Translations under genes and position numbers: made by a program
Notes under the pieces: generated by a model
What the model was told of the DNA's origin: nothing
Seen by the model: only the letters and a program-made list of their open reading frames with translations
The model's database searches: none
Assembly (NCBI GenBank): GCA_003223215.1
Contig: QHYH01000101.1
Span: 1 to 64,000, forward strand
Direction: 5' to 3'
Source of the DNA: Acidobacteriota bacterium
GTDB lineage: Bacteria; Acidobacteriota; Terriglobia; Acidiferrales; UBA7541
DNA length: 64,000 nt
Shown here: positions 1-64,000 of the stretch, piece after piece
How positions within the stretch are numbered: position 1 is the stretch's first letter
Layout of the letters: each line of letters begins with the position of its first letter

Positions 1-171
1 ATTTTGGAACAAGCAGGAACGGCGCGATCAGGCGTCCTGACGCCCACGCCGGGCAATCCAAGAAGTCTCATGTGGGAAGAGCGCACATGGACAGCGATGA
101 ACAAAATGAGGATATTTCGTTCAAGTTGGGCTTGGGAGATCTGACAAAGTGACAAAGTTCAAAGCGGGGCT

Positions 172-2621
172 CTAAACGTCTAGCGCGTCAGTGTCCGAGC
201 TGAACGTGGCATTCACGTTTTTGAAGTGTTCGATAGCCTGTTGGATGTGTGCTAATACGTAATCCCTTCCTGTCTCTGCGGTCTGCAAGAATGGGTTCGA
301 GAGAAACTCCCTCTCTTGAATTAGATACTTAAAGAATGCTTCAACGGCGGTTACGGTTTGATACGACCCGACCTTGCCGCGTATCGATTCGTTCTTCACC
401 ACATCGGTCAAACGGTCAGCAACCCCTTTATCGGTCAGAGGAGTGGTCGGCAGAACTCCATAGAGGTATTCAATTCGACCAGCCAGGACCCGAACATGGA
501 TGAATCCAGACGCTAGGATGCGAACGCAGTCGTCAAATTCCACCTTCCTGAAATTCATGTGGTCAGCGGCAATGAGCTGTCTGTTTAGCAGTAGATTTAG
601 GGCCGCTAGCGTGTCCTCCGGCACATATCCGAGTTTCTGTAAATCTTCGGCGATACTTCGACAGGTGAAGTAACCTTCTAGGCCTATTTGCCCTACGCGC
701 TTGCGATTGCGAGCCAAGGAATAGAGGATTTCGATCAGGAGAAAATTGTCAGGCTTCTGCCAGTCTGGGTCGTAGCTAAAGATATTTGAGATGAAACCGC
801 TGTGGTTACTGAAGAATGCATATTCGGTCCGCATCAAGATTTTGAGGATTCGGCGTTCGCTTATGGAGACTGCTCCGCCACCGATGGCCGTGGAGGTAAG
901 AGCCGCAGGGCTGAGATGACCAGACATGATGATGCTGACAAACATTTCCAAAGCGCGTCTTACATCTCTCCCTGCAAGAGATTCGAGAACGCGTGATATG
1001 TTGCGCTTTCGCTCGAACAGTTCTATGTACAGACCGCGAAGAAATGCTTGCAAGTGAGACTTGTGGTAGCTAACTCGGGCGCCCGTTTCGATGGTGAAGC
1101 TTTGCTTTTCCTTTGCTTCAGCCGCTAGGTATTCGAGGCTCAGTTCCAGGCGCTTTTTTACGACGTCAAGGAACCGCGGTGGCGTTATGTGGAATGTAAT
1201 CCCGGTCCTGAACGTATCAAGTGGTGGTTGATTCTTGTAACGCTCGTAGGTTTCGTCGCGCATCTGTAGAATAACAAAGGAGCGCGTTTTGTGCATAAAC
1301 CAAAGCGCGAGTTGGAATGCATCAAGTTGATTTTTAAGCTCAAGTCGGTCAACGTTGTCCATCACCACAACTAGCACTTCCTTGCGGATGCCAAGGACAT
1401 AGTTTGCGATACCGTCTACCATCTCCGCCGCATCGTCCTGCCACTTGGCTAGGTCCGTTGCCTTAGCCACAGCTGCCTGTTCAGGAGCGTTCTTTTCCAA
1501 TTCGTCATAAATATACTTACGCCTCTGGATGTTGCGCGAAAAAATTCCTCGTAATACTTCTTTGGAAGAGAGATCGAGTGCGGGATTCTCGTACTCAAAG
1601 CCTTCGATGAAGGCTTTGCATAGCCATAGTTCTGCATGAGAAAGGTCCGCTGGGCTAGCATTGAAGTCAACGAACGACCATCTACATCGTCCTTTATGGT
1701 CTTCCGGTTGTAGTACTTCCTTATAACGCCGCGCGAAAAGAGATTTCCCGCTTCCAACCGCGCCTTGAATTATCTGCAACTGTCCTGTCTCGGTACGGAC
1801 GCGCAAGAACTCTTCAATCGCATGGGCGACATGTTCTTCGCGATGGCGGCCGGGCTCCAGCCGCTGCGACAATGTGCCCGTCCTTGTATACAGCCTTTCC
1901 TTGAGCAGCGCTTCCAAGATCTTGTCGTATTCCGTGATCTCTGACGAGGAAACGTACGCGCGCTCGATTATTTCTTTTATGTTTTCCTGATTTGAAGAGA
2001 AAAAATATCTTCGAAGGAGTGGCGACAGGTCGGCGGCGAAGGAATTTGGTGGGCGTCGGGCGGTCAGGAGAGCTTGCCCTCCAGCTGCGTTGTATGAATA
2101 AAAAGATCTTGCGGCGCGCGCACGAGCTAGGCAGCTAAGTGCAAACGCCTGTAGGACGGTGTGGTGACACTGTTTAATCAGATTATCTAGGTCCGAGGAG
2201 CCAACCCGCAAGTTCTTGGCCAGAATCGCGAGGATTGGATTGCAGTCCCAATGTCCAAAGAGGAGGTCTCGACCACTCGTGCTAATTGTGAAGCTGCATG
2301 GGTTGAAGTCAGCAGGATATTTCTGGTTCAAATGTCGCGCGTACAAACTCGCCTCACGAGACGCCGATTCGGAAGACACATCGGGGGCTTTCGCCTCAAC
2401 GATTAAAACTGGAAAACCGTACATCCAGACTGAATAATCGGGGAAGTAGCCGAAGGTCTTCTCCGCTGACTTGTCGAGAATCGTAGGCGCGAGATACTGC
2501 TTTGTGAAAATACGGTCCTGAGGTATCTCAAGATAGACTGAACCCTCAGGAGAGGCATGACAATCTTCTGCTCTACGTCGCTCTCGTTCCCAAGACTCAG
2601 ATTGTCATGGTCAATGTGCAT
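172..2621 (-). pseudogene. HsdR_N-like nuclease domain fused to a P-loop NTPase, frameshifted
   Basis: The main open frame (2424 to 172, 750 codons) carries a Walker A motif GAVGSGKS at residues 221-228 and a Walker B-like stretch VLVVVMDNVDR near 350-360, with a long helical C-terminus. Its first residues, FPVLIVEAKAP, are the ExK half of a type I restriction HsdR N-terminal fold. The same frame stays open upstream of that ATG and reads PDYSVW just before it, supplying the acidic residue of a PD-(D/E)XK site. A good start, MHIDHDNLSLGNESDVEQK at 2621, lies in the frame shifted by one, so an indel at about 2545-2556 splits the gene. No helicase motifs are present, so this is not a normal HsdR. 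A STAND/KAP-like NTPase with a nuclease effector, possibly anti-phage, is my inference. A sequencing error is the alternative to decay. Confidence 0.6.
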
Positions 2622-2893
2622 CGAATCGCGTCCAACAATCCTGCGAATCTTACCCCGAACACTGACCGCACGGATAGTCTCGATGGCTACCGCGCCGTCG
2701 CCGTCAAATCTGATGGCGGGGTGAATCTGTTTTCGCGGCGGCACAACTTGGCTAACCACTGATGAATCCGCCAGACGGATACACGCGGCTCGGCTTCAGA
2801 GATTCGTAACATAACAGGCTTCCGCAAACCGTGCGACATTGGTGCGGCAGCAAATAACCTTCGCTTTTCTGCTCTGGAACCGTCTCTTCTCGT

Positions 2894-3418
2894 TTAGTGC
2901 GGATTGCCGTTCAACTCCTTTTCCAGTCGGTCCACGCGATCTTCGAGGCCGTCGAGTTTTGCCTGCTCGGCCCGCAGTTGTTCCTCGGCCTCCATTTCTG
3001 CGGTTTGCGCTTGCTGTTCTTGCGCCGCTACGGATGGGAGTTCTGTTTTGATCGAAGAAACCTGCTGTTGGGCCTCTTTCTGCTGTGCCGGCGAAGCCTC
3101 ACTGTCGTCTGCGATTTTTTCATAATATTTCATGGTGCCCACCAACTGTCTCTGATGTTCCTGGATCGCCGCGAGTTTTGAACGCACGTCGTTGAGATGT
3201 TGCGAGACACGCGCTACGGTCGCTTCCTGAACCTGCAAGCGATAAAGGAGGACTTGCGCTTTGAGCGCGTATCCATTGGTAGTATGCAAATCCTCTCTCA
3301 GTTGTCGAACCTCCGCCACCAGAGCTTGCATACCTTGTGATTCGCTCGAAGTGGATTGACCCAAGCCAGACGCGGAGAAAAGTAAGAAACATAGAACAAA
3401 GACCCAAGGGCGACTCAT
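2894..3418 (-). CDS. Secreted coiled-coil protein of unknown function
   Basis: A 174-residue protein. It opens with a clear signal peptide (charged MSRPW, then a hydrophobic VFVLCFLLFSASG core, cleavage likely near GLGQ). The remainder is almost entirely Gln-, Glu- and Ala-rich heptad sequence, predicted to form long coiled coils, with the final helix DRVDRLEKEL at the end. It is probably periplasmic. No catalytic motif is visible and I do not recognise a family. It stands alone between the NTPase relic and the zinc-ribbon gene, all on the minus strand. Confidence 0.7.
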   Translation of the reverse strand: MSRPWVFVLCFLLFSASGLGQSTSSESQGMQALVAEVRQLREDLHTTNGYALKAQVLLYRLQVQEATVARVSQHLNDVRSKLAAIQEHQRQLVGTMKYYEKIADDSEASPAQQKEAQQQVSSIKTELPSVAAQEQQAQTAEMEAEEQLRAEQAKLDGLEDRVDRLEKELNGNPH

Positions 3419-3597
3419 GGTTCACCTCCCCAAAAATTCTATGTGTGAAACCGGCAGAAAGAATTATAGGTCCGTAGCGTGCGGGGGAAACCCCAGAATA
3501 CCCCAACGTCCCTTTGCACGGTACTGCGGGCAGCCCGTGGGCTGCGGTGTTAACGTGTTGCTGGTAGGGTGGCTCGTATCGCGGGATTCAGTATCGG

Positions 3598-3774
3598 TTA
3601 GCGTTGTTGGCTAGGCTCGGCCTGGGGCGGTTTGCCCGGCGAGTCATCGATGCGAAGTTCGGCTCCACACTGCCGACACTTCGGATTCTGCTTCCAGTCC
3701 GCGACGACGTAACGCTTGCCACAGCTCGGGCACCGATAGCGCCGCGTGAGTTGCCAGTCTCTCGCGGTATCCAT
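3598..3774 (-). CDS. Small zinc-ribbon protein, 58 residues
   Basis: A short frame starting ATG at 3774 (MDTARDWQL) and ending TAA at 3598. It contains two CxxC knuckles, CPSC near residues 15-18 and CRQC near 33-36, separated by 14 residues that include a basic and aromatic stretch. This spacing fits a rubredoxin-like or zinc-ribbon fold. The C-terminal tail is hydrophilic and Pro/Gln-rich. The gene begins about 50 bases beyond the 3' edge of the group II intron remnant and on the same strand, so its natural promoter may have been displaced by the intron. Function unknown; nucleic-acid or protein binding is the usual role of such ribbons. Confidence 0.6.
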   Translation of the reverse strand: MDTARDWQLTRRYRCPSCGKRYVVADWKQNPKCRQCGAELRIDDSPGKPPQAEPSQQR

Positions 3775-3833
3775 GAGCGGCTATCCTAGCATAAGCATTC
3801 AGAGGCTTGACAAGAGGCATTCGAGTCGCGGTA

Positions 3834-3897
3834 GGGACGACCATCGCTGATCGCCCCCCGCACAGAACCGTACGAGCGGCATTAACGCATACGGCTC
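3834..3897 (-). ncRNA. Group II intron domains V and VI
   Basis: Read on the minus strand, bases 3897-3865 begin GAGCCGTA and end TACGGTTC. These pair over eight bases (one G-U) with a two-base CG bulge on the 3' side, as in domain V. The apical part is degenerate compared with intact introns. After a G-rich linker, 3857-3849 and 3842-3834 pair over nine bases around a six-base loop (AGCGAT), matching domain VI, followed by TACC at the presumed 3' end. Confidence 0.65.
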
Positions 3898-3957
3898 CCA
3901 CCTTGGATGATTGACGAGGAGGACGGCTCCTCGCACACCGCGCAATCCTTGGAACAC

Positions 3958-4197
3958 TCACTTCCCCGCGCTGTGTCGGGCTGTGTCAGATTGAACGATG
4001 TTCTCCTTGGCCCGCGCCCTTTTCTCCCCAGACTCCGCCGAAGATCGCACTTCTTTGTTCGTCTGGTTCATCGATAGTATGGCGCGGTCCGACTCCTCCA
4101 GAGCGTGCGCGTCCGCCGTGTGGCTTTGCGCCTTCGCGGACCGGCCTCGTTCCCTTGCGGGCCGAGGCGCTCCAGAGGTCTCCCGGTTCTCGTGCAT
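3958..4197 (-). pseudogene. ltrA: N-terminal fragment of a group II intron reverse transcriptase/maturase
   Basis: A 79-codon frame that reads like the leader of group II intron-encoded proteins: MHENRETSG at the start, then EESDRAILSMNQTNKE and KRARAKENIVQSDTA. It ends at TAA before any reverse transcriptase motif (no YADD and no maturase domain follow). Downstream sequence jumps within about 60 bases to domain V, so the catalytic region was deleted. The protein is non-functional; the call rests on my recognition of this conserved leader. Confidence 0.65.
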
Positions 4198-4493
4198 GTT
4201 GTTTCTCAGCGTGCGCAGGTTCTACGACTACGCAGGACCGACTGCTCGCTCGCGATTATCGCGTAACAGCCGTGTTGCCTTCCTCCAATCAGGAGAGAGT
4301 CGGCGTCCTGGTTTTGCGTTTTTCGAAGTTCAATAGCCCGGCCCACCGATACCCCTGTCTACGCTTCGGGCGACACCTCGCGATGTCACCTGCAAGACTG
4401 AGGGCCAAGATGGAGTCGCTGTCTCCTTTCTTGTGGGACTCTTTCATTCCCTACGACACGCCGGTTTAACCGGGCGAACCCGGCGCTCCCTGA

Positions 4494-4523
4494 TTGACGC
4501 TAGGATTGGCTGCTTGCTACGAT
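4494..4523 (+). promoter_or_regulatory. Putative sigma-70 promoter for the PilZ gene
   Basis: TTGACG at 4494-4499 and TACGAT at 4518-4523 are separated by 18 bases, close to the sigma-70 consensus. The predicted start of transcription lies about 50 bases before the PilZ start codon. It lies just outside the 5' edge of the intron remnant. Confidence 0.45.
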
Positions 4524-4579
4524 ACGGGGAACCCCAGCGTATTTGCATCCCAAGCACCACGTCGATAAAGTGAGGCCGC

Positions 4580-4900
4580 ATGCTGGATGCCCGGAGACAT
4601 CCGCGCACCCCTGAGCAATTCCTGGTGCTAATCTTTGCCGTGCATGCTCCGCACGTCGGCGAGTTAGCCTCCGTCGAAAATGTTAGTTCTCATGGAGTGC
4701 GCGTGGCGACGGAGCGATCTTGGGAGGCTGACTCGCATGTAGGCCTCAAATCGCCCACTGGTAACACATGGGCCAGGGCGAGAGTAGTTTACTGTCTGCC
4801 GCACAGTCCGAAAGGATTTGCCGTTGGACTGGACTTCCTAACACAGACAAGTGAATGGGATACGCTGAGCGAGCTTCTAGCTACCAAACAACGGAAGTAA
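4580..4900 (+). CDS. PilZ-domain protein
   Basis: A 106-residue single-domain protein. It has an N-terminal RRHPRTP basic stretch, then SVENVSSHGVRV (the PilZ core strand region that normally reads D/N-x-S-x-x-G), and VVYC...KGFAVGLDF near the C-terminus. PilZ domains bind cyclic di-GMP. The RxxxR and (D/N)xSxxG elements are both recognisable here, though the second is NVSSHG. Short stand-alone PilZ proteins adapt c-di-GMP signals to motility or polysaccharide outputs by protein contact. No partner gene is adjacent. Confidence 0.7.
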   Translation: MLDARRHPRTPEQFLVLIFAVHAPHVGELASVENVSSHGVRVATERSWEADSHVGLKSPTGNTWARARVVYCLPHSPKGFAVGLDFLTQTSEWDTLSELLATKQRK

Positions 4901-5034
4901 CCCGCGCGGCTTCGTCGGACAAGCGTGCCTGCGAAGGTGTTGAGCCCATTTGCGCCCATTTGCGCCTCCCGGTGCTCTACAGTGTCCGCATTCCCGTATT
5001 CTGGCGGTTAAGCTTTTGCGCCCTCTGGGCCCAC

Positions 5035-5625
5035 CTACGCTGCGCCTGTCTCGGTGGAGTTTGCGAACCGTTCCGTGACAATCGGTAGCCAGCTTTCGGG
5101 GCCGTTCTGTAGCGCGTTGTAATCGGCATTGGTCATTTGCTGGCAAGGCGGATTCATGGCAAGAATCTTGACCTGCGGATAGTTCGCCTTGAGCCAATCA
5201 ACAATTTCTCTTCTGGTTTCTTCAGTCGCTGCGTGACCCACGATAAAGAGGTCGTAATGCTGAATCGAGCTTAAAAGAACCTTGGCGGCTTCGTTGCCCA
5301 ATACAGAGATAACGCCATATCCACGGCTCCTGAGCACTTCGGTTCTTCGAAGTCCTGCTGCTTCGTCGTAGGAAATCTGGAAAATCCGCTTGATCGTTCG
5401 CTTTGCCGAAGGCACATTCATTTGCGCCACAACCTGGTGTGTTTTTTCATCGGAGGCCAAGCATTCGTTCGTAGTGCGTTTCGATAGCTCTTCGGCGGCG
5501 AGCTTGGCAAACTCCAGCCCGGAGACGGCGGCTCTCTTGATGGTGGAACCATCAGGCATGACTTCAAAAATATCGTACGCCCGATACACTGCTACACCTC
5601 TCCTGGCCTCCTGCACTGGCGTCAA
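5035..5625 (-). CDS. Degenerate response-regulator receiver protein
   Basis: A 196-residue protein with two parts. Residues about 10-70 form a small alpha/beta module (YDIFEVMPDGS...SGLEFAKLAAEELSKR). Residues about 78-180 read like a receiver domain: IFQISYDEA, RTEVLRSRGYGV, YDLFIVGHAA, and VKILAMNPP. The position that normally carries the phosphoacceptor aspartate is a glycine (LFIVGHA), so classical phosphorylation is unlikely. Such pseudo-receivers act by protein interaction. The fusion of the small N-terminal module to a receiver is notable. It is monocistronic and convergent with the PilZ gene. Confidence 0.55.
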   Translation of the reverse strand: MTPVQEARRGVAVYRAYDIFEVMPDGSTIKRAAVSGLEFAKLAAEELSKRTTNECLASDEKTHQVVAQMNVPSAKRTIKRIFQISYDEAAGLRRTEVLRSRGYGVISVLGNEAAKVLLSSIQHYDLFIVGHAATEETRREIVDWLKANYPQVKILAMNPPCQQMTNADYNALQNGPESWLPIVTERFANSTETGAA

Positions 5626-6337
5626 CGATGGCTCTGCGCTGGTGCGGAGCGCCGGAAGTTCACTATTTGAAAGTCAAGCTTGCGCTGTGGCTACTTGGTC
5701 AAAAGCGTAGACCCACGAGGTGAGCGTCGTCAAGGACTCGCGCCAGAGCATGATCGCAATTTGTCACCATCCAAGGCCCTAATCTTCGGCGGAAAAGACA
5801 TAGCAAACGAAGATTCCCCTAAAAACCTCAGCGTTTACGCGGCTTCTGCCACTTCTCAACAGGAACGGACAGTCGTTCACTTACCGGCAGATTGGCGAAC
5901 GGCATCGTTGACGATGCGAGTAGAAGGAGCACGTCGGAGAAGCCTGATCGGGTACTGGCCCTTTAATAGGACTTTACCGGTAAGCGTTTATCAGGCAAGC
6001 GGATTATGCCGCCGCTCGTTTTGCACAGAAGCATTTTTCGATTCTCCTTGACACGCACGTCCGCGAGGAACAGGATCACTTCGAAGTTTCGCCCTTTGAG
6101 GTGAGACTCCCGCTCCGTAGTCTAACCGCAGTTTCTTTAACAGCTAAGCTCTGCGTCGAGCGCCAAGAGGGCAGTACGTCCTCGACTCGTTTTTCTCCGC
6201 CCGCGCCGGGCCTAACCTTCTGTCCCGACGTAGAGAACTGCACGCCCAGGACCGCAGCGGTTCCAGGCCATAACATTCGAGCCCGACTCGCTTCATGCGA
6301 AGATAGATTTCGAATTTCTCAAAAAGGAGAACACCCC
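5626..6337. other. Long intergenic stretch with a possible gene fragment
   Basis: No complete gene is convincing here. On the plus strand, the frame that later becomes the SnoaL-like ORF is open from about 5987 and reads protein-like (ADYAAARFAQKHFSILLDTH, then HFEVSPFEVRLPLRSL). It lacks a good start and degenerates before 6300, so it may be a relic of a gene 5' to the SnoaL gene. The rest shows nothing I can assign. Confidence 0.3.
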
Positions 6338-6787
6338 ATGTCAGAAGTAAACAAAACTATCGTCCGTCGTCTGTTTGAAGAAGTTTGGAACAAGGGCAAT
6401 CTGTCAGTGGCAGACGAGCTCTTTACCCCCAACTGCGAACATCATGACGCTTCGTCACCCGATTTTGGGCGTGGCCCGGAGAGTGAAAAGAAAAGAGCGA
6501 CGCTCTACCGCACTGCTTTCCCCGACCTTCGATTGACGATCGAGGACATCATTGCCGAAGGCGAAACTGTGATTGCCCGTTGGTCCTGTCGGGGTACGCA
6601 TAAAGGCGATCTCAGCGGCATTGCGCCAACGGGGAAGCAGGTCACCATCTCCGGGGTAAGCATCGCCCGCTTCAGTGGAAGCAAGATGGCAGAAGGCTGG
6701 ATCAACTGGGACGCTCTGGGCCTTATGCAGCAGCTCGGCGTCGTCCCTGAGCTTGCCAAAGCCAAAGCCGTTGCAGCGAAGCCTTAA
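6338..6787 (+). CDS. SnoaL-like / ester cyclase family protein
   Basis: A 149-residue NTF2-fold protein starting at ATG 6338. A strong AAAGGAGA ribosome site at 6324-6330 decides this start over longer in-frame options. Family hallmarks are NKTIVRRLFEEVWNKGN at the N-terminus, CEHHDAS in the first strand, GRGPES then YRTAFPDLRLTIEDI, and the paired TVIARWSCRGTH strand. SnoaL-like proteins include polyketide cyclases and many orphan enzymes; the substrate cannot be told here. It is followed by a rho-independent terminator, so it is a single-gene unit. Confidence 0.75.
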   Translation: MSEVNKTIVRRLFEEVWNKGNLSVADELFTPNCEHHDASSPDFGRGPESEKKRATLYRTAFPDLRLTIEDIIAEGETVIARWSCRGTHKGDLSGIAPTGKQVTISGVSIARFSGSKMAEGWINWDALGLMQQLGVVPELAKAKAVAAKP

Positions 6788-6817
6788 CCTTTCGGAGAGC
6801 TTTCCAATCTTTCTCAC

Positions 6818-6847
6818 GGGAGCGGGCTCCCTCCGCTCCCATTTTTT
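6818..6847 (+). terminator. Rho-independent terminator after the SnoaL-like gene
   Basis: GGGAGCGG at 6818-6825 pairs perfectly with CCGCTCCC at 6833-6840 around a seven-base loop, and is followed directly by ATTTTTT. This is a textbook GC stem plus U-tract, 30 bases beyond the SnoaL stop codon. Confidence 0.8.
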
Positions 6848-7030
6848 CTTCGGAATCGGCTCCCGGCTTCCACTCGACCGTCGGCGGTCACTTGCCTGTG
6901 TAGTCGGGTTACCGTACAAGTGAAATCGGTCACGGCACTTGTCCGGTTTCCGCGTTATGTCAGACCTTTACTTCCGCCGCCGGGTGCACGGGGCGCGCTT
7001 TTGCGCTAAGATTCATGCAGGAGTCGTGCT

Positions 7031-7258
7031 GTGGGAGAGTTCAGCGCCATTCATTGGTTTGTCCTCACCGTGATTCTGTTGCTGTTCGGCGGTAGAAAAA
7101 TCCGTGAAATGATGCGCCACCTCGGTAACGGCCCACGTGGCGGACCTCCAACGCATCCGCTTCCTGTGACGAGCGCTATAGAAACCTCGCGTGGTTCAGG
7201 AACCGGAGAAAAAGAACGCGCCTGGCAATTCGTCCTTCGGCCTTGGCGTCAACGCTAA
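7031..7258 (+). CDS. TatA/TatE-like protein, orphan
   Basis: 75 residues from a GTG start. The N-terminus FSAIHWFVLTVILLLFGGRK has the TatA layout: a short periplasmic lead, one membrane helix, an FG hinge and a basic amphipathic helix (REMMRHLGNG). The tail is Gly/Pro/Ser-rich and polar. TatA oligomers form the twin-arginine export pore with TatB and TatC, but no tatB or tatC lies in this window. The helix after the hinge is shorter and less acidic than in canonical TatA, so a specialised or decaying copy is possible. Confidence 0.55.
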   Translation: MGEFSAIHWFVLTVILLLFGGRKIREMMRHLGNGPRGGPPTHPLPVTSAIETSRGSGTGEKERAWQFVLRPWRQR

Positions 7259-7394
7259 CGCAGGTTAACCGGCGATTTCGAAATCCACTTCTCCGGTAAC
7301 CGCGTTTACCAGGGCCTTCGAGAAGAAGCAGCTTTTTGTTGATGGATAGGCATCATAGAATTTGCTTTTTGGGAAGTAGGAGGGATTCCTGATT

Positions 7395-8069
7395 GTGGCA
7401 CGCGCATCTGGCGTCATCTGCGGGACGTCGCTGGCGACCGTATGCCTCCTGTCCACACTTTGCGGTCAGACCTCCCGGTATCCAATCGAGTCTGCGAGCG
7501 CCCTCGTTGAACAGTTCGAGAGCACGACGCTATTCTGGAAGCAATTTGAGATGGCCAAGAAGATTGTCGTGCTTCATGACAAGAGCGTGCTTCAACCCCT
7601 CGAATCGTGGCTTGGCAACGAGGACATGCACCGCAGAGGCAACGCGGCGTTCATTTTCGCTAGCCTCGGAGATGATCGGGGGTTCCAGGTTATCAAGGCT
7701 CTTCTGGAGGACCGCTCGGCTAAACGTGCTGTGTTCGAGATCGACAGCACGGGCCGACCGAGTCTAAGGCGACAGCTTCGTGAGGACCGTTATTACGCCG
7801 CGCACCTTCTCGGAGATCTAAAGGACCCCCGAGCGGTTCCCATGCTGGTGCCCTTATTGAAAGACGAAGAAGTCAATTTGATTGTTCCTTGGTCATTGGG
7901 AGAAATTGGCGACAAATCAGCGATTCCTCCGTTGATTGAAGCGCTAGCTGACAGTCGTCTGGAAATGCGCGCCGCAGCTCTTCGCGCTCTTGAGAAGCTC
8001 GAAGCTAAGGAATGTCGCCCACCGCTGCGGCAAATCGAGGACGGCTGCACCATCGCCGTGAATCCATGA
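7395..8069 (+). CDS. Secreted HEAT-repeat protein
   Basis: 224 residues from a GTG start, with an N-terminal hydrophobic segment (GVICGTSLATVCLLSTLCGQ) that looks like a signal peptide, possibly a lipoprotein signal at LSTLC. The body has repeated helix pairs typical of HEAT/PBS-lyase-like repeats: RRGNAAFIFASLGDDRGF, YYAAHLLGDLKDPRAVPMLV, VPWSLGEIGDKSAIPPLIEA, RAAALRALEKLEAKE. These repeats build a curved binding scaffold. No enzymatic residues are seen. Its start lies within the AT-richer accessory region and it has no partner gene. Confidence 0.65.
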   Translation: MARASGVICGTSLATVCLLSTLCGQTSRYPIESASALVEQFESTTLFWKQFEMAKKIVVLHDKSVLQPLESWLGNEDMHRRGNAAFIFASLGDDRGFQVIKALLEDRSAKRAVFEIDSTGRPSLRRQLREDRYYAAHLLGDLKDPRAVPMLVPLLKDEEVNLIVPWSLGEIGDKSAIPPLIEALADSRLEMRAAALRALEKLEAKECRPPLRQIEDGCTIAVNP

Positions 8070-8233
8070 TGGTGAGGGGCCGGGGAAGCTCGCGGCGCAT
8101 ACGTGGTGCGTTAGCTCTAACCTTCGTCATCTTCTGCGTGTCGCCCTGTCGCACTAAGTCCCGCCGGTGATGAGCTGACGCTGAAGACAATGGTGAATCC
8201 ACTAGAGTTTGTGCCTACCTGCCCGGTTAGTAC

Positions 8234-8396
8234 AAAAATTACCGGCCAAACGCTTGGTGGACCGCAAGTGCAATTGAATAAGAGAGTTTGGCCGGTAATT
8301 TTTGACATTACTGGTCCAATCTGTGCACGCACCTTTAAACTATAGATTTGCAAACAGTTGATCTCGATGCGGGCATCACGATTGGCCAGTAATGTC
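8234..8396. repeat. Two adjacent palindromes built from four copies of one motif
   Basis: Bases 8234-8251 and 8286-8303 are a perfect 18-base inverted repeat (AAAAATTACCGGCCAAAC) with a 34-base loop. Directly beside it, 8304-8321 and 8380-8396 form a second 17-base inverted repeat with one bulged T and a 58-base loop. All four arms share ATTAC(C/T)GG(T)CCAA, in alternating orientation. This lies in the 590-base gap between the HEAT-repeat and lipoprotein genes; the rest of the gap has no convincing ORF. A small non-autonomous element or a multi-site recombinase or regulator target would look like this. Confidence 0.65.
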
Positions 8397-8659
8397 GCGT
8401 TACCGGAAAAGTCCCTCCCAGTACTCACATGGCCTTACAATCCGGCGCGGTCATGGCAGCTGGATAGCCTTTGCGAGTTAGAATCCCTGCCTTGAAAAAG
8501 GGCCCAAACGTGGAACCGATTCAACGTACGCACCGGGGACAAGACGCAACAACCGCTAATGCGGGCGCGCACCACCAAACCGTGAAATCTCTCTGGCAAC
8601 TGTGGAACGAACGGCGCTAGACTAGAAATCCCTCCTGGCACGCATGGTATTATCCGCGC

Positions 8660-9502
8660 ATGTTCGCTAAGGCGTGGGTGTGGCTGCTCTGCATCTTTCT
8701 TAGCGCTTGCACCAAAGCGCCAACTCTGATCGTAATTCACACCACTCAGTCATGGATGGGATACGGTGATCCCAAAACAACAACATGGGTTCGCGTGGAT
8801 AGAAAGAATGGGAAATATGTCGCCCAGAACCTGGACGCTGAGAATAGGGGAATTCCCGACGAGCAGGTGACGGCGTTCCTAGCTGCCCTGGATGCCCGCA
8901 CCGAGGGGTCCGTATCCTTCTCCAACCTCGGCATTACGCAGACTTGGCTGGATCAAAATGCCGAGCCCGCGTTCGGCGAGTACTTCAACGGCCGAACGAG
9001 ATGCATTGCCCCGTCACAACGAGAGTTGTTCATTAGCCGTTTTCGAAACGCCAGCGCAATCGGAAAAGCAGTCGGCGCGTACTTTGAATCGTCCTGGACG
9101 GATGATTTTCCGTGGACGCATGTGGAGATTTACGAGCGCGCTCGCGGTCGGGTGATCCTTTTGGAATCCTCACAGCTGCACGCTTTTATGATTCCTTGGA
9201 CAATCATTGAAAATGGACGCGGTCGCCTTTCCTTCAACGCAAACATCAGTCGAACGCTCAACGCGTTCTTGGCTGAGAACGCAGTGCTGAAGCAAAGAAT
9301 CGCCGGGACCGATTTTAGGCGGGGGCTGTCCGAATCTCTGTACAAACAGATGTGTCCGGCCTGGCGAAAGCTGGACCGAAACCCGGGCTCATGGAGAGTG
9401 TACGGAGAGTACTTAAGATGGTACCCACCCAATCCTGGCTGTGAGCCGCCGCCCTTCGATTCGTGCTATTTGCCCTGGAAAGCCTACAGTAAGGCCCCAT
9501 GA
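8660..9502 (+). CDS. Putative lipoprotein of unknown function
   Basis: 280 residues. The N-terminus MFAKAWVWLLCIFLSACTKAP is a lipoprotein signal with lipobox LSAC, so the mature protein is likely lipid-anchored at Cys17 in the periplasm or outer membrane. The body has no motif I recognise. The C-terminus carries several cysteines (MCPAW, GCEPPPF, SCYLPW) that may form disulfides in the periplasm. It stands between the palindromic repeat and a tiny overlapping ORF. Confidence 0.65.
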   Translation: MFAKAWVWLLCIFLSACTKAPTLIVIHTTQSWMGYGDPKTTTWVRVDRKNGKYVAQNLDAENRGIPDEQVTAFLAALDARTEGSVSFSNLGITQTWLDQNAEPAFGEYFNGRTRCIAPSQRELFISRFRNASAIGKAVGAYFESSWTDDFPWTHVEIYERARGRVILLESSQLHAFMIPWTIIENGRGRLSFNANISRTLNAFLAENAVLKQRIAGTDFRRGLSESLYKQMCPAWRKLDRNPGSWRVYGEYLRWYPPNPGCEPPPFDSCYLPWKAYSKAP

Positions 9503-9573
9503 CCCTAAAAAAAAAGACGGTTTCCCACTGTGCGACGGTCAAGCTGTTCATGGACTTGTGGGACAAGAAAAAG
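9499..9573 (+). CDS. Tiny ORF overlapping the lipoprotein stop
   Basis: An ATG that shares ATGA with the stop codon of the lipoprotein gene opens a 24-codon frame, MTLKKKTVSHC through FMDLWDKKK. The overlap would allow translational coupling and the peptide is basic at both ends. There is no homology evidence and the frame is short enough to be chance. Confidence 0.2.
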
Positions 9574-9628
9574 TAAGCTGGTTTCTCCCGATTCTCCTAC
9601 CTATTAATCTCAACTTCCGAGACACATC

Positions 9629-9890
9629 ATGTCGATCAGCAAGTGCATTGTCCGTTTGAAGGATTGCCACAATACCGAACACAGCGTTGAGGTTTACGCA
9701 GAATCACTATACGAAGCCGTCCTTCGCGGGTTTAGTCGCTTGCAAGTTGTTGGGTGGGAATCCAACGGGAATGAAACAAAACAGCGAGTTGAGGTAGAAA
9801 TTCACCAGGAGCCCTACCCGCGAACGTATCTCACCGCTACTTTGGCAGCAAATCGAGCAGAGCAGGCGGCGGGAACAAGCTTGTCCACAA
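9629..9890 (+). pseudogene. Small acidobacterial-type protein truncated at its 3' end
   Basis: The frame begins MSISKCIVRLKDCHNTEHSV and continues with YAESLYEAVLRGFSRLQ and VEVEIHQEPYPRTYLTATLA, which reads as a natural protein of about 85 residues. From about 9890 the same frame runs antisense through the hsdM C-terminus and becomes an Arg/Pro-rich shadow, so the original 3' end has been replaced. I recall small proteins of this type, often near DNA-processing genes, but cannot assign a function. The truncation marks a recombination junction. Confidence 0.45.
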
Positions 9891-11313
9891 TCATCTCTTT
9901 AGGTCGGCAGCGATCTGGGAAAATTGGTCAAGGGCCGCCTGCAAGTCCTCGGCGATTTCGGCGGCGATCACGTCTGGATCAGGCAGGTTTGCAGAGTCCT
10001 CTAGGCTCTCGTCTTTCAGCCAGAAGATGTCCAGGTTCACCTTATCGCGCTTGAGAAGCTCATCGTAGGCGAAGCACTTGAATCGTTCGGTTTCCTTCCG
10101 CACATGGCGATTTTCGGCGTGATAACAGGCAACGAAATCATCCAGGTCCGAGCGTTTGAGGGGATTCGTTTTCAGCGTGAAGTGCTGGTTGGTCCGAAAG
10201 TCGTAAATCCAGAGCTTCTTTGTCCACGGAGTTTCGCTGGCTGGCTTCCGGTCAAAGAAGAGAACGTTCGCTTTCACACCCTGCGCGTAGAAGATTCCGG
10301 TCGGCAATCTCAGAAGGGTGTGCACATCGCATTCATGTAGGAGCTTCCGGGCACCACAATTGCGGCCCGGCCATGAATTTTTAGTAGCGATTTCACGTGC
10401 TGCAAGAAGTTAAGTTAAGTTGTTTGTTGCTCGTCGTGGCCCAGAAGTCGTCGCGATAATACGTAAGAGCTTCTTTTGTCTCCTCTCCTTCTTCGCTGAC
10501 GACGGTGATACTGGATTTCTTGCCGAAGGGCGGATTCGTCAGAACGACTTCGTAATAAGTCGAAGGGGCTTGGGCGAGTGCGTCTATCCCGTCGCGTATG
10601 GGTGAGTCTTCGCCACCGATACCATGAAGGAACAGATTCATCACGCACAATCGCGCTACGCCTGCGACAAGGGCGGTACCGGACAGCGCTTTATGCCTCA
10701 GGGTCTGTTTCTGTGTCTTATCCAGTTCGTAGTGATGACTCTCGTAGTCGTAAGCGGCCAGCAAGAAGCCGCCAGTGCCACAGGCGGGGTCGTTCACTGC
10801 CTCGCCGGGCGCAGGGCGCACTACGTCCACGATTGCCTTGATGAGAGCACGCGGCGTGAAGTACTGTCCCGCCCCTCCCTTCACGTCTGCTGCGTTTTTC
10901 TCTAGCAATCCCTCGTAGGCGTCGCCCTTTACATCCACTTCCAGAGTCATCCACTGCTCTTTGGCAATCAGATCGGTGATAAGGCGTTTCAACTTGGCGG
11001 GGTCCTGAATCTTGTTTTGAGCTTTGCGGAAGATCACGCCGAGCATCCCTGGTTGCTTACCAAGCTCCGTAAGGATGTGACGGTTGTGGCTTTCCAAATC
11101 GTCTCCGTCGAGACGCTCCAGGCTAGACCAATCCAAGCTACTCGGGATGAGTCGCGGACGGCTGTACGGAGGCTTCATCTGCTCGTCCGCCATTTTCAAG
11201 AACAGAAGAAATGTCAACTGCTCGACGTAATCCCCATACGAGAGACCGTCATCGCGGAGAACAGTGCAGTAGTTCCAGAGCTTTTGAACGATAGCCGATG
11301 ATCCGGTTGGCAT
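9891..11313 (-). pseudogene. hsdM: Type I restriction-modification methyltransferase subunit, broken
   Basis: The first 300 codons (11313 to about 10410) are an HsdM N-terminal domain and SAM-binding core: KLWNYCTVLRDDGLSYGDYVEQLTFLLFLKM is typical, with motif I DPACGTGGF and catalytic NPPFGKK. The frame is then lost at three tandem copies of AAGTT (10407-10421). Removing one copy restores QLNFLQHVKSLLKIHGRAA. A second lesion near 10340-10350 deletes the expected loop after AAIVVP and shifts frame again. The C-terminus (10325 to 9891) resumes with HTLLRLPTGIFYAQGVKANVLFF. HsdM would modify adenine in a complex with HsdS, but neither hsdS nor hsdR is adjacent, so the system is dead. Confidence 0.8.
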
Positions 11314-11336
11314 TCCTTTTTCCTATCTTCCGTGGT

Positions 11337-11925
11337 TCACAGCACAAGGCCCGTGCGACCGCCCTGACAATTCGGGCACTTGCGCTCGAAGATGTCGCTG
11401 CCATTTGCGCCATAGACGTGCCCGCAGCCCGAACATGCGACCTGGTACACGTATTGATTGTGGTCTGTGCCCGGCGTCCCGGTATTGCGAATCGTGATTT
11501 GCCCGTGTGGGTTGGCAAAGCCCGAGTCCGTGGTTGACCGAAATGTTCCATTTCCTAATCCCAGGTCCTCAAAATCAAAAGCAGCGGCATCCAGTTCGCA
11601 CGGCAACACGCCAGCCTTGTCACAAATCGCTTGGATGTAATCCAAAACCGTTTCGTAATAATTGAGTTGGTTGAGGCGCTTTGGATGAATCTTGTTTGCG
11701 AGATTGGCATTCACCCAATCCGTCACTCGGCTATCAAGGGGGATCTCATACCGTGTCAGGCCCAGCCATTGCCAAAGATTGCGGCTCTGCTTCGGTCCAA
11801 GGCCAGCAAAACTGTCATCCGCCCAATGAGCTGCCTTGCGTTCCAGGAGTCGATCCTCTTTCTGTGGTTCCCTTGACCGCTGCTGCCTGAGATTTTCTAC
11901 ACCCTCAACAGTTATGGAAGGCTAT
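11337..11925 (-). pseudogene. HhH-like protein with a C-terminal zinc ribbon, 5' end missing
   Basis: A GTG at 11726 would give a 129-residue protein with a zinc ribbon (CSGCGHVY ... CPNCQGG) at its end, but the frame is open and protein-like up to about 11925. The upstream part reads FAGLGPKQSRNLWQWLGL then IPLDSRV. The GxGxK-(S/A) hairpin followed by an Asp about 20 residues later resembles the helix-hairpin-helix and catalytic Asp of HhH-GPD DNA glycosylases. This link is inference. No start codon is evident at the 5' end, where the frame runs into a plus-strand gene, so the N-terminus appears lost. It lies just upstream of hsdM on the same strand. Confidence 0.4.
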
Positions 11926-12281
11926 CGCTTTGCTACGGTAGCCCCCTCACCTTCGACACAACTCCTGCACCTAAAACCAATACTTGTGTACCCACCGCGT
12001 TTAAGCACCTAGGGCTGGACGCAGACATGCTTGATTGTTCCGAAGAGGGAACATCACAAAAGCAAGCGGACGAACTACTATCAAAGTTCGAGAAGCTATC
12101 GTGGCAGGGATTTGTTGGGGATTTTATCAAGCAACATCCGACCGGGTCTTACTACATCTCGTGCTACCTGGATTACCGGGAAGTCGATGGCCACGCCTTC
12201 GCTCTAATTGACGGTGATGCCTTCAACATCAGTTATGAAAATTTCCGGAAAGAAGTCCGAGCAGTTTGGCGGATCAGATGA
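11883..12281 (+). CDS. Possible papain-like/cysteine-peptidase-fold protein
   Basis: An ATG at 12027 gives only 84 residues, but the frame is open from 11883 and reads naturally before it (PEIFYTLNSYGRLSLCYGSP, then NTCVPTAFKHLGLD). A cysteine followed by a helix (NTCVPTAFKHL) and a later DGHAFALIDGDAFN offer the Cys and His spacing of C39- or NlpC-like folds. That is inference from pattern only. No ATG, GTG or TTG suits the extended form; CTG at 11883 is the first usable codon. The 3' end overlaps the next gene as ATGA. Confidence 0.35.
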   Translation: MPEIFYTLNSYGRLSLCYGSPLTFDTTPAPKTNTCVPTAFKHLGLDADMLDCSEEGTSQKQADELLSKFEKLSWQGFVGDFIKQHPTGSYYISCYLDYREVDGHAFALIDGDAFNISYENFRKEVRAVWRIR

Positions 12282-12691
12282 GTGAACTGTCAACGGGCAC
12301 CAAGGGTGCGATATCCGAGTTACGGGTCGCGTCACACCTCATGGGTTTAGGATTTCAAGTTTTCAAAAATCTCAGCATGCACGGCAGTTGCGACCTGGTT
12401 GCAATTTCTCGCCGTGGCCGAGTCATCAAGGTTCAGGTCAAGTCCACACTCAGCATCAATAGTTTTCGCAATCTGCGTCTGGGGCAGAACCAATTATTAG
12501 CGTGTCTTGTGAATGGGGAGATACACTACCGAGCAATCAACCGTCGTGTCCAATCCCTGATCCCAGGGTGTGCTCTCGCTAGACGACCGGCACGACCGTC
12601 AGCAGCGAAGCGGCCAGCGTTGCGCCATGCCAGCGTCAAAAGCGTCAAAGCGTCAAAAAGGCTGCTTGACATTTGGCCCCAGTTCTGGTAA
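12278..12691 (+). CDS. PD-(D/E)XK nuclease-like protein, C-terminus probably altered
   Basis: Start ATG 12278 overlaps the previous stop (ATGA), implying coupling; a TTG 12 bases earlier is less likely. Residues 1-90 match a small PD-(D/E)XK fold of the group I intron endonuclease type: GAISELRVASHLMGLGFQVFK, SCDLVAI, then RVIKVQVKST, giving E, D and QxK catalytic positions. After about residue 95 the sequence becomes Arg/Ala-rich and low in complexity (RRPARPSAAKRPALRH), suggesting a frameshift or junction that replaced the natural end. Role in DNA cleavage or repair is inferred. Confidence 0.5.
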   Translation: MSELSTGTKGAISELRVASHLMGLGFQVFKNLSMHGSCDLVAISRRGRVIKVQVKSTLSINSFRNLRLGQNQLLACLVNGEIHYRAINRRVQSLIPGCALARRPARPSAAKRPALRHASVKSVKASKRLLDIWPQFW

Positions 12692-12694
12692 TAT
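12666..12694 (+). promoter_or_regulatory. Near-consensus sigma-70 promoter with a long leader
   Basis: TTGACA at 12666-12671 and TAATAT at 12689-12694 with exactly 17 bases between them. This is the best promoter seen in the window. The next gene starts 230 bases later (the HTH protein at 12926). The leader contains a GC-rich hairpin (CACCGGG...CCCCGGTG at 12751-12771) and no good ORF. Confidence 0.65.
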
Positions 12695-12925
12695 CAATTT
12701 TGTCAATCGCTCCTGTAGTTTGGGAGCCATTTTCATTATGGGCAAATACCACCGGGTCACAGCCCCGGTGCCCGAAACCCCGTGGACCCGTTTTAGCCAG
12801 GGATAAAATAGCATCGACCCTGGGTCAGGTTTACCGTGGCGCACGCTACCCGGTAGGGGAACCTCCACAAGACCATTAAGCAAGGTCGCTGGCAAGCGCA
12901 TTAGTGCGTTTGCAGGACTTTTGCT

Positions 12926-13162
12926 ATGGCTCGTCTTAAACCGAAGTATCCGACTCCGCCTGCACCAGTTGCAGTTGCGCCTGTTTCGCCAACACCCTGC
13001 AAGGACTTCATGAATCTGAAAGAGGCCGCTAGATATTTCGGCGTCTCCATCTGGTCGGTTCGCGGTCTAATTGCGAAGGGATTCATCAAGGCGAAACGAA
13101 TCGGAAAGTATGATGTCGTGCGCCGGATGGACCTTGCTGAGTATTGGGAAAAGGCGGCGTAG
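12926..13162 (+). CDS. Excisionase-like helix-turn-helix protein
   Basis: 78 residues with a Pro/Ala-rich lead and a winged-helix core FMNLKEAARYFGVSIWSVRGLI then KRIGKYDVVRRMDLAEYWEK. This is the MerR-like DNA-binding fold of phage excisionases and small element-borne regulators: helix-turn-helix, then a wing and a final Asp-Leu helix. It ends one base before the tRNA-Glu 3' CCA and stands next to a tyrosine integrase, so a recombination directionality factor or element regulator is likely. It is probably transcribed from the strong promoter at 12666. Confidence 0.6.
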   Translation: MARLKPKYPTPPAPVAVAPVSPTPCKDFMNLKEAARYFGVSIWSVRGLIAKGFIKAKRIGKYDVVRRMDLAEYWEKAA

Positions 13163-13163
13163 C

Positions 13164-13238
13164 TGGCAGCGGTACGGGGAATCGAACCCCGGTTTCGAGG
13201 TTGAGAACCTCGCGTCCTAACCCCTAGACGATACCGCC
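13164..13238 (-). tRNA. tRNA-Glu (anticodon CTC)
   Basis: On the minus strand the acceptor GGCGGTA pairs with TACCGCT (first pair G-U), followed by discriminator G and an encoded CCA. The D-arm has the Glu-type TCGTCTAG...GGAC. The anticodon stem CGAGG/CCTCG encloses the loop TTCTCAA with CTC in the anticodon position. The T-arm is CGGGG-TTCGATT-CCCCG. All arms fold, so the gene looks functional. It is the integration target of the adjacent integrase. Confidence 0.92.
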
Positions 13239-13254
13239 GCACTCTTTGATTCTA

Positions 13255-14439
13255 TCATTTACCAGCCAGAGTTTCGAAAGCGTTCTGCTGCTGACTCAGG
13301 TCCTTGATGTCGTAGCGATTGAACACCGAATCTGTTCTGTGTCCGCTGATGCTTTTGGCTGTGGCGCGGTCGATGCCGTTGGCGGTCATCCGTGAAACCG
13401 CTGTGCGCCGGAAGTCATGTGGCCTGAGTCCGCGATATGTTTGCTTGATCGGGTCGTACACGCCGACCTTCAATTTGTGGCATGCCTGACGCCATTGGCT
13501 GCGGAAGTCGGTGGTATCGAAGATCAGAGCACCGTTCACTCGCGTACCCTCGACAATGTGTTTCGACCAATTAAAAGGCTTTCCTTTGGAATCGACCAAG
13601 GGAATGGGCGCGTCTTGTTTCGTTGTCCCAGGTTCAGAACGTGGAGTCAGGATTGTACGTTCTTCGTTCACGTCGTCCCAGGTTAATTCCGCAGTCTGAC
13701 CGGAGCGTTTTCCAGTTCCAGCAAGAAAGAGAATATATGGATGCAGTTTTTTAGGGTTTGCATCTTTCTTCAGGTTTTTCTCGATTTCATTGAGAATGTT
13801 TTCGAGAAGTTCTTTCGATGCTACTGTCCGGCGAATGTTGTCCACACCAGCCGCCATCGGAAAATACGGAACGTCGTGCCTATCGATTAGTTCCTCTTTG
13901 GCAGCATGATTGAACATGGCTCGAGAACTGTTAAGCGGCGATTGGTGGTCGCCTTCGTAGCATTCTCTACCCACTGCCGGGAGTCAGCTTCAATCTGTTT
14001 CAGTTCTTTCGGAGAGGGCTTTCGGCCTAGCTTCAGGGTTCGAACAGCTAGTTCTTGCTGGTAGGATTTCTCTTTGAATTCGAGCACCACGGAAGTGTTC
14101 TCACGAAATTCTCTAAACTTCTTAAGCACTGTCGGAGTAATTGGACCGGACGTATCTGTTCTTGAAGAACATGTTCAGGTCTTCCAGAATGCTCCCCTGG
14201 ATGTGCTTGCCGCTTTCCAGGTAGGCGTCTCGAATCTTCTCGTATCTCAGGTGGGTTTCTTCCTTGACCCCGGCCTTAACCTCAACCTTCCACTGCTCCA
14301 GCTTTTCCGCAGCATCGTGCTCGTCCTTAGTTCCTGTGGATTTGCGCTGTTTGACCCCGTCGATCACCAGGAACATGTAATACGTTCCGGCCTGGTTGAC
14401 CTTGTTGCTGATGTAGCCTTCTCCGCTGATTGCCGCCAT
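13255..14439 (-). pseudogene. Tyrosine recombinase (phage-type integrase), twice frameshifted
   Basis: Three overlapping minus-strand frames make one integrase of about 390 residues. The N-terminal piece (14439 to about 14150) has GYISNKVNQAGTYYMFLVID and an arm-binding region. The middle (about 14150 to 13930) is the SAM-like core-binding domain. The C-terminal piece (about 13930 to 13255) is catalytic: GKRSGQTAELTWDDV, HDFRRTAVSRM, SISGHRTDSVFNRYDI, giving the HxxR, H and Tyr nucleophile. Single-base indels near 14148 and 13928 separate the frames. It stops 16 bases from the tRNA-Glu 5' end. Two sequencing errors remain possible. Confidence 0.8.
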
Positions 14440-14521
14440 ACAAGCCCTCCGATTAGTTTGGGTTGTACCTGCGGGTGCAACCTGGGTACAAGTATGTAAA
14501 GGGATTCATGGAAAAGATTAA

Positions 14522-14563
14522 GCTTGAGAGGGCTACGTCCTAACCCTTAGACGATATCGCCGG
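14522..14563 (-). repeat. Degenerate 5' half of tRNA-Glu, likely attachment-site remnant
   Basis: Bases 14536-14562 match 13213-13239 of the tRNA-Glu gene at 25 of 27 positions in the same orientation. The anticodon-loop hexamer TTGAGA (plus-strand reading) recurs at the same 12-base distance. The 3' half of the tRNA is absent and the anticodon stem no longer pairs, so it is not a functional tRNA. It closes the integrase segment on its right. Between here and 14821 there is only a GC-rich hairpin (14584-14603) without a T-tract. Confidence 0.75.
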
Positions 14564-14821
14564 AGACCTGCACGGAAAGAGATCCGCCGGAAATCCCCGG
14601 CGGGACATCTGATTCTCGCATGGACGATCAAGACGATCAAGCCAGGCAGGATTCAAGAGATTCAAGGATTCAAGGGTTCGCAGCGAACCACTTTCCCGCG
14701 TTTAGCGACGCGTGGCCGGCGTCGGAATTCTGATTTGTATTCACGCGATTCTCCAACCAAGAAGGTATTGCTTCTCGTGCTTTGAAGGTGATCTGCCTGG
14801 CGACGAGAGCACGGCCAGCGG

Positions 14822-16639
14822 TCAGCGATAGGCAGCGGCTTGGATGCTGTACAGCTCGGAGTAATGACCTTTCCTGGCCATCAGCTCATCGTGTGTGCCG
14901 ACCTCCACGAGCCGGGAGCCATCCATCACGAGGATGAAGTCGGCCATGCGCACCGTCGAGAAGCGGTGGGAGACGAGGATGGTGATGCGGCCGCTCGGGT
15001 TCTCGCCGGGGCCGCGTGCTGCGGCAGCATAGCGCTCAAACAAGGCGTGTTCGGTCTCCGCGTCCAGCGCCGCTGTCGGCTCATCGAGGATGAGCAGCAG
15101 CGGCTCATCGCGCATGAAGCCTCGCGCCAGCGCCAGTTTCTGCCATTGCCCGAACGACAGTTCGACTCCGCCCGGCCACGTTGGACCCAGCTGCGTTTCC
15201 AGGCCTGCCGTCAAACGGGTAACGACATCTGCCGCGCCGGCGCGTTCTACCGCCGCAGCCACCGCGTGCTCGTCCTCAAGTCGAGGAACGTCGCCCAGAC
15301 CGACGGTATGCCGTGCGCGGAATTCGAACCGGAAAAAGTCCTGGAACGCGCCGGCGAGGCGCTCGCGCCACTCGCTGGCCTGCACCCGTGCCAAAGGCGT
15401 TTCGTCGAGGAAAATGGAACCGGATGTTGGCTCGTACATTTTCGCCAGGAGCTTGACCAGCGTGGTCTTGCCGGCACCATTCTCGCCGACAATCGCCGCC
15501 ACCGCGCCGGCAGGCAGCTCTACCGACACATCGTCCAGCACCACACGCGACGTGCCCGGGTAGGCGAACGACGCATGATCGACTCGAATCCCTTTCCGCA
15601 ACACTCTCGGAACCGGGTGGTCCCCCGACGCTGCAACGGCGGCAGCGTAATCCTCAAGCCACGCCAGCCGCCGCGATCCGTCCATCCAGAACCCTCGCAG
15701 GAATCCGAGCTCGCCCACGGTTGCGCCGATGTACGCCGAAAGCCGCGCGCCCGCGGCCAGCACCAGGAGCACTTGGCTCGCCGATGCGTGAAGCCCCGAC
15801 GAGACGAACACGACGGCGCCGACGTACCCGGATCCGAAAATCGCCCAGGCCACCGCGTGCCAGAATGCGGATGCCCACCGGGCGGGAGCCACGAGCTCGT
15901 ACCAACGCTCCCACGCCGCTCTCCTCTGTGTCGCCAGGCGGTCTCCGATGCCTATGACGCGCACTTCCTTCCCTGGAGACGCCGTCGTAGCCATGTTGAA
16001 CAGATGACGCGCCAAGCGGATTGCTTGTGCTCCACGCTCCTGGGCGGACCGCTCGACCTCGGGTCGCCATGTCGAAGTCCATACGGTTGGCACGGCAAAC
16101 ACGCCGAGCAGGAGGAGCGCCGGGTGAATGCATCCGAGCAGCGCCAACGTCACGCTTAGCCGTAAAATCCACCCGAGCATGGAGAACACTGCCATGTACA
16201 TGTGGTCGAGGACGAAGACCTGGTTGCGCAGCATGGACAGGCGGTCGAGGTACTCGGGGCGCTCCTGGTGAGCGATCGTCGCGATCGAAGCCTGCACTTT
16301 GGCCACATGGGACTCGAGGGCGATCGTCACCTTGTCGCGAAAGCGCCGCTGCATGCGCGTGCTGACCGTGCGGAGAAACCAGGTTGCCGCTGCCGATACG
16401 GCAAGCCCAATCGCCGTTCCGAGCACGAGCCCGTCACGGTGCTCCAATACGCCCTTGCCAAGCAGCATCAACCATAGCGCCAGAAGCGCATCGGGCAGGG
16501 CCGCGAGCTGCGACAGCACAAGTGACGCCAACATCAGTCGCGGTTCGTGGCGGTACCCCAGCTGGCACAGACGCCACATGGATGACAGCGCAGGGGGCAG
16601 TGGTTCGATCGGCTGCCCGCGTTTAGGAGAGGACGTCAT
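14822..16639 (-). CDS. ABC exporter half-transporter (membrane plus ATPase), second of pair
   Basis: 605 residues starting [10 protein letters not shown] at 16639; longer starts run inside the upstream gene. An N-terminal transmembrane domain of about six helices (ASLVLSQLAALPDALLALWL and others) precedes an ATPase domain: Walker A GENGAGKTT at about 386, signature SFGQWQK near 493, Walker B LLLILDEPTAALD, and H-loop VSHR near 555. The signature begins LSFGQ instead of LSGGQ, a deviation often seen in one half of heterodimeric exporters. The start overlaps the previous gene by 17 bases, so the two are co-translated and probably form one heterodimer. The substrate is unknown; peptide or lipid export is likely. 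Confidence 0.85.
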   Translation of the reverse strand: MTSSPKRGQPIEPLPPALSSMWRLCQLGYRHEPRLMLASLVLSQLAALPDALLALWLMLLGKGVLEHRDGLVLGTAIGLAVSAAATWFLRTVSTRMQRRFRDKVTIALESHVAKVQASIATIAHQERPEYLDRLSMLRNQVFVLDHMYMAVFSMLGWILRLSVTLALLGCIHPALLLLGVFAVPTVWTSTWRPEVERSAQERGAQAIRLARHLFNMATTASPGKEVRVIGIGDRLATQRRAAWERWYELVAPARWASAFWHAVAWAIFGSGYVGAVVFVSSGLHASASQVLLVLAAGARLSAYIGATVGELGFLRGFWMDGSRRLAWLEDYAAAVAASGDHPVPRVLRKGIRVDHASFAYPGTSRVVLDDVSVELPAGAVAAIVGENGAGKTTLVKLLAKMYEPTSGSIFLDETPLARVQASEWRERLAGAFQDFFRFEFRARHTVGLGDVPRLEDEHAVAAAVERAGAADVVTRLTAGLETQLGPTWPGGVELSFGQWQKLALARGFMRDEPLLLILDEPTAALDAETEHALFERYAAAARGPGENPSGRITILVSHRFSTVRMADFILVMDGSRLVEVGTHDELMARKGHYSELYSIQAAAYR

Positions 16640-18428
16640 AGGTCGTGCCTTCCTCGTCCGCCGGAACGTTAAAGCGCTCCGCTTGCAGATCGAACATCGT
16701 TCGATAGCGCCCTCTGAGCGCCATGAGTTCGTCGTGTGTGCCGAGCTCAATTACCCGACCGTGTTCAAGCACGCAGATGCGATCCGCATGACGTACGGTG
16801 GAAAATCGATGCGAGATGAGGATAGTGGTCGAGTGCCGCGTCGCTGCCAGCAGGCGGTCGAAAATCTCCGCCTCTCCACGCACGTCGAGCTGCGCTGTGG
16901 GCTCGTCGAGCAGCACCACACTGGCCCCCAAGCTCACCGCCGACAATGCCCGCGCCAGCGCTACCCGCTGCCATTGTCCGCCGGACAGGTCCGTACCGCC
17001 GTCATATCCACGCGCAAGCACGGTGTCGAGCGAAGCCAGGTTCGCAGCGCCTGCCGATTCGAGGGCGTCGCGCACGACCTGGTCTGGAGCGCCTCGCGGC
17101 GCGACATTGTCGCGGAGGGGCAGTTCCAGCCTGATGAAATCCTGAAATACAGCCGCAATGCGGGCACGCCACGATGCGAGATCGACCTCCCGAAGATCCA
17201 CACCGTCGATCTCAATCCCGCCGGACTGCGGGTCGTAGAGCCGACAGAGTAACTTTGCGATCGTTGTCTTGCCGGCGCCGTTCTGTCCCACGATAGCGAG
17301 TGATGAGCCGGCGGGAATGGTGAGATCGAAATGTTCCAAAACGGGCGCGGCACCTGCTGTCGGATAAGCAAAGGTCACGTCGCGCAGGCGAATCTCGTGC
17401 GGGCGTTTCGCGTCCAAGGGGCGACTGCCGGAGCGCAGCGCGCCGGCAGGGCGCATGGCCGGCTCAAGCCGCAGCACGGCCGCGACCGGCGCAGCCGCTC
17501 CGTCGAGCGCCCAGCTGAATCCGCCGAAAGCGATCATCGAAACGCCGATGGCACTCTGCATGTAGGCCACGGCTTCGCCGAGGCTGATTTTCGCGTGAAT
17601 CGCGCTGCTCCCGAGTGCCCAGAACACCGCGATGTTTGTGCCCACCACCAGCAGCAGGCTCCCGACCAGCGGCCGCTCGCGCAATCGCGTGGCCGCGTAC
17701 TGTAACTCGTGCAAACGCGTTCGTCTGGCAATGAAGCGCTCGATGGTCCAGCCGACTAGCCCGAACAGCCGGAGTTCCTTGCTTGCGGGCGGATCCACGG
17801 CAAGCCGATAGGCGTAGTCCGCATCGCGCTGGGCGCTGCGCACCTCTTCGGTGTTGCGATCGCGCCAGACCGCGCTCTCGCGCAAGAGCCAATGCGTGGC
17901 TGCCCATGCTCCCGCAAGTAAGATGGGCGCCCACCACGCATATCGGAGGAGAATCAGCGCACAGGCGATGCCGCCGACCATCTCCGCCATTCCGCCGGCG
18001 ATGAAGTCCATGGAGATAGTCAGAGGGGGGCCCGTCATTCCGAGATCGAAGTCGCGCGCCACGGTCAGGTCGCTCGCCAGTTTTGCATCTTCGAGGTGCG
18101 CCATGCCGGGCGGGCGCACGCAGGCCTCCGTGAGCCGGTCGTAGAGCCATGCTGCCGTGCGGTCGCCTAGATTGGCGCTGACGGCTTGATGAATCGGGCT
18201 GAGCACTTGAAGAAGGATGAAAATTGCGCCGGCAAGCGCGAGCGGACCCGCAAGGGGATTACCGCGTTCGACCGCCCCGACAAGAACGCCCATGGCAACG
18301 GCGAACGCCGCCGGAAGTCCGCCCCTCAGCAACAGGGCCAACCACCATGCCAGGGCAAGGCCAGGAGCGGCCCTGGGCAAGACGGCGAAAAACTTCCATT
18401 CCTTGCGTTCGAACACCCGCTCGAGCAT
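16623..18428 (-). CDS. ABC exporter half-transporter, first of pair
   Basis: 601 residues: a transmembrane domain in roughly the first 320 residues ([31 protein letters not shown]) and an ATPase with Walker [10 protein letters not shown] near 377, canonical signature LSGGQWQR near 481, Walker [13 protein letters not shown] and ISHR. Q-loop and D-loop are intact, so this half should hold a consensus catalytic site while its partner is slightly degenerate. The two genes form an operon transcribed away from the divergent radical SAM gene (180 bases between starts), which may share regulation. Confidence 0.85.
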
Positions 18429-18574
18429 GCCCGCATTGTGCCTGAAAAACCCTTTCTGTGCATAAATCGCTGGTTAAAGGGCGTCGGAGTGCGCGTAATT
18501 TGGGATTTCACAGGCCGTGTGCGACTGAGAAACCCTGCGAGGGATGCGGGGCGGGTTCGGGGGCAGCGTTCCTG

Positions 18575-18580
18575 TATAAT
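18575..18580 (+). promoter_or_regulatory. Possible -10 element for the radical SAM gene
   Basis: TATAAT at 18575-18580 is a perfect -10 hexamer, preceded directly by TG, in an otherwise GC-rich region. The -35 region (GGGTTC near 18553) is weak. Transcription from here would give a leader of about 20 bases before the ATG at 18609. Confidence 0.4.
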
Positions 18581-18608
18581 GAGCGGCTGGGGGAATCCTA
18601 GAGTTTTC

Positions 18609-19682
18609 ATGCCGAAGGGCTACGGAAAATCGCGCGCTTCGCTAAAGGTGTGGTTCTGGCGCGCGCTGCGCTTCTTCCACACACGCGTGAGAGAGGGCCG
18701 CGCGATCCTGAAGGCGCTGGTTTCGACCGAGCACCCTTTCCTGGTGCATATCATCCCGGTCCGCCGATGCAACCTGGCTTGCACGTATTGCAACGAGTTC
18801 GACGATTTCTCGCCGCCGGTCCCGATGGGAGAGGTGAAGAAGCGGCTGGACATCCTGGCGGACATGGGCACCTCCATCATCACCATCAGCGGGGGCGAGC
18901 CGTTGCTGCATCCGGAGCTGGATGAAATTATCCGGCACATCCGGCGGCGCGAGATGATCGCTGGCATGATCACGAATGGGTTTCTGCTGACGCAAGGACG
19001 CATCGAGGAACTGAACGACGCAGGGCTGGAGCATCTGCAAATCAGCATCGACAACACCAAACCAGACGAAGTCTCGAAAAAAAGCCTAAAGACACTGGAC
19101 CAAAAATTGGAGCTGCTGGCGCGCTACGCGTACTTCCAGGTGAATATCAATTCGGTGCTGGGGAGCGGCGTGAAGGACCCGGAAGACGCGCTGCGCATTG
19201 CGCACCGAGCCGTGGACCTGGGGCTGACCAGCACGGTAGGAATCATCCACGACCACAACGGGCAATTGAAGCCGTTGGGGCCGCGGGAAATCGAAATCTT
19301 TGAAGAGATCATGACGCTGAGCAAGCGGTCGTTCTCGCGATTCAACAATTTTCAGCACGATGTGGCGCGCGGGAAAGCCCACCGTTGGCGATGCCGGTCT
19401 GGCGCGCGGTATCTGTATATTTGCGAGGATGGACTGGTGCACTGGTGTTCGCAGCAGCGCGGGTATCCGGGGATACCGCTCGCACAGTACACGCCGGAAA
19501 TGCGGCACCGCCAGTTCCACACGGAAAAGTATTGCGCCCCGCTGTGCACGGTTTCCTGCGTACAGCAGGTAGGCATGCTGGACAACTGGCGCGCGCCGCA
19601 AACGCTGAAGCCCGCGCCCGTGACGCCGCCCGCACCCCGGCGGGAGCTGGTGCAAATCGGTCCGGCGCGCGGCGATTCCTGA
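18609..19682 (+). CDS. Radical SAM protein with SPASM-like C-terminal cysteines
   Basis: 357 residues from ATG 18609 (MPKGYGKSR); an ATG ten codons earlier overlaps the presumed -10 element and is less likely. The radical SAM cluster motif is CNLACTYC at about residues 55-62, followed by SGGEPLL (SAM-binding) and [10 protein letters not shown]. The C-terminal third adds cysteines in CRSG, CEDG, CSQQ and CAPLCTVSC, suggesting one or more auxiliary iron-sulfur clusters as in SPASM/twitch enzymes. Such proteins modify peptides or cofactors. It is divergent from an ABC exporter pair. No precursor peptide was found, so the substrate is unknown. Confidence 0.8.
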
Positions 19683-19783
19683 TTGGAAAAGTCTTTTCCC
19701 TGTTTCCCCTGCCTGTTTTCACTCCCTACACATTCCATCTTCGGCAGGATTGACGGTCCAGCATGCGCCCCTAAAATGGAGGC

Positions 19784-20737
19784 ATGACAGCGCCAGCGAT
19801 CGAAACAGAAAACTTGACCAAGGAATACCCACACGGGTTTTTGAACCTGAAAAAAAGAAATTCGCTCGAAGGGCTGAACATGCAGGTGGAAACGGGCGAA
19901 ATCTTCGGGTTCATCGGCCCGAATGGCGCCGGGAAGACCACGACCATCAAGTTGTTGATGAGGCTGATCTTCCCGACCGCCGGAACGGCGCGGATTCTTG
20001 GCAAACCCATCAGCGACATCGACATGCACCGCGACGTCGGCTACCTGCCGGAGCAGCCGTATTTTTACGATTACCTGAGCGCGGCGGAATTGTTGGATTA
20101 CTTCGCCCGGATTCATGACCTGCCGGCCACCGTGCGGAAAGAGCGCATCGAGAAGATGCTACAAAAGGTGGGACTGGAAACGGCGGGGAAAATTCAACTA
20201 CGAAAATATTCGAAAGGGATGCTGCAGCGCGCGGGGATGGCGCAAGCCATTCTGCACGATCCGAAGGTAGTGATTCTGGATGAGCCGATGTCGGGACTGG
20301 ATCCCATTGGGCGGCGGGAAGTGCGCGACATCATCCTCGGATTAAAACATGAGGGCAAGACGGTGATGTTTTCCACGCACATTCTCAGCGATGCCGAGAT
20401 GCTTTGCGACCGCGTGGGCGTGATCGTGGGAGGAAAGCTGCGCGGGGTAGGGGCGCCAGAGCAACTCGTGGGCGTCAAAGCAAAAGCGACAGAAATTTTC
20501 TTTGAGTTGACGGGACAAAGCGCGGCGCCGTTATTGGCCAAAGCGACGCGTACCGGCGACCGCTACCGATTACAAGTGCCCGAGGCCGAGCTATATGACA
20601 CGATCGATCAACTGCGCGCGGCTGGAGCGAAGATTCTTTCCGCGGCACAAGTGAGGGCAACGCTCGAAGAATTTTTTATGGACCTGGTCGAAGCGGACCG
20701 CGCGCAGGCCGCCGCGGTCGAGGTGAGCGGGAAATGA
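19784..20737 (+). CDS. ABC transporter ATP-binding protein
   Basis: 317 residues of the CcmA/NatA type: Walker A GPNGAGKTTTIKLL near residue 46, signature YSKGMLQRAG in place of LSGGQ, Walker B VVILDEPMSGLDPIG and switch H in STHILSD. A C-terminal regulatory segment of about 100 residues follows, as usual for DrrA-like ATPases. It overlaps the permease gene by four bases (ATGA), and both belong to a three-gene operon with the TPR gene. Export of a hydrophobic compound or membrane maintenance is likely; the substrate is not known. Confidence 0.88.
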   Translation: MTAPAIETENLTKEYPHGFLNLKKRNSLEGLNMQVETGEIFGFIGPNGAGKTTTIKLLMRLIFPTAGTARILGKPISDIDMHRDVGYLPEQPYFYDYLSAAELLDYFARIHDLPATVRKERIEKMLQKVGLETAGKIQLRKYSKGMLQRAGMAQAILHDPKVVILDEPMSGLDPIGRREVRDIILGLKHEGKTVMFSTHILSDAEMLCDRVGVIVGGKLRGVGAPEQLVGVKAKATEIFFELTGQSAAPLLAKATRTGDRYRLQVPEAELYDTIDQLRAAGAKILSAAQVRATLEEFFMDLVEADRAQAAAVEVSGK

Positions 20738-21510
20738 AGCGGGCGGGCGTGGTGGCGTTGAATACGTTCCGGGAAGCGGTGCGGGACCGCGTGCTTTACA
20801 ACCTGTTGTTCTTCGCGCTGTTGATGATGGCGGCGTCGGTCATCGCCGGGCAAATTTCCATCGGGATAGAACAAACCGTTATCGTGACCCTGGGTTTGAG
20901 TGCGATCTCGCTGATGGGTCTGCTGATTTCCATTTTTATCGGCGTGGGGCTGGTGTCCAAAGAGATGGACAAGCGCACGCTGTACGCGGTGCTGGCTAAG
21001 CCCCTGCGGCGGTGGGAGTTTCTGCTGGGGAAGTTTGGCGGGTTGGTGCTGACCCTGGCAGTGAACGTGGCGGCGATGGCCGTCGGCCTCTTCCTAGCGT
21101 TGATTTATGTCAAGCCCGAGCTCGAACGGGGCGATGCGACTGTTTTGATAGCGGTGTATTTCATCTGGCTGAAGCTGGCGCTGGTGGTGGCGCTGGCGCT
21201 GCTGTTCTCCTGTTTCACCACGCCGCTACTGGCGATTCTGTTTACCGCCGGCATCTACATCGTCGGCCTTTATGTGCAGGAGCTGCGCAATATGCCCATG
21301 CAAATGATGAGCGGGGGGATGACTCTATTCACGAAGTGGCTGTCCTTTCTACTGCCGAATTTCGAGAATTTCAACATCATGGCAATGGCGGCACATAGCC
21401 GCCAGGTGCCCGGGACGCTCATCGCGCAGAATACTTTGTACGCGGCAATTTACTGCGCGATCGTACTGACTGCGGCGGTTGTCGTCTTTTCCAGGCGGAA
21501 TTTGAAATGA
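20734..21510 (+). CDS. ABC-2 type permease
   Basis: 258 residues with six predicted membrane segments (NLLFFALLMMAASVIAG, LSAISLMGLLISIFIGVGLV, LTLAVNVAAMAVGLFLALIY and others) and the conserved VSKEMDKRTLYAVLAKPLRRWEF loop typical of ABC-2 permeases such as NosY and GldF. It has no ATPase domain of its own and works with the upstream ATPase. The start and stop overlap both neighbours by four bases. Confidence 0.85.
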   Translation: MKRAGVVALNTFREAVRDRVLYNLLFFALLMMAASVIAGQISIGIEQTVIVTLGLSAISLMGLLISIFIGVGLVSKEMDKRTLYAVLAKPLRRWEFLLGKFGGLVLTLAVNVAAMAVGLFLALIYVKPELERGDATVLIAVYFIWLKLALVVALALLFSCFTTPLLAILFTAGIYIVGLYVQELRNMPMQMMSGGMTLFTKWLSFLLPNFENFNIMAMAAHSRQVPGTLIAQNTLYAAIYCAIVLTAAVVVFSRRNLK

Positions 21511-22400
21511 AAACCGCGAAAACCATTGTGCTCGTGCCGGTGATCCTGCTAGCAGGGTTCATGGGCGTCTGGAAACTGCAGCATGCCCTCGACAAGCAGC
21601 GAGCTCGGCTAAGTGAAGAACGCGATTACGTGCTCCTGAGTTCGCCGAAACTGATTCAGGCGGTTAGCCTGGAGTATGCGCCGCTCATGGCGGATTTCTA
21701 CTGGACGCGGGTGGTGCAATTCTACGGAAATAAGCACGTGCGCGGCGATGCCAATTTGGAGCAACTGTGGCCGCTACTGGACATTACCACAACGCTCGAC
21801 CCGAACCTGATCGTGGCATACCGTTTTGGGGCGATCTTTCTCAGTCAACGCGCTCCGGGCGGCGCGGGAAGGCCGGACCTGGCCGTTCGGCTGATCGAAC
21901 GCGGCATTAAGGAGAATCCGGAGGATTGGCGGCTCTACGAGGACTTGGGGTTCATCTACTACATGGATCTGAAAGATTACAAGAAGGCTTCGGAAGCTTT
22001 CTTGGAGGGCAGCAAGAATCCCAAGGCGCTCATCTGGATGAAAGTGATGGCGGCGAAAATTGCCGCGGAAGGAGAGTCCTACGAGACTTCGTTCTTCTTG
22101 TGGAACGACGTATATACCAACACAACCGATCCGCAGATCAAAGAGAATGCCAAGGCCCACTTACAGCTGCTAAGGGCCCTGGAGGATTGCAAACAGCTCG
22201 ATCTGCTCGGTGGCGAGTACGAAAAGCGCTTCGGACACCGCCCGAGACGTGTCAGCGAACTGGTGGAGGCCGGAATGCTGCAAGGCATGGCCGTTGATCC
22301 CTTGGACTACCCGTACACCTTCGACGAAAATGGCAAGGCCGCTCTGAACCCGAAGAGTCCGCTCTTCGAAAAGCAAAAGTTCTTTGAACGGTTTAAGTAA
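21507..22400 (+). CDS. TPR-containing protein of the ABC operon
   Basis: 297 residues with an N-terminal membrane anchor (TIVLVPVILLAGFMGVW) and helical repeats: NPEDWRLYEDLGFIYYMDLKDYKKASEAF is a clear TPR unit. The C-terminal part (GHRPRRVSELVEAGML, VDPLDYPYTFDENGKAALN) forms a distinct domain seen in acidobacterial and delta-proteobacterial TPR proteins. Its start overlaps the permease stop (ATGA), so it is co-translated and probably scaffolds or regulates that transporter in the periplasm. Confidence 0.75.
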   Translation: MKTAKTIVLVPVILLAGFMGVWKLQHALDKQRARLSEERDYVLLSSPKLIQAVSLEYAPLMADFYWTRVVQFYGNKHVRGDANLEQLWPLLDITTTLDPNLIVAYRFGAIFLSQRAPGGAGRPDLAVRLIERGIKENPEDWRLYEDLGFIYYMDLKDYKKASEAFLEGSKNPKALIWMKVMAAKIAAEGESYETSFFLWNDVYTNTTDPQIKENAKAHLQLLRALEDCKQLDLLGGEYEKRFGHRPRRVSELVEAGMLQGMAVDPLDYPYTFDENGKAALNPKSPLFEKQKFFERFK

Positions 22401-22425
22401 GAAGCATTGTTCGCGCCACCGGCCC

Positions 22426-24861
22426 TTACTCGGTGGTGCACAGCAGCGTCATCTGCGGATCAATCAGGATTTTGTGCGGAGCGCCAGAAGTATGGAAGCG
22501 GAAGGAGGTTTCCCGGCCCGCCGCAACAACGTGTCCGAGAAACCAGCGGCCGCCAGTGCTGCTGGTGGCAAAAAGCGGAACGCTTGCGAGAAACCAGTGC
22601 GGGACATCCGTTTGCAAAAGTTTGCCGCGGACGGAGTATCCATCCTCTTCGCGGTGCGCGGTAAATTCGACTCGATAATGCGGAATTCCCGTGCCGCGAA
22701 CCCATTCGTCGAAAAACCAATCCATGGAGCGGCCGCCTTCGAGGGCCATGGCGGGGGTCATGGCGGATTCGACCTCATGCTGAAGGTCGTCGGTAGTGAG
22801 GGCGCGGTAGGCGTACTTGTTGGCGAGCTTGCGAAGCAAAGAGGTAAAGCGCTGGTCCGGCTCTTTGCTGCCTGGCTGACGAAGCATTTCGCGGAGCATG
22901 TGAATGATCCAAGAGCCTTTGCCGTAGACGACGCGTTCATAAGCCGAGGGCGATTTTGAGGAGTTGAGGCGCACGCCGAGAGTAAGCGGCCCAATCTCGG
23001 CGGCTGGCTCGTCGGCATCGGGCGATTTCTCGGTGAGCTGACGGCGGTAGCGGGAAAGCCAGACGCGCAGCGTGTGTTCGGGGTTTCCACGCGTGTCGGC
23101 AAAAAGCAGGGCGAGATAGTTGGAGATGGCCTCATCGATCCACTGGTCGCGGTAGCTCGACCAGCCAACCACATTACCCCACCACTGATGCGCCACCTCG
23201 TGATAGGGAACCAAGTCGGTGAAGTGTTCCTGGCCGGTCGGGGTAAGGCCTGCACGCATCTGCGCTTCCGGCGAGAGGAAAGAAAGAGTAGAGATATAAA
23301 GAAGGCCTGGCCAGCCTTGGCCGAAAGTTCCGGGAATCTGAGAGACGCGGAGATTTTGGAAAGGGAAAGGGCCAGAGAAGGTCTCGTAAAAACGGACCGA
23401 GGAATCGATTTCTTTTGCGAGCTGTTTCAAGGCGTCAGCGGGACTCGGTGGGGACGGGGGAAAAGCAAGCGCGAGTCTCGTGGAAGGAGCACCCACGGTA
23501 TTGGAAGGAATTGGAATTCCACCCTGTGAGGCCAGCAAGCGGTTTTTTAGGTTTTCTTCGAGTTCGCGGTTGGCATAGACCTCAATGGAGTGACCGGGGG
23601 AGGCCACCGAAAATGTAACGTACTCCCCCAAATTGAATCCTGCCACCGCCACAGGCTTTTCCGTCCTCCAGTGACCGACGCGAAATTCGCCTTCTTCGTG
23701 TTCGTCCAGCTTCAAGCCGGTGGCGACGAGACGAAGCCTGCGCGGCCACCGGATGATCAAGTCATAGGTTGCGAAGTCGGAAGGATCGCCGAGATGCGGG
23801 TACCAGCTTTCCCGCGCACCCACGAAAAGGACACCGTTTCCCGCGTCTTTGATTACACTGCCACGATAATGAAACTGCAGCTTCAATATCTGATTTTGGG
23901 GCGGAACGCTGCCGAGCATCACGTACAAAAAATCGTCTCCACGGGTGCCGCGCTGTTGCACGCTGAGGCCCTCATTTTGAAAAAAAGCCAGGGGCTCGCC
24001 GTGGTCTCCGGTCACGCGGTCAACGGTGAGGGCGCGCGAAAGCTCAAATGCCAGAACGCTCGCCTTACCGGTTTCCGCACGAATCTCGACGACTGCGGTC
24101 GCATCGAGAGAGTTGTTGGAAAGAATCGAGGGCTCGAGTGCATAATGCAGGGAGCGGAAAGCAACCGGACGAGCCGGGGAATCCGGGAGCCTGTGGGACA
24201 TCCAAGTGTCATAAAACGTTCCGGAAGCGTTCTTGATCGTTTGTCCGAGGAGAAATTGCTCATCGCGGCGTCCGTCCACGACGATGTCGAAAGGGCCGGT
24301 GGATACGCCGTCCACCCAGGCGAAGAAGGCCGGCCTCGGATCAGGCGACAGGAAGTCGATGAGAACACGAAGAGTGTAGTTCTCATTGATGCGGGCGAGC
24401 GTAGGCTCCCACTGGGACAGGAAAGTCGTATCCGTTTGTGGCGCGAGACTTCGTTTGCGAAACTCAAGGAGCAGCTCATCGGCCGTTCCATCTGTGAAGC
24501 GAAGGTAGGCGCTGCCGAATGCTTCGTCGAGAACCGGAGACCCGAGAAAGCGGCCCATTTGCTGCTTTTCGACGGGATCACGAGGCGCGGCAAGCACATG
24601 GCCGCGGCCGGAGAAAACCGCTCCGGTGATGCGTCCATGGAGCGGAGAGAAGAAGGCGAAGGTCCCTTCTTCCAGCGCAATGACCGCATCGCCGCGGCGA
24701 AGCTCGATGCGCTTTTCCGGTACGAGACGATAGACCTGGGAAGGATCGACAGTCAGCCCATTGATGGCGTCGTACAATTCGTGCGGCGATTGCTCGGTCG
24801 CAAAAACAGCTGCCGGCATGAGCAGACACCACAGCGCGAGAACTCTGGCCCCAACCCGCAT
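22426..24861 (-). CDS. M1-like zinc aminopeptidase, secreted
   Basis: 811 residues starting at ATG 24861 (MRVGARVLALW), where a signal peptide begins; a start 12 codons earlier lacks it. Zinc motif HEVAHQWWG near residue 554 and the downstream Glu in WIDEAISNYLALLF define gluzincin peptidases. The GAMEN exopeptidase motif of classical M1 enzymes is absent; the corresponding region reads GQGWPGLLY. This points to an atypical subset with uncertain N-terminal recognition. The long N-terminal beta-rich half is of unknown detail. It probably acts in the periplasm or outside the cell. It is transcribed alone, convergent with the TPR operon. Confidence 0.82.
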   Translation of the reverse strand: MRVGARVLALWCLLMPAAVFATEQSPHELYDAINGLTVDPSQVYRLVPEKRIELRRGDAVIALEEGTFAFFSPLHGRITGAVFSGRGHVLAAPRDPVEKQQMGRFLGSPVLDEAFGSAYLRFTDGTADELLLEFRKRSLAPQTDTTFLSQWEPTLARINENYTLRVLIDFLSPDPRPAFFAWVDGVSTGPFDIVVDGRRDEQFLLGQTIKNASGTFYDTWMSHRLPDSPARPVAFRSLHYALEPSILSNNSLDATAVVEIRAETGKASVLAFELSRALTVDRVTGDHGEPLAFFQNEGLSVQQRGTRGDDFLYVMLGSVPPQNQILKLQFHYRGSVIKDAGNGVLFVGARESWYPHLGDPSDFATYDLIIRWPRRLRLVATGLKLDEHEEGEFRVGHWRTEKPVAVAGFNLGEYVTFSVASPGHSIEVYANRELEENLKNRLLASQGGIPIPSNTVGAPSTRLALAFPPSPPSPADALKQLAKEIDSSVRFYETFSGPFPFQNLRVSQIPGTFGQGWPGLLYISTLSFLSPEAQMRAGLTPTGQEHFTDLVPYHEVAHQWWGNVVGWSSYRDQWIDEAISNYLALLFADTRGNPEHTLRVWLSRYRRQLTEKSPDADEPAAEIGPLTLGVRLNSSKSPSAYERVVYGKGSWIIHMLREMLRQPGSKEPDQRFTSLLRKLANKYAYRALTTDDLQHEVESAMTPAMALEGGRSMDWFFDEWVRGTGIPHYRVEFTAHREEDGYSVRGKLLQTDVPHWFLASVPLFATSSTGGRWFLGHVVAAGRETSFRFHTSGAPHKILIDPQMTLLCTTE

Positions 24862-24948
24862 GCAAGCAGTGTAGTCAGATTCGGCATGGGGGAACAAGGC
24901 GGGAGGGATAAAAGAGACGTTGAGGACCTAAAATAATAAAATAAGCGG

Positions 24949-26445
24949 ATGGTCTCCAAGGCAATTCTCAGCAGAATGCGCTTCTTCCTGTTTGGCGCCG
25001 CGCTCCTGTTGTCGGGTGCGCAGGTCAGGCCGGACACGATTGTCCTCAAGAACGGCCGCCGAATCACCGCGCTGAGCGCCGTCGAGGAGGGAGACAAGGT
25101 CAGATACCAGACCTCCGCCGGCGAACTGAGCCTGCCTAAGTCCATCGTGGACCACATCGAGAAGGGAGGATTCGCGGCCGGCCCGGGATCGCCGGGAGAC
25201 GCCGCGGCCAATCTGACCATTGCGCCGCCGGAAATTCGTCCCGCGGGTGGCGGAATCGAGCGAGTTGAACGAGCTGCGGTGCACGACGGTTCGGTCGATC
25301 GTGAGTACATTGCAAAGCTGGAGAGCGAGGCGCGGTCGGGAACTCCGCAGGCGAACTTCGATGCAGCTTTGAGCCATCATGCGGCGTCGATGTTCGAGAT
25401 GTCGCGAGGCGACTTGGAACACGCGCTTTCTGACGAGCGCACCGCGGTGAGCTACGCTCCGGATGAGCCGGCACTACTGATGAACGTGGCGTATATCTAC
25501 CTGCGGCGGAACGAATACAAACAAGCCCTGGATTACCTGGAGCGGGCCAAACGCGTGGTGCCGGACAATCCCGACGCCGCGAAGCTCGCGGGCTGGGCTT
25601 ATTACGGCCTAAACCAACTCGATCAGGCGGTTGCGGAATGGAAACATTCGCTGGCGTTGCGCCCAGACAAGGAATTGCAGGGGGCGCTCGAAGCTGCCTT
25701 GCGCGACAAGAAAGAGGAAGAAAGCTACAAAGAGAACGAAAGCGCTCACTTCAAATTGAAGTACAATGGCGCCGCCGCGCCGGACCTGGCGCGGGACGTG
25801 CTCCGCACGCTGGAAATACACTTTTCCGCCATTGAGTCCGAGCTGAATTACACTCCCCCCGAAGCGATTGGAGTGGTCCTGTACACGGAAGAAGCATTTG
25901 TGGACATCACGCGGGCGCCGGCGTGGGCGGGCGCGCTCTACGATGGGCGGATTCGTGTTCCGGTGCAGGGACTGACCAGCGTGGACGCGGAGTTGTCGCG
26001 CTCGCTGAAGCACGAATTGACGCATAGCTTCGTCGCGCAAAAGACCAAGAGCGCGTGTATGGGATTGGCGGGCAGCTGCGCGAGCCGCGCGCCAACGTGG
26101 CTCCAGGAAGGGCTGGCGCAATGGATGGAAGGATCGCGCAGCGGCGATAATGCCGCGGCGCTGGTGCAGATTTTCGACGACAAGCATGCCATCCGGTTGG
26201 GCCAACTGGAGGGTTCGTGGACTCGCTTCGATCGGGACACGGCGCACTACGCTTATGCCTGGGCTCTCGCCAATGTCGAATACATCATTCGAACCGACGG
26301 CATGGACGATATCGACCGCATCCTGGAACGCATTGGGTCGGGCATGGCCGCCGAGCGGGCGCTGCGCGAAGTCCTGCACAGCGATTACAACGATTTGATG
26401 GAGTCGACAGTGGAGTATCTGAGAAAACACAACGTGCACGGATAG
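24949..26445 (+). CDS. TPR protein with gluzincin (MA-like) peptidase domain
   Basis: 498 residues. A signal peptide (FFLFGAALLLSGAQV) is followed by a short strand-rich repeat (TIVLKNGRRITAL), three TPR units (about 155-250) and a peptidase domain with HELTH at about residue 354 and WLQEGLAQWMEG about 25 residues later, giving the third zinc ligand. Peptidase MA-like domains are common in acidobacterial secreted proteins. It is divergent from the M1 gene with only 87 bases between starts, so the two peptidases may share control. Confidence 0.8.
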   Translation: MVSKAILSRMRFFLFGAALLLSGAQVRPDTIVLKNGRRITALSAVEEGDKVRYQTSAGELSLPKSIVDHIEKGGFAAGPGSPGDAAANLTIAPPEIRPAGGGIERVERAAVHDGSVDREYIAKLESEARSGTPQANFDAALSHHAASMFEMSRGDLEHALSDERTAVSYAPDEPALLMNVAYIYLRRNEYKQALDYLERAKRVVPDNPDAAKLAGWAYYGLNQLDQAVAEWKHSLALRPDKELQGALEAALRDKKEEESYKENESAHFKLKYNGAAAPDLARDVLRTLEIHFSAIESELNYTPPEAIGVVLYTEEAFVDITRAPAWAGALYDGRIRVPVQGLTSVDAELSRSLKHELTHSFVAQKTKSACMGLAGSCASRAPTWLQEGLAQWMEGSRSGDNAAALVQIFDDKHAIRLGQLEGSWTRFDRDTAHYAYAWALANVEYIIRTDGMDDIDRILERIGSGMAAERALREVLHSDYNDLMESTVEYLRKHNVHG

Positions 26446-26510
26446 GGCTAGTCCGGAGCGTTGTCTCTCGATTCGGGAGTTCTGCTCTAGTTTTTGCGCT
26501 TGCTCACCTT

Positions 26511-27665
26511 TCAGCATGTAGCGAGGAGGGCCGCCAGGAGTGCGGCGCGGCCTGGCATGGTGGGAATGAGGACGTATTCGTGGTCAGAATGGGCGGCATC
26601 GCCAACGGCGCCAAGGCCGTCCAGGGTGGGAATGCCGATTGCGCCCGTAAAGTTGCCATCGGAGCCGCCGCCCGCGGTGCATTCGCCCAAAGAAAGATGC
26701 ATTTGCTTTGCGAGCGACTTCGCGTGAGCAAAAAGCGCTGCGCACCTCTTGTGCTCGAGGGGAGGGCGGTCGAAGCCGCCGGTAACCTTCAGGCTGGCCC
26801 CTTGATGTACGGGGCGCAAGGCGTGAAGGCGACGTTCGATGCGGCGCATGTCGGATGACCGAAGGGCGCGCAGGTCGAGAACGGCGCGGGCGCGTTCGGC
26901 AATCACGTTGGTGCGCGTGCCACCCTCGACGATATCGGCGTTGATGCTGACGCCGCGGCGGCCGTCGTTCCACCTTTCAATCCGCGTGAGCTGCGCGGCT
27001 AGTTCGTACACAGCGTTGATGCCTTCTTCGGGAGCGAGGCCGGCGTGGGAGGCGCGGCCGTGAACGATTAATTCGGCTTCGCCAACACCTTTGCGTGCCG
27101 TTTTCAGCAGGCCGCGCGGACCAAAGGAAGGTTCCAGTACCAAGACGGCGTCGCTGCGGCGCGCCTCGCTTTCGATCAGTTTGCGCGAGGATTCGCTGCC
27201 GATTTCTTCATCGGAGGTCCACAGGAAGACGGCTTGTTTCCTCATCTTGACGTTTGATCTTTGGAGCGTTTCGAGCGCAAAAAGTGCCTGAACGATGCCG
27301 GCCTTCATGTCGAAGGTTCCCGGGCCGTAGGCTTTATTACCGGAGATACGGAAGGGCACTTCCTTGAGGGTTCCGGTGGAATAAACCGTGTCGTAGTGCC
27401 CCAGGACAAGCAGCTGCCCGGCAGCATGAGATTTCGGACGGTAAGTCACGCGGAGGTGGTCGCCGCGATGCTTCTGCGGGAGACGTTCGACGTGGAGGCC
27501 CTGTTCCTGCCACTCCTTGGCGATTACCCTCGAGCAGCGGTCGGCGGCAGCTTTCGCAAGGCTGGGCGATTCCGTGGTCACGAACCGGCGTAAAAGCCGG
27601 AGCATTTCCGGGAGACGCGGCTTCAGCGCGCCAAGCAGCGTCAAAGGCAAAGGGGAGTCCGCCAT
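26511..27665 (-). CDS. M20 family metallopeptidase (carboxypeptidase G2-like)
   Basis: 384 residues from ATG 27665 (MADSPLPL); an ATG four codons earlier is also possible, and longer frames run antisense through fabZ. Metal and catalytic residues are VLGHYDTVYSTG (His, Asp), GTFDMKAG (bridging Asp), TSDEEIGSE (catalytic and metal Glu) and a C-terminal GGSDGNF region. Carboxypeptidase G2-like enzymes release C-terminal glutamate from folates or peptides. No signal peptide is visible, so it is probably cytoplasmic. It is divergent from fabZ. Confidence 0.85.
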   Translation of the reverse strand: MADSPLPLTLLGALKPRLPEMLRLLRRFVTTESPSLAKAAADRCSRVIAKEWQEQGLHVERLPQKHRGDHLRVTYRPKSHAAGQLLVLGHYDTVYSTGTLKEVPFRISGNKAYGPGTFDMKAGIVQALFALETLQRSNVKMRKQAVFLWTSDEEIGSESSRKLIESEARRSDAVLVLEPSFGPRGLLKTARKGVGEAELIVHGRASHAGLAPEEGINAVYELAAQLTRIERWNDGRRGVSINADIVEGGTRTNVIAERARAVLDLRALRSSDMRRIERRLHALRPVHQGASLKVTGGFDRPPLEHKRCAALFAHAKSLAKQMHLSLGECTAGGGSDGNFTGAIGIPTLDGLGAVGDAAHSDHEYVLIPTMPGRAALLAALLATC

Positions 27666-27866
27666 GGCCGCGGCCATGCTAGCAGCGGCTTCGAGGCAGG
27701 GCAACGTCGAGTGCCTGGCGCCTGCCGAGGCTCTGCGATCTTGCCTCTGCGGGCCTCTTCGCGGAAGAGCGCGTATCGCCAAGGCCGCGGTTCGCTTATA
27801 ATTAGAATTTTCCCGGGATTCCTGCCAGTCGCTGCCGAGCGGGTGTGCGGCAACGGAGACCGCGAA

Positions 27867-28334
27867 ATGATCATGGATGTTGTGCAAATTCAGAAGATTC
27901 TGCCGCATCGCTACCCGTTTCTGTTCGTGGACGCCGTGGTGGAAATGGAGCGTCTGAAGAGCATCGTGGGCGTGAAAAACGTTACCGTCAACGAAGCCTA
28001 TTTTCAAGGCCATTTTCCGGGGGCGCCGGTCATGCCGGGCGTGCTGATTATCGAATCCATGGCGCAAACCGGGGGGTTGCTGCTGTTACAAGAGGTGCCG
28101 GACCGGGAAAAGAAGCTGCTTTACTTTGCCGCCGTGGATGGCGCGCGATTCCGCCGGCCGGTGGTGCCGGGAGACCAGCTGCGCGTGGAAATGAAGGTGA
28201 TTGCGTGGCGCGGGGACTTCTGCAAGCTGGAGGGGCGAGCAACCGTTGACGGCCAACTGGCTGCCGAGGCGACCTTGATGTGCAAGATGGTGGACCGCGT
28301 GCCAGCCGCTCAGGCGGAAAAATCCGCAAAATGA
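27867..28334 (+). CDS. fabZ: 3-hydroxyacyl-ACP dehydratase FabZ
   Basis: 155 residues from ATG 27867. It dehydrates 3-hydroxyacyl-ACP in type II fatty acid synthesis and, by its place before lpxA, shares the hydroxyacyl-ACP pool with lipid A synthesis. Signature residues are LPHRYPFLFVD and the active-site helix FQGHFPGAPVMPGVL with catalytic His, then ESMAQTGG containing the catalytic Glu. The stop overlaps lpxA as ATGA. First gene of the envelope operon. Confidence 0.93.
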   Translation: MIMDVVQIQKILPHRYPFLFVDAVVEMERLKSIVGVKNVTVNEAYFQGHFPGAPVMPGVLIIESMAQTGGLLLLQEVPDREKKLLYFAAVDGARFRRPVVPGDQLRVEMKVIAWRGDFCKLEGRATVDGQLAAEATLMCKMVDRVPAAQAEKSAK

Positions 28335-29116
28335 CAAAGGCTGAGATTCATCCGCAAGCCACCGTCGCCGAAAGCGCGAGGCTCGGAAAAGGTGTTCGGG
28401 TTGGCGCATTCGCCGTTGTGGGAGACGGCGTGGAACTCGGCGAAGGCTGCCTGCTGCACTCCCATGCGGTGGTCAATGGGCCGTCGCGATTCGGTAAGAA
28501 CAATGTCTTTCATGGCTTCTGCGTGATTGGCGGCGATCCGCAGGACTACACCTTTCGCGGCGAACGCGCCGAACTGATTGCGGGTGAAGGAAACATATTC
28601 CGGGAGTACGTGACCGTGAGCCGGGGCACCGAGAAGGGCGGGGGCAAGACCTGTCTGGGGGACGACAATTTTTTCCTCGCCTATTCGCACGTTGGGCACG
28701 ATTGCCGCATTGGCAGTCACACGCTGTTTGTGAACGGAGCGACTCTCGCGGGGCACGTGACGGTGGAAGATTTCGCGACCATTGGCGCCTTTTGCCCGGT
28801 GCACCAGTTTTGCCGGATTGGCCGCTACGCTTACATCGGCGCGTCAACGGTGATTACGCAGGATGTGCCGCCGTTCTCGAAGGTGGTGACCGAGCGCGAG
28901 ACGAGGAGCTATGGGATTAACACCATTGGCCTGGAGCGCAAGGGGTTTTCGCCCGAGCGCTTGCAGGCGCTGAAGGGCGCGTTTCGCTTGCTCTTGCGCT
29001 CGAAATTGAATACGTCGCAGGCGCTGGTGGAGATGAAAAAGAAGCTGAACGAGTCCTCGGACGTAAGGGAATTAATCCAGTTCATTGAAAGCGCCGAGCG
29101 GGGTATTGTGAAGTAA
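28331..29116 (+). CDS. lpxA: UDP-N-acetylglucosamine acyltransferase LpxA
   Basis: 261 residues, the usual family length. It transfers a 3-hydroxyacyl chain from ACP to UDP-GlcNAc, the first step of lipid A synthesis. The left-handed beta helix shows hexapeptide repeats (IHPQATVAESARLGKGVRVG), then HSHAVVNG, FREYVTVSRGT and SHVGHDCRIG with the catalytic His. The C-terminal helical domain SPERLQALKGAFRLL is present. Start overlaps fabZ by four bases. Confidence 0.94.
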   Translation: MTKAEIHPQATVAESARLGKGVRVGAFAVVGDGVELGEGCLLHSHAVVNGPSRFGKNNVFHGFCVIGGDPQDYTFRGERAELIAGEGNIFREYVTVSRGTEKGGGKTCLGDDNFFLAYSHVGHDCRIGSHTLFVNGATLAGHVTVEDFATIGAFCPVHQFCRIGRYAYIGASTVITQDVPPFSKVVTERETRSYGINTIGLERKGFSPERLQALKGAFRLLLRSKLNTSQALVEMKKKLNESSDVRELIQFIESAERGIVK

Positions 29117-29123
29117 ATTGGCT

Positions 29124-30008
29124 ATGCCTTTCATGCCGGACACGAACGCCCCGACAAGCTGGGGCCTCATCGCCGGAAACGGGCGGTTCCCGTTCCTGGT
29201 GCTCGAAGGCGCGCGCAGCCAGGGAATCGACATGGCGGTTATCGCGCTCAAAGAGGAGGCGTCGCCGGAGCTTGAGAAAGCTGCGAAAAGATTGCATTGG
29301 GTAAGCCTCGGTGAGTTGAGCAAAACCATTGACTTGATGCACCGGGAGGGCGTGACCCAGGCGGTCATGGCTGGACAAGTGAAGCACAACAAAATCTTCA
29401 GCGCAATTCGGCCGGATTGGAAACTGGCGAAGCTGCTGTTTTCACTGCCGCAAAAAAATACCGACGCGCTGATTGGCGCCGTAGCTCGCGTGCTGGAGGA
29501 GGAAGGCATCCGGCTGGTGGATTCGACACTCTTCTTGAAGCCGCTGCTGCCGGAGGCCGGTGTGCTTACGCGGCGCGCTCCGAATGAGCATGAAGCCGAA
29601 GACATTGCCTATGGTCGCGCGCTAGCGCAGCAAATCGCGGGGATGGACATCGGGCAAACCGTGGTGATCGCCGACAAGGCGTGTGTTGCCGTGGAGGCCA
29701 TGGAAGGAACCGACCAAGTCATCGCCCGCGCCGGGCGCATCGCTCCCGGCAGGCCGCTTGTGGTCGTAAAAGTAAGCAAGCCCGGACAGGACATGCGCTT
29801 CGATGTACCTGTGATCGGCTTGGCCACCGTCGAACACATGAGAGATTCCGGGGCTACCGCTCTAGCCGTGGACGCAGGACGAACGCTCCTTTTCGACAAA
29901 ACCAAGCTGATCGAATTAGCGGATTCGGAAGGAATCGCCATCCAGGCCTTTCCTCCGTCCGCTTTGGCGGAACCAAAGGACGCTACAAGGGGAATCAACA
30001 AAGAATGA
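29124..30008 (+). CDS. lpxI: UDP-2,3-diacylglucosamine pyrophosphatase LpxI
   Basis: 294 residues from ATG 29124; a TTG two codons earlier is an alternative. LpxI hydrolyses UDP-2,3-diacylglucosamine to lipid X and UMP, replacing LpxH in many non-gamma-proteobacteria. Family features: WGLIAGNGRFPFLVLEGAR at the start, GVTQAVMAGQVKH, then the C-terminal catalytic domain with QTVVIADKACVAVEAMEGTD and a final KPGQDMRFDVPVIGL. The stop overlaps the oxidoreductase start (ATGA). lpxD, lpxB and lpxK are not in this window. Confidence 0.9.
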   Translation: MPFMPDTNAPTSWGLIAGNGRFPFLVLEGARSQGIDMAVIALKEEASPELEKAAKRLHWVSLGELSKTIDLMHREGVTQAVMAGQVKHNKIFSAIRPDWKLAKLLFSLPQKNTDALIGAVARVLEEEGIRLVDSTLFLKPLLPEAGVLTRRAPNEHEAEDIAYGRALAQQIAGMDIGQTVVIADKACVAVEAMEGTDQVIARAGRIAPGRPLVVVKVSKPGQDMRFDVPVIGLATVEHMRDSGATALAVDAGRTLLFDKTKLIELADSEGIAIQAFPPSALAEPKDATRGINKE

Positions 30009-31003
30009 GCGGGGTGTCCGAATCAAGAAAAATCCGTGTCGCCGTCGTGGGCACGGGAGAATTTGGGCGGAATCACGCGCGCGTATACCGGGAACTCGGC
30101 GGCGTGGAGCTGGTTGGCGTTTACGACCAGAGTCCACAACGCGCCGCCGCCGTTGCAAAAGAATTTCAAGCGCCGGTTCTCGGGAGCCTCGAGGAATTGC
30201 AAGGCCACGCGGATGCGGTGAGCGTTGCCGTGCCTACCGTTGCGCACGCCCGGGTGGGGTGCCAACTTTTGGGAATGGGATTGGATGTTTTGGTCGAGAA
30301 GCCTATGGCGGTGGATTTGACGGAGGCCGACGCACTCCTTGCGGCGGCAAAGAAGAACAAGCGCATCCTTCAGGTAGGCCATGTCGAGCGCTTCAATCCG
30401 GCTGTTCGCGCGGTAGAACCGATCCTAAATCGCCCGCTGTTTTTCGAAGTTCACCGGTTGGGTGTGTTTACTCCACGCAGCCTGGATGTGGATGTAATCT
30501 ACGACTTGATGATCCACGACCTGGACATCCTGCTGGCATTGGTCAATGAACCGGTGATGGAAGTGAAGGCCGTGGGTATACCTGTTTTGAGCGACAAGGT
30601 GGACATTGCTCATGCCCGGCTGGAATTCGCAGGCGGCGCCGTGGCTAACGTAACGGCTAGCCGTGTTTCGACCGAGCGGGTGCGGAAAATGCGCTTCTTC
30701 CAGCAGCGCGAGTACGTTTCGCTGGATTATACGCGGCGCGATGCTCTCCGCGTTGGCGTGAAACGGCCCGGTCCGCAGCCGGAATTGGGGTTTGAGAAGC
30801 TGCCTGCCCCGGCCGTCGAGCCTTTGCACGCGGAACTCGAAGTCTTTGTTGAGGCTTCGCGCACGCGACATGAGCCGCCCACCAACGGCGCGGCGGGCCG
30901 CGAGGCGCTCGCGTTGGCCGGCCGCGTCATGGCAAGCATCCAGGAGCACGCGGCGCGCGTCCAACCAGAAGCACTAGCCGCGCGAGAAATTACGACATTA
31001 TGA
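30005..31003 (+). CDS. Gfo/Idh/MocA family NAD(P)-dependent oxidoreductase
   Basis: 332 residues. A Rossmann N-terminus (VAVVGTGEFGRNHARVY) is followed by the family's EKPMAVDL motif and the C-terminal sheet domain, with DLMIHDLDI carrying the presumed catalytic region. It is co-translated with lpxI (ATGA) and the next gene. In species that make GlcNAc3N-type lipid A, a Gfo/Idh enzyme (GnnA) oxidises UDP-GlcNAc before amination, and genes of this type sit with lpx genes. Because no GnnB-like aminotransferase lies nearby, GnnA is only a suggestion. Confidence 0.82.
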   Translation: MSGVSESRKIRVAVVGTGEFGRNHARVYRELGGVELVGVYDQSPQRAAAVAKEFQAPVLGSLEELQGHADAVSVAVPTVAHARVGCQLLGMGLDVLVEKPMAVDLTEADALLAAAKKNKRILQVGHVERFNPAVRAVEPILNRPLFFEVHRLGVFTPRSLDVDVIYDLMIHDLDILLALVNEPVMEVKAVGIPVLSDKVDIAHARLEFAGGAVANVTASRVSTERVRKMRFFQQREYVSLDYTRRDALRVGVKRPGPQPELGFEKLPAPAVEPLHAELEVFVEASRTRHEPPTNGAAGREALALAGRVMASIQEHAARVQPEALAAREITTL

Positions 31004-32373
31004 TCGCCCGATTCCTAGTTCCGATGGGCGCTCGTCCGCCTGCTCCAACCGATCGAGTGACGCAGCGCCGCCGTCCGACGACGATGGATGAGCGCACGCT
31101 CGTGCCGGCTATGCTGCCCATCGTGCCGTTGAACGGACAATCCAAGATACCGCCGAACCTGCCCCTCGAGTCCATTGCCAGGCGTGTCGTGGTGCCTCGC
31201 GACGTGAACCGCGAAGCCTACGGCGTTCAGGAAGACCTCACGGCGCCGCTGCAGCCGACTGATCTCGATCTGAGAATCACCGTGCCCGCCGGAGCGGCAC
31301 CTCCGGCTGTCATTGAGCCGCTGACCCTTCCACCCCCCGTGGATCTGGTCGGGCCGGACATTTTCACGACCGGCGAAGTGCATCTGGCCGCTCCCGAGCA
31401 AAAAGAGGAGAGCGCCAAGTGGCAAATCGCGACGCGGGCCTCCTCGGTTGCATTTCACGTCCTTCTGATCTCCTTGCTTTTGCTGCAATCGAAATGGTTT
31501 CCCGCGCACCCGCCGACACAGGAAGAGATCGAGATGGCGCGAAATCAATTGAGGGTGCTGCTTCCCCCCGGGGCGTTTGAACCGTCCAGGCCTGCGTTGC
31601 ACCCCACGCCTCCTTCGCCAAAGGTGCATCTGGACCCGCGCCTGCTGCGGGAAGTCGCGCCCCCCGAACCACAACCTGCGCCGCCACCGCAGCCGGAGAA
31701 GCCGCTGAAGGAATTGCCGAGCGCGCCGCTGCCGAAGGTCAACACGGCTCCGCCCGAAGCGCAACCCAACGCGCCTGCACCCAAGGTAGAGGCGCCAAAG
31801 ACTCCTTTGAAGCTCGAAGCGCCGGATGCTCCCCAGCCGCAGCACAGTCTGATTTTGCCGAAGAATTCGCTGAACCGCTCCCTCCAGGACACCATCCGCG
31901 AAACCGCCAAGAACCCCAACTCGGGCGGGCGGGCTGGCGTGTACAGCGGTCCCATGCCCCATGGCGGCGGAGGACTGAACGGTGGTTCCGATGGCTCGCA
32001 GGGTTCGGGTGGTACGTTCGGAAACGGCTATGAAATCCTGACGCCGACCGAAGGCGTGGATTTCAGTGACTACATGAATCGTGTCGTGGCGGCGGTGCGG
32101 CGCAATTGGTATGCGGTTATGCCGGAATCGGCAATGCTCGGGGACCGCGGCCGGGTGGCCCTGCAATTTCGCATTATGAAAAATGGTTCGGTGCCCGACG
32201 GGGAACCGGTGCGGATTATGGGTTCAGGCAAGGAGCCTTTGGACCGGGCGGCGGTGTCCGCCATTCGCTCGTCGAATCCTTTTGAACCGCTGCCGTCCGC
32301 CTTCAGCGGGCCTTACATCGAGCTGCGATTTATTTTCCTGTACAATTTGCCCATCGAAGCCGCTTACCAATGA
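31000..32373 (+). CDS. TonB-like energy-transduction protein
   Basis: 457 residues. A long cytoplasmic N-terminal part (about 140 residues) precedes one membrane helix (ASSVAFHVLLISLLLLQ), then a Pro/Ala-rich periplasmic spacer (about 170-270) and a C-terminal TonB fold: YMNRVVAAVRRNWYAVMPE, RVALQFRIMKNGSVPDG, AVSAIRSSNPFEPLP. Canonical TonB has a very short cytoplasmic part, so this belongs to the larger acidobacterial TonB variant. It overlaps its neighbours by four bases on both sides. exbB and exbD are not in the window. Confidence 0.8.
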   Translation: MIARFLVPMGARPPAPTDRVTQRRRPTTMDERTLVPAMLPIVPLNGQSKIPPNLPLESIARRVVVPRDVNREAYGVQEDLTAPLQPTDLDLRITVPAGAAPPAVIEPLTLPPPVDLVGPDIFTTGEVHLAAPEQKEESAKWQIATRASSVAFHVLLISLLLLQSKWFPAHPPTQEEIEMARNQLRVLLPPGAFEPSRPALHPTPPSPKVHLDPRLLREVAPPEPQPAPPPQPEKPLKELPSAPLPKVNTAPPEAQPNAPAPKVEAPKTPLKLEAPDAPQPQHSLILPKNSLNRSLQDTIRETAKNPNSGGRAGVYSGPMPHGGGGLNGGSDGSQGSGGTFGNGYEILTPTEGVDFSDYMNRVVAAVRRNWYAVMPESAMLGDRGRVALQFRIMKNGSVPDGEPVRIMGSGKEPLDRAAVSAIRSSNPFEPLPSAFSGPYIELRFIFLYNLPIEAAYQ

Positions 32374-32468
32374 AGCTTCAGCGCCTGCAGATGGTTGGCC
32401 GTCTTCTTCTCGTGCTCTTCGTGCTCATCTTCATCTTGGTGCGCGCGCGGCATCTCCTGTTTCGATGA
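32370..32468 (+). CDS. 32-residue membrane peptide coupled to TonB-like gene and miaA
   Basis: The start ATG overlaps the TonB-like stop as ATGA, and the stop overlaps the miaA start as ATGA. The frame reads MKLQRLQMVGRLLLVLFVL then FILVRARHLLFR: basic, then a single hydrophobic helix of about 17 residues, then basic again. Exact four-base overlaps at both ends suggest a translated small gene and not a chance frame. Role unknown; it may simply carry ribosomes from tonB to miaA. Confidence 0.55.
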   Translation: MKLQRLQMVGRLLLVLFVLIFILVRARHLLFR

Positions 32469-33451
32469 AACCGGAAAACTCGCAGCCGCTTCTGGTTGCC
32501 ATCGTTGGTCCGACGGCATCAGGCAAATCCGCCCTTGGAATCTGGCTGGCCGAACGGCTCGGCGGTGAGGTGGTGGCGTGCGATTCCACGCAGCTATACC
32601 GCGGGTTTGATATTGGCACGGCCAAACCACGCGCTGCGGAGCGGCGCGGTGTGGCGCATCATTTGATGGATCTCCTCGATCCCGGCGAGGCGGCCACATC
32701 CGGCGGTTACCGGGAAAGGGCATTGGCGGTCCTCGAGGATTTGCGGCGGCGGAAACGTTTGCCGATCTTCACCGTGGGGACAGGATTGTATCTGCGCGCG
32801 CTGCTGGATGGCCTTGCCGAAGTCCCACAGCGCTCCCAAGAATTGCGCGAGCGACTGCGTGCCAGCACCGACGCGCATGCCTCCGGCCATCTTCATCGCA
32901 TGTTGAGGAGGCTCGATCCTCACGCGGCGCAAAAGATTGCCCCGGCCGACGAACAAAAGCTGATTCGAGCGATTGAGGTTTGCCTGCTGACGCAGAAGCC
33001 GCTCTCCGAACTGCAGCGCAGCGGGCACAAGCCGCTCGAGGGTTGGCGAGCGGTGAAGATTGGCTTAATACCCCCACGCGAAAACCTTTATGAGCGAATC
33101 CATGCGCGAACGGCCTCCATGCTCGATCAAGGATGGCTGCGGGAAGTCGAGGGTCTGCTCGGAAGGAGTCTTGACGAAAACGCAAAACCGTTTGATTTCA
33201 TCGGCTACCGCGAATTACGCGCCGTTTTGCGAAACGAGTTGTCGCTCGAGCAAGCCCGCGAGGTCATCGAGCGAGCTACGCGACGCTATGCCAAGCGTCA
33301 ACTCACCTGGTTTCGCAAAGAGGCCGGTGTCGAATGGTTTGCCGGTTTCGGTGATGAAGGGGACTTGCAAGACGCCATTTTCCGGTTCCTCGAATCTCAA
33401 GGGTCTCAAGGGGTGGAACGTAGTCGCGGGGCCCGCAAGAGGAGTGTATAA
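32465..33451 (+). CDS. miaA: tRNA dimethylallyltransferase MiaA
   Basis: 328 residues. MiaA adds dimethylallyl to A37 of tRNAs that read U-starting codons. Motifs: P-loop GPTASGKSALG near the N-terminus, DSTQLYRGFDIGTAKP, GGTGLYLRALLDG-like VGTGLYLRALLDG, and the C-terminal RRYAKRQLTWFRKE. Length matches the family. It starts within the ATGA of the 32-residue ORF and is followed after 64 bases by hflX, the common miaA-hflX arrangement (hfq is absent here). Confidence 0.93.
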   Translation: MKPENSQPLLVAIVGPTASGKSALGIWLAERLGGEVVACDSTQLYRGFDIGTAKPRAAERRGVAHHLMDLLDPGEAATSGGYRERALAVLEDLRRRKRLPIFTVGTGLYLRALLDGLAEVPQRSQELRERLRASTDAHASGHLHRMLRRLDPHAAQKIAPADEQKLIRAIEVCLLTQKPLSELQRSGHKPLEGWRAVKIGLIPPRENLYERIHARTASMLDQGWLREVEGLLGRSLDENAKPFDFIGYRELRAVLRNELSLEQAREVIERATRRYAKRQLTWFRKEAGVEWFAGFGDEGDLQDAIFRFLESQGSQGVERSRGARKRSV

Positions 33452-33515
33452 TTCTGTTTCGGATGCATTCCCCCAAGAAAGCGCACAATCGTATCGTGAC
33501 TCCCAGCCGGCTCCC

Positions 33516-34901
33516 GTGACGAAAACACCGCATCCCATCTCGACTGCGGAGCGCGCCTTGCTTGTGGGCGTGGGGTGGAAGCGTGCGCCTCGCTTTCCCG
33601 GCATGCCCGCGGGCGAGCCGGGCCGCGAGTCCCTTTCCGAATTGGTTGAATTGGCGCGTAGTGCCGGCGCGGAAGTTGCGGGAACCGTCTTTCAATTGCG
33701 AGAGGCCGCCGATCCCGCCACGCTTGTCGGCCGCGGGAAACTGGACGAAATCCGCGCGGAAGCTACGGCGCACAAAGCGCCGCTCATCATTTTCGACAGC
33801 AACCTTTCTCCCGTACAACAGCGAAACATCGAAGAGGTCACCGATCGCCGCGTAATTGACCGCACGCAGCTTATTCTCGACATTTTCGCCCGTCATGCGC
33901 GAAGCCGCGAAGGCCAGTTGCAAGTGGAGCTGGCACAATTGAATTACTTGCTGCCGCGCCTGACGGGGAAGGGCACGGCAATGTCCCGTCTTGGCGGTAA
34001 GAGCGGTGGGGGTGGCGCAGGTGGAGCCGGGGGCGGCGCAGGGCGAATCGGCGTTCGCGGCCCTGGCGAGAAAAAACTCGAAACCGACCGACGCCGGATT
34101 CGCGAGCGCGTCCGCAAGATTCAGGCGACTATTGACGAGGTTCGCAGGCAGCGGGCGCTGCGCCGTGAAGCGCGCAATGCCGTGCCCCTGGGAACCATTG
34201 CGCTGGTGGGCTACACCAACGCCGGCAAATCGACCTTGTTCAATGCACTGAGCCGCGCCGAGGTCCTGGTGTCCCCGAAAATGTTTGCTACTCTTGACCC
34301 GACCATCCGTGCGATCCGCCTGCTCTCGAATCGCCGCGTGCTGCTCGCCGATACCGTCGGATTTATTCGTGACTTGCCGAAAGGATTGCTTACAGCGTTC
34401 CGCGCGACGCTCGAGGAAGTACAGGAGGCGGCGCTGATTCTGCACGTCAGCGACGTGTCGAATCCGCATTACGAGGAGCTCGATGAGGACGTCGAGAAAA
34501 TTCTGCGCGAACTCGATGTTGCCGACCGTCCACGGCTTCGCGTGCTGAACAAGGCGGACCGTCTTAGCCGTGAAGAGCGGAAATCCTTGGAGTCGAGCGC
34601 GGCAAAAGCCGGCGATAACGCACCGGTGCTGGTGTCCGCGTTGACCGGCGAGGGCATCGCCGAATTGTTGTGCCGCATGGACACTGCCATGCCCGGCGAT
34701 CCTCTCCTCATGCTTTCCATACGGCTGCCACTGGCTGAAGGGCGTATCTTGGCATTGATTCATGCTCTGGGACGCGTCGTGCATTCGGAGATCGACGACT
34801 CGCACATCCGGCTTGATGCGGAGATTCCGTCGTCGGTGGCAAAGCGTCTGGGATTGCGCGAATACCGCGTGGATGGAACTTTTCAGCCTTCCCCGTCGTA
34901 G
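33516..34901 (+). CDS. hflX: GTPase HflX
   Basis: 461 residues if the GTG at 33516 is used; the N-terminal AERALLVGVGWKR is where HflX proteins normally begin. An earlier in-frame GTG (33444) overlaps miaA. HflX binds 50S and 70S ribosomes and rescues or splits them under stress. Features: HflX N-domain (ESLSELVELARSAGAEVAG), the Gly-rich linker SGGGGAGGAGGGAG, RGPGEKKLETDRR, and the GTPase with G1 GYTNAGKSTLFNAL, DTVGFIRDLP and NKAD. Confidence 0.92.
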   Translation: MTKTPHPISTAERALLVGVGWKRAPRFPGMPAGEPGRESLSELVELARSAGAEVAGTVFQLREAADPATLVGRGKLDEIRAEATAHKAPLIIFDSNLSPVQQRNIEEVTDRRVIDRTQLILDIFARHARSREGQLQVELAQLNYLLPRLTGKGTAMSRLGGKSGGGGAGGAGGGAGRIGVRGPGEKKLETDRRRIRERVRKIQATIDEVRRQRALRREARNAVPLGTIALVGYTNAGKSTLFNALSRAEVLVSPKMFATLDPTIRAIRLLSNRRVLLADTVGFIRDLPKGLLTAFRATLEEVQEAALILHVSDVSNPHYEELDEDVEKILRELDVADRPRLRVLNKADRLSREERKSLESSAAKAGDNAPVLVSALTGEGIAELLCRMDTAMPGDPLLMLSIRLPLAEGRILALIHALGRVVHSEIDDSHIRLDAEIPSSVAKRLGLREYRVDGTFQPSPS

Positions 34902-34972
34902 TCGTTTGTGAAAGGCGGAAACTTCGCGCAGGTGTGCGCTGTGACGGAGAGAAGTTCCGGAGCGAGGTAGCC

Positions 34973-35173
34973 ATGGCTGCTTTCTTCCTGTGGTGCATTT
35001 TGTTCGTTTTGTGCTGGCCCATTGCGTTGTTGGCTCTCGTGATTTACCCCTTCGTGTGGCTTGTGACCCTGCCGTTCCGCATTTTCGGCATCGCGGTTAC
35101 CGGAGTGCTGGGCTTTTTGAGCGCGCTCTTGCTGTTGCCGGTGCGATTGCTTCGCGGCCCACGCGCCATCTGA
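34973..35173 (+). CDS. Small membrane protein, 66 residues
   Basis: Starts at ATG 34973 preceded by a GAGCGAGG ribosome-site-like stretch. It is almost wholly hydrophobic: FFLWCILFVLCWPIALLALV, then a second span GIAVTGVLGFLSALLLLPV, with a basic end. It probably has two to three membrane segments. No family recognised. It follows hflX by 71 bases on the same strand and may be read from it. Confidence 0.55.
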   Translation: MAAFFLWCILFVLCWPIALLALVIYPFVWLVTLPFRIFGIAVTGVLGFLSALLLLPVRLLRGPRAI

Positions 35174-35718
35174 GGCCTCACCGGTTTGTGATCGGCTAAC
35201 TGCATAGTAAACAGGGCGGGATTCCGTTAGTTCTTGATTTTGGCTGACTTGGCGGGATGCCGAGCGGGCCGTCTCGCCTCTTCCCAGCCTGTGGAAAACG
35301 CTGTGGAAACTCCGATTGGCGTTCGACGGCAAATGTCCATCCGCCCGCACGTTTAGCCAAGGTCTTCTTTGACTTCATCGCGTATCTTATTGACTAGGAA
35401 TAGCTTATTCCTGTTCATCAAAGGTTAACCATGCTGATTCACCCTCTCGGCCTCGTGCGGACGTTCCCGCACATTTGCACAGTCTTGCAGCAATTCGTTT
35501 CCTACGAGCAACCCCGTTCTGCTCCCGTCTCGGGACGAGAGCTGTTAACCATCGGGTATCTACAAGCGCTTCCCTGGCCAGGATTTGTGAGCCTGATGGA
35601 CAGCCTTTCGCAGGTCTCGACTAGCCCGCACGAGCTCGTGCCGTGTTGACGCCTCTGCGGCTCGAGTCTATAGTGAAACTCCTGTGGCGCAAGCCACGGG
35701 GCGGCGCCTAGCCGTCAA
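35174..35718. other. 545-base intergenic stretch
   Basis: A 72-codon plus-strand frame (35431-35649) has no ribosome site and unnatural composition; I do not believe it is a gene. Bases 35375-35425 are locally AT-rich (CTTATTGACTAGGAATAGCTTATTCC) and may hold a promoter. Nothing else could be assigned. Confidence 0.3.
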
Positions 35719-35724
35719 TTGGGC

Positions 35725-36369
35725 ATGAATCTTCCGAACTCACTGACGCTGTTGCGGATTTTCTTTGTTCCGTTGCTCATCGTCATCCTCCTCACGCGCA
35801 GTCCGACCGTCAAAATGTTCGGACTTACCATGCATTTCGAAGTTTGGGGAGTGCTGATCCTATTGCTGGCAGCGGCAACGGACTGGGCGGACGGGTACTT
35901 AGCGCGGCGGCGGTTGCAAGTAACCACTCTCGGGATTCTCCTCGACCCCATCGCCGATAAATTGCTGATTTCCGCTGCGTTCATTGCACTGGTGGACATG
36001 CACGGCGTCGACGGTAAAGCGCTGGTTCCCGCATGGATGGTCGTCATCATCATTGGACGCGAGTTCACCGTGCTTGGCCTCAGAAACATCGCTTCCGCCG
36101 AGGGCTTCACAATCGCGGCCTCCACCCTGGGTAAGACCAAGATGGTCCTGCAGGTCTGTGCCGTGGCCATCGTGATCGTAGGCGCACGGCATCCTTCGCT
36201 GCGGCCCCTGGGGCTCATTCTCCTCTGGCTCGTGGTGATTAGCGCCGTGGTATCGGCCGCGCAGTACTTCCTGCGCTTCTGGAGCCACGTGGACGACAGC
36301 ATCAAGCAGCGCCGCAAGTTGCGCATGCTCGAAGCCCGCAAGAAGTCTCAGGATGCTGTGCCTCTCTGA
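35725..36369 (+). CDS. pgsA: CDP-alcohol phosphatidyltransferase (PgsA-like)
   Basis: 214 residues from ATG 35725 (MNLPNSLTLLRI); a TTG two codons earlier also fits. The CDP-OH-P transferase motif is complete: DWADGYLARRR...GILLDPIADK, with the two Asp clusters that bind metal and CDP-diacylglycerol. The MNLPNxLTxxR opening is typical of phosphatidylglycerophosphate synthase. Several membrane segments follow. It overlaps the AMMECR1 gene by 17 bases. Confidence 0.88.
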   Translation: MNLPNSLTLLRIFFVPLLIVILLTRSPTVKMFGLTMHFEVWGVLILLLAAATDWADGYLARRRLQVTTLGILLDPIADKLLISAAFIALVDMHGVDGKALVPAWMVVIIIGREFTVLGLRNIASAEGFTIAASTLGKTKMVLQVCAVAIVIVGARHPSLRPLGLILLWLVVISAVVSAAQYFLRFWSHVDDSIKQRRKLRMLEARKKSQDAVPL

Positions 36370-36916
36370 AGCAGACCGGCGCGCCGCGCTGGAATTAGCC
36401 CGCAAGGCTATTCGCGAAGCCGTTTTGCATCGTGGGCTTCCCGAGGTCATCCCCTCCGAAGGAGTCTTCTCCGAGCAGTGCGGTGTTTTTGTCACCCTGC
36501 ATGTGCAGGGACGGCTGCAAGGGTGCATTGGGGTGACCGAACCGAGCGAACCTTTGGGACCGGCGATCGTCCGCTGCGCCGTTAGCGCGGCGCTCGAGGA
36601 TGCTCGCTTTACGCCTTTAAAAGAGTCTCAACTTGAGGAATTGAACGTCGAGATTTCTTTGCTTTCCGCCCTGACGCCGATCCTTCCCGAGGCCATTGAA
36701 ATCGGCCGCCACGGGCTGTTGCTCGTGAATCACGCGCAACGCGGGCTCCTCCTGCCCAAGGTCGCCACGGAACACCGGCTAACACGCGAGCAGTTTCTCG
36801 AAGAAACCTCCCGGAAAGCCGGGCTACCCCGGTGTGCCTGGAAAGACGCGGAGACACGCATTTTTGGATTTACCTGCGAGGTTTTTGCAGACGACTCGCC
36901 GACGCCCAAGGTCTGA
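36353..36916 (+). CDS. AMMECR1 domain protein
   Basis: 187 residues covering a full AMMECR1 domain: GVFVTLHVQGRLQGCIGVTEP contains the conserved LRGCIG-like core, followed by AALEDARFTPLKESQLEELNVEISLL and KAGLPRCAW. In bacteria the domain often accompanies a radical SAM protein and a Memo-like protein, but neither is adjacent here; it is instead coupled to pgsA by a 17-base overlap. The biochemical role is still unclear for the family. Confidence 0.85.
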   Translation: MLCLSEADRRAALELARKAIREAVLHRGLPEVIPSEGVFSEQCGVFVTLHVQGRLQGCIGVTEPSEPLGPAIVRCAVSAALEDARFTPLKESQLEELNVEISLLSALTPILPEAIEIGRHGLLLVNHAQRGLLLPKVATEHRLTREQFLEETSRKAGLPRCAWKDAETRIFGFTCEVFADDSPTPKV

Positions 36917-37013
36917 TCTCCGCTCAGGAAACAAAGGCGAGAGACAGCGGAGCGGTTCGAACGAAGAAGGCCCGCGCGGGAAAGCGCAGCGGGCCGGAAA
37001 CGCGAGACGAAGG

Positions 37014-37895
37014 TTATTCGATTTCGATGTAGTCGCCGGCGTAAATCTCGGACGAGCTGACCGTGATCATCATCGTCGAAGAATTGTGGCTCACATGGAA
37101 GACGATGCCCTCGCCAAGAACTTCGCGCGGCAAGTCATTCCAGATGTAGCGCTGCGGCGCGCTCCCGAATCCGTACATCGTGAACTGATAATCTTTGGTT
37201 TGTGGCACCGTCTCTGCCGTTGAGCCTTGATACCGGAAGATACGGAAATAATCGCCAACTTTAACTCCTTGATTGGTCCCCAGGTTCACGTACACGGCAC
37301 TGTTCTTCCCAAAGGTATCCTGGTGGTCCTTACCGGTCACTACCATGGCCACGGGTTTGCCGCTGACGGGGGCAAAATGATCAAACGCGGCGGCTTCCTT
37401 GAGAGGAGGCACGGGGCGCTCTTGGTAAGGCAGCACAACGTCCCCCCGTTGCATGTAGTCGCAGGAGAAGATGACCTGGGCAATGGATACCTTGGACTGC
37501 ACGCTGACTACGCGCACTTGTCCCGCGTCGATATACTGCGTGCCCATGGCCTTCATCAACTTGTCTTGCCACTTGAACCAGGGAACGTCACCGGCGTAGT
37601 CGTCGGGCCGTACCACGAAAAAGCGATCACCGACGCGCACCCCGTTGTCTTGTCCGTGATTGATGTACACGTGATCCCCGCTGGTGAAAGTCAGCTTGTA
37701 ATTGGATTGCTCGCCGGAAATGACGCGAAATTCCTGCGGGAACTTCTGGTCGGTCACAAAGCCCGAGCAATTCACCGTGTTGTAGTCGGGCGCGGTTATC
37801 TCTTTCGGAGCAGTACGGATCTCCTGGGCGGAACCGGCCGCTGCACCTAACACCGCCATCAGGGAAAAAGCAGCTATTTTCCTGTGCATTTCCAC
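37014..37895 (-). CDS. Secreted protein with two similar SH3/FlgT-like repeats
   Basis: 293 residues with a signal peptide (KIAAFSLMAVLGAAAGSAQ). Two segments resemble each other: DHVYINHGQDNGVRVGDRFFVVRP (about residues 74-97) and AVYVNLGTNQGVKVGDYFRIFRY (about 205-227). This 'vyin.G...gvkvGd.f.v' pattern is like the C-terminal fold of FlgT and some LysM-linked domains that bind cell-surface polymers. Both are followed by strand-rich regions. Function unknown; likely periplasmic or outer-membrane associated. It is monocistronic and convergent with the AMMECR1 gene. Confidence 0.65.
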   Translation of the reverse strand: MEMHRKIAAFSLMAVLGAAAGSAQEIRTAPKEITAPDYNTVNCSGFVTDQKFPQEFRVISGEQSNYKLTFTSGDHVYINHGQDNGVRVGDRFFVVRPDDYAGDVPWFKWQDKLMKAMGTQYIDAGQVRVVSVQSKVSIAQVIFSCDYMQRGDVVLPYQERPVPPLKEAAAFDHFAPVSGKPVAMVVTGKDHQDTFGKNSAVYVNLGTNQGVKVGDYFRIFRYQGSTAETVPQTKDYQFTMYGFGSAPQRYIWNDLPREVLGEGIVFHVSHNSSTMMITVSSSEIYAGDYIEIE

Positions 37896-38061
37896 GACTC
37901 CTTCGAAGACACGCCTAATCGGCCGTGCGGGGACTTTCTAGGCGAAATTAGCAAGCCGTGTCTCTGGCGTCAACCGATAGCCCGGGGTTGCTTTACACTT
38001 TTGATACGGCATACTAGAACCCGTCTTTTCAGCAACTTGGAGGCATGAGGCTCTGGAGCAG

Positions 38062-39564
38062 ATGGCTTTGTTTGGCAAAGGCGTCAGGCGTGTCTGTGCG
38101 GTTGTGGCCGCCTCGACAGCGCGAGGGATGTTGCGCCAGCTACGGGTGGCCCTCGGAAGTACTCGGACCGTCGAATTGCGCCTCGATTGGCTGAAAACCG
38201 ACGCCGAGCGCCGGCGGTTCCTAAACGGGCTGCGGAGGCATGTGTCTCGAACTGCCACATTTCTTGCTACTTGCCGCCGTAAAGAGGGTGGCGGGAAGTT
38301 CACCGGGGACATCGCCCGCCAGCTTCACTGGCTCAACCAAGCCCGGCAAGCGGGCTGCCGGTGGTGCGATATCGAAATGGAAACTTTTCGCGAGTTCCCG
38401 GACGGGTTTCTGCGGGCATATCCCGTGCCTCCCCGGATCCTGCTCTCCATTCACGATTTCGCGCGCATGCCCAAACTTCCGAAAAGGATCGTCGTCTCGC
38501 AGCACGGCCAGGTGGATGCCTTGAAAATCGCCGCCCGCGCCAGGACCATCGCCGACAGCGTTCGCCTCTTAAAGGTGGCTGGGCGCTCGCGAAACCTGGT
38601 AGCCGTGCCCATGGGGGAGGTGGGCTTGCCCGCGCGCCTTCTCGCTTTGCGCGAGGGCAGCGAACTCAGCTATGCGCCGGTCGAGCAGGCCACCGCGCCA
38701 GGCCAGATTTCTCTGAAAGAAATGCTGCAACTCTATCGCTCGCACCTGCTCACTCGCCTCACGCGGGTTTATGGCGTCATCGGCGATCCTATCGGCCATT
38801 CGCTCTCGCCTTTGCTTCACAACACCGGCTTCGCAACGCGTGGCATGGACGCCGTTTATCTTCCGTTTCTGGTGCAGCAACTCGGCGATTTCCTAAAAGC
38901 CGTCTCGGACTTCGGAGTCAAAGGATTCAGCGTCACCATTCCGCACAAACAGGCCATCCTCAAGCATCTGAAAGAATGCGAACCACTCGCGGCGGAGATC
39001 GGCGCGGTAAACACCGTGGTGGTCCAGAGCGATGGCTCGCTGTACGGCTGCAATACAGATTACGTCGGCGTGCTTCGTGCGCTCCAACGCAAGATGCGCA
39101 TCGAAGACCGTCGCGTGCTGATCTTCGGGGCGGGCGGCTCAGCGCGTGCTGCTGCCTTTGCCCTGGCGCGTGCCGGCGCGCAAGTTTCGATCTGCGCCCG
39201 GCGCGAAAATGCCGCAAAGCAATTGGCGCGCGCTGTCGGCGGGGAAGCCGTTCCTCGCCGCGCGCTCGGCACGCAATCCTTCGACGCCATCCTGAACGCC
39301 ACCCCCATCGGTATGCATCCGCACGAAGGCATTTCCCCTCTGTCGGTTCATGAGTTACAATGTGGCATCGTCATGGACCTCATCTACCGCCCCGAGACCA
39401 CGAAGCTCTTGGAGATTGCGGCGCAAAAGGGGATTGCCACGGTGTCCGGAGTGAACATGTTTCTGGCACAAGGTTTCGCGCAATGGGAAATCTGGACCGG
39501 GAAGCGCGCTCCGGAAGCTGCCATGCGCCGTGCTGTCCTTGCCGCTCTGCGATGGCGTTCCTAA
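38062..39564 (+). CDS. aroDE: Fused 3-dehydroquinate dehydratase (type I) and shikimate dehydrogenase
   Basis: 500 residues. The N-terminal half is a type I AroD: VELRLDWL, the catalytic His in LLSIHDFARMP and the Schiff-base Lys likely in VDALKIAARA. The C-terminal half, from about residue 233, is AroE: VYGVIGDPIGHSLSPLLHN, GFSVTIPHKQ, GCNTDYVG, GAGGSARA and GVNMFLAQG. The fusion carries out steps 3 and 4 of the shikimate pathway, as in plants and some bacteria. trpE follows 96 bases later on the same strand, so aromatic genes cluster here. Confidence 0.9.
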   Translation: MALFGKGVRRVCAVVAASTARGMLRQLRVALGSTRTVELRLDWLKTDAERRRFLNGLRRHVSRTATFLATCRRKEGGGKFTGDIARQLHWLNQARQAGCRWCDIEMETFREFPDGFLRAYPVPPRILLSIHDFARMPKLPKRIVVSQHGQVDALKIAARARTIADSVRLLKVAGRSRNLVAVPMGEVGLPARLLALREGSELSYAPVEQATAPGQISLKEMLQLYRSHLLTRLTRVYGVIGDPIGHSLSPLLHNTGFATRGMDAVYLPFLVQQLGDFLKAVSDFGVKGFSVTIPHKQAILKHLKECEPLAAEIGAVNTVVVQSDGSLYGCNTDYVGVLRALQRKMRIEDRRVLIFGAGGSARAAAFALARAGAQVSICARRENAAKQLARAVGGEAVPRRALGTQSFDAILNATPIGMHPHEGISPLSVHELQCGIVMDLIYRPETTKLLEIAAQKGIATVSGVNMFLAQGFAQWEIWTGKRAPEAAMRRAVLAALRWRS

Positions 39565-39660
39565 CTTTTCCTCCTTTGATGCGGTAAAAAACCGCCAATC
39601 ACGCTCGTTTAAGCAAAGCTGTCTTGGACTTTCTATGTCGCACGGTAAACGCGTTCATCC

Positions 39661-41148
39661 ATGATGCAGCCCGACTTCCAAGAGTTCCAGCGTCTCGCGA
39701 AGAAGGGAAACCTCATCCCGGTCTACGACATATTTCCCGCGGATCTGCTGACGCCCGTGAGTGCCTACCTGCGCATCGCGCAAGGCGCGCGCTACTCGTT
39801 TCTCCTCGAAAGCGTTGAAGGAGGCGAAAAAATCGCGCGGTATACGTTTGCCGGCGCGCATCCGGAAGAAATCTTCCGGTACGGGAATGGCGCGTGCGTC
39901 CTCGAAAACAGGGAACGCCTGGTCTGGGAAGAGCGCGATCCCATCTCGTTCCTCCGCGAGCGGGTCGAGCGCTTTCGTCCCGTGAGGCTCCCCAGCTTGC
40001 CACCGCTGGTTGCCGGAGCCATCGGATATTTCAGTTACGACATGGTTCGCTTGATCGAGCGTCTTCCCAAGCGCCTGCGCGACGAGGTCGGCCTCTATGA
40101 TGCGGTGCTCATGTTTTATCACGGCCTCATCGCCTTCGATCATGTTCAGCACCGTTTATGGATCGTCCGAAACGTGTTCACCGAGGGCCAGGGTAGCTTG
40201 CGCGCAAAATATGACGCGGCGGTCCGCGAAATCAAGAAAACGCGCCAGCTTCTCGAAGGGCCGGTCGCCGGCGAGCGCCCGAGGATACCGTCGAAAGCTT
40301 CCAAGCCTGCCACGCTGAAGGTGAATTCGAACTTCCGCCGGTCGGAGTATTTGGACATCGTTCGAAAAGCCAAAAAGTACATCCGCGCGGGCGACATTTT
40401 CCAGGTCGTGCTCAGCCAGCGGTTCTCGGCAAAAGCGCAAGCCGAGCCCTTCGAAGTCTACCGCCAGTTGCGCGCCCTGAATCCCTCGCCGTATCTGTTC
40501 TGTCTTCAGCTCAACGACGTCGCTATCGTGGGCAGCTCCCCGGAGATGCTGGTGAAGGTACAGGGGCGCGACGTGTTCTATCGCCCCATCGCCGGCACGC
40601 GGCGCCGCGGCAAAGATGAAGCCGAAGACCAGCGCCTCGAACGCGAAATGCTCGCGAGCGAAAAGGAGCGTGCCGAGCACATCATGCTCGTCGATCTCGG
40701 CCGGAACGATCTCGGCCGCGTCTGCGAATACGGTACCGTTAAAGTGGAAAAACTCCTCACCGTCGAACGCTACTCGCACGTCATGCACATCGTTTCGAGC
40801 CTGCGCGGCCGCCTGCGCGAAGACGTGGACTGCTTCGACGCACTGATGGCCTGTTTCCCGGCGGGCACCGTCTCCGGAGCCCCCAAAGTGCGCGCCATGG
40901 AGATCATTGAAGAACTCGAACGTACCCGCCGCGGTATTTACGCCGGTGGCATTCTCTATCTCGATTTCGCGGGCAATCTCGATTCCTGCATCGCGCTGCG
41001 GACCATGGTCGTCAAAAACGGCGTGGCTTACGTGCAAGCGGGCGGCGGAATAGTTGCGGATTCCACTCCGGAGGGCGAATATCAGGAGAGCGTAAACAAA
41101 GCCAAGGCTTTGCTGACCGCGCTGGAGGCAGCGCAACGAGGGAGATAG
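39661..41148 (+). CDS. trpE: Anthranilate synthase component I
   Basis: 495 residues. With TrpG it makes anthranilate from chorismate. The N-terminal feedback domain (LEFxxLAKKGNLIPVY type, here FQRLAKKGNLIPVYDIFP, and SFLLESVEGGEKIARYTFAG) carries the tryptophan-binding LLES element. The chorismate-binding domain has DIFQVVLSQRF, PIAGTRRRG, ERAEHIMLVDLGRNDLGRV and FPAGTVSGAPKVRAMEII. Full length and intact. No leader peptide or attenuator was seen upstream. Confidence 0.93.
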   Translation: MMQPDFQEFQRLAKKGNLIPVYDIFPADLLTPVSAYLRIAQGARYSFLLESVEGGEKIARYTFAGAHPEEIFRYGNGACVLENRERLVWEERDPISFLRERVERFRPVRLPSLPPLVAGAIGYFSYDMVRLIERLPKRLRDEVGLYDAVLMFYHGLIAFDHVQHRLWIVRNVFTEGQGSLRAKYDAAVREIKKTRQLLEGPVAGERPRIPSKASKPATLKVNSNFRRSEYLDIVRKAKKYIRAGDIFQVVLSQRFSAKAQAEPFEVYRQLRALNPSPYLFCLQLNDVAIVGSSPEMLVKVQGRDVFYRPIAGTRRRGKDEAEDQRLEREMLASEKERAEHIMLVDLGRNDLGRVCEYGTVKVEKLLTVERYSHVMHIVSSLRGRLREDVDCFDALMACFPAGTVSGAPKVRAMEIIEELERTRRGIYAGGILYLDFAGNLDSCIALRTMVVKNGVAYVQAGGGIVADSTPEGEYQESVNKAKALLTALEAAQRGR

Positions 41149-41256
41149 AACGTACCCACCTTCTTAGCAGGGTTCTGGGCTGATGTTGTGCTCCATGACG
41201 CGGGATTGGCCGAAGCGTAAGATTTGCCGGACCATCTCTCTGACGAGGACCGGGAC

Positions 41257-41820
41257 ATGATTCTGCTGCTCGACAACTACGATTCGTTTACTTACAACCT
41301 CGCGCAGTATCTGGGCGAGCTCGGCTCGCACGTCGAAGTCCATCGCAACGACAAAATCAGCGTCGAAGAAATCGCCCGCCGCAGCCCGGAGCGCATTGTC
41401 ATTTCTCCCGGACCGTGCACGCCGCGGGAAGCGGGCATTTCCGTCGAGCTCGTCACCCGTCTTGCCGGAAAATTTCCAATCCTCGGTGTTTGCCTCGGCC
41501 ACCAGGCCATTGGTGCAGCTTTTGGCGGAAAAATCGTCCGCGCTCCGAAACTTTTCCATGGTAAAACCAGCCAGATTCATCACGACGGGAAAAATATCTT
41601 CCGCAAGCTGCCCGACCCGCTCACGGCCACCCGCTATCACTCGCTCATTGTGGAAAGGAAGTCGTTGCCGCGCGAGCTCACGATCACCGCGGAAACCGAT
41701 GACGGCATTGTCATGGGCCTGCGCCACCGCCGCTACCAAATCGAAGGCGTTCAGTTCCACCCGGAATCGGTCCTCACCGACTCCGGCAAGCAGCTCCTCT
41801 CTAATTTCCTGTCTTTGTAG
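41257..41820 (+). CDS. trpG: Anthranilate synthase glutamine amidotransferase component
   Basis: 187 residues from ATG 41257 (MILLLDNYDSFTYN). Class I glutamine amidotransferase with nucleophile Cys in GVCLGHQAIG, oxyanion region SPGPCTP and the His/Glu pair in VQFHPESVLT. It supplies ammonia to TrpE. It lies 108 bases after trpE. The normal next gene, trpD, is absent here and found inverted at 43636. Confidence 0.93.
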   Translation: MILLLDNYDSFTYNLAQYLGELGSHVEVHRNDKISVEEIARRSPERIVISPGPCTPREAGISVELVTRLAGKFPILGVCLGHQAIGAAFGGKIVRAPKLFHGKTSQIHHDGKNIFRKLPDPLTATRYHSLIVERKSLPRELTITAETDDGIVMGLRHRRYQIEGVQFHPESVLTDSGKQLLSNFLSL

Positions 41821-42053
41821 TTGCGCACCAGTTGCGCACCATGCTGGAGCGACCAGCCGCGCGGCGTCCTAGGAGCCATCCGTTCCGTTGGCTCAAGTCC
41901 AGCTCGGCCATAGACGAGCGTCATCGAAAATCGGCCTGCGGAACAAGGACTATACCGCCATGCCGGCAAAGCTCTGGCACGTGGAACCGGGGACGTTCAC
42001 GATTGAAAGAAGGGTAGCCGACGAGCAAGCGAAGAGACGGTCCCGCTAAATCC

Positions 42054-43610
42054 TCACCAATTCAAATCCGCCAAAATCGCCCCGTAAATCTCCATCCCAC
42101 GCCAGAAATGCCCGAGCCGCAGATTTTCATCGGAGCTGTGCTGGTGATTGTCGTAATTCACGATCGGTACGCCAATCCATGGCAGTCCCAAGTCCTCAAA
42201 GATGTACATCGGGACACTCCCGCCGAGCGCCGGCGCGATGACCGTCGAACCCTCCGTTGCGTCCTCGACCACCTTCACCAGCGCTTGCGAAACCGGCAAG
42301 TCCATGGCCGTGCGCGAAGCGCGGTATCCGCCTTCATAGATCACTTTCGCGATGCGCGCATGCGCGCGGCGCTCCTCCATCGTCGGTTCGTGATCGATCG
42401 CGTAGAAGCCCTGTCGACGAATAAACTCCGCAATCTGATCGAATTTTTTCTGCGGATCCTCGCCTCTCACCAATCGCACATCGAGCGAGGCCTCCGCCCT
42501 GTCGGGCACCACATTTTGCGCCTGCGAGCCCACATAGGCGCTGCGAAGTCCGCGGACATTCAGCGACGGTTCCATGATCAACTCTACGAGCTTTTTCCCC
42601 GCGCCCTCCGGCTTCGCGATGCCCAATTCGCGTTCCAAGTCAGGATCATTTTCCGGCATCGCCGCCAGCGCCTTCTTTTCCGCTTCGCCGAGCGGCGTTA
42701 CATCGTCGTAGAACCCTGCAATCAGCACCCGCCCATCCTCGTCCTTCATCGCAGCCAGCAGCCGCGACAGGGCCATCGCCGGATTCGGCGCCCAGTTGCC
42801 ATAGTGCCCGCTGTGCAGCGCGCGCACCGGCCCGTACACGGTGATGTCCAGTCCGATGTCGCCGCGGTTGCCGAAGAAAACCAACGGACGCCCGCTCTGG
42901 TGGACCGGCCCGTCGGCGGTAATGAGCAGGTCCGCGCCCAGCAGATTCTTGTGCAGTTCCAGTGTCCTTTGCAGGTTTGGCGAGCCCGCTTCTTCTTCGC
43001 CCTCGAGAATCACTTTGAGATTCACCGCCAGGGGAATGGCTTTCGCCCGCAGCGCGTCCAAGGCCGCCAGCAGCGCTACGATCGGCGACTTGTCGTCGGA
43101 AGCAGACCGCGCGTAAATCCGCCAATCGTCGTTATAAGCGGCCCGAGCACCGGCGCCGTTGCCCGTGAAAGGGATGCGTTTTCCTCCCGCCTCGATTGCG
43201 GCGCTGCGCAGCACCGGCTCGAACGGTGCGCCATCGGTCCATGCCGCGGGATCGACGGGCTGCCCGTCGTAATGCGCGTAGAAAATGACCGTGCGCTTCG
43301 CCTCGGGCGAAATCAGTTTTCCGAACACCACTGGCCCGCGTCCGGTAATCGGCAGCAAGTGCGTTTCGATTCCTCGCGCTTCCAGCATCTCCACAAGATG
43401 CGCGGCATTTTTCTGGATGTTTGAAGTGTCGCTCGCGATATTCGGAATCGCCAGAAATTCGCTGAGCTCACGCACGATGCGGTTCTCGTTCTCCATTCGG
43501 TATTCGCGCACCGCCTGCACTGCCTGTGCCGGTGTCGGAGATCCCGCTTTCTGGCCGCACGCCAGGCACGGCGAAAGAAGAACCGCCACTGCGCCCACGA
43601 TCTTCTTCAA
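42054..43610 (-). CDS. M20 family peptidase, exported
   Basis: 518 residues starting at TTG 43610 with a GAGGG ribosome site nine bases before it; longer frames run into trpD. The N-terminus KKIVGAVAVLLSPCLACGQ is a signal peptide. M20 features: VIFYAHYDGQPVD, SDDKSPIVALLAALDALR, ILEGEEEAGSPNL (catalytic Glu-Glu), TADGPVH, and VRGLRSAY. This resembles the DUF/dipeptidase group near ArgE and CNDP-like enzymes. It is placed 25 bases after trpD on the same strand, so the two may be co-transcribed, an unusual partner for trpD. Confidence 0.82.
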   Translation of the reverse strand: MKKIVGAVAVLLSPCLACGQKAGSPTPAQAVQAVREYRMENENRIVRELSEFLAIPNIASDTSNIQKNAAHLVEMLEARGIETHLLPITGRGPVVFGKLISPEAKRTVIFYAHYDGQPVDPAAWTDGAPFEPVLRSAAIEAGGKRIPFTGNGAGARAAYNDDWRIYARSASDDKSPIVALLAALDALRAKAIPLAVNLKVILEGEEEAGSPNLQRTLELHKNLLGADLLITADGPVHQSGRPLVFFGNRGDIGLDITVYGPVRALHSGHYGNWAPNPAMALSRLLAAMKDEDGRVLIAGFYDDVTPLGEAEKKALAAMPENDPDLERELGIAKPEGAGKKLVELIMEPSLNVRGLRSAYVGSQAQNVVPDRAEASLDVRLVRGEDPQKKFDQIAEFIRRQGFYAIDHEPTMEERRAHARIAKVIYEGGYRASRTAMDLPVSQALVKVVEDATEGSTVIAPALGGSVPMYIFEDLGLPWIGVPIVNYDNHQHSSDENLRLGHFWRGMEIYGAILADLNW

Positions 43611-43635
43611 GCTATTTCCCTCACGGTTTCCATGA

Positions 43636-44661
43636 TTACGGCCGGCTGGTGAACGCTTTGAGGTTTTCGAGCGTCTCGCAAGCCTTTCCGGAATCAATCG
43701 CAAAGCCAGCGGTCTCGGCGGCATCGCGAAAACTCCCGGACGCACCCGTTGCTACCAGGGCCGCGGCGGCGTTGATCACGACAATGTCGCGCGGAGCTCC
43801 CGCCTCCCCTTCGAGGATGCTGCTGATCATGGCCGCATTTTCTTTCGCTGTTCCGCCGCGAATCGCTTCGATCGGCGCGCGCTTCACGCCAAACTCCTCC
43901 GGGGTCACGCTGAATTTTCGCACAGTGCCGTCGCGAACTTCCGCGACAATCGTTTCCCCGGCCAGCGAGATTTCATCCAATCCCCCTGCGCCATGCACCA
44001 CGAACGCGTGCTCGGTGCCGAGTTCCGCCAGCGTTGCGGCGACGAGGTCCATGACGTCCAGCGAAAAAACTCCCAGCACTTGCGCCTGTGCGCCCGCGGG
44101 ATTCGTCAGCGGCCCAAGCAGATTAAACACCGTGCGAACTCCGATCTGTTTCCGTGCGGGAGTGGCATGCCGCGTCGCTGTGTGCGCCGCCTGTGCAAAT
44201 AAGAAACCGATGCGGATCTCCCGGATGGCGCGACCGTATCGTTCGAATGGCAAATCGATGCGCACGCCCAGCGCTTCCAGCACGTCCGCCGATCCGCTCT
44301 GCGAGCTTGCCGCGCGGTTCCCGTGCTTGGCGACGCGTGCTCCCGCAGCCGCCGCCACAATCGCCGCAGCCGTCGATATGTTAAAGGTTCCGGAAGCGTC
44401 GCCGCCGGTGCCGCAAGTATCCACCATGTTTGCGGGACCTACCTCCCCATCCACGAACACGCGCGTGGCGTGGCGCCGCATCACCCGCGCAAAGCCTGCG
44501 AGTTCCTGCACTTGTACCGGCCTTCGGTTGAGCGCTGTCAATAACCGCACCATCTCCGGGGTCGCGATGCGCCCGGCGAGCACTTCCTCCATCAAGGCTT
44601 CGGCGCCGGGGCGCGTCAGAGTGGAGCCCGCCTCTAACCGCTCGATCAGAAGCAGGCTCAT
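43636..44661 (-). CDS. trpD: Anthranilate phosphoribosyltransferase
   Basis: 341 residues, the expected size. It joins anthranilate to PRPP. Motifs: DTCGTGGDASGTFNISTAAA for PRPP binding, KHGNRAASSQSGSADVLEALG, and VFNLLGPLTNPA. The gene is on the strand opposite trpE and trpG, with the M20 peptidase between them, so the usual trpEGD order has been broken by an inversion or insertion. trpC, trpF, trpB and trpA are not in this window. Confidence 0.93.
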   Translation of the reverse strand: MSLLLIERLEAGSTLTRPGAEALMEEVLAGRIATPEMVRLLTALNRRPVQVQELAGFARVMRRHATRVFVDGEVGPANMVDTCGTGGDASGTFNISTAAAIVAAAAGARVAKHGNRAASSQSGSADVLEALGVRIDLPFERYGRAIREIRIGFLFAQAAHTATRHATPARKQIGVRTVFNLLGPLTNPAGAQAQVLGVFSLDVMDLVAATLAELGTEHAFVVHGAGGLDEISLAGETIVAEVRDGTVRKFSVTPEEFGVKRAPIEAIRGGTAKENAAMISSILEGEAGAPRDIVVINAAAALVATGASGSFRDAAETAGFAIDSGKACETLENLKAFTSRP

Positions 44662-44891
44662 CGCGCGACGCTCCCGCAGCCGCCGTTAAGCGTCCTGAGC
44701 AATTTCGATTTGCGCTTCATTTCATGATATTTCGCATCGCGAGCTGTTTGCGAAATGAGGCACCGCCTCACTAGTGTCGTCCGCGTGTCCTTGCTCCCTT
44801 TTTCGGTTCCGAGTACACTTTGATGTTTCGACTAGCCAAATTCTAACACTGGCTGACTGGTTCAAGCCTGAACGGAAGCACAGAAACCTTC

Positions 44892-46061
44892 ATGAAAATC
44901 CACGAGTACCAGGCCAAAGCAATACTCGCGCGTTATGGCGTCACCACTCCCCGCGGCGAGGTCGCTTTCACCAAGGAAGAAGCACTGCAAGCCGCGCAAC
45001 GTTTGAAATCCAACATTTGCGTGGTCAAGGCGCAGATCCACGCGGGCGGCCGCGGCAAAGGCGGCGGCGTAAAGCTGGCGCGTTCCGCAGAGGAAGCCGC
45101 CGATATTGCCGGCCACATTCTTGGCATGAAGCTGGTTACTCCGCAAACCGGGCCTGCCGGCCGCATTGTCAAGCGGGTGCTGATCGAAGAAGGGTTGGAC
45201 ATCAAGCGCGAACTCTATCTGGGGCTTCTCGTAGACCGCGCATCAGGCCGCGTCGTTTTCATGGCCAGTGCGGCGGGCGGCATGGAAATCGAGGAACTCG
45301 CCAAGAAAGATCCCTCCGCGATTTTGCGCGAGACCATCCATCCGGCGGTCGGCTTCGAACCTTATCAGACCCGCAAGATTGCTTTCCGACTCGGCTTGCC
45401 CCTCGAAGTCGTCAACTACGCTACGCCCTTTCTGCAGGCCCTCTATCGCGCCTTCACGGACACCGACGCTTCGCTGCTCGAAATCAATCCCTGCGTTTTG
45501 ACCGGGGACGGCAAGTTGGTGGCCCTCGACGCCAAGATGACTTTTGACGACAACGCGTTGTTCCGCCACAAAGAGCTCCGCGAGTTGCGAGATTTCGATG
45601 AAGAAGACCCCCTCGAAGTCGAGGCCTCCAAGTACGGCCTCAACTACATCAAGCTCGACGGCAGCGTAGCCTGCATGGTAAACGGCGCGGGCCTCGCTAT
45701 GGCCACTATGGACATCATCAAATACGCCGGCGGCTCGCCGGCCAACTTTCTTGACGTCGGCGGCGGCGCCTCTTCCGACCAGGTCAAGAACGCCTTCCGG
45801 ATTCTGATGAATGACCCCGCCGTGAAGGCCGTGTTCATCAATATTTTTGGCGGAATCCTCCGCTGCGATGTCCTCGCCACCGGCGTTGTGGCGGCAGCCA
45901 AAGACTTACATTTGAAAGTTCCCGTGGTGGTGCGAATGGAAGGCACCAACGTGGAGGTGGGCCAGCAAATCCTCCGCGATAGCGGCTTGAACTTTACCAT
46001 CGCCAGCGACATGAAGGACGGGGCGCAAAAAGTCGTAAATCTGGCCGGAGGTCCCCGATGA
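44892..46061 (+). CDS. sucC: Succinyl-CoA synthetase beta subunit
   Basis: 389 residues. The ATP-grasp beta subunit of the TCA-cycle enzyme that makes ATP or GTP from succinyl-CoA. It opens [17 protein letters not shown] and has [28 protein letters not shown] and the CoA-ligase domain with [16 protein letters not shown]. It overlaps sucD by four bases (ATGA). A 230-base gap upstream holds two short hairpins (44731-44757 and 44757-44770) without a T-tract. Confidence 0.95.
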
Positions 46062-46927
46062 GCGTCCTCGTCAATGAAAAGACGCGCTTGCTCGTTCAGG
46101 GTTTCACCGGCCGCGAAGGTACATTTCACGCCCAGCAAATGATCGAGTACGGCACAAACGTTGTCGGGGGCGTCACACCCGGCAAAGGCGGCTCCAAGCA
46201 TCTGGAGCGTCCCGTCTTCAACACCGTCGCGGAAGCCGCCAAAGCCACCGGCGCAAATGCGTCAGTTATTTTTGTTCCGCCAGCCTACGCTGCCGACGCC
46301 ATCCTGGAGGCGGCCGACGCCGGCATTGCGCTTGTTGTTTGCATCACAGAGGGCATTCCCGTGATGGACATGGTCCGCATAGCCTCCGTCGTGGATTTTC
46401 AGAAAACGCGCCTCATCGGCCCGAATTGTCCGGGCCTCATTTCTCCCGGCAAATGCAAGATCGGCATCATGCCCGGCCGCATTCATAAGCAGGGAAATGT
46501 CGGCGTGGTCAGCCGCAGCGGCACATTGACCTACGAGGCGGTCGATCAACTGACGGGACTCGGCATCGGCCAGTCCACCTGCATCGGAATCGGTGGTGAC
46601 CCCATCATCGGCACCCCTTTCCTCGACGCCATCAAACTTTTCAACGAAGATCCCGACACGCACGCCATCATCCTGATTGGGGAGATCGGGGGCAACGCCG
46701 AAGAAAAGGCTGCGGAATGGATCAAAGCGAACGTGAAGATTCCCGTCGTCGGTTTCATTGCCGGCCAGACTGCGCCGCCGGGCCGCCGCATGGGTCATGC
46801 TGGCGCGATCATCAGCGGCGGTCAGGGCACCGCGAAGGACAAGTATGCCGCCATGAGCGCCGCCGGCATCCGCTGTGTGGAGACTCCCGCGGACCTCGGC
46901 TCGACCGTCGCGGCAGCCTTGCAATAA
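46058..46927 (+). CDS. sucD: Succinyl-CoA synthetase alpha subunit
   Basis: 289 residues. It binds CoA and carries the phosphohistidine. Motifs: [20 protein letters not shown], the [14 protein letters not shown] region, [15 protein letters not shown], and the active-site His in [17 protein letters not shown]. It works as a dimer or tetramer with SucC, whose gene overlaps it. A 374-base gap with an RNA candidate follows before ndk. Confidence 0.95.
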
Positions 46928-47056
46928 TGCTGAACCATCCGTGGTCTGGCACTGCGTTCGAGGAACTCCTCTACGGAAGGCGGCCGGAGCAAAAAAGATC
47001 GCAAATCAAGGGCAGGCTTCATGACCTTCCCATTCTCAGTCGTGAACCTCGGGAAT

Positions 47057-47160
47057 GGCTGTCGCAAAAGGCAGGCCCACGAGGAACCCTGGCCCTTTTG
47101 CCCTAGGGCCGTAAAGCCTGGCAAGGAAGCACGCAAACCAAGGTATGGCGGCAGACAGCG
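47057..47160 (+). ncRNA. Unassigned structured RNA candidate between sucD and ndk
   Basis: The 374-base gap holds a compact set of nested complementary segments. GCTGTC (47058-47063) pairs with GACAGC (47154-47159) as an outer helix; CAGGC (47072-47076) pairs with GCCTG (47116-47120); and GGCCCT (47091-47096) pairs with AGGGCC (47105-47110) as a hairpin. The unpaired 3' part is purine-rich (AAGGAAGCACGCAAACC). A second copy of GGTATGGC(A/G)GC...CAGCGA occurs at 47198-47221. It does not match any riboswitch, SRP, RNase P or tmRNA core I can recall. It could be a leader of ndk. Confidence 0.35.
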
Positions 47161-47301
47161 AACCTAAATCGTTATATCGGCAGGGAAGGGGGAATGAGGT
47201 ATGGCAGCGGACAAGCAGCGAGGCCAATTCCCAGTGAGAAGACGCTTCATTTTCTGACGGTCATGCTCGATGCTACGTCGCAGTTGGCTTAGGAGAACAC
47301 C

Positions 47302-47721
47302 TTGTCTCTCGAACGCACTTTTGCCATCATCAAACCTGACGCCGTAAGCCGCAATCTCCAAGGGGAAATTCTCTCTCGCATTCACAAAGCAGGCTTCCAA
47401 ATCATCGCTATGAAATCGATGCGCCTAACCAAGGAAGAGGCCGGTGGCTTCTACGCGGTTCATCGTGAGCGCCCATTTTTTGGCGAGCTCACCGATTTCA
47501 TGAGTTCCGGCAAAATCTTCGCGATGGTCCTTGAAGCCGACGGCGCCATCTCCAAATGGCGCGAAACGATGGGGGCCACGGATCCCAAGAAGGCTGCTCC
47601 CGGCACCATTCGCCGCGACCTCGGCTCCAGTATTCAGATGAACTGCACACACGGCTCTGACGCGCCGGAGACCGCGGCCTTCGAAATCAGCTACTTTTTT
47701 TCCTCGATGGAGCTGATCTGA
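47302..47721 (+). CDS. ndk: Nucleoside diphosphate kinase
   Basis: 139 residues from a TTG start ([15 protein letters not shown]). It equilibrates NTP and NDP pools through a phosphohistidine. The family opening [10 protein letters not shown], the [15 protein letters not shown] segment, [18 protein letters not shown] and the active-site His in [11 protein letters not shown] are all present. Full length. It follows the structured intergenic region after sucCD. Confidence 0.94.
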
Positions 47722-47836
47722 TTCGCTCTTTTCGTGGATCTCGTAGTATCTATAGGGCGGAAATTCTAGGTGTATACGCCAGTGATAGCTGGGTTTTGAC
47801 TGAGGGCTTGATTGCCGCTTCGGGTAAAATGACGTC

Positions 47837-48070
47837 ATGGACCCTTTCCGCGAGCTCGGCCGCTCTCTTCTTTTCTTCGGAGCACTCCTCCTGCTCGTCG
47901 GCGCTTTTCTGTACTTCGGCAACAAACTCCCCTTCCGTTTGGGAAAACTTCCCGGCGACATCGTTCATCGCGGCGAACACACCACTTTTTACTTTCCCAT
48001 CGTCACTTGCCTTGTTCTTAGCGTCGCACTTTCTCTCCTTTTCTGGCTCATCTCCCACCTGCGCCGCTAG
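47837..48070 (+). CDS. DUF2905 small membrane protein
   Basis: 77 residues with two membrane helices (LLFFGALLLLVGAFLYFG, and FPIVTCLVLSVALSLLFWLI) and the family's central loop KLPFRLGKLPGDIVHRGEHTTFYFPI. This is a complete DUF2905 protein, found widely in bacteria and of unknown function. In other genomes it is often near ruvB or queA, but neither is present here. Confidence 0.8.
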   Translation: MDPFRELGRSLLFFGALLLLVGAFLYFGNKLPFRLGKLPGDIVHRGEHTTFYFPIVTCLVLSVALSLLFWLISHLRR

Positions 48071-48262
48071 CTGCAGACGGTTGGGAGTCTGGCAAGTCTA
48101 CCCGGTCGCGTTGCCACTCTCCGCGCTTTTCTTTAGCTTGAGGGTGGTCCGCGGCACTCCCTGGTATATAGTCTCCCTACCGCATTGGAGCCGTAGAGCC
48201 CCTGCCTTCTGGCATGGTGATATAAGGCTCCTAGAACACTACTGTCGCAAAGGAGGATCCCA

Positions 48263-48868
48263 ATGAGAAGCGCTCTTTTGGCCTTGCCTGCCCTTCTCTG
48301 CCTTTCTTTTCCCGCTGCGGCGCAATCTCCCTCCGCAAAGCCGCCGGCTGAGCAGCAAGCGCCCCCACAGGCCGCGCCCAGTCCGTCGGCGAGCGCTCCC
48401 GCACCGCGCAGGGACGACGTGAAGTCCATCGACAGTATTCTCGCGGCGCTCTACGGCGTGATTTCCGGCCCCGCTGGCGAACGCGACTGGGAGCGTTTCC
48501 GCTCTTTGTTCTTGCCTCTGGGACGCCTCACTTCCGCCACCAAGAACCCGGATGGTTCCTTTCGCATCCATCCCATGAGCGTCGAAGATTATGCCAAGGG
48601 GGCCGGCAGTTACTTCGCGCAACATGCCTTTTATGAGAGTCCCATTGTGAATCGCGTCGAGGCCTTCGGAAACGTCTCCCAGGTCTTCAGCAGCTACGAA
48701 TCGCGCCGCGCGCCCGGCGAAGCTCCTTTTGCCCGCGGCATCAACAGCATTCAGTTGCTTTACGATGGCAGCCGTTGGTGGATTGTCAGCATCTTGTGGG
48801 ACCAGGAGCGCGACGACAACCCTCTTCCCAAGGAATTTGCTTCCAAGTCGTCCGGCGACCGGAACTGA
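48263..48868 (+). CDS. Secreted NTF2-like fold protein
   Basis: 201 residues with signal peptide (LLALPALLCLSFPAAAQS), a Pro/Ala-rich linker of about 30 residues and a C-terminal NTF2/DUF4440-like domain: ILAALYGVISGPAGERDWERFRSL, then FYESPIVNRVEAFGNVSQVFSSYESR and INSIQLLYDGSRWWIVSILWDQE. A GGAGG ribosome site lies just before the start. Such secreted NTF2 proteins are common in acidobacteria; ligand or substrate is unknown. Confidence 0.65.
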   Translation: MRSALLALPALLCLSFPAAAQSPSAKPPAEQQAPPQAAPSPSASAPAPRRDDVKSIDSILAALYGVISGPAGERDWERFRSLFLPLGRLTSATKNPDGSFRIHPMSVEDYAKGAGSYFAQHAFYESPIVNRVEAFGNVSQVFSSYESRRAPGEAPFARGINSIQLLYDGSRWWIVSILWDQERDDNPLPKEFASKSSGDRN

Positions 48869-49247
48869 TCTCCGGACGCGGAACAACCTTCCCTAACCAT
48901 CGGAAGGCTGGCTCTTGACTTGAATGGTTCGAGGCCGTTCCCTTGCGGCAAGATGAATTCCGCGCGCAGGAACTGCTTGGTACCCTCTTCTCCCGTCAGT
49001 CCGAGGCAAATCAGCTTGCCTGGTTCTCCAGGTCAACTTTATGGCATTCCTGTAAGGGATTTGCCACGTCCCATCCCGGAATGCCAAAAGTTAAAGTCAG
49101 CTTTAAGTCAAGTGCCTGTTCCTGCGGCGCAGCCTTATCCCGAGCAGACCAGGAAAAGCCGCGCCCTGGTCGCCGAGTACTTGTTTACCAATCCTTCGGT
49201 GCGGAGCAAGTCGACCGTCGGCTTGCGTCGTCGAAGAGGAGGTGCCA
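48869..49247. other. Intergenic stretch with a stem-loop, upstream of the dead merR
   Basis: No gene is convincing. TGGCATTCC (49042-49050) and GGAATGCCA (49078-49086) are a perfect inverted repeat. Inside it GGGAT (49055-49059) pairs with ATCCC (49073-49077). A short TTAAAG/CTTTAA palindrome follows at 49091-49106. This may be an operator region of the former merR gene. Confidence 0.4.
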
Positions 49248-49640
49248 TGAAAATCGGCGAACTTGCTAACCGCGCCGGTCTTAAAGCCTCCGCGATCCGC
49301 TACTAGGAAAGTGTCGGTCTGCTCGCCCCGCCCCACCGTGTCGGCGCCCAGCGTCGCTATTCCCCTGACGCTCTCGACCGTGTCCTGCTCGTGCGCTTTT
49401 CGAGCGAGATGGGTTTCTCCTCGCGGAAATCAAGCTCTTCCTCGGCGGCCTCCGGGATAATGTTTCTGTCGGTCCGCGCTGAAAAAAGCTCGCCACAAAA
49501 AACTTTCCGAGGTTGCAGACAGCATCGCCCGCTCTGTCCGTCTGGAAACTCTTCTCCAGAATCTGCTTCATTGCCGCTGCCCTTCTCTGGAAGCAATGCG
49601 TCGCCGCTCTTGGCCTCAGCGAAAGTCTCCGCTACGTTTC
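49248..49640 (+). pseudogene. MerR-family transcriptional regulator, degenerate
   Basis: The start MKIGELANRAGLKASAIRY is a classic MerR helix-turn-helix, but the next codon, normally Tyr of RYYE, is TAG. Reading through gives ESVGLLAPPHRVGAQRRY and DRVLLVRFSSEMGFS, then the frame shifts near 49420 to give LAEIKLFLGGLRDN. A TGA follows where a Trp is expected, and after another shift near 49500 the sequence reads KLSEVADSIARSVRLETLLQNLLHCRCPS, matching the dimerisation helix and Cys-containing end. With two stops and two frameshifts the gene is dead. Confidence 0.75.
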
Positions 49641-49866
49641 CGGACGCGCGTCGTAGGCCGCCCGATAAACGGGCTTGGCGGCTGCGCGGGAGCGCGAATT
49701 ATGGCAAACTGAATGTTACTCGGCACGGTTTGTGCCTGCCCTGCTTCGAGCAGGCAAGCTTCGGCAGGCCAGCTTGCGTGTGGCGGACTGTCCTCAGGAG
49801 AAGTGGCTCCTGCCGGTAGTTGAAAAGGTTAAAAGCAATTCCAAAGCTGGGCGATAATCGAGTTAC

Positions 49867-51675
<1,809 letters not shown>

Positions 51676-51756
51676 TTCGAAAAAGTCGTAAGTTGTAGCT
51701 CCCGGCTTTTGGCTGCTGAATGGTTCCGATTGACCGTCCGCTCCCCGGTAGACGAG

Positions 51757-51830
51757 CAAACGATTCGGCCCACAAGACGATTCGGCCCCCTTGACAGGCC
51801 CCCTTGACACGCCTTGACACGGCAACTTCA
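51757..51830 (+). repeat. Short degenerate tandem repeats before the M55 gene
   Basis: ACGATTCGGCCC occurs twice (51760-51771 and 51777-51788), then CCCCCTTGACA twice (51786-51796 and 51798-51808), followed by further CCTTGACAC copies to about 51821. The TTGACA units look like multiple -35 boxes. They lie 45-115 bases before the peptidase start. Confidence 0.5.
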
Positions 51831-51874
51831 AACCGATAGGTTCGCGCGGCATGTCCCCCCGGAGGAGGCTAGCC

Positions 51875-52948
51875 GTGCGTGTGTTGCGTATGCTGTTCTT
51901 TGCGTTTCTTTTCTCGAGCGGCAATCTCATCTCGCAAGCAGCAACGAACCATCCCAAGATCCTGCTTATTTACGACATGGAAGGCGTTTCTGGCGTGAGC
52001 CACTACGAAATGACCTGGGTGGAACGACCAGAGGATTATGCTCGCGGCCGCGAGTTCCTGACTTCCGACGTGAACGCGGCCATCCGCGGCCTCGCCGCCG
52101 GCGGTGCGGGCTCGATTTGGATTCAAGACGGCCATGGCTCCGGAAACGTGAAAGAGCCCGACCTGCTTGTGGACAAAATGGATCCGCACGCCCAGTTTGA
52201 TTTTCGCGACCGCGACTTCGATCCTTACGACACCGGCATCGATGGTTCCGTGGACGCCATCGTCTGCATCGGAATGCACGCTCGCGCCAACACCGACGGC
52301 TTTGAAGCGCACACGGTCACGGACCGGATCAGCTATCGCATCAATGGCGTGGACTTCACGGAGACGCATATCGTCGCGCTGTCTGCGGCCCGCTGGGGCA
52401 TTCCGGTGATTATGGTCTCGGGCGACAACCTTCTCGGCGAACAGTTGAAGCCGGATTTTCCGGAGCTCGAGTACGCGGTGGTGAAAACGGCCAAGAGCCG
52501 TGCCCTGGCGGAGCCTCTGCCATCCGCCGAAGCCAGCAAGCGAATTGAGGAAGCCGCGAAGCGCGCGATGGGGAAATTTTTGAAAGGGGCGTACCGACCG
52601 TTCTACCTGCCGCCGCCTTACGACTTCCAGCTTGGCTTTCAGAACTGGCAGCAGGCAAACGGTGCCGCGACAGCCCCGGGCGTGCTGCACGACGGCGAAA
52701 CCGGAGTGCGCTACCGCAGCGCGACGTTCATCGAAGGCTACCGGCTCAGCCTGGATGCGTTGCGGCGCAGCAGCGATGCGCTGCAGGTGCTGATCCGTAT
52801 CCTGAGCCAGGACCCGCAAGGAAAAAAATACCTGGATCAGCTCTCGGACGCGTTCTGGACCCGCTGGCTGACCCCGGAGAAACCGGCGCCTCACATGCAG
52901 CCAGGTCCGAAGCCCGCGCCGAAGACTCGCTTCTACGGCGACAATTGA
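51875..52948 (+). CDS. M55 family D-aminopeptidase (DppA-like), exported
   Basis: 357 residues using GTG 51875, which has a strong GGAGGAGG ribosome site 5-12 bases upstream; an ATG eight codons earlier precedes that site and is unlikely. A signal peptide (RMLFFAFLFSSGNLISQA) is followed by the M55 metal motifs: IYDMEGVSGV, IQDGHGSGN, CIGMHARA, and SGDNLLGEQ. DppA-type enzymes cleave D-amino acid peptides, perhaps from peptidoglycan. An extended C-terminus is Pro-rich. Confidence 0.85.
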   Translation: MRVLRMLFFAFLFSSGNLISQAATNHPKILLIYDMEGVSGVSHYEMTWVERPEDYARGREFLTSDVNAAIRGLAAGGAGSIWIQDGHGSGNVKEPDLLVDKMDPHAQFDFRDRDFDPYDTGIDGSVDAIVCIGMHARANTDGFEAHTVTDRISYRINGVDFTETHIVALSAARWGIPVIMVSGDNLLGEQLKPDFPELEYAVVKTAKSRALAEPLPSAEASKRIEEAAKRAMGKFLKGAYRPFYLPPPYDFQLGFQNWQQANGAATAPGVLHDGETGVRYRSATFIEGYRLSLDALRRSSDALQVLIRILSQDPQGKKYLDQLSDAFWTRWLTPEKPAPHMQPGPKPAPKTRFYGDN

Positions 52949-53143
52949 GACAACTCGGGACCTGCGCTTATTCTTCTTCCTTTTTGGGGCCGCCGTTATG
53001 AGCCGCCCGCGGCAACCGCGTCGGCCAAATCGATGTTCCTCGGGGGAGTGCCTTCCAAGCAGACGACCTGGTCGACAAGGTCAAAGAGATCAAACCAAGG
53101 CGGCCGGGGCAGCCCACTGTTGAGCCCTGAGCGAAGCAGGAAT

Positions 53144-54505
53144 TCACGGTGTCTCCTTCTTGCGGACTTCGGTTTGGAGGCGGCCCCGGTGGAGTTGGAG
53201 CGAGACGGAGTCGCGGATTTGGACCTGGGCGGCGTCCCTGAGGATGGCGCCGGAGGCGTCGGTGGCGATGGCGTAGCCGCGTTCGAGGACTCTCAGCGGG
53301 CTTCGCTCTTCGAGCTGCAAGGCCAGGCGCGCCAGGCGCTCGCGCTTGGACCGAAGCAGGCGTTCGGCGCGAATGCCGAGATCGGCAGCGCCGCGTTCGA
53401 GGCGCAAGCGAAACGCTGCAATCTTCACGCGAAAATCAAAAGAGACGATGCGCAGGTGCGCAACGGCGAACCGTTTGCGTGATTGATCAAGGCGCGCGCG
53501 GAGGCCGAGGGCGAGTCGAGCGGTCATTTCATCGGCGCGCTGGCGCTGCTGGCGAAGAAGATCGAGCGGGCGGCGGAAACCGGGACGCGCACCGAGTTCG
53601 TGAATACGGCGGCTGAGGACCAGGATACGATAACGCATCTGCTCGGCAAGGGCACCGCGCAGGTCGGCAATGTGTTTATCAAATTCGCGGCGTGTCTGCA
53701 CGACAAGTTCGGCTGCGGCGGAAGGTGTGGAGGCGCGCACGTCGGCCACGAAATCCGCGATGGTGAAGTCGCTTTCATGGCCGATGCCCGAGATCGTGGG
53801 AATTTCCGAGTCGGCAATGGCGCGGGCGACCATTTCTTCGTTGAAGGCCCACAAATCTTCGAGCGAGCCGCCGCCGCGCGCGAGAATCAGCACATCCACA
53901 GATTTCATGGCATTGAAGAACTTCACCGCCTTGACGATTTCCTCTGTGGCGCCTTCGCCTTGGACCCGCACCGGAAACACCGTGAGATGGACGTTGGGAA
54001 AGCGGCGCCTGAGGATGCGCACGACGTCGCGCACCGCGGCTCCTCGCGGCGAGGTGATGAGGCCGATGCGGCTCGGGAGGAGAGGCAGCGGCTTCTTCCG
54101 GGCGGCAGCGAACAGGCCTTCGGCTTCAAGCCGCTTTTTCAATTGATCGAAAGCAAGCTGCAAAGCGCCTAGGCCGACCGGCTCGATATTCTCGACGTAG
54201 ATTTGATACTCGCCGCGCTGCTCGTACACGCTGAGGGTGCCGCGCACGGTGACCTGCAGGCCGTCTTCGGGGCGGAACCTGGTGCCGCGCTGCTGCTGTT
54301 TGAAGAAAACGCAGCGGACCTGGGCGCGATCATCCTTCAAGGTGAAGTAGAGGTGGCCGGACTGGGCTTCGCGGCAGTTGGAGATTTCGCCCTGGACAAA
54401 CGTAGCGGTGAAATTTCGGGCCAGTAGGTCGCGGATGCGGGCGGTAAGTTCGCTGACGGTGAGAATCTGGCGCGTGGGCTGGAGATTGAAGGTGAGTTGG
54501 CTCAT
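53144..54505 (-). CDS. xseA: Exodeoxyribonuclease VII large subunit
   Basis: 453 residues from ATG 54505 (MSQLTFNLQPTRQILTVSEL). An OB-fold N-domain (FVQGEISNCREAQSGHLYFTLKDD) is followed by the catalytic core with GLITSPRGAAVRDV, ARGGGSLEDLWAFNEE, and GIGHESDFTIADFVADVRASTPSAAAEL. It degrades single-stranded DNA with XseB. No xseB was seen downstream; the 195-base gap holds only a 44-codon plus-strand frame. A full-length start is used because longer frames enter non-conserved sequence. Confidence 0.92.
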   Translation of the reverse strand: MSQLTFNLQPTRQILTVSELTARIRDLLARNFTATFVQGEISNCREAQSGHLYFTLKDDRAQVRCVFFKQQQRGTRFRPEDGLQVTVRGTLSVYEQRGEYQIYVENIEPVGLGALQLAFDQLKKRLEAEGLFAAARKKPLPLLPSRIGLITSPRGAAVRDVVRILRRRFPNVHLTVFPVRVQGEGATEEIVKAVKFFNAMKSVDVLILARGGGSLEDLWAFNEEMVARAIADSEIPTISGIGHESDFTIADFVADVRASTPSAAAELVVQTRREFDKHIADLRGALAEQMRYRILVLSRRIHELGARPGFRRPLDLLRQQRQRADEMTARLALGLRARLDQSRKRFAVAHLRIVSFDFRVKIAAFRLRLERGAADLGIRAERLLRSKRERLARLALQLEERSPLRVLERGYAIATDASGAILRDAAQVQIRDSVSLQLHRGRLQTEVRKKETP

Positions 54506-54641
54506 TTTTGCTTTCTGAGCGTTGCGTCCTCCCAACTGGAGAGAGAGTGCTCTAGATCCTGCGGCCAGCATACGCCGGACCGGGGAACAAGCCAAATCGC
54601 GGGGCGCGCTTCGCTCCTGTAATTTTGCGCGGCGCGTTTAT

Positions 54642-55139
54642 CTAGCGGCTGGACGCGGTCAGTTTCTTGGCCACGATCTTGCGATAGCGAGTTTTGCCGT
54701 TGATCGTCAGGGTCCCCTCGAGGGTGTCGCCGGAGAGCGTGTACTCCCAGTCGCCAGAATCCTTGCGGCGCGACGTGCAGCGCAAAGTTTTCTTGGGGGC
54801 CTCATATTCGCAGCGCAGAGTTCCCATGAACACGCGCTCGCCGTTCACGACTTTATAGCCGTCCATTTTCAAACCGCTCGGGACGGTTTTGTCGGCGGCG
54901 ATTTCGTAGATGACGTGCTCGTCGTGACAGGGAGAATCGGGCACGGTGCACTTGGATTCGCCCTCCCAAGCGCCGAGGATGTCGGAATGGTTGCGGGAAG
55001 AGCTCGATTGGGCCGCGGCGAATGCCACCGGGAGGAAAAGGGCGCCGGCCGAGATGCGGGACAGGATGCTGTCGCGGGGCCAAGCGATGCCACGGAAAGG
55101 AGAGAAGAAAGAACTCCAAGCCCGCCAAGGCATGCGCAA
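54642..55139 (-). CDS. Secreted protein of unknown function
   Basis: 165 residues. The N-terminus has a weak basic region and a hydrophobic stretch (SAGALFLPVAFAAAQS) fitting a signal peptide. The mature part is short, strand-rich and contains three Cys (CTVPDSPC, LRCEYEA, LRCTSRR), and ends with SGDTLEGTLTINGKTRYRK. This looks like a lipocalin-like or DUF2147-type secreted domain, but I cannot name a family. Confidence 0.5.
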   Translation of the reverse strand: MRMPWRAWSSFFSPFRGIAWPRDSILSRISAGALFLPVAFAAAQSSSSRNHSDILGAWEGESKCTVPDSPCHDEHVIYEIAADKTVPSGLKMDGYKVVNGERVFMGTLRCEYEAPKKTLRCTSRRKDSGDWEYTLSGDTLEGTLTINGKTRYRKIVAKKLTASSR

Positions 55140-55346
55140 AGAATAGCCCAGAGGAAGAAAATAGTCATTACATTACGCGGCGAGGCGGCGAGTGCGGCGA
55201 GTCGGAGACTCTGTTTCAGGGGGACGCGGCAGACGCGGCACGCTTTTCTTGACCGGCGCAGCTTCCGAGCATAAAGTCTTTGCAAACTAAAGTCAGCACA
55301 TCAACGCCGAGCGCTCGCGGTTGGCGACACTCATGGATGGAGTCTT

Positions 55347-56663
55347 TTGGCGAGTACAGAACACACGGAAGCGATCGCGGATAGCTCTGTCGAGACCTCC
55401 ATCGAGCACAAAACGATTCGGAAGCTCCAGTTTCGGCTGATCCCCTACCTGTTCCTGCTTTACGTCGTCGCGATGATTGACCGGGTGAATATTAGTTTTG
55501 CCCAATTGACGATGAACAAGGATCTGGGCCTGAGCAGCCAGCAATATGGAATCGCCGCGGGAATTTTCTTCATCGGATATTTCCTTTTCGAAGTTCCCAG
55601 CAATTTGATCCTGCACAAGGTTGGAGCGCGCATCTGGATTGCGCGAATTCTTCTGGGTTGGGGATTGGTGGCGTCGCTAACCGGTTTGGTCGAGAGCATC
55701 CATCAGCTCTACGCCGCGCGCGTCCTGCTCGGGTTTGCCGAAGCGGGCTATTATCCGGGAATTGTCCTGTATCTGACGTACTGGTTCCGGCAGCGGGAAC
55801 AGGCGCGTGTTCTCTCTTTATTTCTGACCGGCTTTGCCGTGAACAGCATCCTGGGTGCGCCGGTCTCCGGCTTCATTTTGACGCATGTCCATTGGCTGGG
55901 CCTGGGAAGCTGGAGGTGGCTTTTCCTTCTCGAGGGCCTGCCAGCCATCGCTCTGGGATTCCTTACCTATCTGGTGTTGCCCAATCGCCCGAGCGAAGCG
56001 GGATTCCTGACGGCAGAGGAAAAGCGCTGGCTGCAAACGGAGTTAGCGCGAGAGGAGGCGGCGAAATGGGGGCGACGCTCGGCGATGGCGGGAATGACCG
56101 ATTTTCGCGTATGGTACCTGGCGGTCATCTACTTCGCCATGATGATCGGGAGCTACACCCTAAGCTTCTATGCGCCGAAACTCGTCGCGTCTTTGTCGAG
56201 CGAATATTCCTACAGTTTGGTCGGCTCCTTGGTGATGATTCCGTACCTGGCGGCGCTTGTGGGGATGATTTTTGTTGGGCGCAGTTCGGACCGCCGGATG
56301 GAGCGCCGATATCACGCGGCGATTTCTTTGCTGGTGGGAGGAATCGGGTTTTTGTCGCTGACCGCGCTTCATTCTCCTGTCGTCACGATCGTGCTGCTGT
56401 CCCTTCTGGCGATCGGCTATTGCAGCTCCCTCAGCCCTTTCTGGGCGATGCCCAGCGAGTTCTTGTCGGGGTTCTCGGCCGCCAGCGGGATCGCGTTCAT
56501 CAATTCGGTGGGAAACCTGGGTGGGTTTTTCGGACCGTCCATGGTCGGGTTCATCACGCAAAAGACCGGCACGCTGTACGGCGGTCTGGCGTTTGCAGGG
56601 GTTTCCATGCTGGTGGGGGCAACGCTGGTGCTATTGCTCCCGAAGATGTCTGCCGCCCGTTGA
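55347..56663 (+). CDS. MFS transporter, anion:cation symporter (ACS) type
   Basis: 438 residues from a TTG start, with twelve predicted membrane spans. The ACS-type signature RLIPYLFLLYVVAMIDRVNISFA is followed by YFLFEVPSNLILHKVGAR, FAEAGYYPGIVLYLTYWFRQREQAR and GSWRWLFLLEGLPA. ACS transporters import organic anions such as tartrate, glucarate or phthalate by proton symport. The nearby hydrolase (57378) may use the same type of substrate, but this is not certain. Confidence 0.88.
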   Translation: MASTEHTEAIADSSVETSIEHKTIRKLQFRLIPYLFLLYVVAMIDRVNISFAQLTMNKDLGLSSQQYGIAAGIFFIGYFLFEVPSNLILHKVGARIWIARILLGWGLVASLTGLVESIHQLYAARVLLGFAEAGYYPGIVLYLTYWFRQREQARVLSLFLTGFAVNSILGAPVSGFILTHVHWLGLGSWRWLFLLEGLPAIALGFLTYLVLPNRPSEAGFLTAEEKRWLQTELAREEAAKWGRRSAMAGMTDFRVWYLAVIYFAMMIGSYTLSFYAPKLVASLSSEYSYSLVGSLVMIPYLAALVGMIFVGRSSDRRMERRYHAAISLLVGGIGFLSLTALHSPVVTIVLLSLLAIGYCSSLSPFWAMPSEFLSGFSAASGIAFINSVGNLGGFFGPSMVGFITQKTGTLYGGLAFAGVSMLVGATLVLLLPKMSAAR

Positions 56664-56741
56664 ACGCCGGCCAAAAGGGTCACATTTTGCCGGAAACAGA
56701 GAACCGCGTGGTCCGTCTAAGGGCTGCGGAGGAATCCTCGA

Positions 56742-57275
56742 GTGATCAAACGAGTACCGTTTTTTTTGCTTTTGTTGCTGGCCATTCCCGTCTCTGCGCA
56801 GGACAAGAAACCAACGACGCTCAAAGAGGTTTTGCTGGCGGAACTGAAGTCCACGCACGGCGCCGAAGAGTGGTTTGTGCCGGCGAATATTGCCCTGAAG
56901 GGTCTGACGGCCGAGCAGGCAAGCTGGACCGACGGCAAGGGCAATCACTCGGTCGGACAGTTGGCGTACCATCTGGTGTTCTGGAATCGCCGGAATCTCC
57001 AGGTTCTGAAAGGCGAAAAACCCGAGAAATTCAGCGGTAATAACGACGAAACCTTCGACAAGTTCGATACCAAGAAATGGAACGAAATCGTCCAGCAGCT
57101 CGATGAGGTCATGAGTGAGCTCGAAAAATGGGTGGAAACCGCCGATGAAGCAAAATTGAAAGAGTCCGCCCAAGTGTTTACGCACATCAGCACGCACAAC
57201 GCGTATCACATCGGCCAGATCATCTACGTTCGCAAAGAGCAAGGCTCCTGGGACCCCAAGAACGGCGTGCGATAG
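56742..57275 (+). CDS. Secreted DinB-family protein
   Basis: 177 residues from a GTG start with a signal peptide (VPFFLLLLLAIPVSAQ). DinB-like four-helix bundle: SVGQLAYHLVFWNRRN with a His, and HISTHNAYHIGQIIYVRKEQGSW with two more His at the C-terminus, giving the three-His metal site of the family. The same family includes bacillithiol transferases and YfiT. Export of a DinB protein is unusual. It follows the MFS gene by 78 bases. Confidence 0.75.
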   Translation: MIKRVPFFLLLLLAIPVSAQDKKPTTLKEVLLAELKSTHGAEEWFVPANIALKGLTAEQASWTDGKGNHSVGQLAYHLVFWNRRNLQVLKGEKPEKFSGNNDETFDKFDTKKWNEIVQQLDEVMSELEKWVETADEAKLKESAQVFTHISTHNAYHIGQIIYVRKEQGSWDPKNGVR

Positions 57276-57377
57276 CCGCCGGCGCTGCTAGCAAACAAGA
57301 GCATCCGCGTACCTCTGCCAAGCAAGACTGCACTACAATCGCGGCGCGGTAGGTTCATCTTCGGGGGGATACGGCCA

Positions 57378-58700
57378 GTGCTCGCGAACCGTCGAGAATT
57401 ATTGTATGGCATGGCCACTGCGTTTGCCGGATTCGCCATGCCCCGGCTGGGCGCAAGTAAGAAGGCACAGTCCGGTCTGCGCATCAATGCCGCGCGCCTC
57501 AAGCGCCGGCTCGAGGATTTGAGTGTTTACGGGCGGCCCGCGGGCGGGACCTTTGCCGATGGCGTAAGCCGTGTTGCTTATTCTGACGCGGATGTGGCGG
57601 GCCGGAATTACGCGATGAAAGCGATGCGTGAGGCTGGACTCCAGCCGCGCATCGATCCCGCAGGAAACATTTTTGGGGCGCGCGCCGGGATGGCGGCGTC
57701 CGCGCCGCGCATTCTTTTTGGTTCGCACATCGATTCCGTACCCAACGGAGGAAATTTTGACGGCGACGTGGGCTCGATGTCGGCCATTGAGGTGATGCAG
57801 ACCTTCGAGGAAAATCATGTGACGACCAAGCATCCGCTCGAAATGGTCATCTGGTCGAACGAAGAAAATTTGGTCGGCAGTCCCGCGGCGGCCGGCGGGC
57901 TGGACGAGAGCGTCCTCAGCCGCGTCTACAACGGTATTCGGATGGAAGACGGCCTTCGAAAGATTGGGGGTGATCCAACACGGCTAGCGGAGGCGCGGCT
58001 CGCCCCGCATTCCTTTTGTTGCTATCTGGAATTGCACATCGAGCAGGGCGGCACGCTCGACAAAAGCAAGATTCCCATTGGCGTAGTCGAAGGAATCGTC
58101 AGCATTGACGAATACGAGGCGGAGATCCGCGGATTCGCCAATCACGCCGGGACGACCCCCATGCCGGATCGGCGCAATGCGCTGCTTGCGGCCGCGAAGC
58201 TGATCGAAGCCGTACAAGATGCGGTTACGCGAGAGCCGGGACGACAGGTCGGGACGGTGGGGCAGTTGCAGGTCTTTCCCAATGCTCACAATGTGGTGCC
58301 GGGTTTGGCTAGGCTATCCATCGAATTGCGCGACCTTTCCGCGGAGAAGATCGCGCGGCTGGGCGACGAGATTCAGCGGAAAGCTCAGGAAATTGCGCGT
58401 GAGACCGGAACGGAGGTTCACATCAAGAAAGTCGATCACGATCCCCCGGCCATGGCCGACCCCGAAATCCAGGCAAAAATCGAACAGGCGGCGGCTAGCT
58501 TGGGACTGAAGACCATCCGTCTGCCAAGCGGCGCAGGGCACGACGCGCAATGGATGGCGCGGCTGGCGCCGATGGGGATGATTTTTGTGCCCAGCCTCCT
58601 GGGCATCAGTCATGCACCGAAAGAGCTTACTTCGTGGGAGGATTGCGCGAATGGAGCGAACGTGCTGCTCGAAACGCTTCTTCTCCTCGACGGCCGCTGA
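57378..58700 (+). CDS. M20-type amidohydrolase (N-carbamoyl-L-amino acid hydrolase/ureidopropionase family)
   Basis: 440 residues from a GTG start. The leader NRRELLYGMATAFAGFA carries a twin-Arg-like RRELL motif, so Tat export is possible. The catalytic domain has FGSHIDSVPNGGNFDGDVG (metal His/Asp), WSNEEN (catalytic Glu-Glu), LELHIEQGGTL and FVPSLLGISHAPKELT. These fit the allantoate amidohydrolase/hydantoinase-linked carbamoylase group. The substrate is a carbamoyl or ureido compound by family. It follows the DinB gene by 102 bases. Confidence 0.82.
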   Translation: MLANRRELLYGMATAFAGFAMPRLGASKKAQSGLRINAARLKRRLEDLSVYGRPAGGTFADGVSRVAYSDADVAGRNYAMKAMREAGLQPRIDPAGNIFGARAGMAASAPRILFGSHIDSVPNGGNFDGDVGSMSAIEVMQTFEENHVTTKHPLEMVIWSNEENLVGSPAAAGGLDESVLSRVYNGIRMEDGLRKIGGDPTRLAEARLAPHSFCCYLELHIEQGGTLDKSKIPIGVVEGIVSIDEYEAEIRGFANHAGTTPMPDRRNALLAAAKLIEAVQDAVTREPGRQVGTVGQLQVFPNAHNVVPGLARLSIELRDLSAEKIARLGDEIQRKAQEIARETGTEVHIKKVDHDPPAMADPEIQAKIEQAAASLGLKTIRLPSGAGHDAQWMARLAPMGMIFVPSLLGISHAPKELTSWEDCANGANVLLETLLLLDGR

Positions 58701-58989
58701 GGCGGGAGACAGTCCAGTTTTTGGCGGTCCGGCTCCAAGACCTTCCCTTGATGCTTACCACAACCGGGTGTGCGAGGGTTTTTGTACCTCTCCCGAGAGC
58801 GGTATATAGTTACTACGGGCAGTACACACACCACGCGTGTGCTGCTCGAGCATCCTTCTCTGCCGTGCTATGAGCTCCGATGATGGTGGGCTCCGATAGG
58901 CGTGCGACGGGCGCCAGAAGCGGGCCCACTCCGCACCGGTTCGGCACCCGTTAGGCAGCTTTCAGAAACCGCAAAGGCATTTCGAAGGA

Positions 58990-61590
58990 ATGGCCGCAGA
59001 CGTCAACAAGCATTTGGATCGCGCGAAGCGCTTCCTTGAGAAGAATCGTGTCGAGGATGCCATCGAAGCGTATCTCGCGGTGCTCGGGGAAGCACCCCAG
59101 CATCAGGAAGCGACGCAGGCCTTGGGTGATCTCTATGCGCGCATCGACCAAGCCGACCGCGCTGCCGTGTATTACGGCATGTTGTTTGATTTGCTGATCG
59201 ATCCTAAGGATGAAAGCAAAGCGCTGGCCATCTACAACCGGTTTCTTCGTTCCATTCCGGCACAGCAGGCCCCCGAGCGCGTTGCGCGCTACGCCTTCCT
59301 GCTGCAGCGGCAGAATCGAGCGGACGAAGCGGTCGAGCAGTACAACAAGGCCGGCGAGCTTTTCGTAGCGGCGGGGCGCGACGATGACGCGCTGTTTTGT
59401 TGGGAGAGGATCGCTCGGCTCGAGCCAGACAACCTGGCGCGGCAGATCAAGCTGGCAGAGGGCGCAGAGCGCCTCGGAAAGAATGCGTTGGCGGCACGCG
59501 CGTTCCTGCGCGCGGGACAACTGGCCACGACCAAGGGTTCTTCCTCCGATGCGGTGAATCTTTTGGGCCGCGCGCAAAAGCTGGCGCCGCAGGAGCGCAG
59601 CGTGGCGCTGCTCTACGCGCAGGCCAATCTGCAAAGCGGAAACGCGGTTCGCGCCGTCTCGATTCTGGAGCCATTTGCCGCCTCGGAGAGCGACGCGCCG
59701 TTCTTCACGACCTATTCCGAAGCGCTGATGGGCGCGGGCAACCTGGAGCGCGCCAGCGAAGTGCTGCAAAAGCTGCTGAAGGAAAAAAATGAAGGATTAA
59801 CGCAACTCTTCGACCTGGCCGAGCGCCACGCCGCCGTCGGGCAGGACCAGAGGGCCACCGCCATCCTCGAAATGCTGAAGCGGCGCATGTTCGCCGGCAA
59901 ACGGCAAAATGATTTCGCGACCATGATCGACGGATTAGGCGCGAAATTTCCGCACTCGCAAGCCATTTTGGAATTCTGGGCCGGTATCCGCAACGAATTG
60001 AACCGCGAATCGCAGTATTTCGAGGTGTTGATCAAGCTGTTTGATGTGTACCTGACTTCCGGAAACGTCAAGAAGGCGTCGGAGTCGCTGGAACGCCTGG
60101 TGGACATCGACCCTTACGACTATCGCAACCAGGAGCGGCTCGAAATGCTGCGGGGCCGCGTGGACGACGCCTATGTAAATCGCCTTTCAAGCCGGATGAT
60201 GAAAGCGGGTCAGGCCACCGGAGGACACGCTCCGAGGTCGGGAGCGACCGAGCGGGCTTCGGGGCCGCTGGGCAACCCCGAAGGCGGGCGGCAGATGCAG
60301 GCGCTGGAAGATCTGATCGTCCAGACGGAAATTTTTCTGCAATACTCGCTGCAGAGTAAAGCACTGGAACGCTTGCAAAAGATTGCCTCGCTTTTTCCCG
60401 GGGAAGAGGCGCGCAACGCGCGGCTGTCTAGCTTGTATCAGACCGCGAACTGGTGGCCGCCGGGCGCGCAGAAGCCCCAAGACGAGCCTGCGGCAAAGGG
60501 CGGGCCGGCGGCTGCAGCGTCATCGGCTGGCGAACCGCAAACCGGGGCGATTTCGAGCAAGACGGGGGTGTATTCCGCCGAGACGTTGCGCGACCTGTCG
60601 AAAATCTCGGAGATCAACCAGAAAATCTTCCGCCAACAGACGCCTCGCGCGATGCTCAACACCGCGGTCAACGAGGTAGGGACGTACCTGCGCGCCACGC
60701 GGGCGCTGGCTGTCGTTGGTGCGCCGGGAAGGCCGCCGGAAATGGCGGCGGAATTTTGCGGCACGGGCGTGAAGGCCGCGATGGGCGCGCAAGTGGTGCT
60801 TTTGCTGGCGCAGATGGAAAAGGCCCACCCGGACGAGCTTGGCGGGCTGGTGGTGAAGGCATCGGAAGGTTCGATTCTCGGCGAACTCGGACTGGAGTCG
60901 GCGCTGGGGGTGATGATCTTGGACAAAGAAACACAAACGCCTGCGGGCATGTTGATCGCGGCGCAGGCGGAACGCCACAAATGGAAGCCCAACGAGGTCT
61001 ATTTTTTGCAGGCGATCGGCGATCAGATGCTCATGAGTGTGAGCCATACGCGGCTGCGCTCGTTGGTGCGGCGCATGGGCGTTTCCGATGAACGCTCCGG
61101 GCTCCTGAGCCGCAGCTCCTATCTGAGCTGTTTGGTGACGGAAGCGGACCGCGCGAAATCGCAAGGCACGCCGTTGTCGCTAGCCGTTCTGCAGATCGAC
61201 CGCGGAGGCGAGATTCTGCGCCAGCAGGGCGAGCCGCCGCTAGAGCGTTTTCTCGAGCAACTGGCGCGAGCACTGCAGCCGATTGTGCGGCAAAACGATG
61301 TTGCCGTGAAACATACGTCATGGTCGCTGGCGTTTATCTTGCCGGACACCGCTTTGGCTGGTGCGCAGAACCTGGCGGATAAATTGCGGCGCGCGGCGTC
61401 CGGGTTGCGGCCGCCTTGGGATTCCACGCAAATCACTCTGAGCGCGGGAATCGTCGAGGCCGTTCCGAAGCCGGATTACGACAGCGAAGACATTGTGACC
61501 GACTTGATCAATCGCGCAGAATTCTCGATGGAAGAAGCGCGCAAGAAGGGCGGCGACAGCGTTGTCGCGCTGGACACGCCAAAACTCTAG
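58990..61590 (+). CDS. TPR-GAF-degenerate GGDEF signalling protein
   Basis: 866 residues. The first about 410 residues are TPR-like repeats (HLDRAKRFLEKNRVEDAIEAYLAVLGEAPQ, DRAAVYYGMLFDLLI and others), followed by a flexible Ala/Gly/Pro-rich linker. Residues about 530-690 form a GAF-like sensor domain, and the C-terminal 170 residues are a GGDEF fold (SRSSYLSCLVTEADRAKSQGTPLSLAVLQID). The GGDEF active motif is replaced by VKHTSWSLAFIL, so no diguanylate cyclase activity is expected. It may be a c-di-GMP or nucleotide receptor or an interaction platform. It follows a 289-base gap without a clear gene. Confidence 0.75.
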   Translation: MAADVNKHLDRAKRFLEKNRVEDAIEAYLAVLGEAPQHQEATQALGDLYARIDQADRAAVYYGMLFDLLIDPKDESKALAIYNRFLRSIPAQQAPERVARYAFLLQRQNRADEAVEQYNKAGELFVAAGRDDDALFCWERIARLEPDNLARQIKLAEGAERLGKNALAARAFLRAGQLATTKGSSSDAVNLLGRAQKLAPQERSVALLYAQANLQSGNAVRAVSILEPFAASESDAPFFTTYSEALMGAGNLERASEVLQKLLKEKNEGLTQLFDLAERHAAVGQDQRATAILEMLKRRMFAGKRQNDFATMIDGLGAKFPHSQAILEFWAGIRNELNRESQYFEVLIKLFDVYLTSGNVKKASESLERLVDIDPYDYRNQERLEMLRGRVDDAYVNRLSSRMMKAGQATGGHAPRSGATERASGPLGNPEGGRQMQALEDLIVQTEIFLQYSLQSKALERLQKIASLFPGEEARNARLSSLYQTANWWPPGAQKPQDEPAAKGGPAAAASSAGEPQTGAISSKTGVYSAETLRDLSKISEINQKIFRQQTPRAMLNTAVNEVGTYLRATRALAVVGAPGRPPEMAAEFCGTGVKAAMGAQVVLLLAQMEKAHPDELGGLVVKASEGSILGELGLESALGVMILDKETQTPAGMLIAAQAERHKWKPNEVYFLQAIGDQMLMSVSHTRLRSLVRRMGVSDERSGLLSRSSYLSCLVTEADRAKSQGTPLSLAVLQIDRGGEILRQQGEPPLERFLEQLARALQPIVRQNDVAVKHTSWSLAFILPDTALAGAQNLADKLRRAASGLRPPWDSTQITLSAGIVEAVPKPDYDSEDIVTDLINRAEFSMEEARKKGGDSVVALDTPKL

Positions 61591-61640
61591 ACACGCGCAG
61601 ATGCCGTTACTGTGGGACGCTGGTTAAGCGCAATTGCCCT

Positions 61641-62216
61641 TTAGGTTCCCATATACATCACGTAAACGTACCCGCCCGTGTGAATGTTGTACAGCAGATA
61701 CCAGCCGTCGTGATCGGGGTCTTGGTATACCACAGAGTCGTCGCTGTCACAGTTCCAGCACCAGTCCGCCGCAACCGGCCAGTCCCAAGAAGCAATCTGA
61801 AACGAAAAGCCCCCGGGGAACCAGAAGATATGACGGTTGGCGTCGAATCGTTCCACTTTGTACCGGTAAGATGGGCCTAAATGTTCGAGATGTCCGTGTT
61901 CGAACGGATGATCCACTTGAAAGCGCTTGTCGTTGGGCTTGTCGTGGCCATACCAATGACCATTGCTCACATGCGGCAAGGTGTTGACGCGCCCGCCTTC
62001 CTTGCGGTCCTGCTCGGGAGGGGCGGAGCGTGATTCGCGGCGCTGGGGGGGATCGGGGATGCGCCCTTGATTGGCGCGAGGCGCATTCGGTCCGTGCTCA
62101 TCGTGTTTCTCTTCGCCTCGTTGCTCGTTCGGGCGACGATCCTCGGGGCGTTGTGCGAAGGCTGGGACTGCTAAAAACAATACAGAAGCGGCCAACAACA
62201 CTGCGCGGTTCTTCAT
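61641..62216 (-). CDS. Secreted, highly charged protein of unknown function
   Basis: 191 residues with signal peptide (AVLLAASVLFLAVPAFAQ). Residues about 22-75 are a low-complexity Arg/Glu/Asp/Pro/His-rich segment (QRPEDRRPNEQRGEEKHDEH), likely disordered. The C-terminal part is aromatic-rich: HIFWFPGGFSFQIASWDWPV, WCWNCDSDDSVVYQDPDHDGWYLLYN. The WCWNC and DPDHDG stretches could bind metal. The C-terminal module recurs in acidobacterial secreted proteins in my memory but has no name I can give. Confidence 0.55.
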   Translation of the reverse strand: MKNRAVLLAASVLFLAVPAFAQRPEDRRPNEQRGEEKHDEHGPNAPRANQGRIPDPPQRRESRSAPPEQDRKEGGRVNTLPHVSNGHWYGHDKPNDKRFQVDHPFEHGHLEHLGPSYRYKVERFDANRHIFWFPGGFSFQIASWDWPVAADWCWNCDSDDSVVYQDPDHDGWYLLYNIHTGGYVYVMYMGT

Positions 62217-62470
62217 AGTGCTCTCCTAAAAAGCGTGAATCAGAGCCGTGTAAGTCTGTTCCGAGCCGGGTGGGTCTTGATTTTTACCATCATTGCGACG
62301 CGACAAAGGGGCTTCTCGGGTGCATGGACAATGCCGAGGTTCGGTGAGCTTGAGGAACATGCCTGGAAGTCAACCGATGACCCAACTTTGCTCTTCATCC
62401 GCACCCAGGTTTGCGCTTTTCTCCGGCAACGGTAAACTGTGAGCAGGGAATCCCGCAAAGTGAGGAAGAA

Positions 62471-63658
62471 ATGTTTCCAACGGACGTAGTGATTGTGGCG
62501 GGCGCGCGGACGCCCATGGCGCGCTACAGCGGCGCCTTCTCGGACGTGAGCGCGATTGATTTGGCGGCTCATGCATCGAAGGAGGCCACCCGGCGCTCGG
62601 GGGTGGACCCGGACGAATTCGACCACGTCGTTTTCGGCAACGTGATGCAGACGAGCGCCGACGCGATTTATGGCGCGCGGCATGTCGGTCTGAAAGCGGG
62701 GCTGAAAATCGAAACACCTGCGGTGACGGTGAACCGCTTGTGCGGTTCGGGCATCGAGGCGATCGCGCAGGGCGCACAGCGGCTCTTGCTTGGCGAAGCG
62801 ACGATGGTGCTGGCTGGCGGCATGGAAAATATGACGCAGGCGCCATTTGTGATTCGTGGGCTGCGCAACGGATTGAAGCTTGGCGGCGGCGCGCTCGAAG
62901 ATTCGCTAATGGCGGGCTTGACCGACACGTATTGTGGCTTGCCGATGGCGTTGACGGCGGAGAAACTCGCCGAGCAGTACGGAATCACGCGAAAAGATGC
63001 GGATGCGTACGCGCTCCGCAGCCAGCAGGCGGCAGACGCCGCGTACAAAGCGTGCCGGATCAAACAAGAGCTCGTGCCAGTGGAGGTCAAGCGGGGGAAG
63101 AAAACGCTGGTCGTCAGCGAAGACGATCACCGGCGGCCAGACACGACCATGGAAATCCTGGAAAAACTGCCGCCTTCGTTCAAGAAAGACGGCATCGTGA
63201 CCGCCGGAAATGCGAGCGGCATAGTGGATGGCGCGGCAGCAGTGGTCGTAACCGGAGAAAAGACCGCGAAAGAACGCGGCTTGAAGCCCTTGGGCCGGAT
63301 CGTGTCCTGGGCGGCGGCCGGAGTGGATCCGAGCATCATGGGCATCGGGCCCGTGCCCTCTTCCCGGAAGGCGCTAAAGCTCGCGGGGCTGACGCTCGAG
63401 CAGATGGATCGCGTGGAGGTGAACGAGGCGTTTGCCGCACAATATCTGGCCGTCGAGAAAGCGCTCGGATTGAAGCGCGACAAAACCAATGTGAATGGCG
63501 GGGCGATTGCGCTCGGCCATCCGCTGGGAGCAAGCGGAACGCGCCTGGTTATCACCCTTCTGAACGAACTGCGGCGAAATGGAATGCGCTATGGACTGGC
63601 GACGGCGTGTATCGGCGGCGGGCAGGGCATTGCGATGATCGTCGAAGCCCTGAAATAG
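62471..63658 (+). CDS. Acetyl-CoA acetyltransferase (thiolase)
   Basis: 395 residues from ATG 62471. Active-site residues are Cys in NRLCGSGIEAIAQG, His in NGGAIALGHPLGASG and Cys in ATACIGGGQG. The family's GGMENMTQAPFVIRG and VNEAFAAQYLAVEKALG are complete. It condenses or cleaves acyl-CoA at the beta-keto position. Together with the 3-hydroxyacyl-CoA dehydrogenase that starts 187 bases later, it fits a beta-oxidation or butyrate/PHB-type pathway. Confidence 0.92.
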   Translation: MFPTDVVIVAGARTPMARYSGAFSDVSAIDLAAHASKEATRRSGVDPDEFDHVVFGNVMQTSADAIYGARHVGLKAGLKIETPAVTVNRLCGSGIEAIAQGAQRLLLGEATMVLAGGMENMTQAPFVIRGLRNGLKLGGGALEDSLMAGLTDTYCGLPMALTAEKLAEQYGITRKDADAYALRSQQAADAAYKACRIKQELVPVEVKRGKKTLVVSEDDHRRPDTTMEILEKLPPSFKKDGIVTAGNASGIVDGAAAVVVTGEKTAKERGLKPLGRIVSWAAAGVDPSIMGIGPVPSSRKALKLAGLTLEQMDRVEVNEAFAAQYLAVEKALGLKRDKTNVNGGAIALGHPLGASGTRLVITLLNELRRNGMRYGLATACIGGGQGIAMIVEALK

Positions 63659-63844
63659 GGGAAGGAAAGGAAGTCGAGAACGTAAAGGAGATAAAAGGGG
63701 CTTGAGGACAGGCGTTTGGGCGCTTCAATTTAAGATATCGCCACGGCGCTTATCACCGGCAGGGAACTGCCGCACAAAATAGGTTTCTGATAAACTTTCC
63801 GTTCCCGGACGAGGTGCTCATCCGCGGTCTCAGCGAGGAAAAGC

Positions 63845-64000
63845 ATGGCAATTCAAAAAGTGGGAGTCGTGGGGTGTGGGCTGATGGGTTCCGGTATCGC
63901 ACAAGTATGTGCGGCGGCGGGCTTCCCCACGGTCGTCCGCGAAGTGAGCGCGGAGCTGGTGGATAAGGGACTAAAGGGCATCGAGAAAAATCTGAACCGG
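63845..64000 (+). CDS. 3-hydroxyacyl-CoA dehydrogenase, N-terminal part (runs off the window)
   Basis: The first 52 codons are visible. MAIQKVGVVGCGLMGSGIAQVCAAAGF is the NAD-binding Rossmann motif GxGxxGxGIA of 3-hydroxybutyryl-CoA dehydrogenases, followed by VREVSAELVDKGLKGIEKNL, which matches the usual second strand and helix. It oxidises 3-hydroxyacyl-CoA to 3-ketoacyl-CoA, the substrate of the neighbouring thiolase. Confidence 0.88.
   Translation, partial: MAIQKVGVVGCGLMGSGIAQVCAAAGFPTVVREVSAELVDKGLKGIEKNLNR

Follow-up and report, generated by a model that had tools for sequence, protein, structure and literature searches.

The closest described systems are temperate phages whose integration disrupts a host tRNA gene and whose genomes carry a tRNA of their own. 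In tRNA-dependent lysogeny, described in actinobacteriophages (Guerrero-Bustamante and Hatfull 2024, PMC10865867), a tyrosine integrase uses a host tRNA gene as attB, the attachment core is 8-17 bp long, the tRNA is not rebuilt, and the phage encodes a tRNA of the disrupted isotype. The same authors raise the question of how frequent such systems are elsewhere, and report for phage Gaia a tRNA downstream of Int with an inverted attP, as well as related integrases that rebuild the tRNA. Prophages of Sinorhizobium meliloti in tRNA-Leu(UAG) disrupt the central part of that tRNA and carry a foreign-type tRNA with the same anticodon, a case that the authors call a substitution of the host tRNA (PMC11476347); the excerpted part of a report on another S. 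meliloti prophage set (PMC12429752) has no such substitution. Islander-type tRNA islands (PMC4383910) also combine a tyrosine integrase with a tRNA gene target, which, in the definition excerpted from that source, is restored by island sequence, with the displaced fragment at the other end. Among the papers listed for 'tRNA-dependent lysogeny', none has Acidobacteria in its title or in the opening of its abstract, and no title listed in related searches concerns such a case.

The locus described here lies in the window (the whole stretch of DNA that was analysed, 64,000 nucleotides), which is part of contig C98 of genome G000. It shares with tRNA-dependent lysogeny a tyrosine integrase (Pfam Phage_integrase), the use of a host tRNA gene as attB (the junctions lie in tRNA-Glu), attachment cores that measure 12, 11 and 9 bp in the three loci for which both gene halves were found (one of them with a junction, on contig C40, that scores below the Rfam cut-off), and an element-borne tRNA of the disrupted isotype, here the same isoacceptor in 9/9 cases when the split gene is named by its closest native type. 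It differs from the phage systems, as set out in the excerpted sections of PMC10865867, in its integrase group, its tRNA-Glu target, its integrase-tRNA-excisionase cassette, the replacement of both glutamate isoacceptors in one genome, and its decayed end states; the elements are islands without recognised phage structural genes rather than temperate phages. With the S. meliloti prophages it has in common the disruption of the central tRNA part and a foreign-type tRNA with the same anticodon; that account, in its excerpted part, deals with two prophage cases and one isotype, and neither an integrase-tRNA cassette nor a decayed series appears there. Unlike the target of Islander-type islands, the native gene stays split at both ends. 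The mechanism appears to be that of tRNA-dependent lysogeny, and the host probably depends on the imported tRNA, as the lack of intact native Glu tRNAs in G000 suggests. The logic of that system would thereby extend to a different group of bacteria and to islands in which phage structural genes were not recognised.

Parts of the locus and the split native gene

A complete tRNA-Glu(CTC) gene with an encoded CCA, here called the spare because it is borne by the element, lies at 13164-13238 on the minus strand. Before it, on the same strand, is a tyrosine integrase gene (13255-14439) that runs toward the tRNA, from 14439 to 13255, and matches Pfam Phage_integrase (7.7e-12, on 13255-13974). The gene is broken, spread over three reading frames with at least two frame changes, and contains three TGA, one TAG and one TAA codons when read through in one frame. 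A -10-like box, TAGAAT (13249-13254, minus strand), stands right after the integrase stop codon and 10 nt from the tRNA, and a -35-like TCGAAA lies upstream of the spare at 13272-13277 on the same strand. On the other side, an excisionase-like HTH gene (12926-13162, plus strand) is convergent with the tRNA, which its end adjoins; it matches HTH_17 (2.7e-7) and the NCBIfam model 'excise' (2e-5, under that model's cut-off). An earlier note on this DNA had recognised the complete tRNA, the orientation of the integrase and its frameshifted state, all of which hold, and had placed the tRNA inside or between elements; it is inside one, between the broken integrase and the excisionase-like gene.

The second tRNA part of the window (14523-14561, minus strand) is the 5′ half of a different gene, the native tRNA-Glu(CTC), from nucleotide 1 to nucleotide 39, ending at the anticodon loop. 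It is identical at 39/39 positions to the gene of genome G032, and also agrees with the intact tRNA-Glu of G024. The earlier note had rightly seen a 5′ half here, though a shorter one, and its 25/27 match is confirmed (13213-13239 against 14536-14562). With up to 3 mismatches allowed, this 27-bp repeat has only these two copies in the whole 8.8-Mb genome, and it is absent from shuffles of the window. The two copies are not, as had been supposed, attL and attR of one tRNA, and the intact tRNA is not the target: the repeat reflects the likeness between two different tRNA-Glu genes (57/75 identical), and the native target is split between 14523-14561 and contig C40.

A search of 61 genomes with the intact gene of G024 as the native query gave three places in G000: the window remnant (nucleotides 1-39), a half on C40 (nucleotides 28-75) and a weak match on the spare. 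The C40 half (C40:2726-2773) is the 3′ half, 47/48 identical to native, and it overlaps the 5′ half by a 12-bp core, AGCCCTCTCAAG, which corresponds to tRNA nucleotides 28-39, is part of the anticodon stem-loop, and, on comparison of the junctions, occurs both at 14523-14534 (minus strand) and at the C40 junction. At the C40 junction ARAGORN predicts a tRNA-Glu (2704-2773), which reaches 25.9 bits against the Rfam cut-off of 29 and has no cloverleaf fold. The native tRNA-Glu(CTC) is split in its anticodon loop by a mobile element, and the site-specific integration at tRNA-Glu that the earlier note had proposed stands, with the cut at the anticodon loop.

The earlier note had suggested a comparison with relatives whose tRNA-Glu site is empty. 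A search with the flank right of the repeat gave same-genus genomes with the neighbouring ABC genes. The empty site of G032 holds an intact tRNA-Glu(CTC) at 9318-9392 with the flanks of C98 and C40 on either side, the C98 right flank mapping at 9414-9474 and from 9885 on, and the C40 flank at 9206-9325 and from 9091 downwards. Both flanks are matched in the same way in G012 and G008, and also in G024, which has an intact tRNA-Glu at the site, unlike the intact tRNA of the window, and about 3 kb between that tRNA and the C40-side block; G030 and G018 match on the C98 side only. Parts of the chromosome side of the window junction (14562-14645), which is the upstream region of the native gene, match the bases immediately upstream of the intact tRNA in G032, G030, G024 and G012.

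Each side of the G000 site also has an extra piece. On the C98 side this contains two ABC transporter genes (14822-18428). G000 and G024 have them between the native upstream region and the conserved block that follows, G032, G030 and G018 do not have them at that position, and they therefore look like a separate insertion or loss. On the C40 side, 2.3 kb separate the 3′ half from the native flank at about 5056, near which CGCTGCCAAAT, the end of the tRNA, occurs a second time and is followed by native downstream sequence. Between the two CGCTGCCAAAT copies (C40:2774-5056, L088) is a 643-aa ORF without a Pfam match, and the piece looks like a further element inserted at the tRNA 3′ end. An ORF of G024 (L020:7757-8818), located shortly after the 3′ end of that genome's intact tRNA-Glu(CTC), matches Phage_integrase with an E-value of 0.006, below cut-off; the 3′ end of this tRNA may be used by a second kind of element.

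The remainder of the window element would occupy 1-12925, running off the contig start, and its other end C40:1-2725, both extents being set by the junctions. From the common core and the flanks, C98 and C40 are taken to carry the two ends of one element, the middle of which is unassembled. The stretch 1-12925 includes an AAA ATPase-like ORF (172-2424), small ORFs, and a type I methyltransferase gene (9891-11313) that is broken and split over two ORFs; the ORFs searched yielded no recognisable intact restriction system.

Recurrence in the genus and the second glutamate tRNA gene

The native tRNA-Glu(CTC) is split in 6/36 same-genus genomes (G000, G011, G017, G023, G025 and G028) and occurs at full length, as a native-type gene with at least 93% identity, in 13/36; the remaining 17/36 have more diverged copies or none and are unclassed. 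The integrase and tRNA half are thus not common to all relatives, as they would be under the vertical inheritance that the earlier note had named as its alternative. All six split genomes have a complete tRNA-Glu(CTC) close to the split half. An open integrase sits between the two in G011, G023 and G028, and in G011 both native halves are on a single contig, 9.3 kb apart and with 9 bp in common. The layout is decayed in G017 and G025, which have integrase remnants beside the CTC site; the G025 locus also has a gene for an ADOP-family permease, placed between its integrase remnant and its spare (L092:10049-12499). An ADOP permease that scores above cut-off in a same-genus genome points to Acidobacteriota as the host group. 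G016 has the same layout with tRNA-Glu(TTC) and an integrase shortened to 239 aa, and is the weakest case because its spare is near the native TTC type (96% to G354).

These loci vary in several respects. In the window the neighbour of the integrase is the 5′ half; in G011, G023, G028, G016 and on contig C271 of G000 it is the 3′ half. Searches with native Glu tRNAs did not find the 5′ half in G023, G028, G025 and G016, and the remnant's own anticodon is mutated in G023 and in G017 (TTC). Spares of the GGCCCGG type carry CTC in G011, G023 and G028 and TTC in G017 and on C271 of G000, so that the anticodon follows the split gene. A scan of another 23 integrase loci, part of them from the same genus, with ARAGORN and with a T-arm pattern of a kind that would miss 5′ halves showed no spare-type layout; T-arm matches in two of them (L226 and L229) look like the 3′ ends of other tRNAs, and these loci are without a complete tRNA.

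The tRNA-Glu(TTC) gene of G000 is also split and replaced, by a second element. On C271 the 3′ half of the native gene (C271:7545-7591) precedes a related integrase (61% identity to the G028 integrase), which is followed by a complete tRNA-Glu(TTC); the native 5′ half is at C98:84734-84775 and has an 11-bp core in common with the C271 half. The tRNA inventory of G000, in which 150/328 first-look candidates were scored, typed 50/51 places above the Rfam cut-off, and the 51st (C275:1262-1349, 29.9 bits) is no tRNA by ARAGORN. It holds only two intact Glu tRNAs, the CTC gene of the window and the TTC gene of C271, both element-borne, and direct CTC and TTC searches, which scored all candidates, found no intact native copy in G000. 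Because both native Glu tRNA genes are split and the spares imported, the cell seems to decode glutamate codons with tRNAs from mobile DNA.

In G017 the CTC and TTC searches gave only spares and decayed remnants. Its spare tRNA-Glu(TTC) lies on a 3.7-kb contig where no integrase was found beside it, and its native half is decayed, yet this spare and the one of G000 have the same sequence. This identity suggests selection, and might also stem from recent transfer.

Function of the spare tRNAs and competing explanations

Several features suggest that the spares work. Fitted to the cloverleaf, nine spares and one native gene (nine distinct rows) are paired in 189/189 cells, and 14/21 pairs have changed on both sides. 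The paired share, the both-side count and the covariation score were reached by 0/500 shuffles, and the number of pair types by 7/500. A -10-like box lies 8-11 nt upstream of 9/9 spares, beside or over the integrase stop codon where the integrase is kept; it beats all 27 control windows in 8/9 and is matched once in the ninth, in a test that used a -10 matrix and was picked after the sequences had been seen. Among tRNAs that follow related integrases of ordinary type, 2/11 beat all controls; among native tRNAs, which are presumed active, 0/4 did. The box therefore marks spares, and its absence does not mark dead genes. Judged from these sequence features, the spares are probably expressed, may rescue the host, and may have become a gene on which it depends.

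With high confidence, the arrangement is explained by an integrative element that split the native tRNA-Glu(CTC) and supplies a complete substitute, the TTC gene having been replaced likewise by a second element. The split, the core, the complete tRNA and the recurrence described above carry this explanation, to which expression of the spare and rescue of the host would be added. The element would enter the native gene by recombination in the anticodon loop via the 12-bp core, and because the core is only 12 bp, neither junction rebuilds the tRNA. The element's own tRNA-Glu(CTC), just behind the integrase and with its own promoter-like box, would stand in for the lost gene. Excision would restore the native gene as long as the integrase works; the integrase of the window has decayed, so that the native gene is no longer restorable by excision with it. 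After such decay the spare would be fixed as the host's gene and the native halves would rot. Stages of this course may be represented by the open cassettes of G011, G023 and G028, by the broken integrase of the window, and by the decayed native remnants and conserved spare of G017.

A wider proposal, for which confidence is moderate, is that these are non-viral islands with a swap-in cassette of integrase, tRNA and excisionase that destroy a host tRNA gene, supply a substitute with the matching anticodon and become indispensable, and that both Glu tRNA genes have been permanently taken over in G000 and apparently in G017. If true, imported tRNA genes have taken over core decoding from inherited ones in the former and apparently in the latter. 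The arrangement found here offers a concrete way in which unrelated genes could take the place of essential tRNA genes, and would account for islands that are difficult to lose. Searches that expect a restored tRNA with its displaced fragment would overlook or misinterpret these elements, as the earlier note did.

The alternative that survives best, although it is unlikely, is that the element carries its tRNA for another purpose, such as codon supply or resistance to anticodon nucleases, and that the splitting of the host gene is incidental. Such roles have been proposed for phage tRNAs (PMC10865867), and the anticodon stem of the spares is unlike that of the native gene, in the window completely different; a differing stem could also keep the integrase from attacking its own spare. 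This alternative has to contend with the identity of spare and split isoacceptor in all nine cases, where other isotypes were possible, and, because no intact native Glu tRNA was found in G000, the spare must at least do the decoding there.

Very improbable is an ordinary tRNA island, as the earlier note had it: a single tRNA-Glu whose 5′ half is present at both ends of a 1.3-kb integrase element, with two copies that have since diverged. Related integrases do leave exact 5′-half duplicates, of 40-41 bp in three relatives (at Asn, Val and Met) with ordinary rebuilding of the tRNA, but at this locus the native 3′ half lies on C40 with native flank beyond it, an element gene lies beyond the intact tRNA, and that tRNA is unlike the native gene in both halves, with paired changes. 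A classic 5′-half duplication is ruled out by the C40 half and its flanks. A second tRNA-Glu copy inherited vertically is likewise out, given the recurring integrase, tRNA and excisionase cassette and the one, different tRNA at the empty site of G032. An assembly error or contamination joining unrelated pieces is barely credible, since, although the assembly has 279 contigs and the two halves are on different ones, the junctions are well inside their contigs (C98:14523 of 90876, C40:2726 of 33408), the fit of halves and cores is exact, and other assemblies have the same layout, one of them within a single contig.

Make-up and origin of the cassette

The excisionase-like protein of the window is 78% identical over 79 aa to its counterpart at the same place in G023, and the integrases of the two loci group together (100/100) in a tree of 31 integrases in which the window is represented by a 239-aa fragment with a long branch and 14/31 rows are assigned to no group. 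The cassette is modular, because this integrase and excisionase-like pair is akin in the window and G023 and the tRNAs between the two genes are of different types. The six spare-type rows of the tree need at least two label changes.

The integrase family was found in 58/399 class genomes (E <= 1e-25), in 25/89 family-level genomes (1e-30) and in 9/396 phylum genomes (1e-50), G000 included. Among viral contigs, 65 stretches matched a pattern and none was confirmed as a relative; phage and plasmid collections gave distant integrases only, with 24-29% identity among the matches listed, and one scan of bacterial genome contigs gave a single short 44% match, in a Streptococcus MAG. Compared with PHROGs, 13 ORFs of the 9.3-kb G011 element (the integrase, the excisionase-like gene and 11 others of at least 80 aa) matched integrase and transposase families only. 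Twenty ORFs of the window element (19/20 of those of at least 80 aa, and the excisionase-like gene) matched methyltransferase, excisionase and unknown families and no structural family, in a comparison of an incomplete element that small or unknown phage genes could escape.

Complete Thr, Gln, Asn or Met tRNAs also follow related integrases at distances of 7-68 bp. Because such integrases leave 5′-half duplicates or precede complete tRNAs, the spare layout probably arose from ordinary tRNA-rebuilding elements. In G230 a tRNA-Glu(CTC) behind an integrase (L130:1921-1995) has a 54-bp copy of its 3′ part at 8583-8636, 6.6 kb downstream, which is perhaps a second, 3′-type attachment. In G077 a tRNA-Val(CAC) has an exact 41-bp copy of its 5′ half 2.1 kb away with an integrase between them (L131:4680-6888), apparently a very small element.
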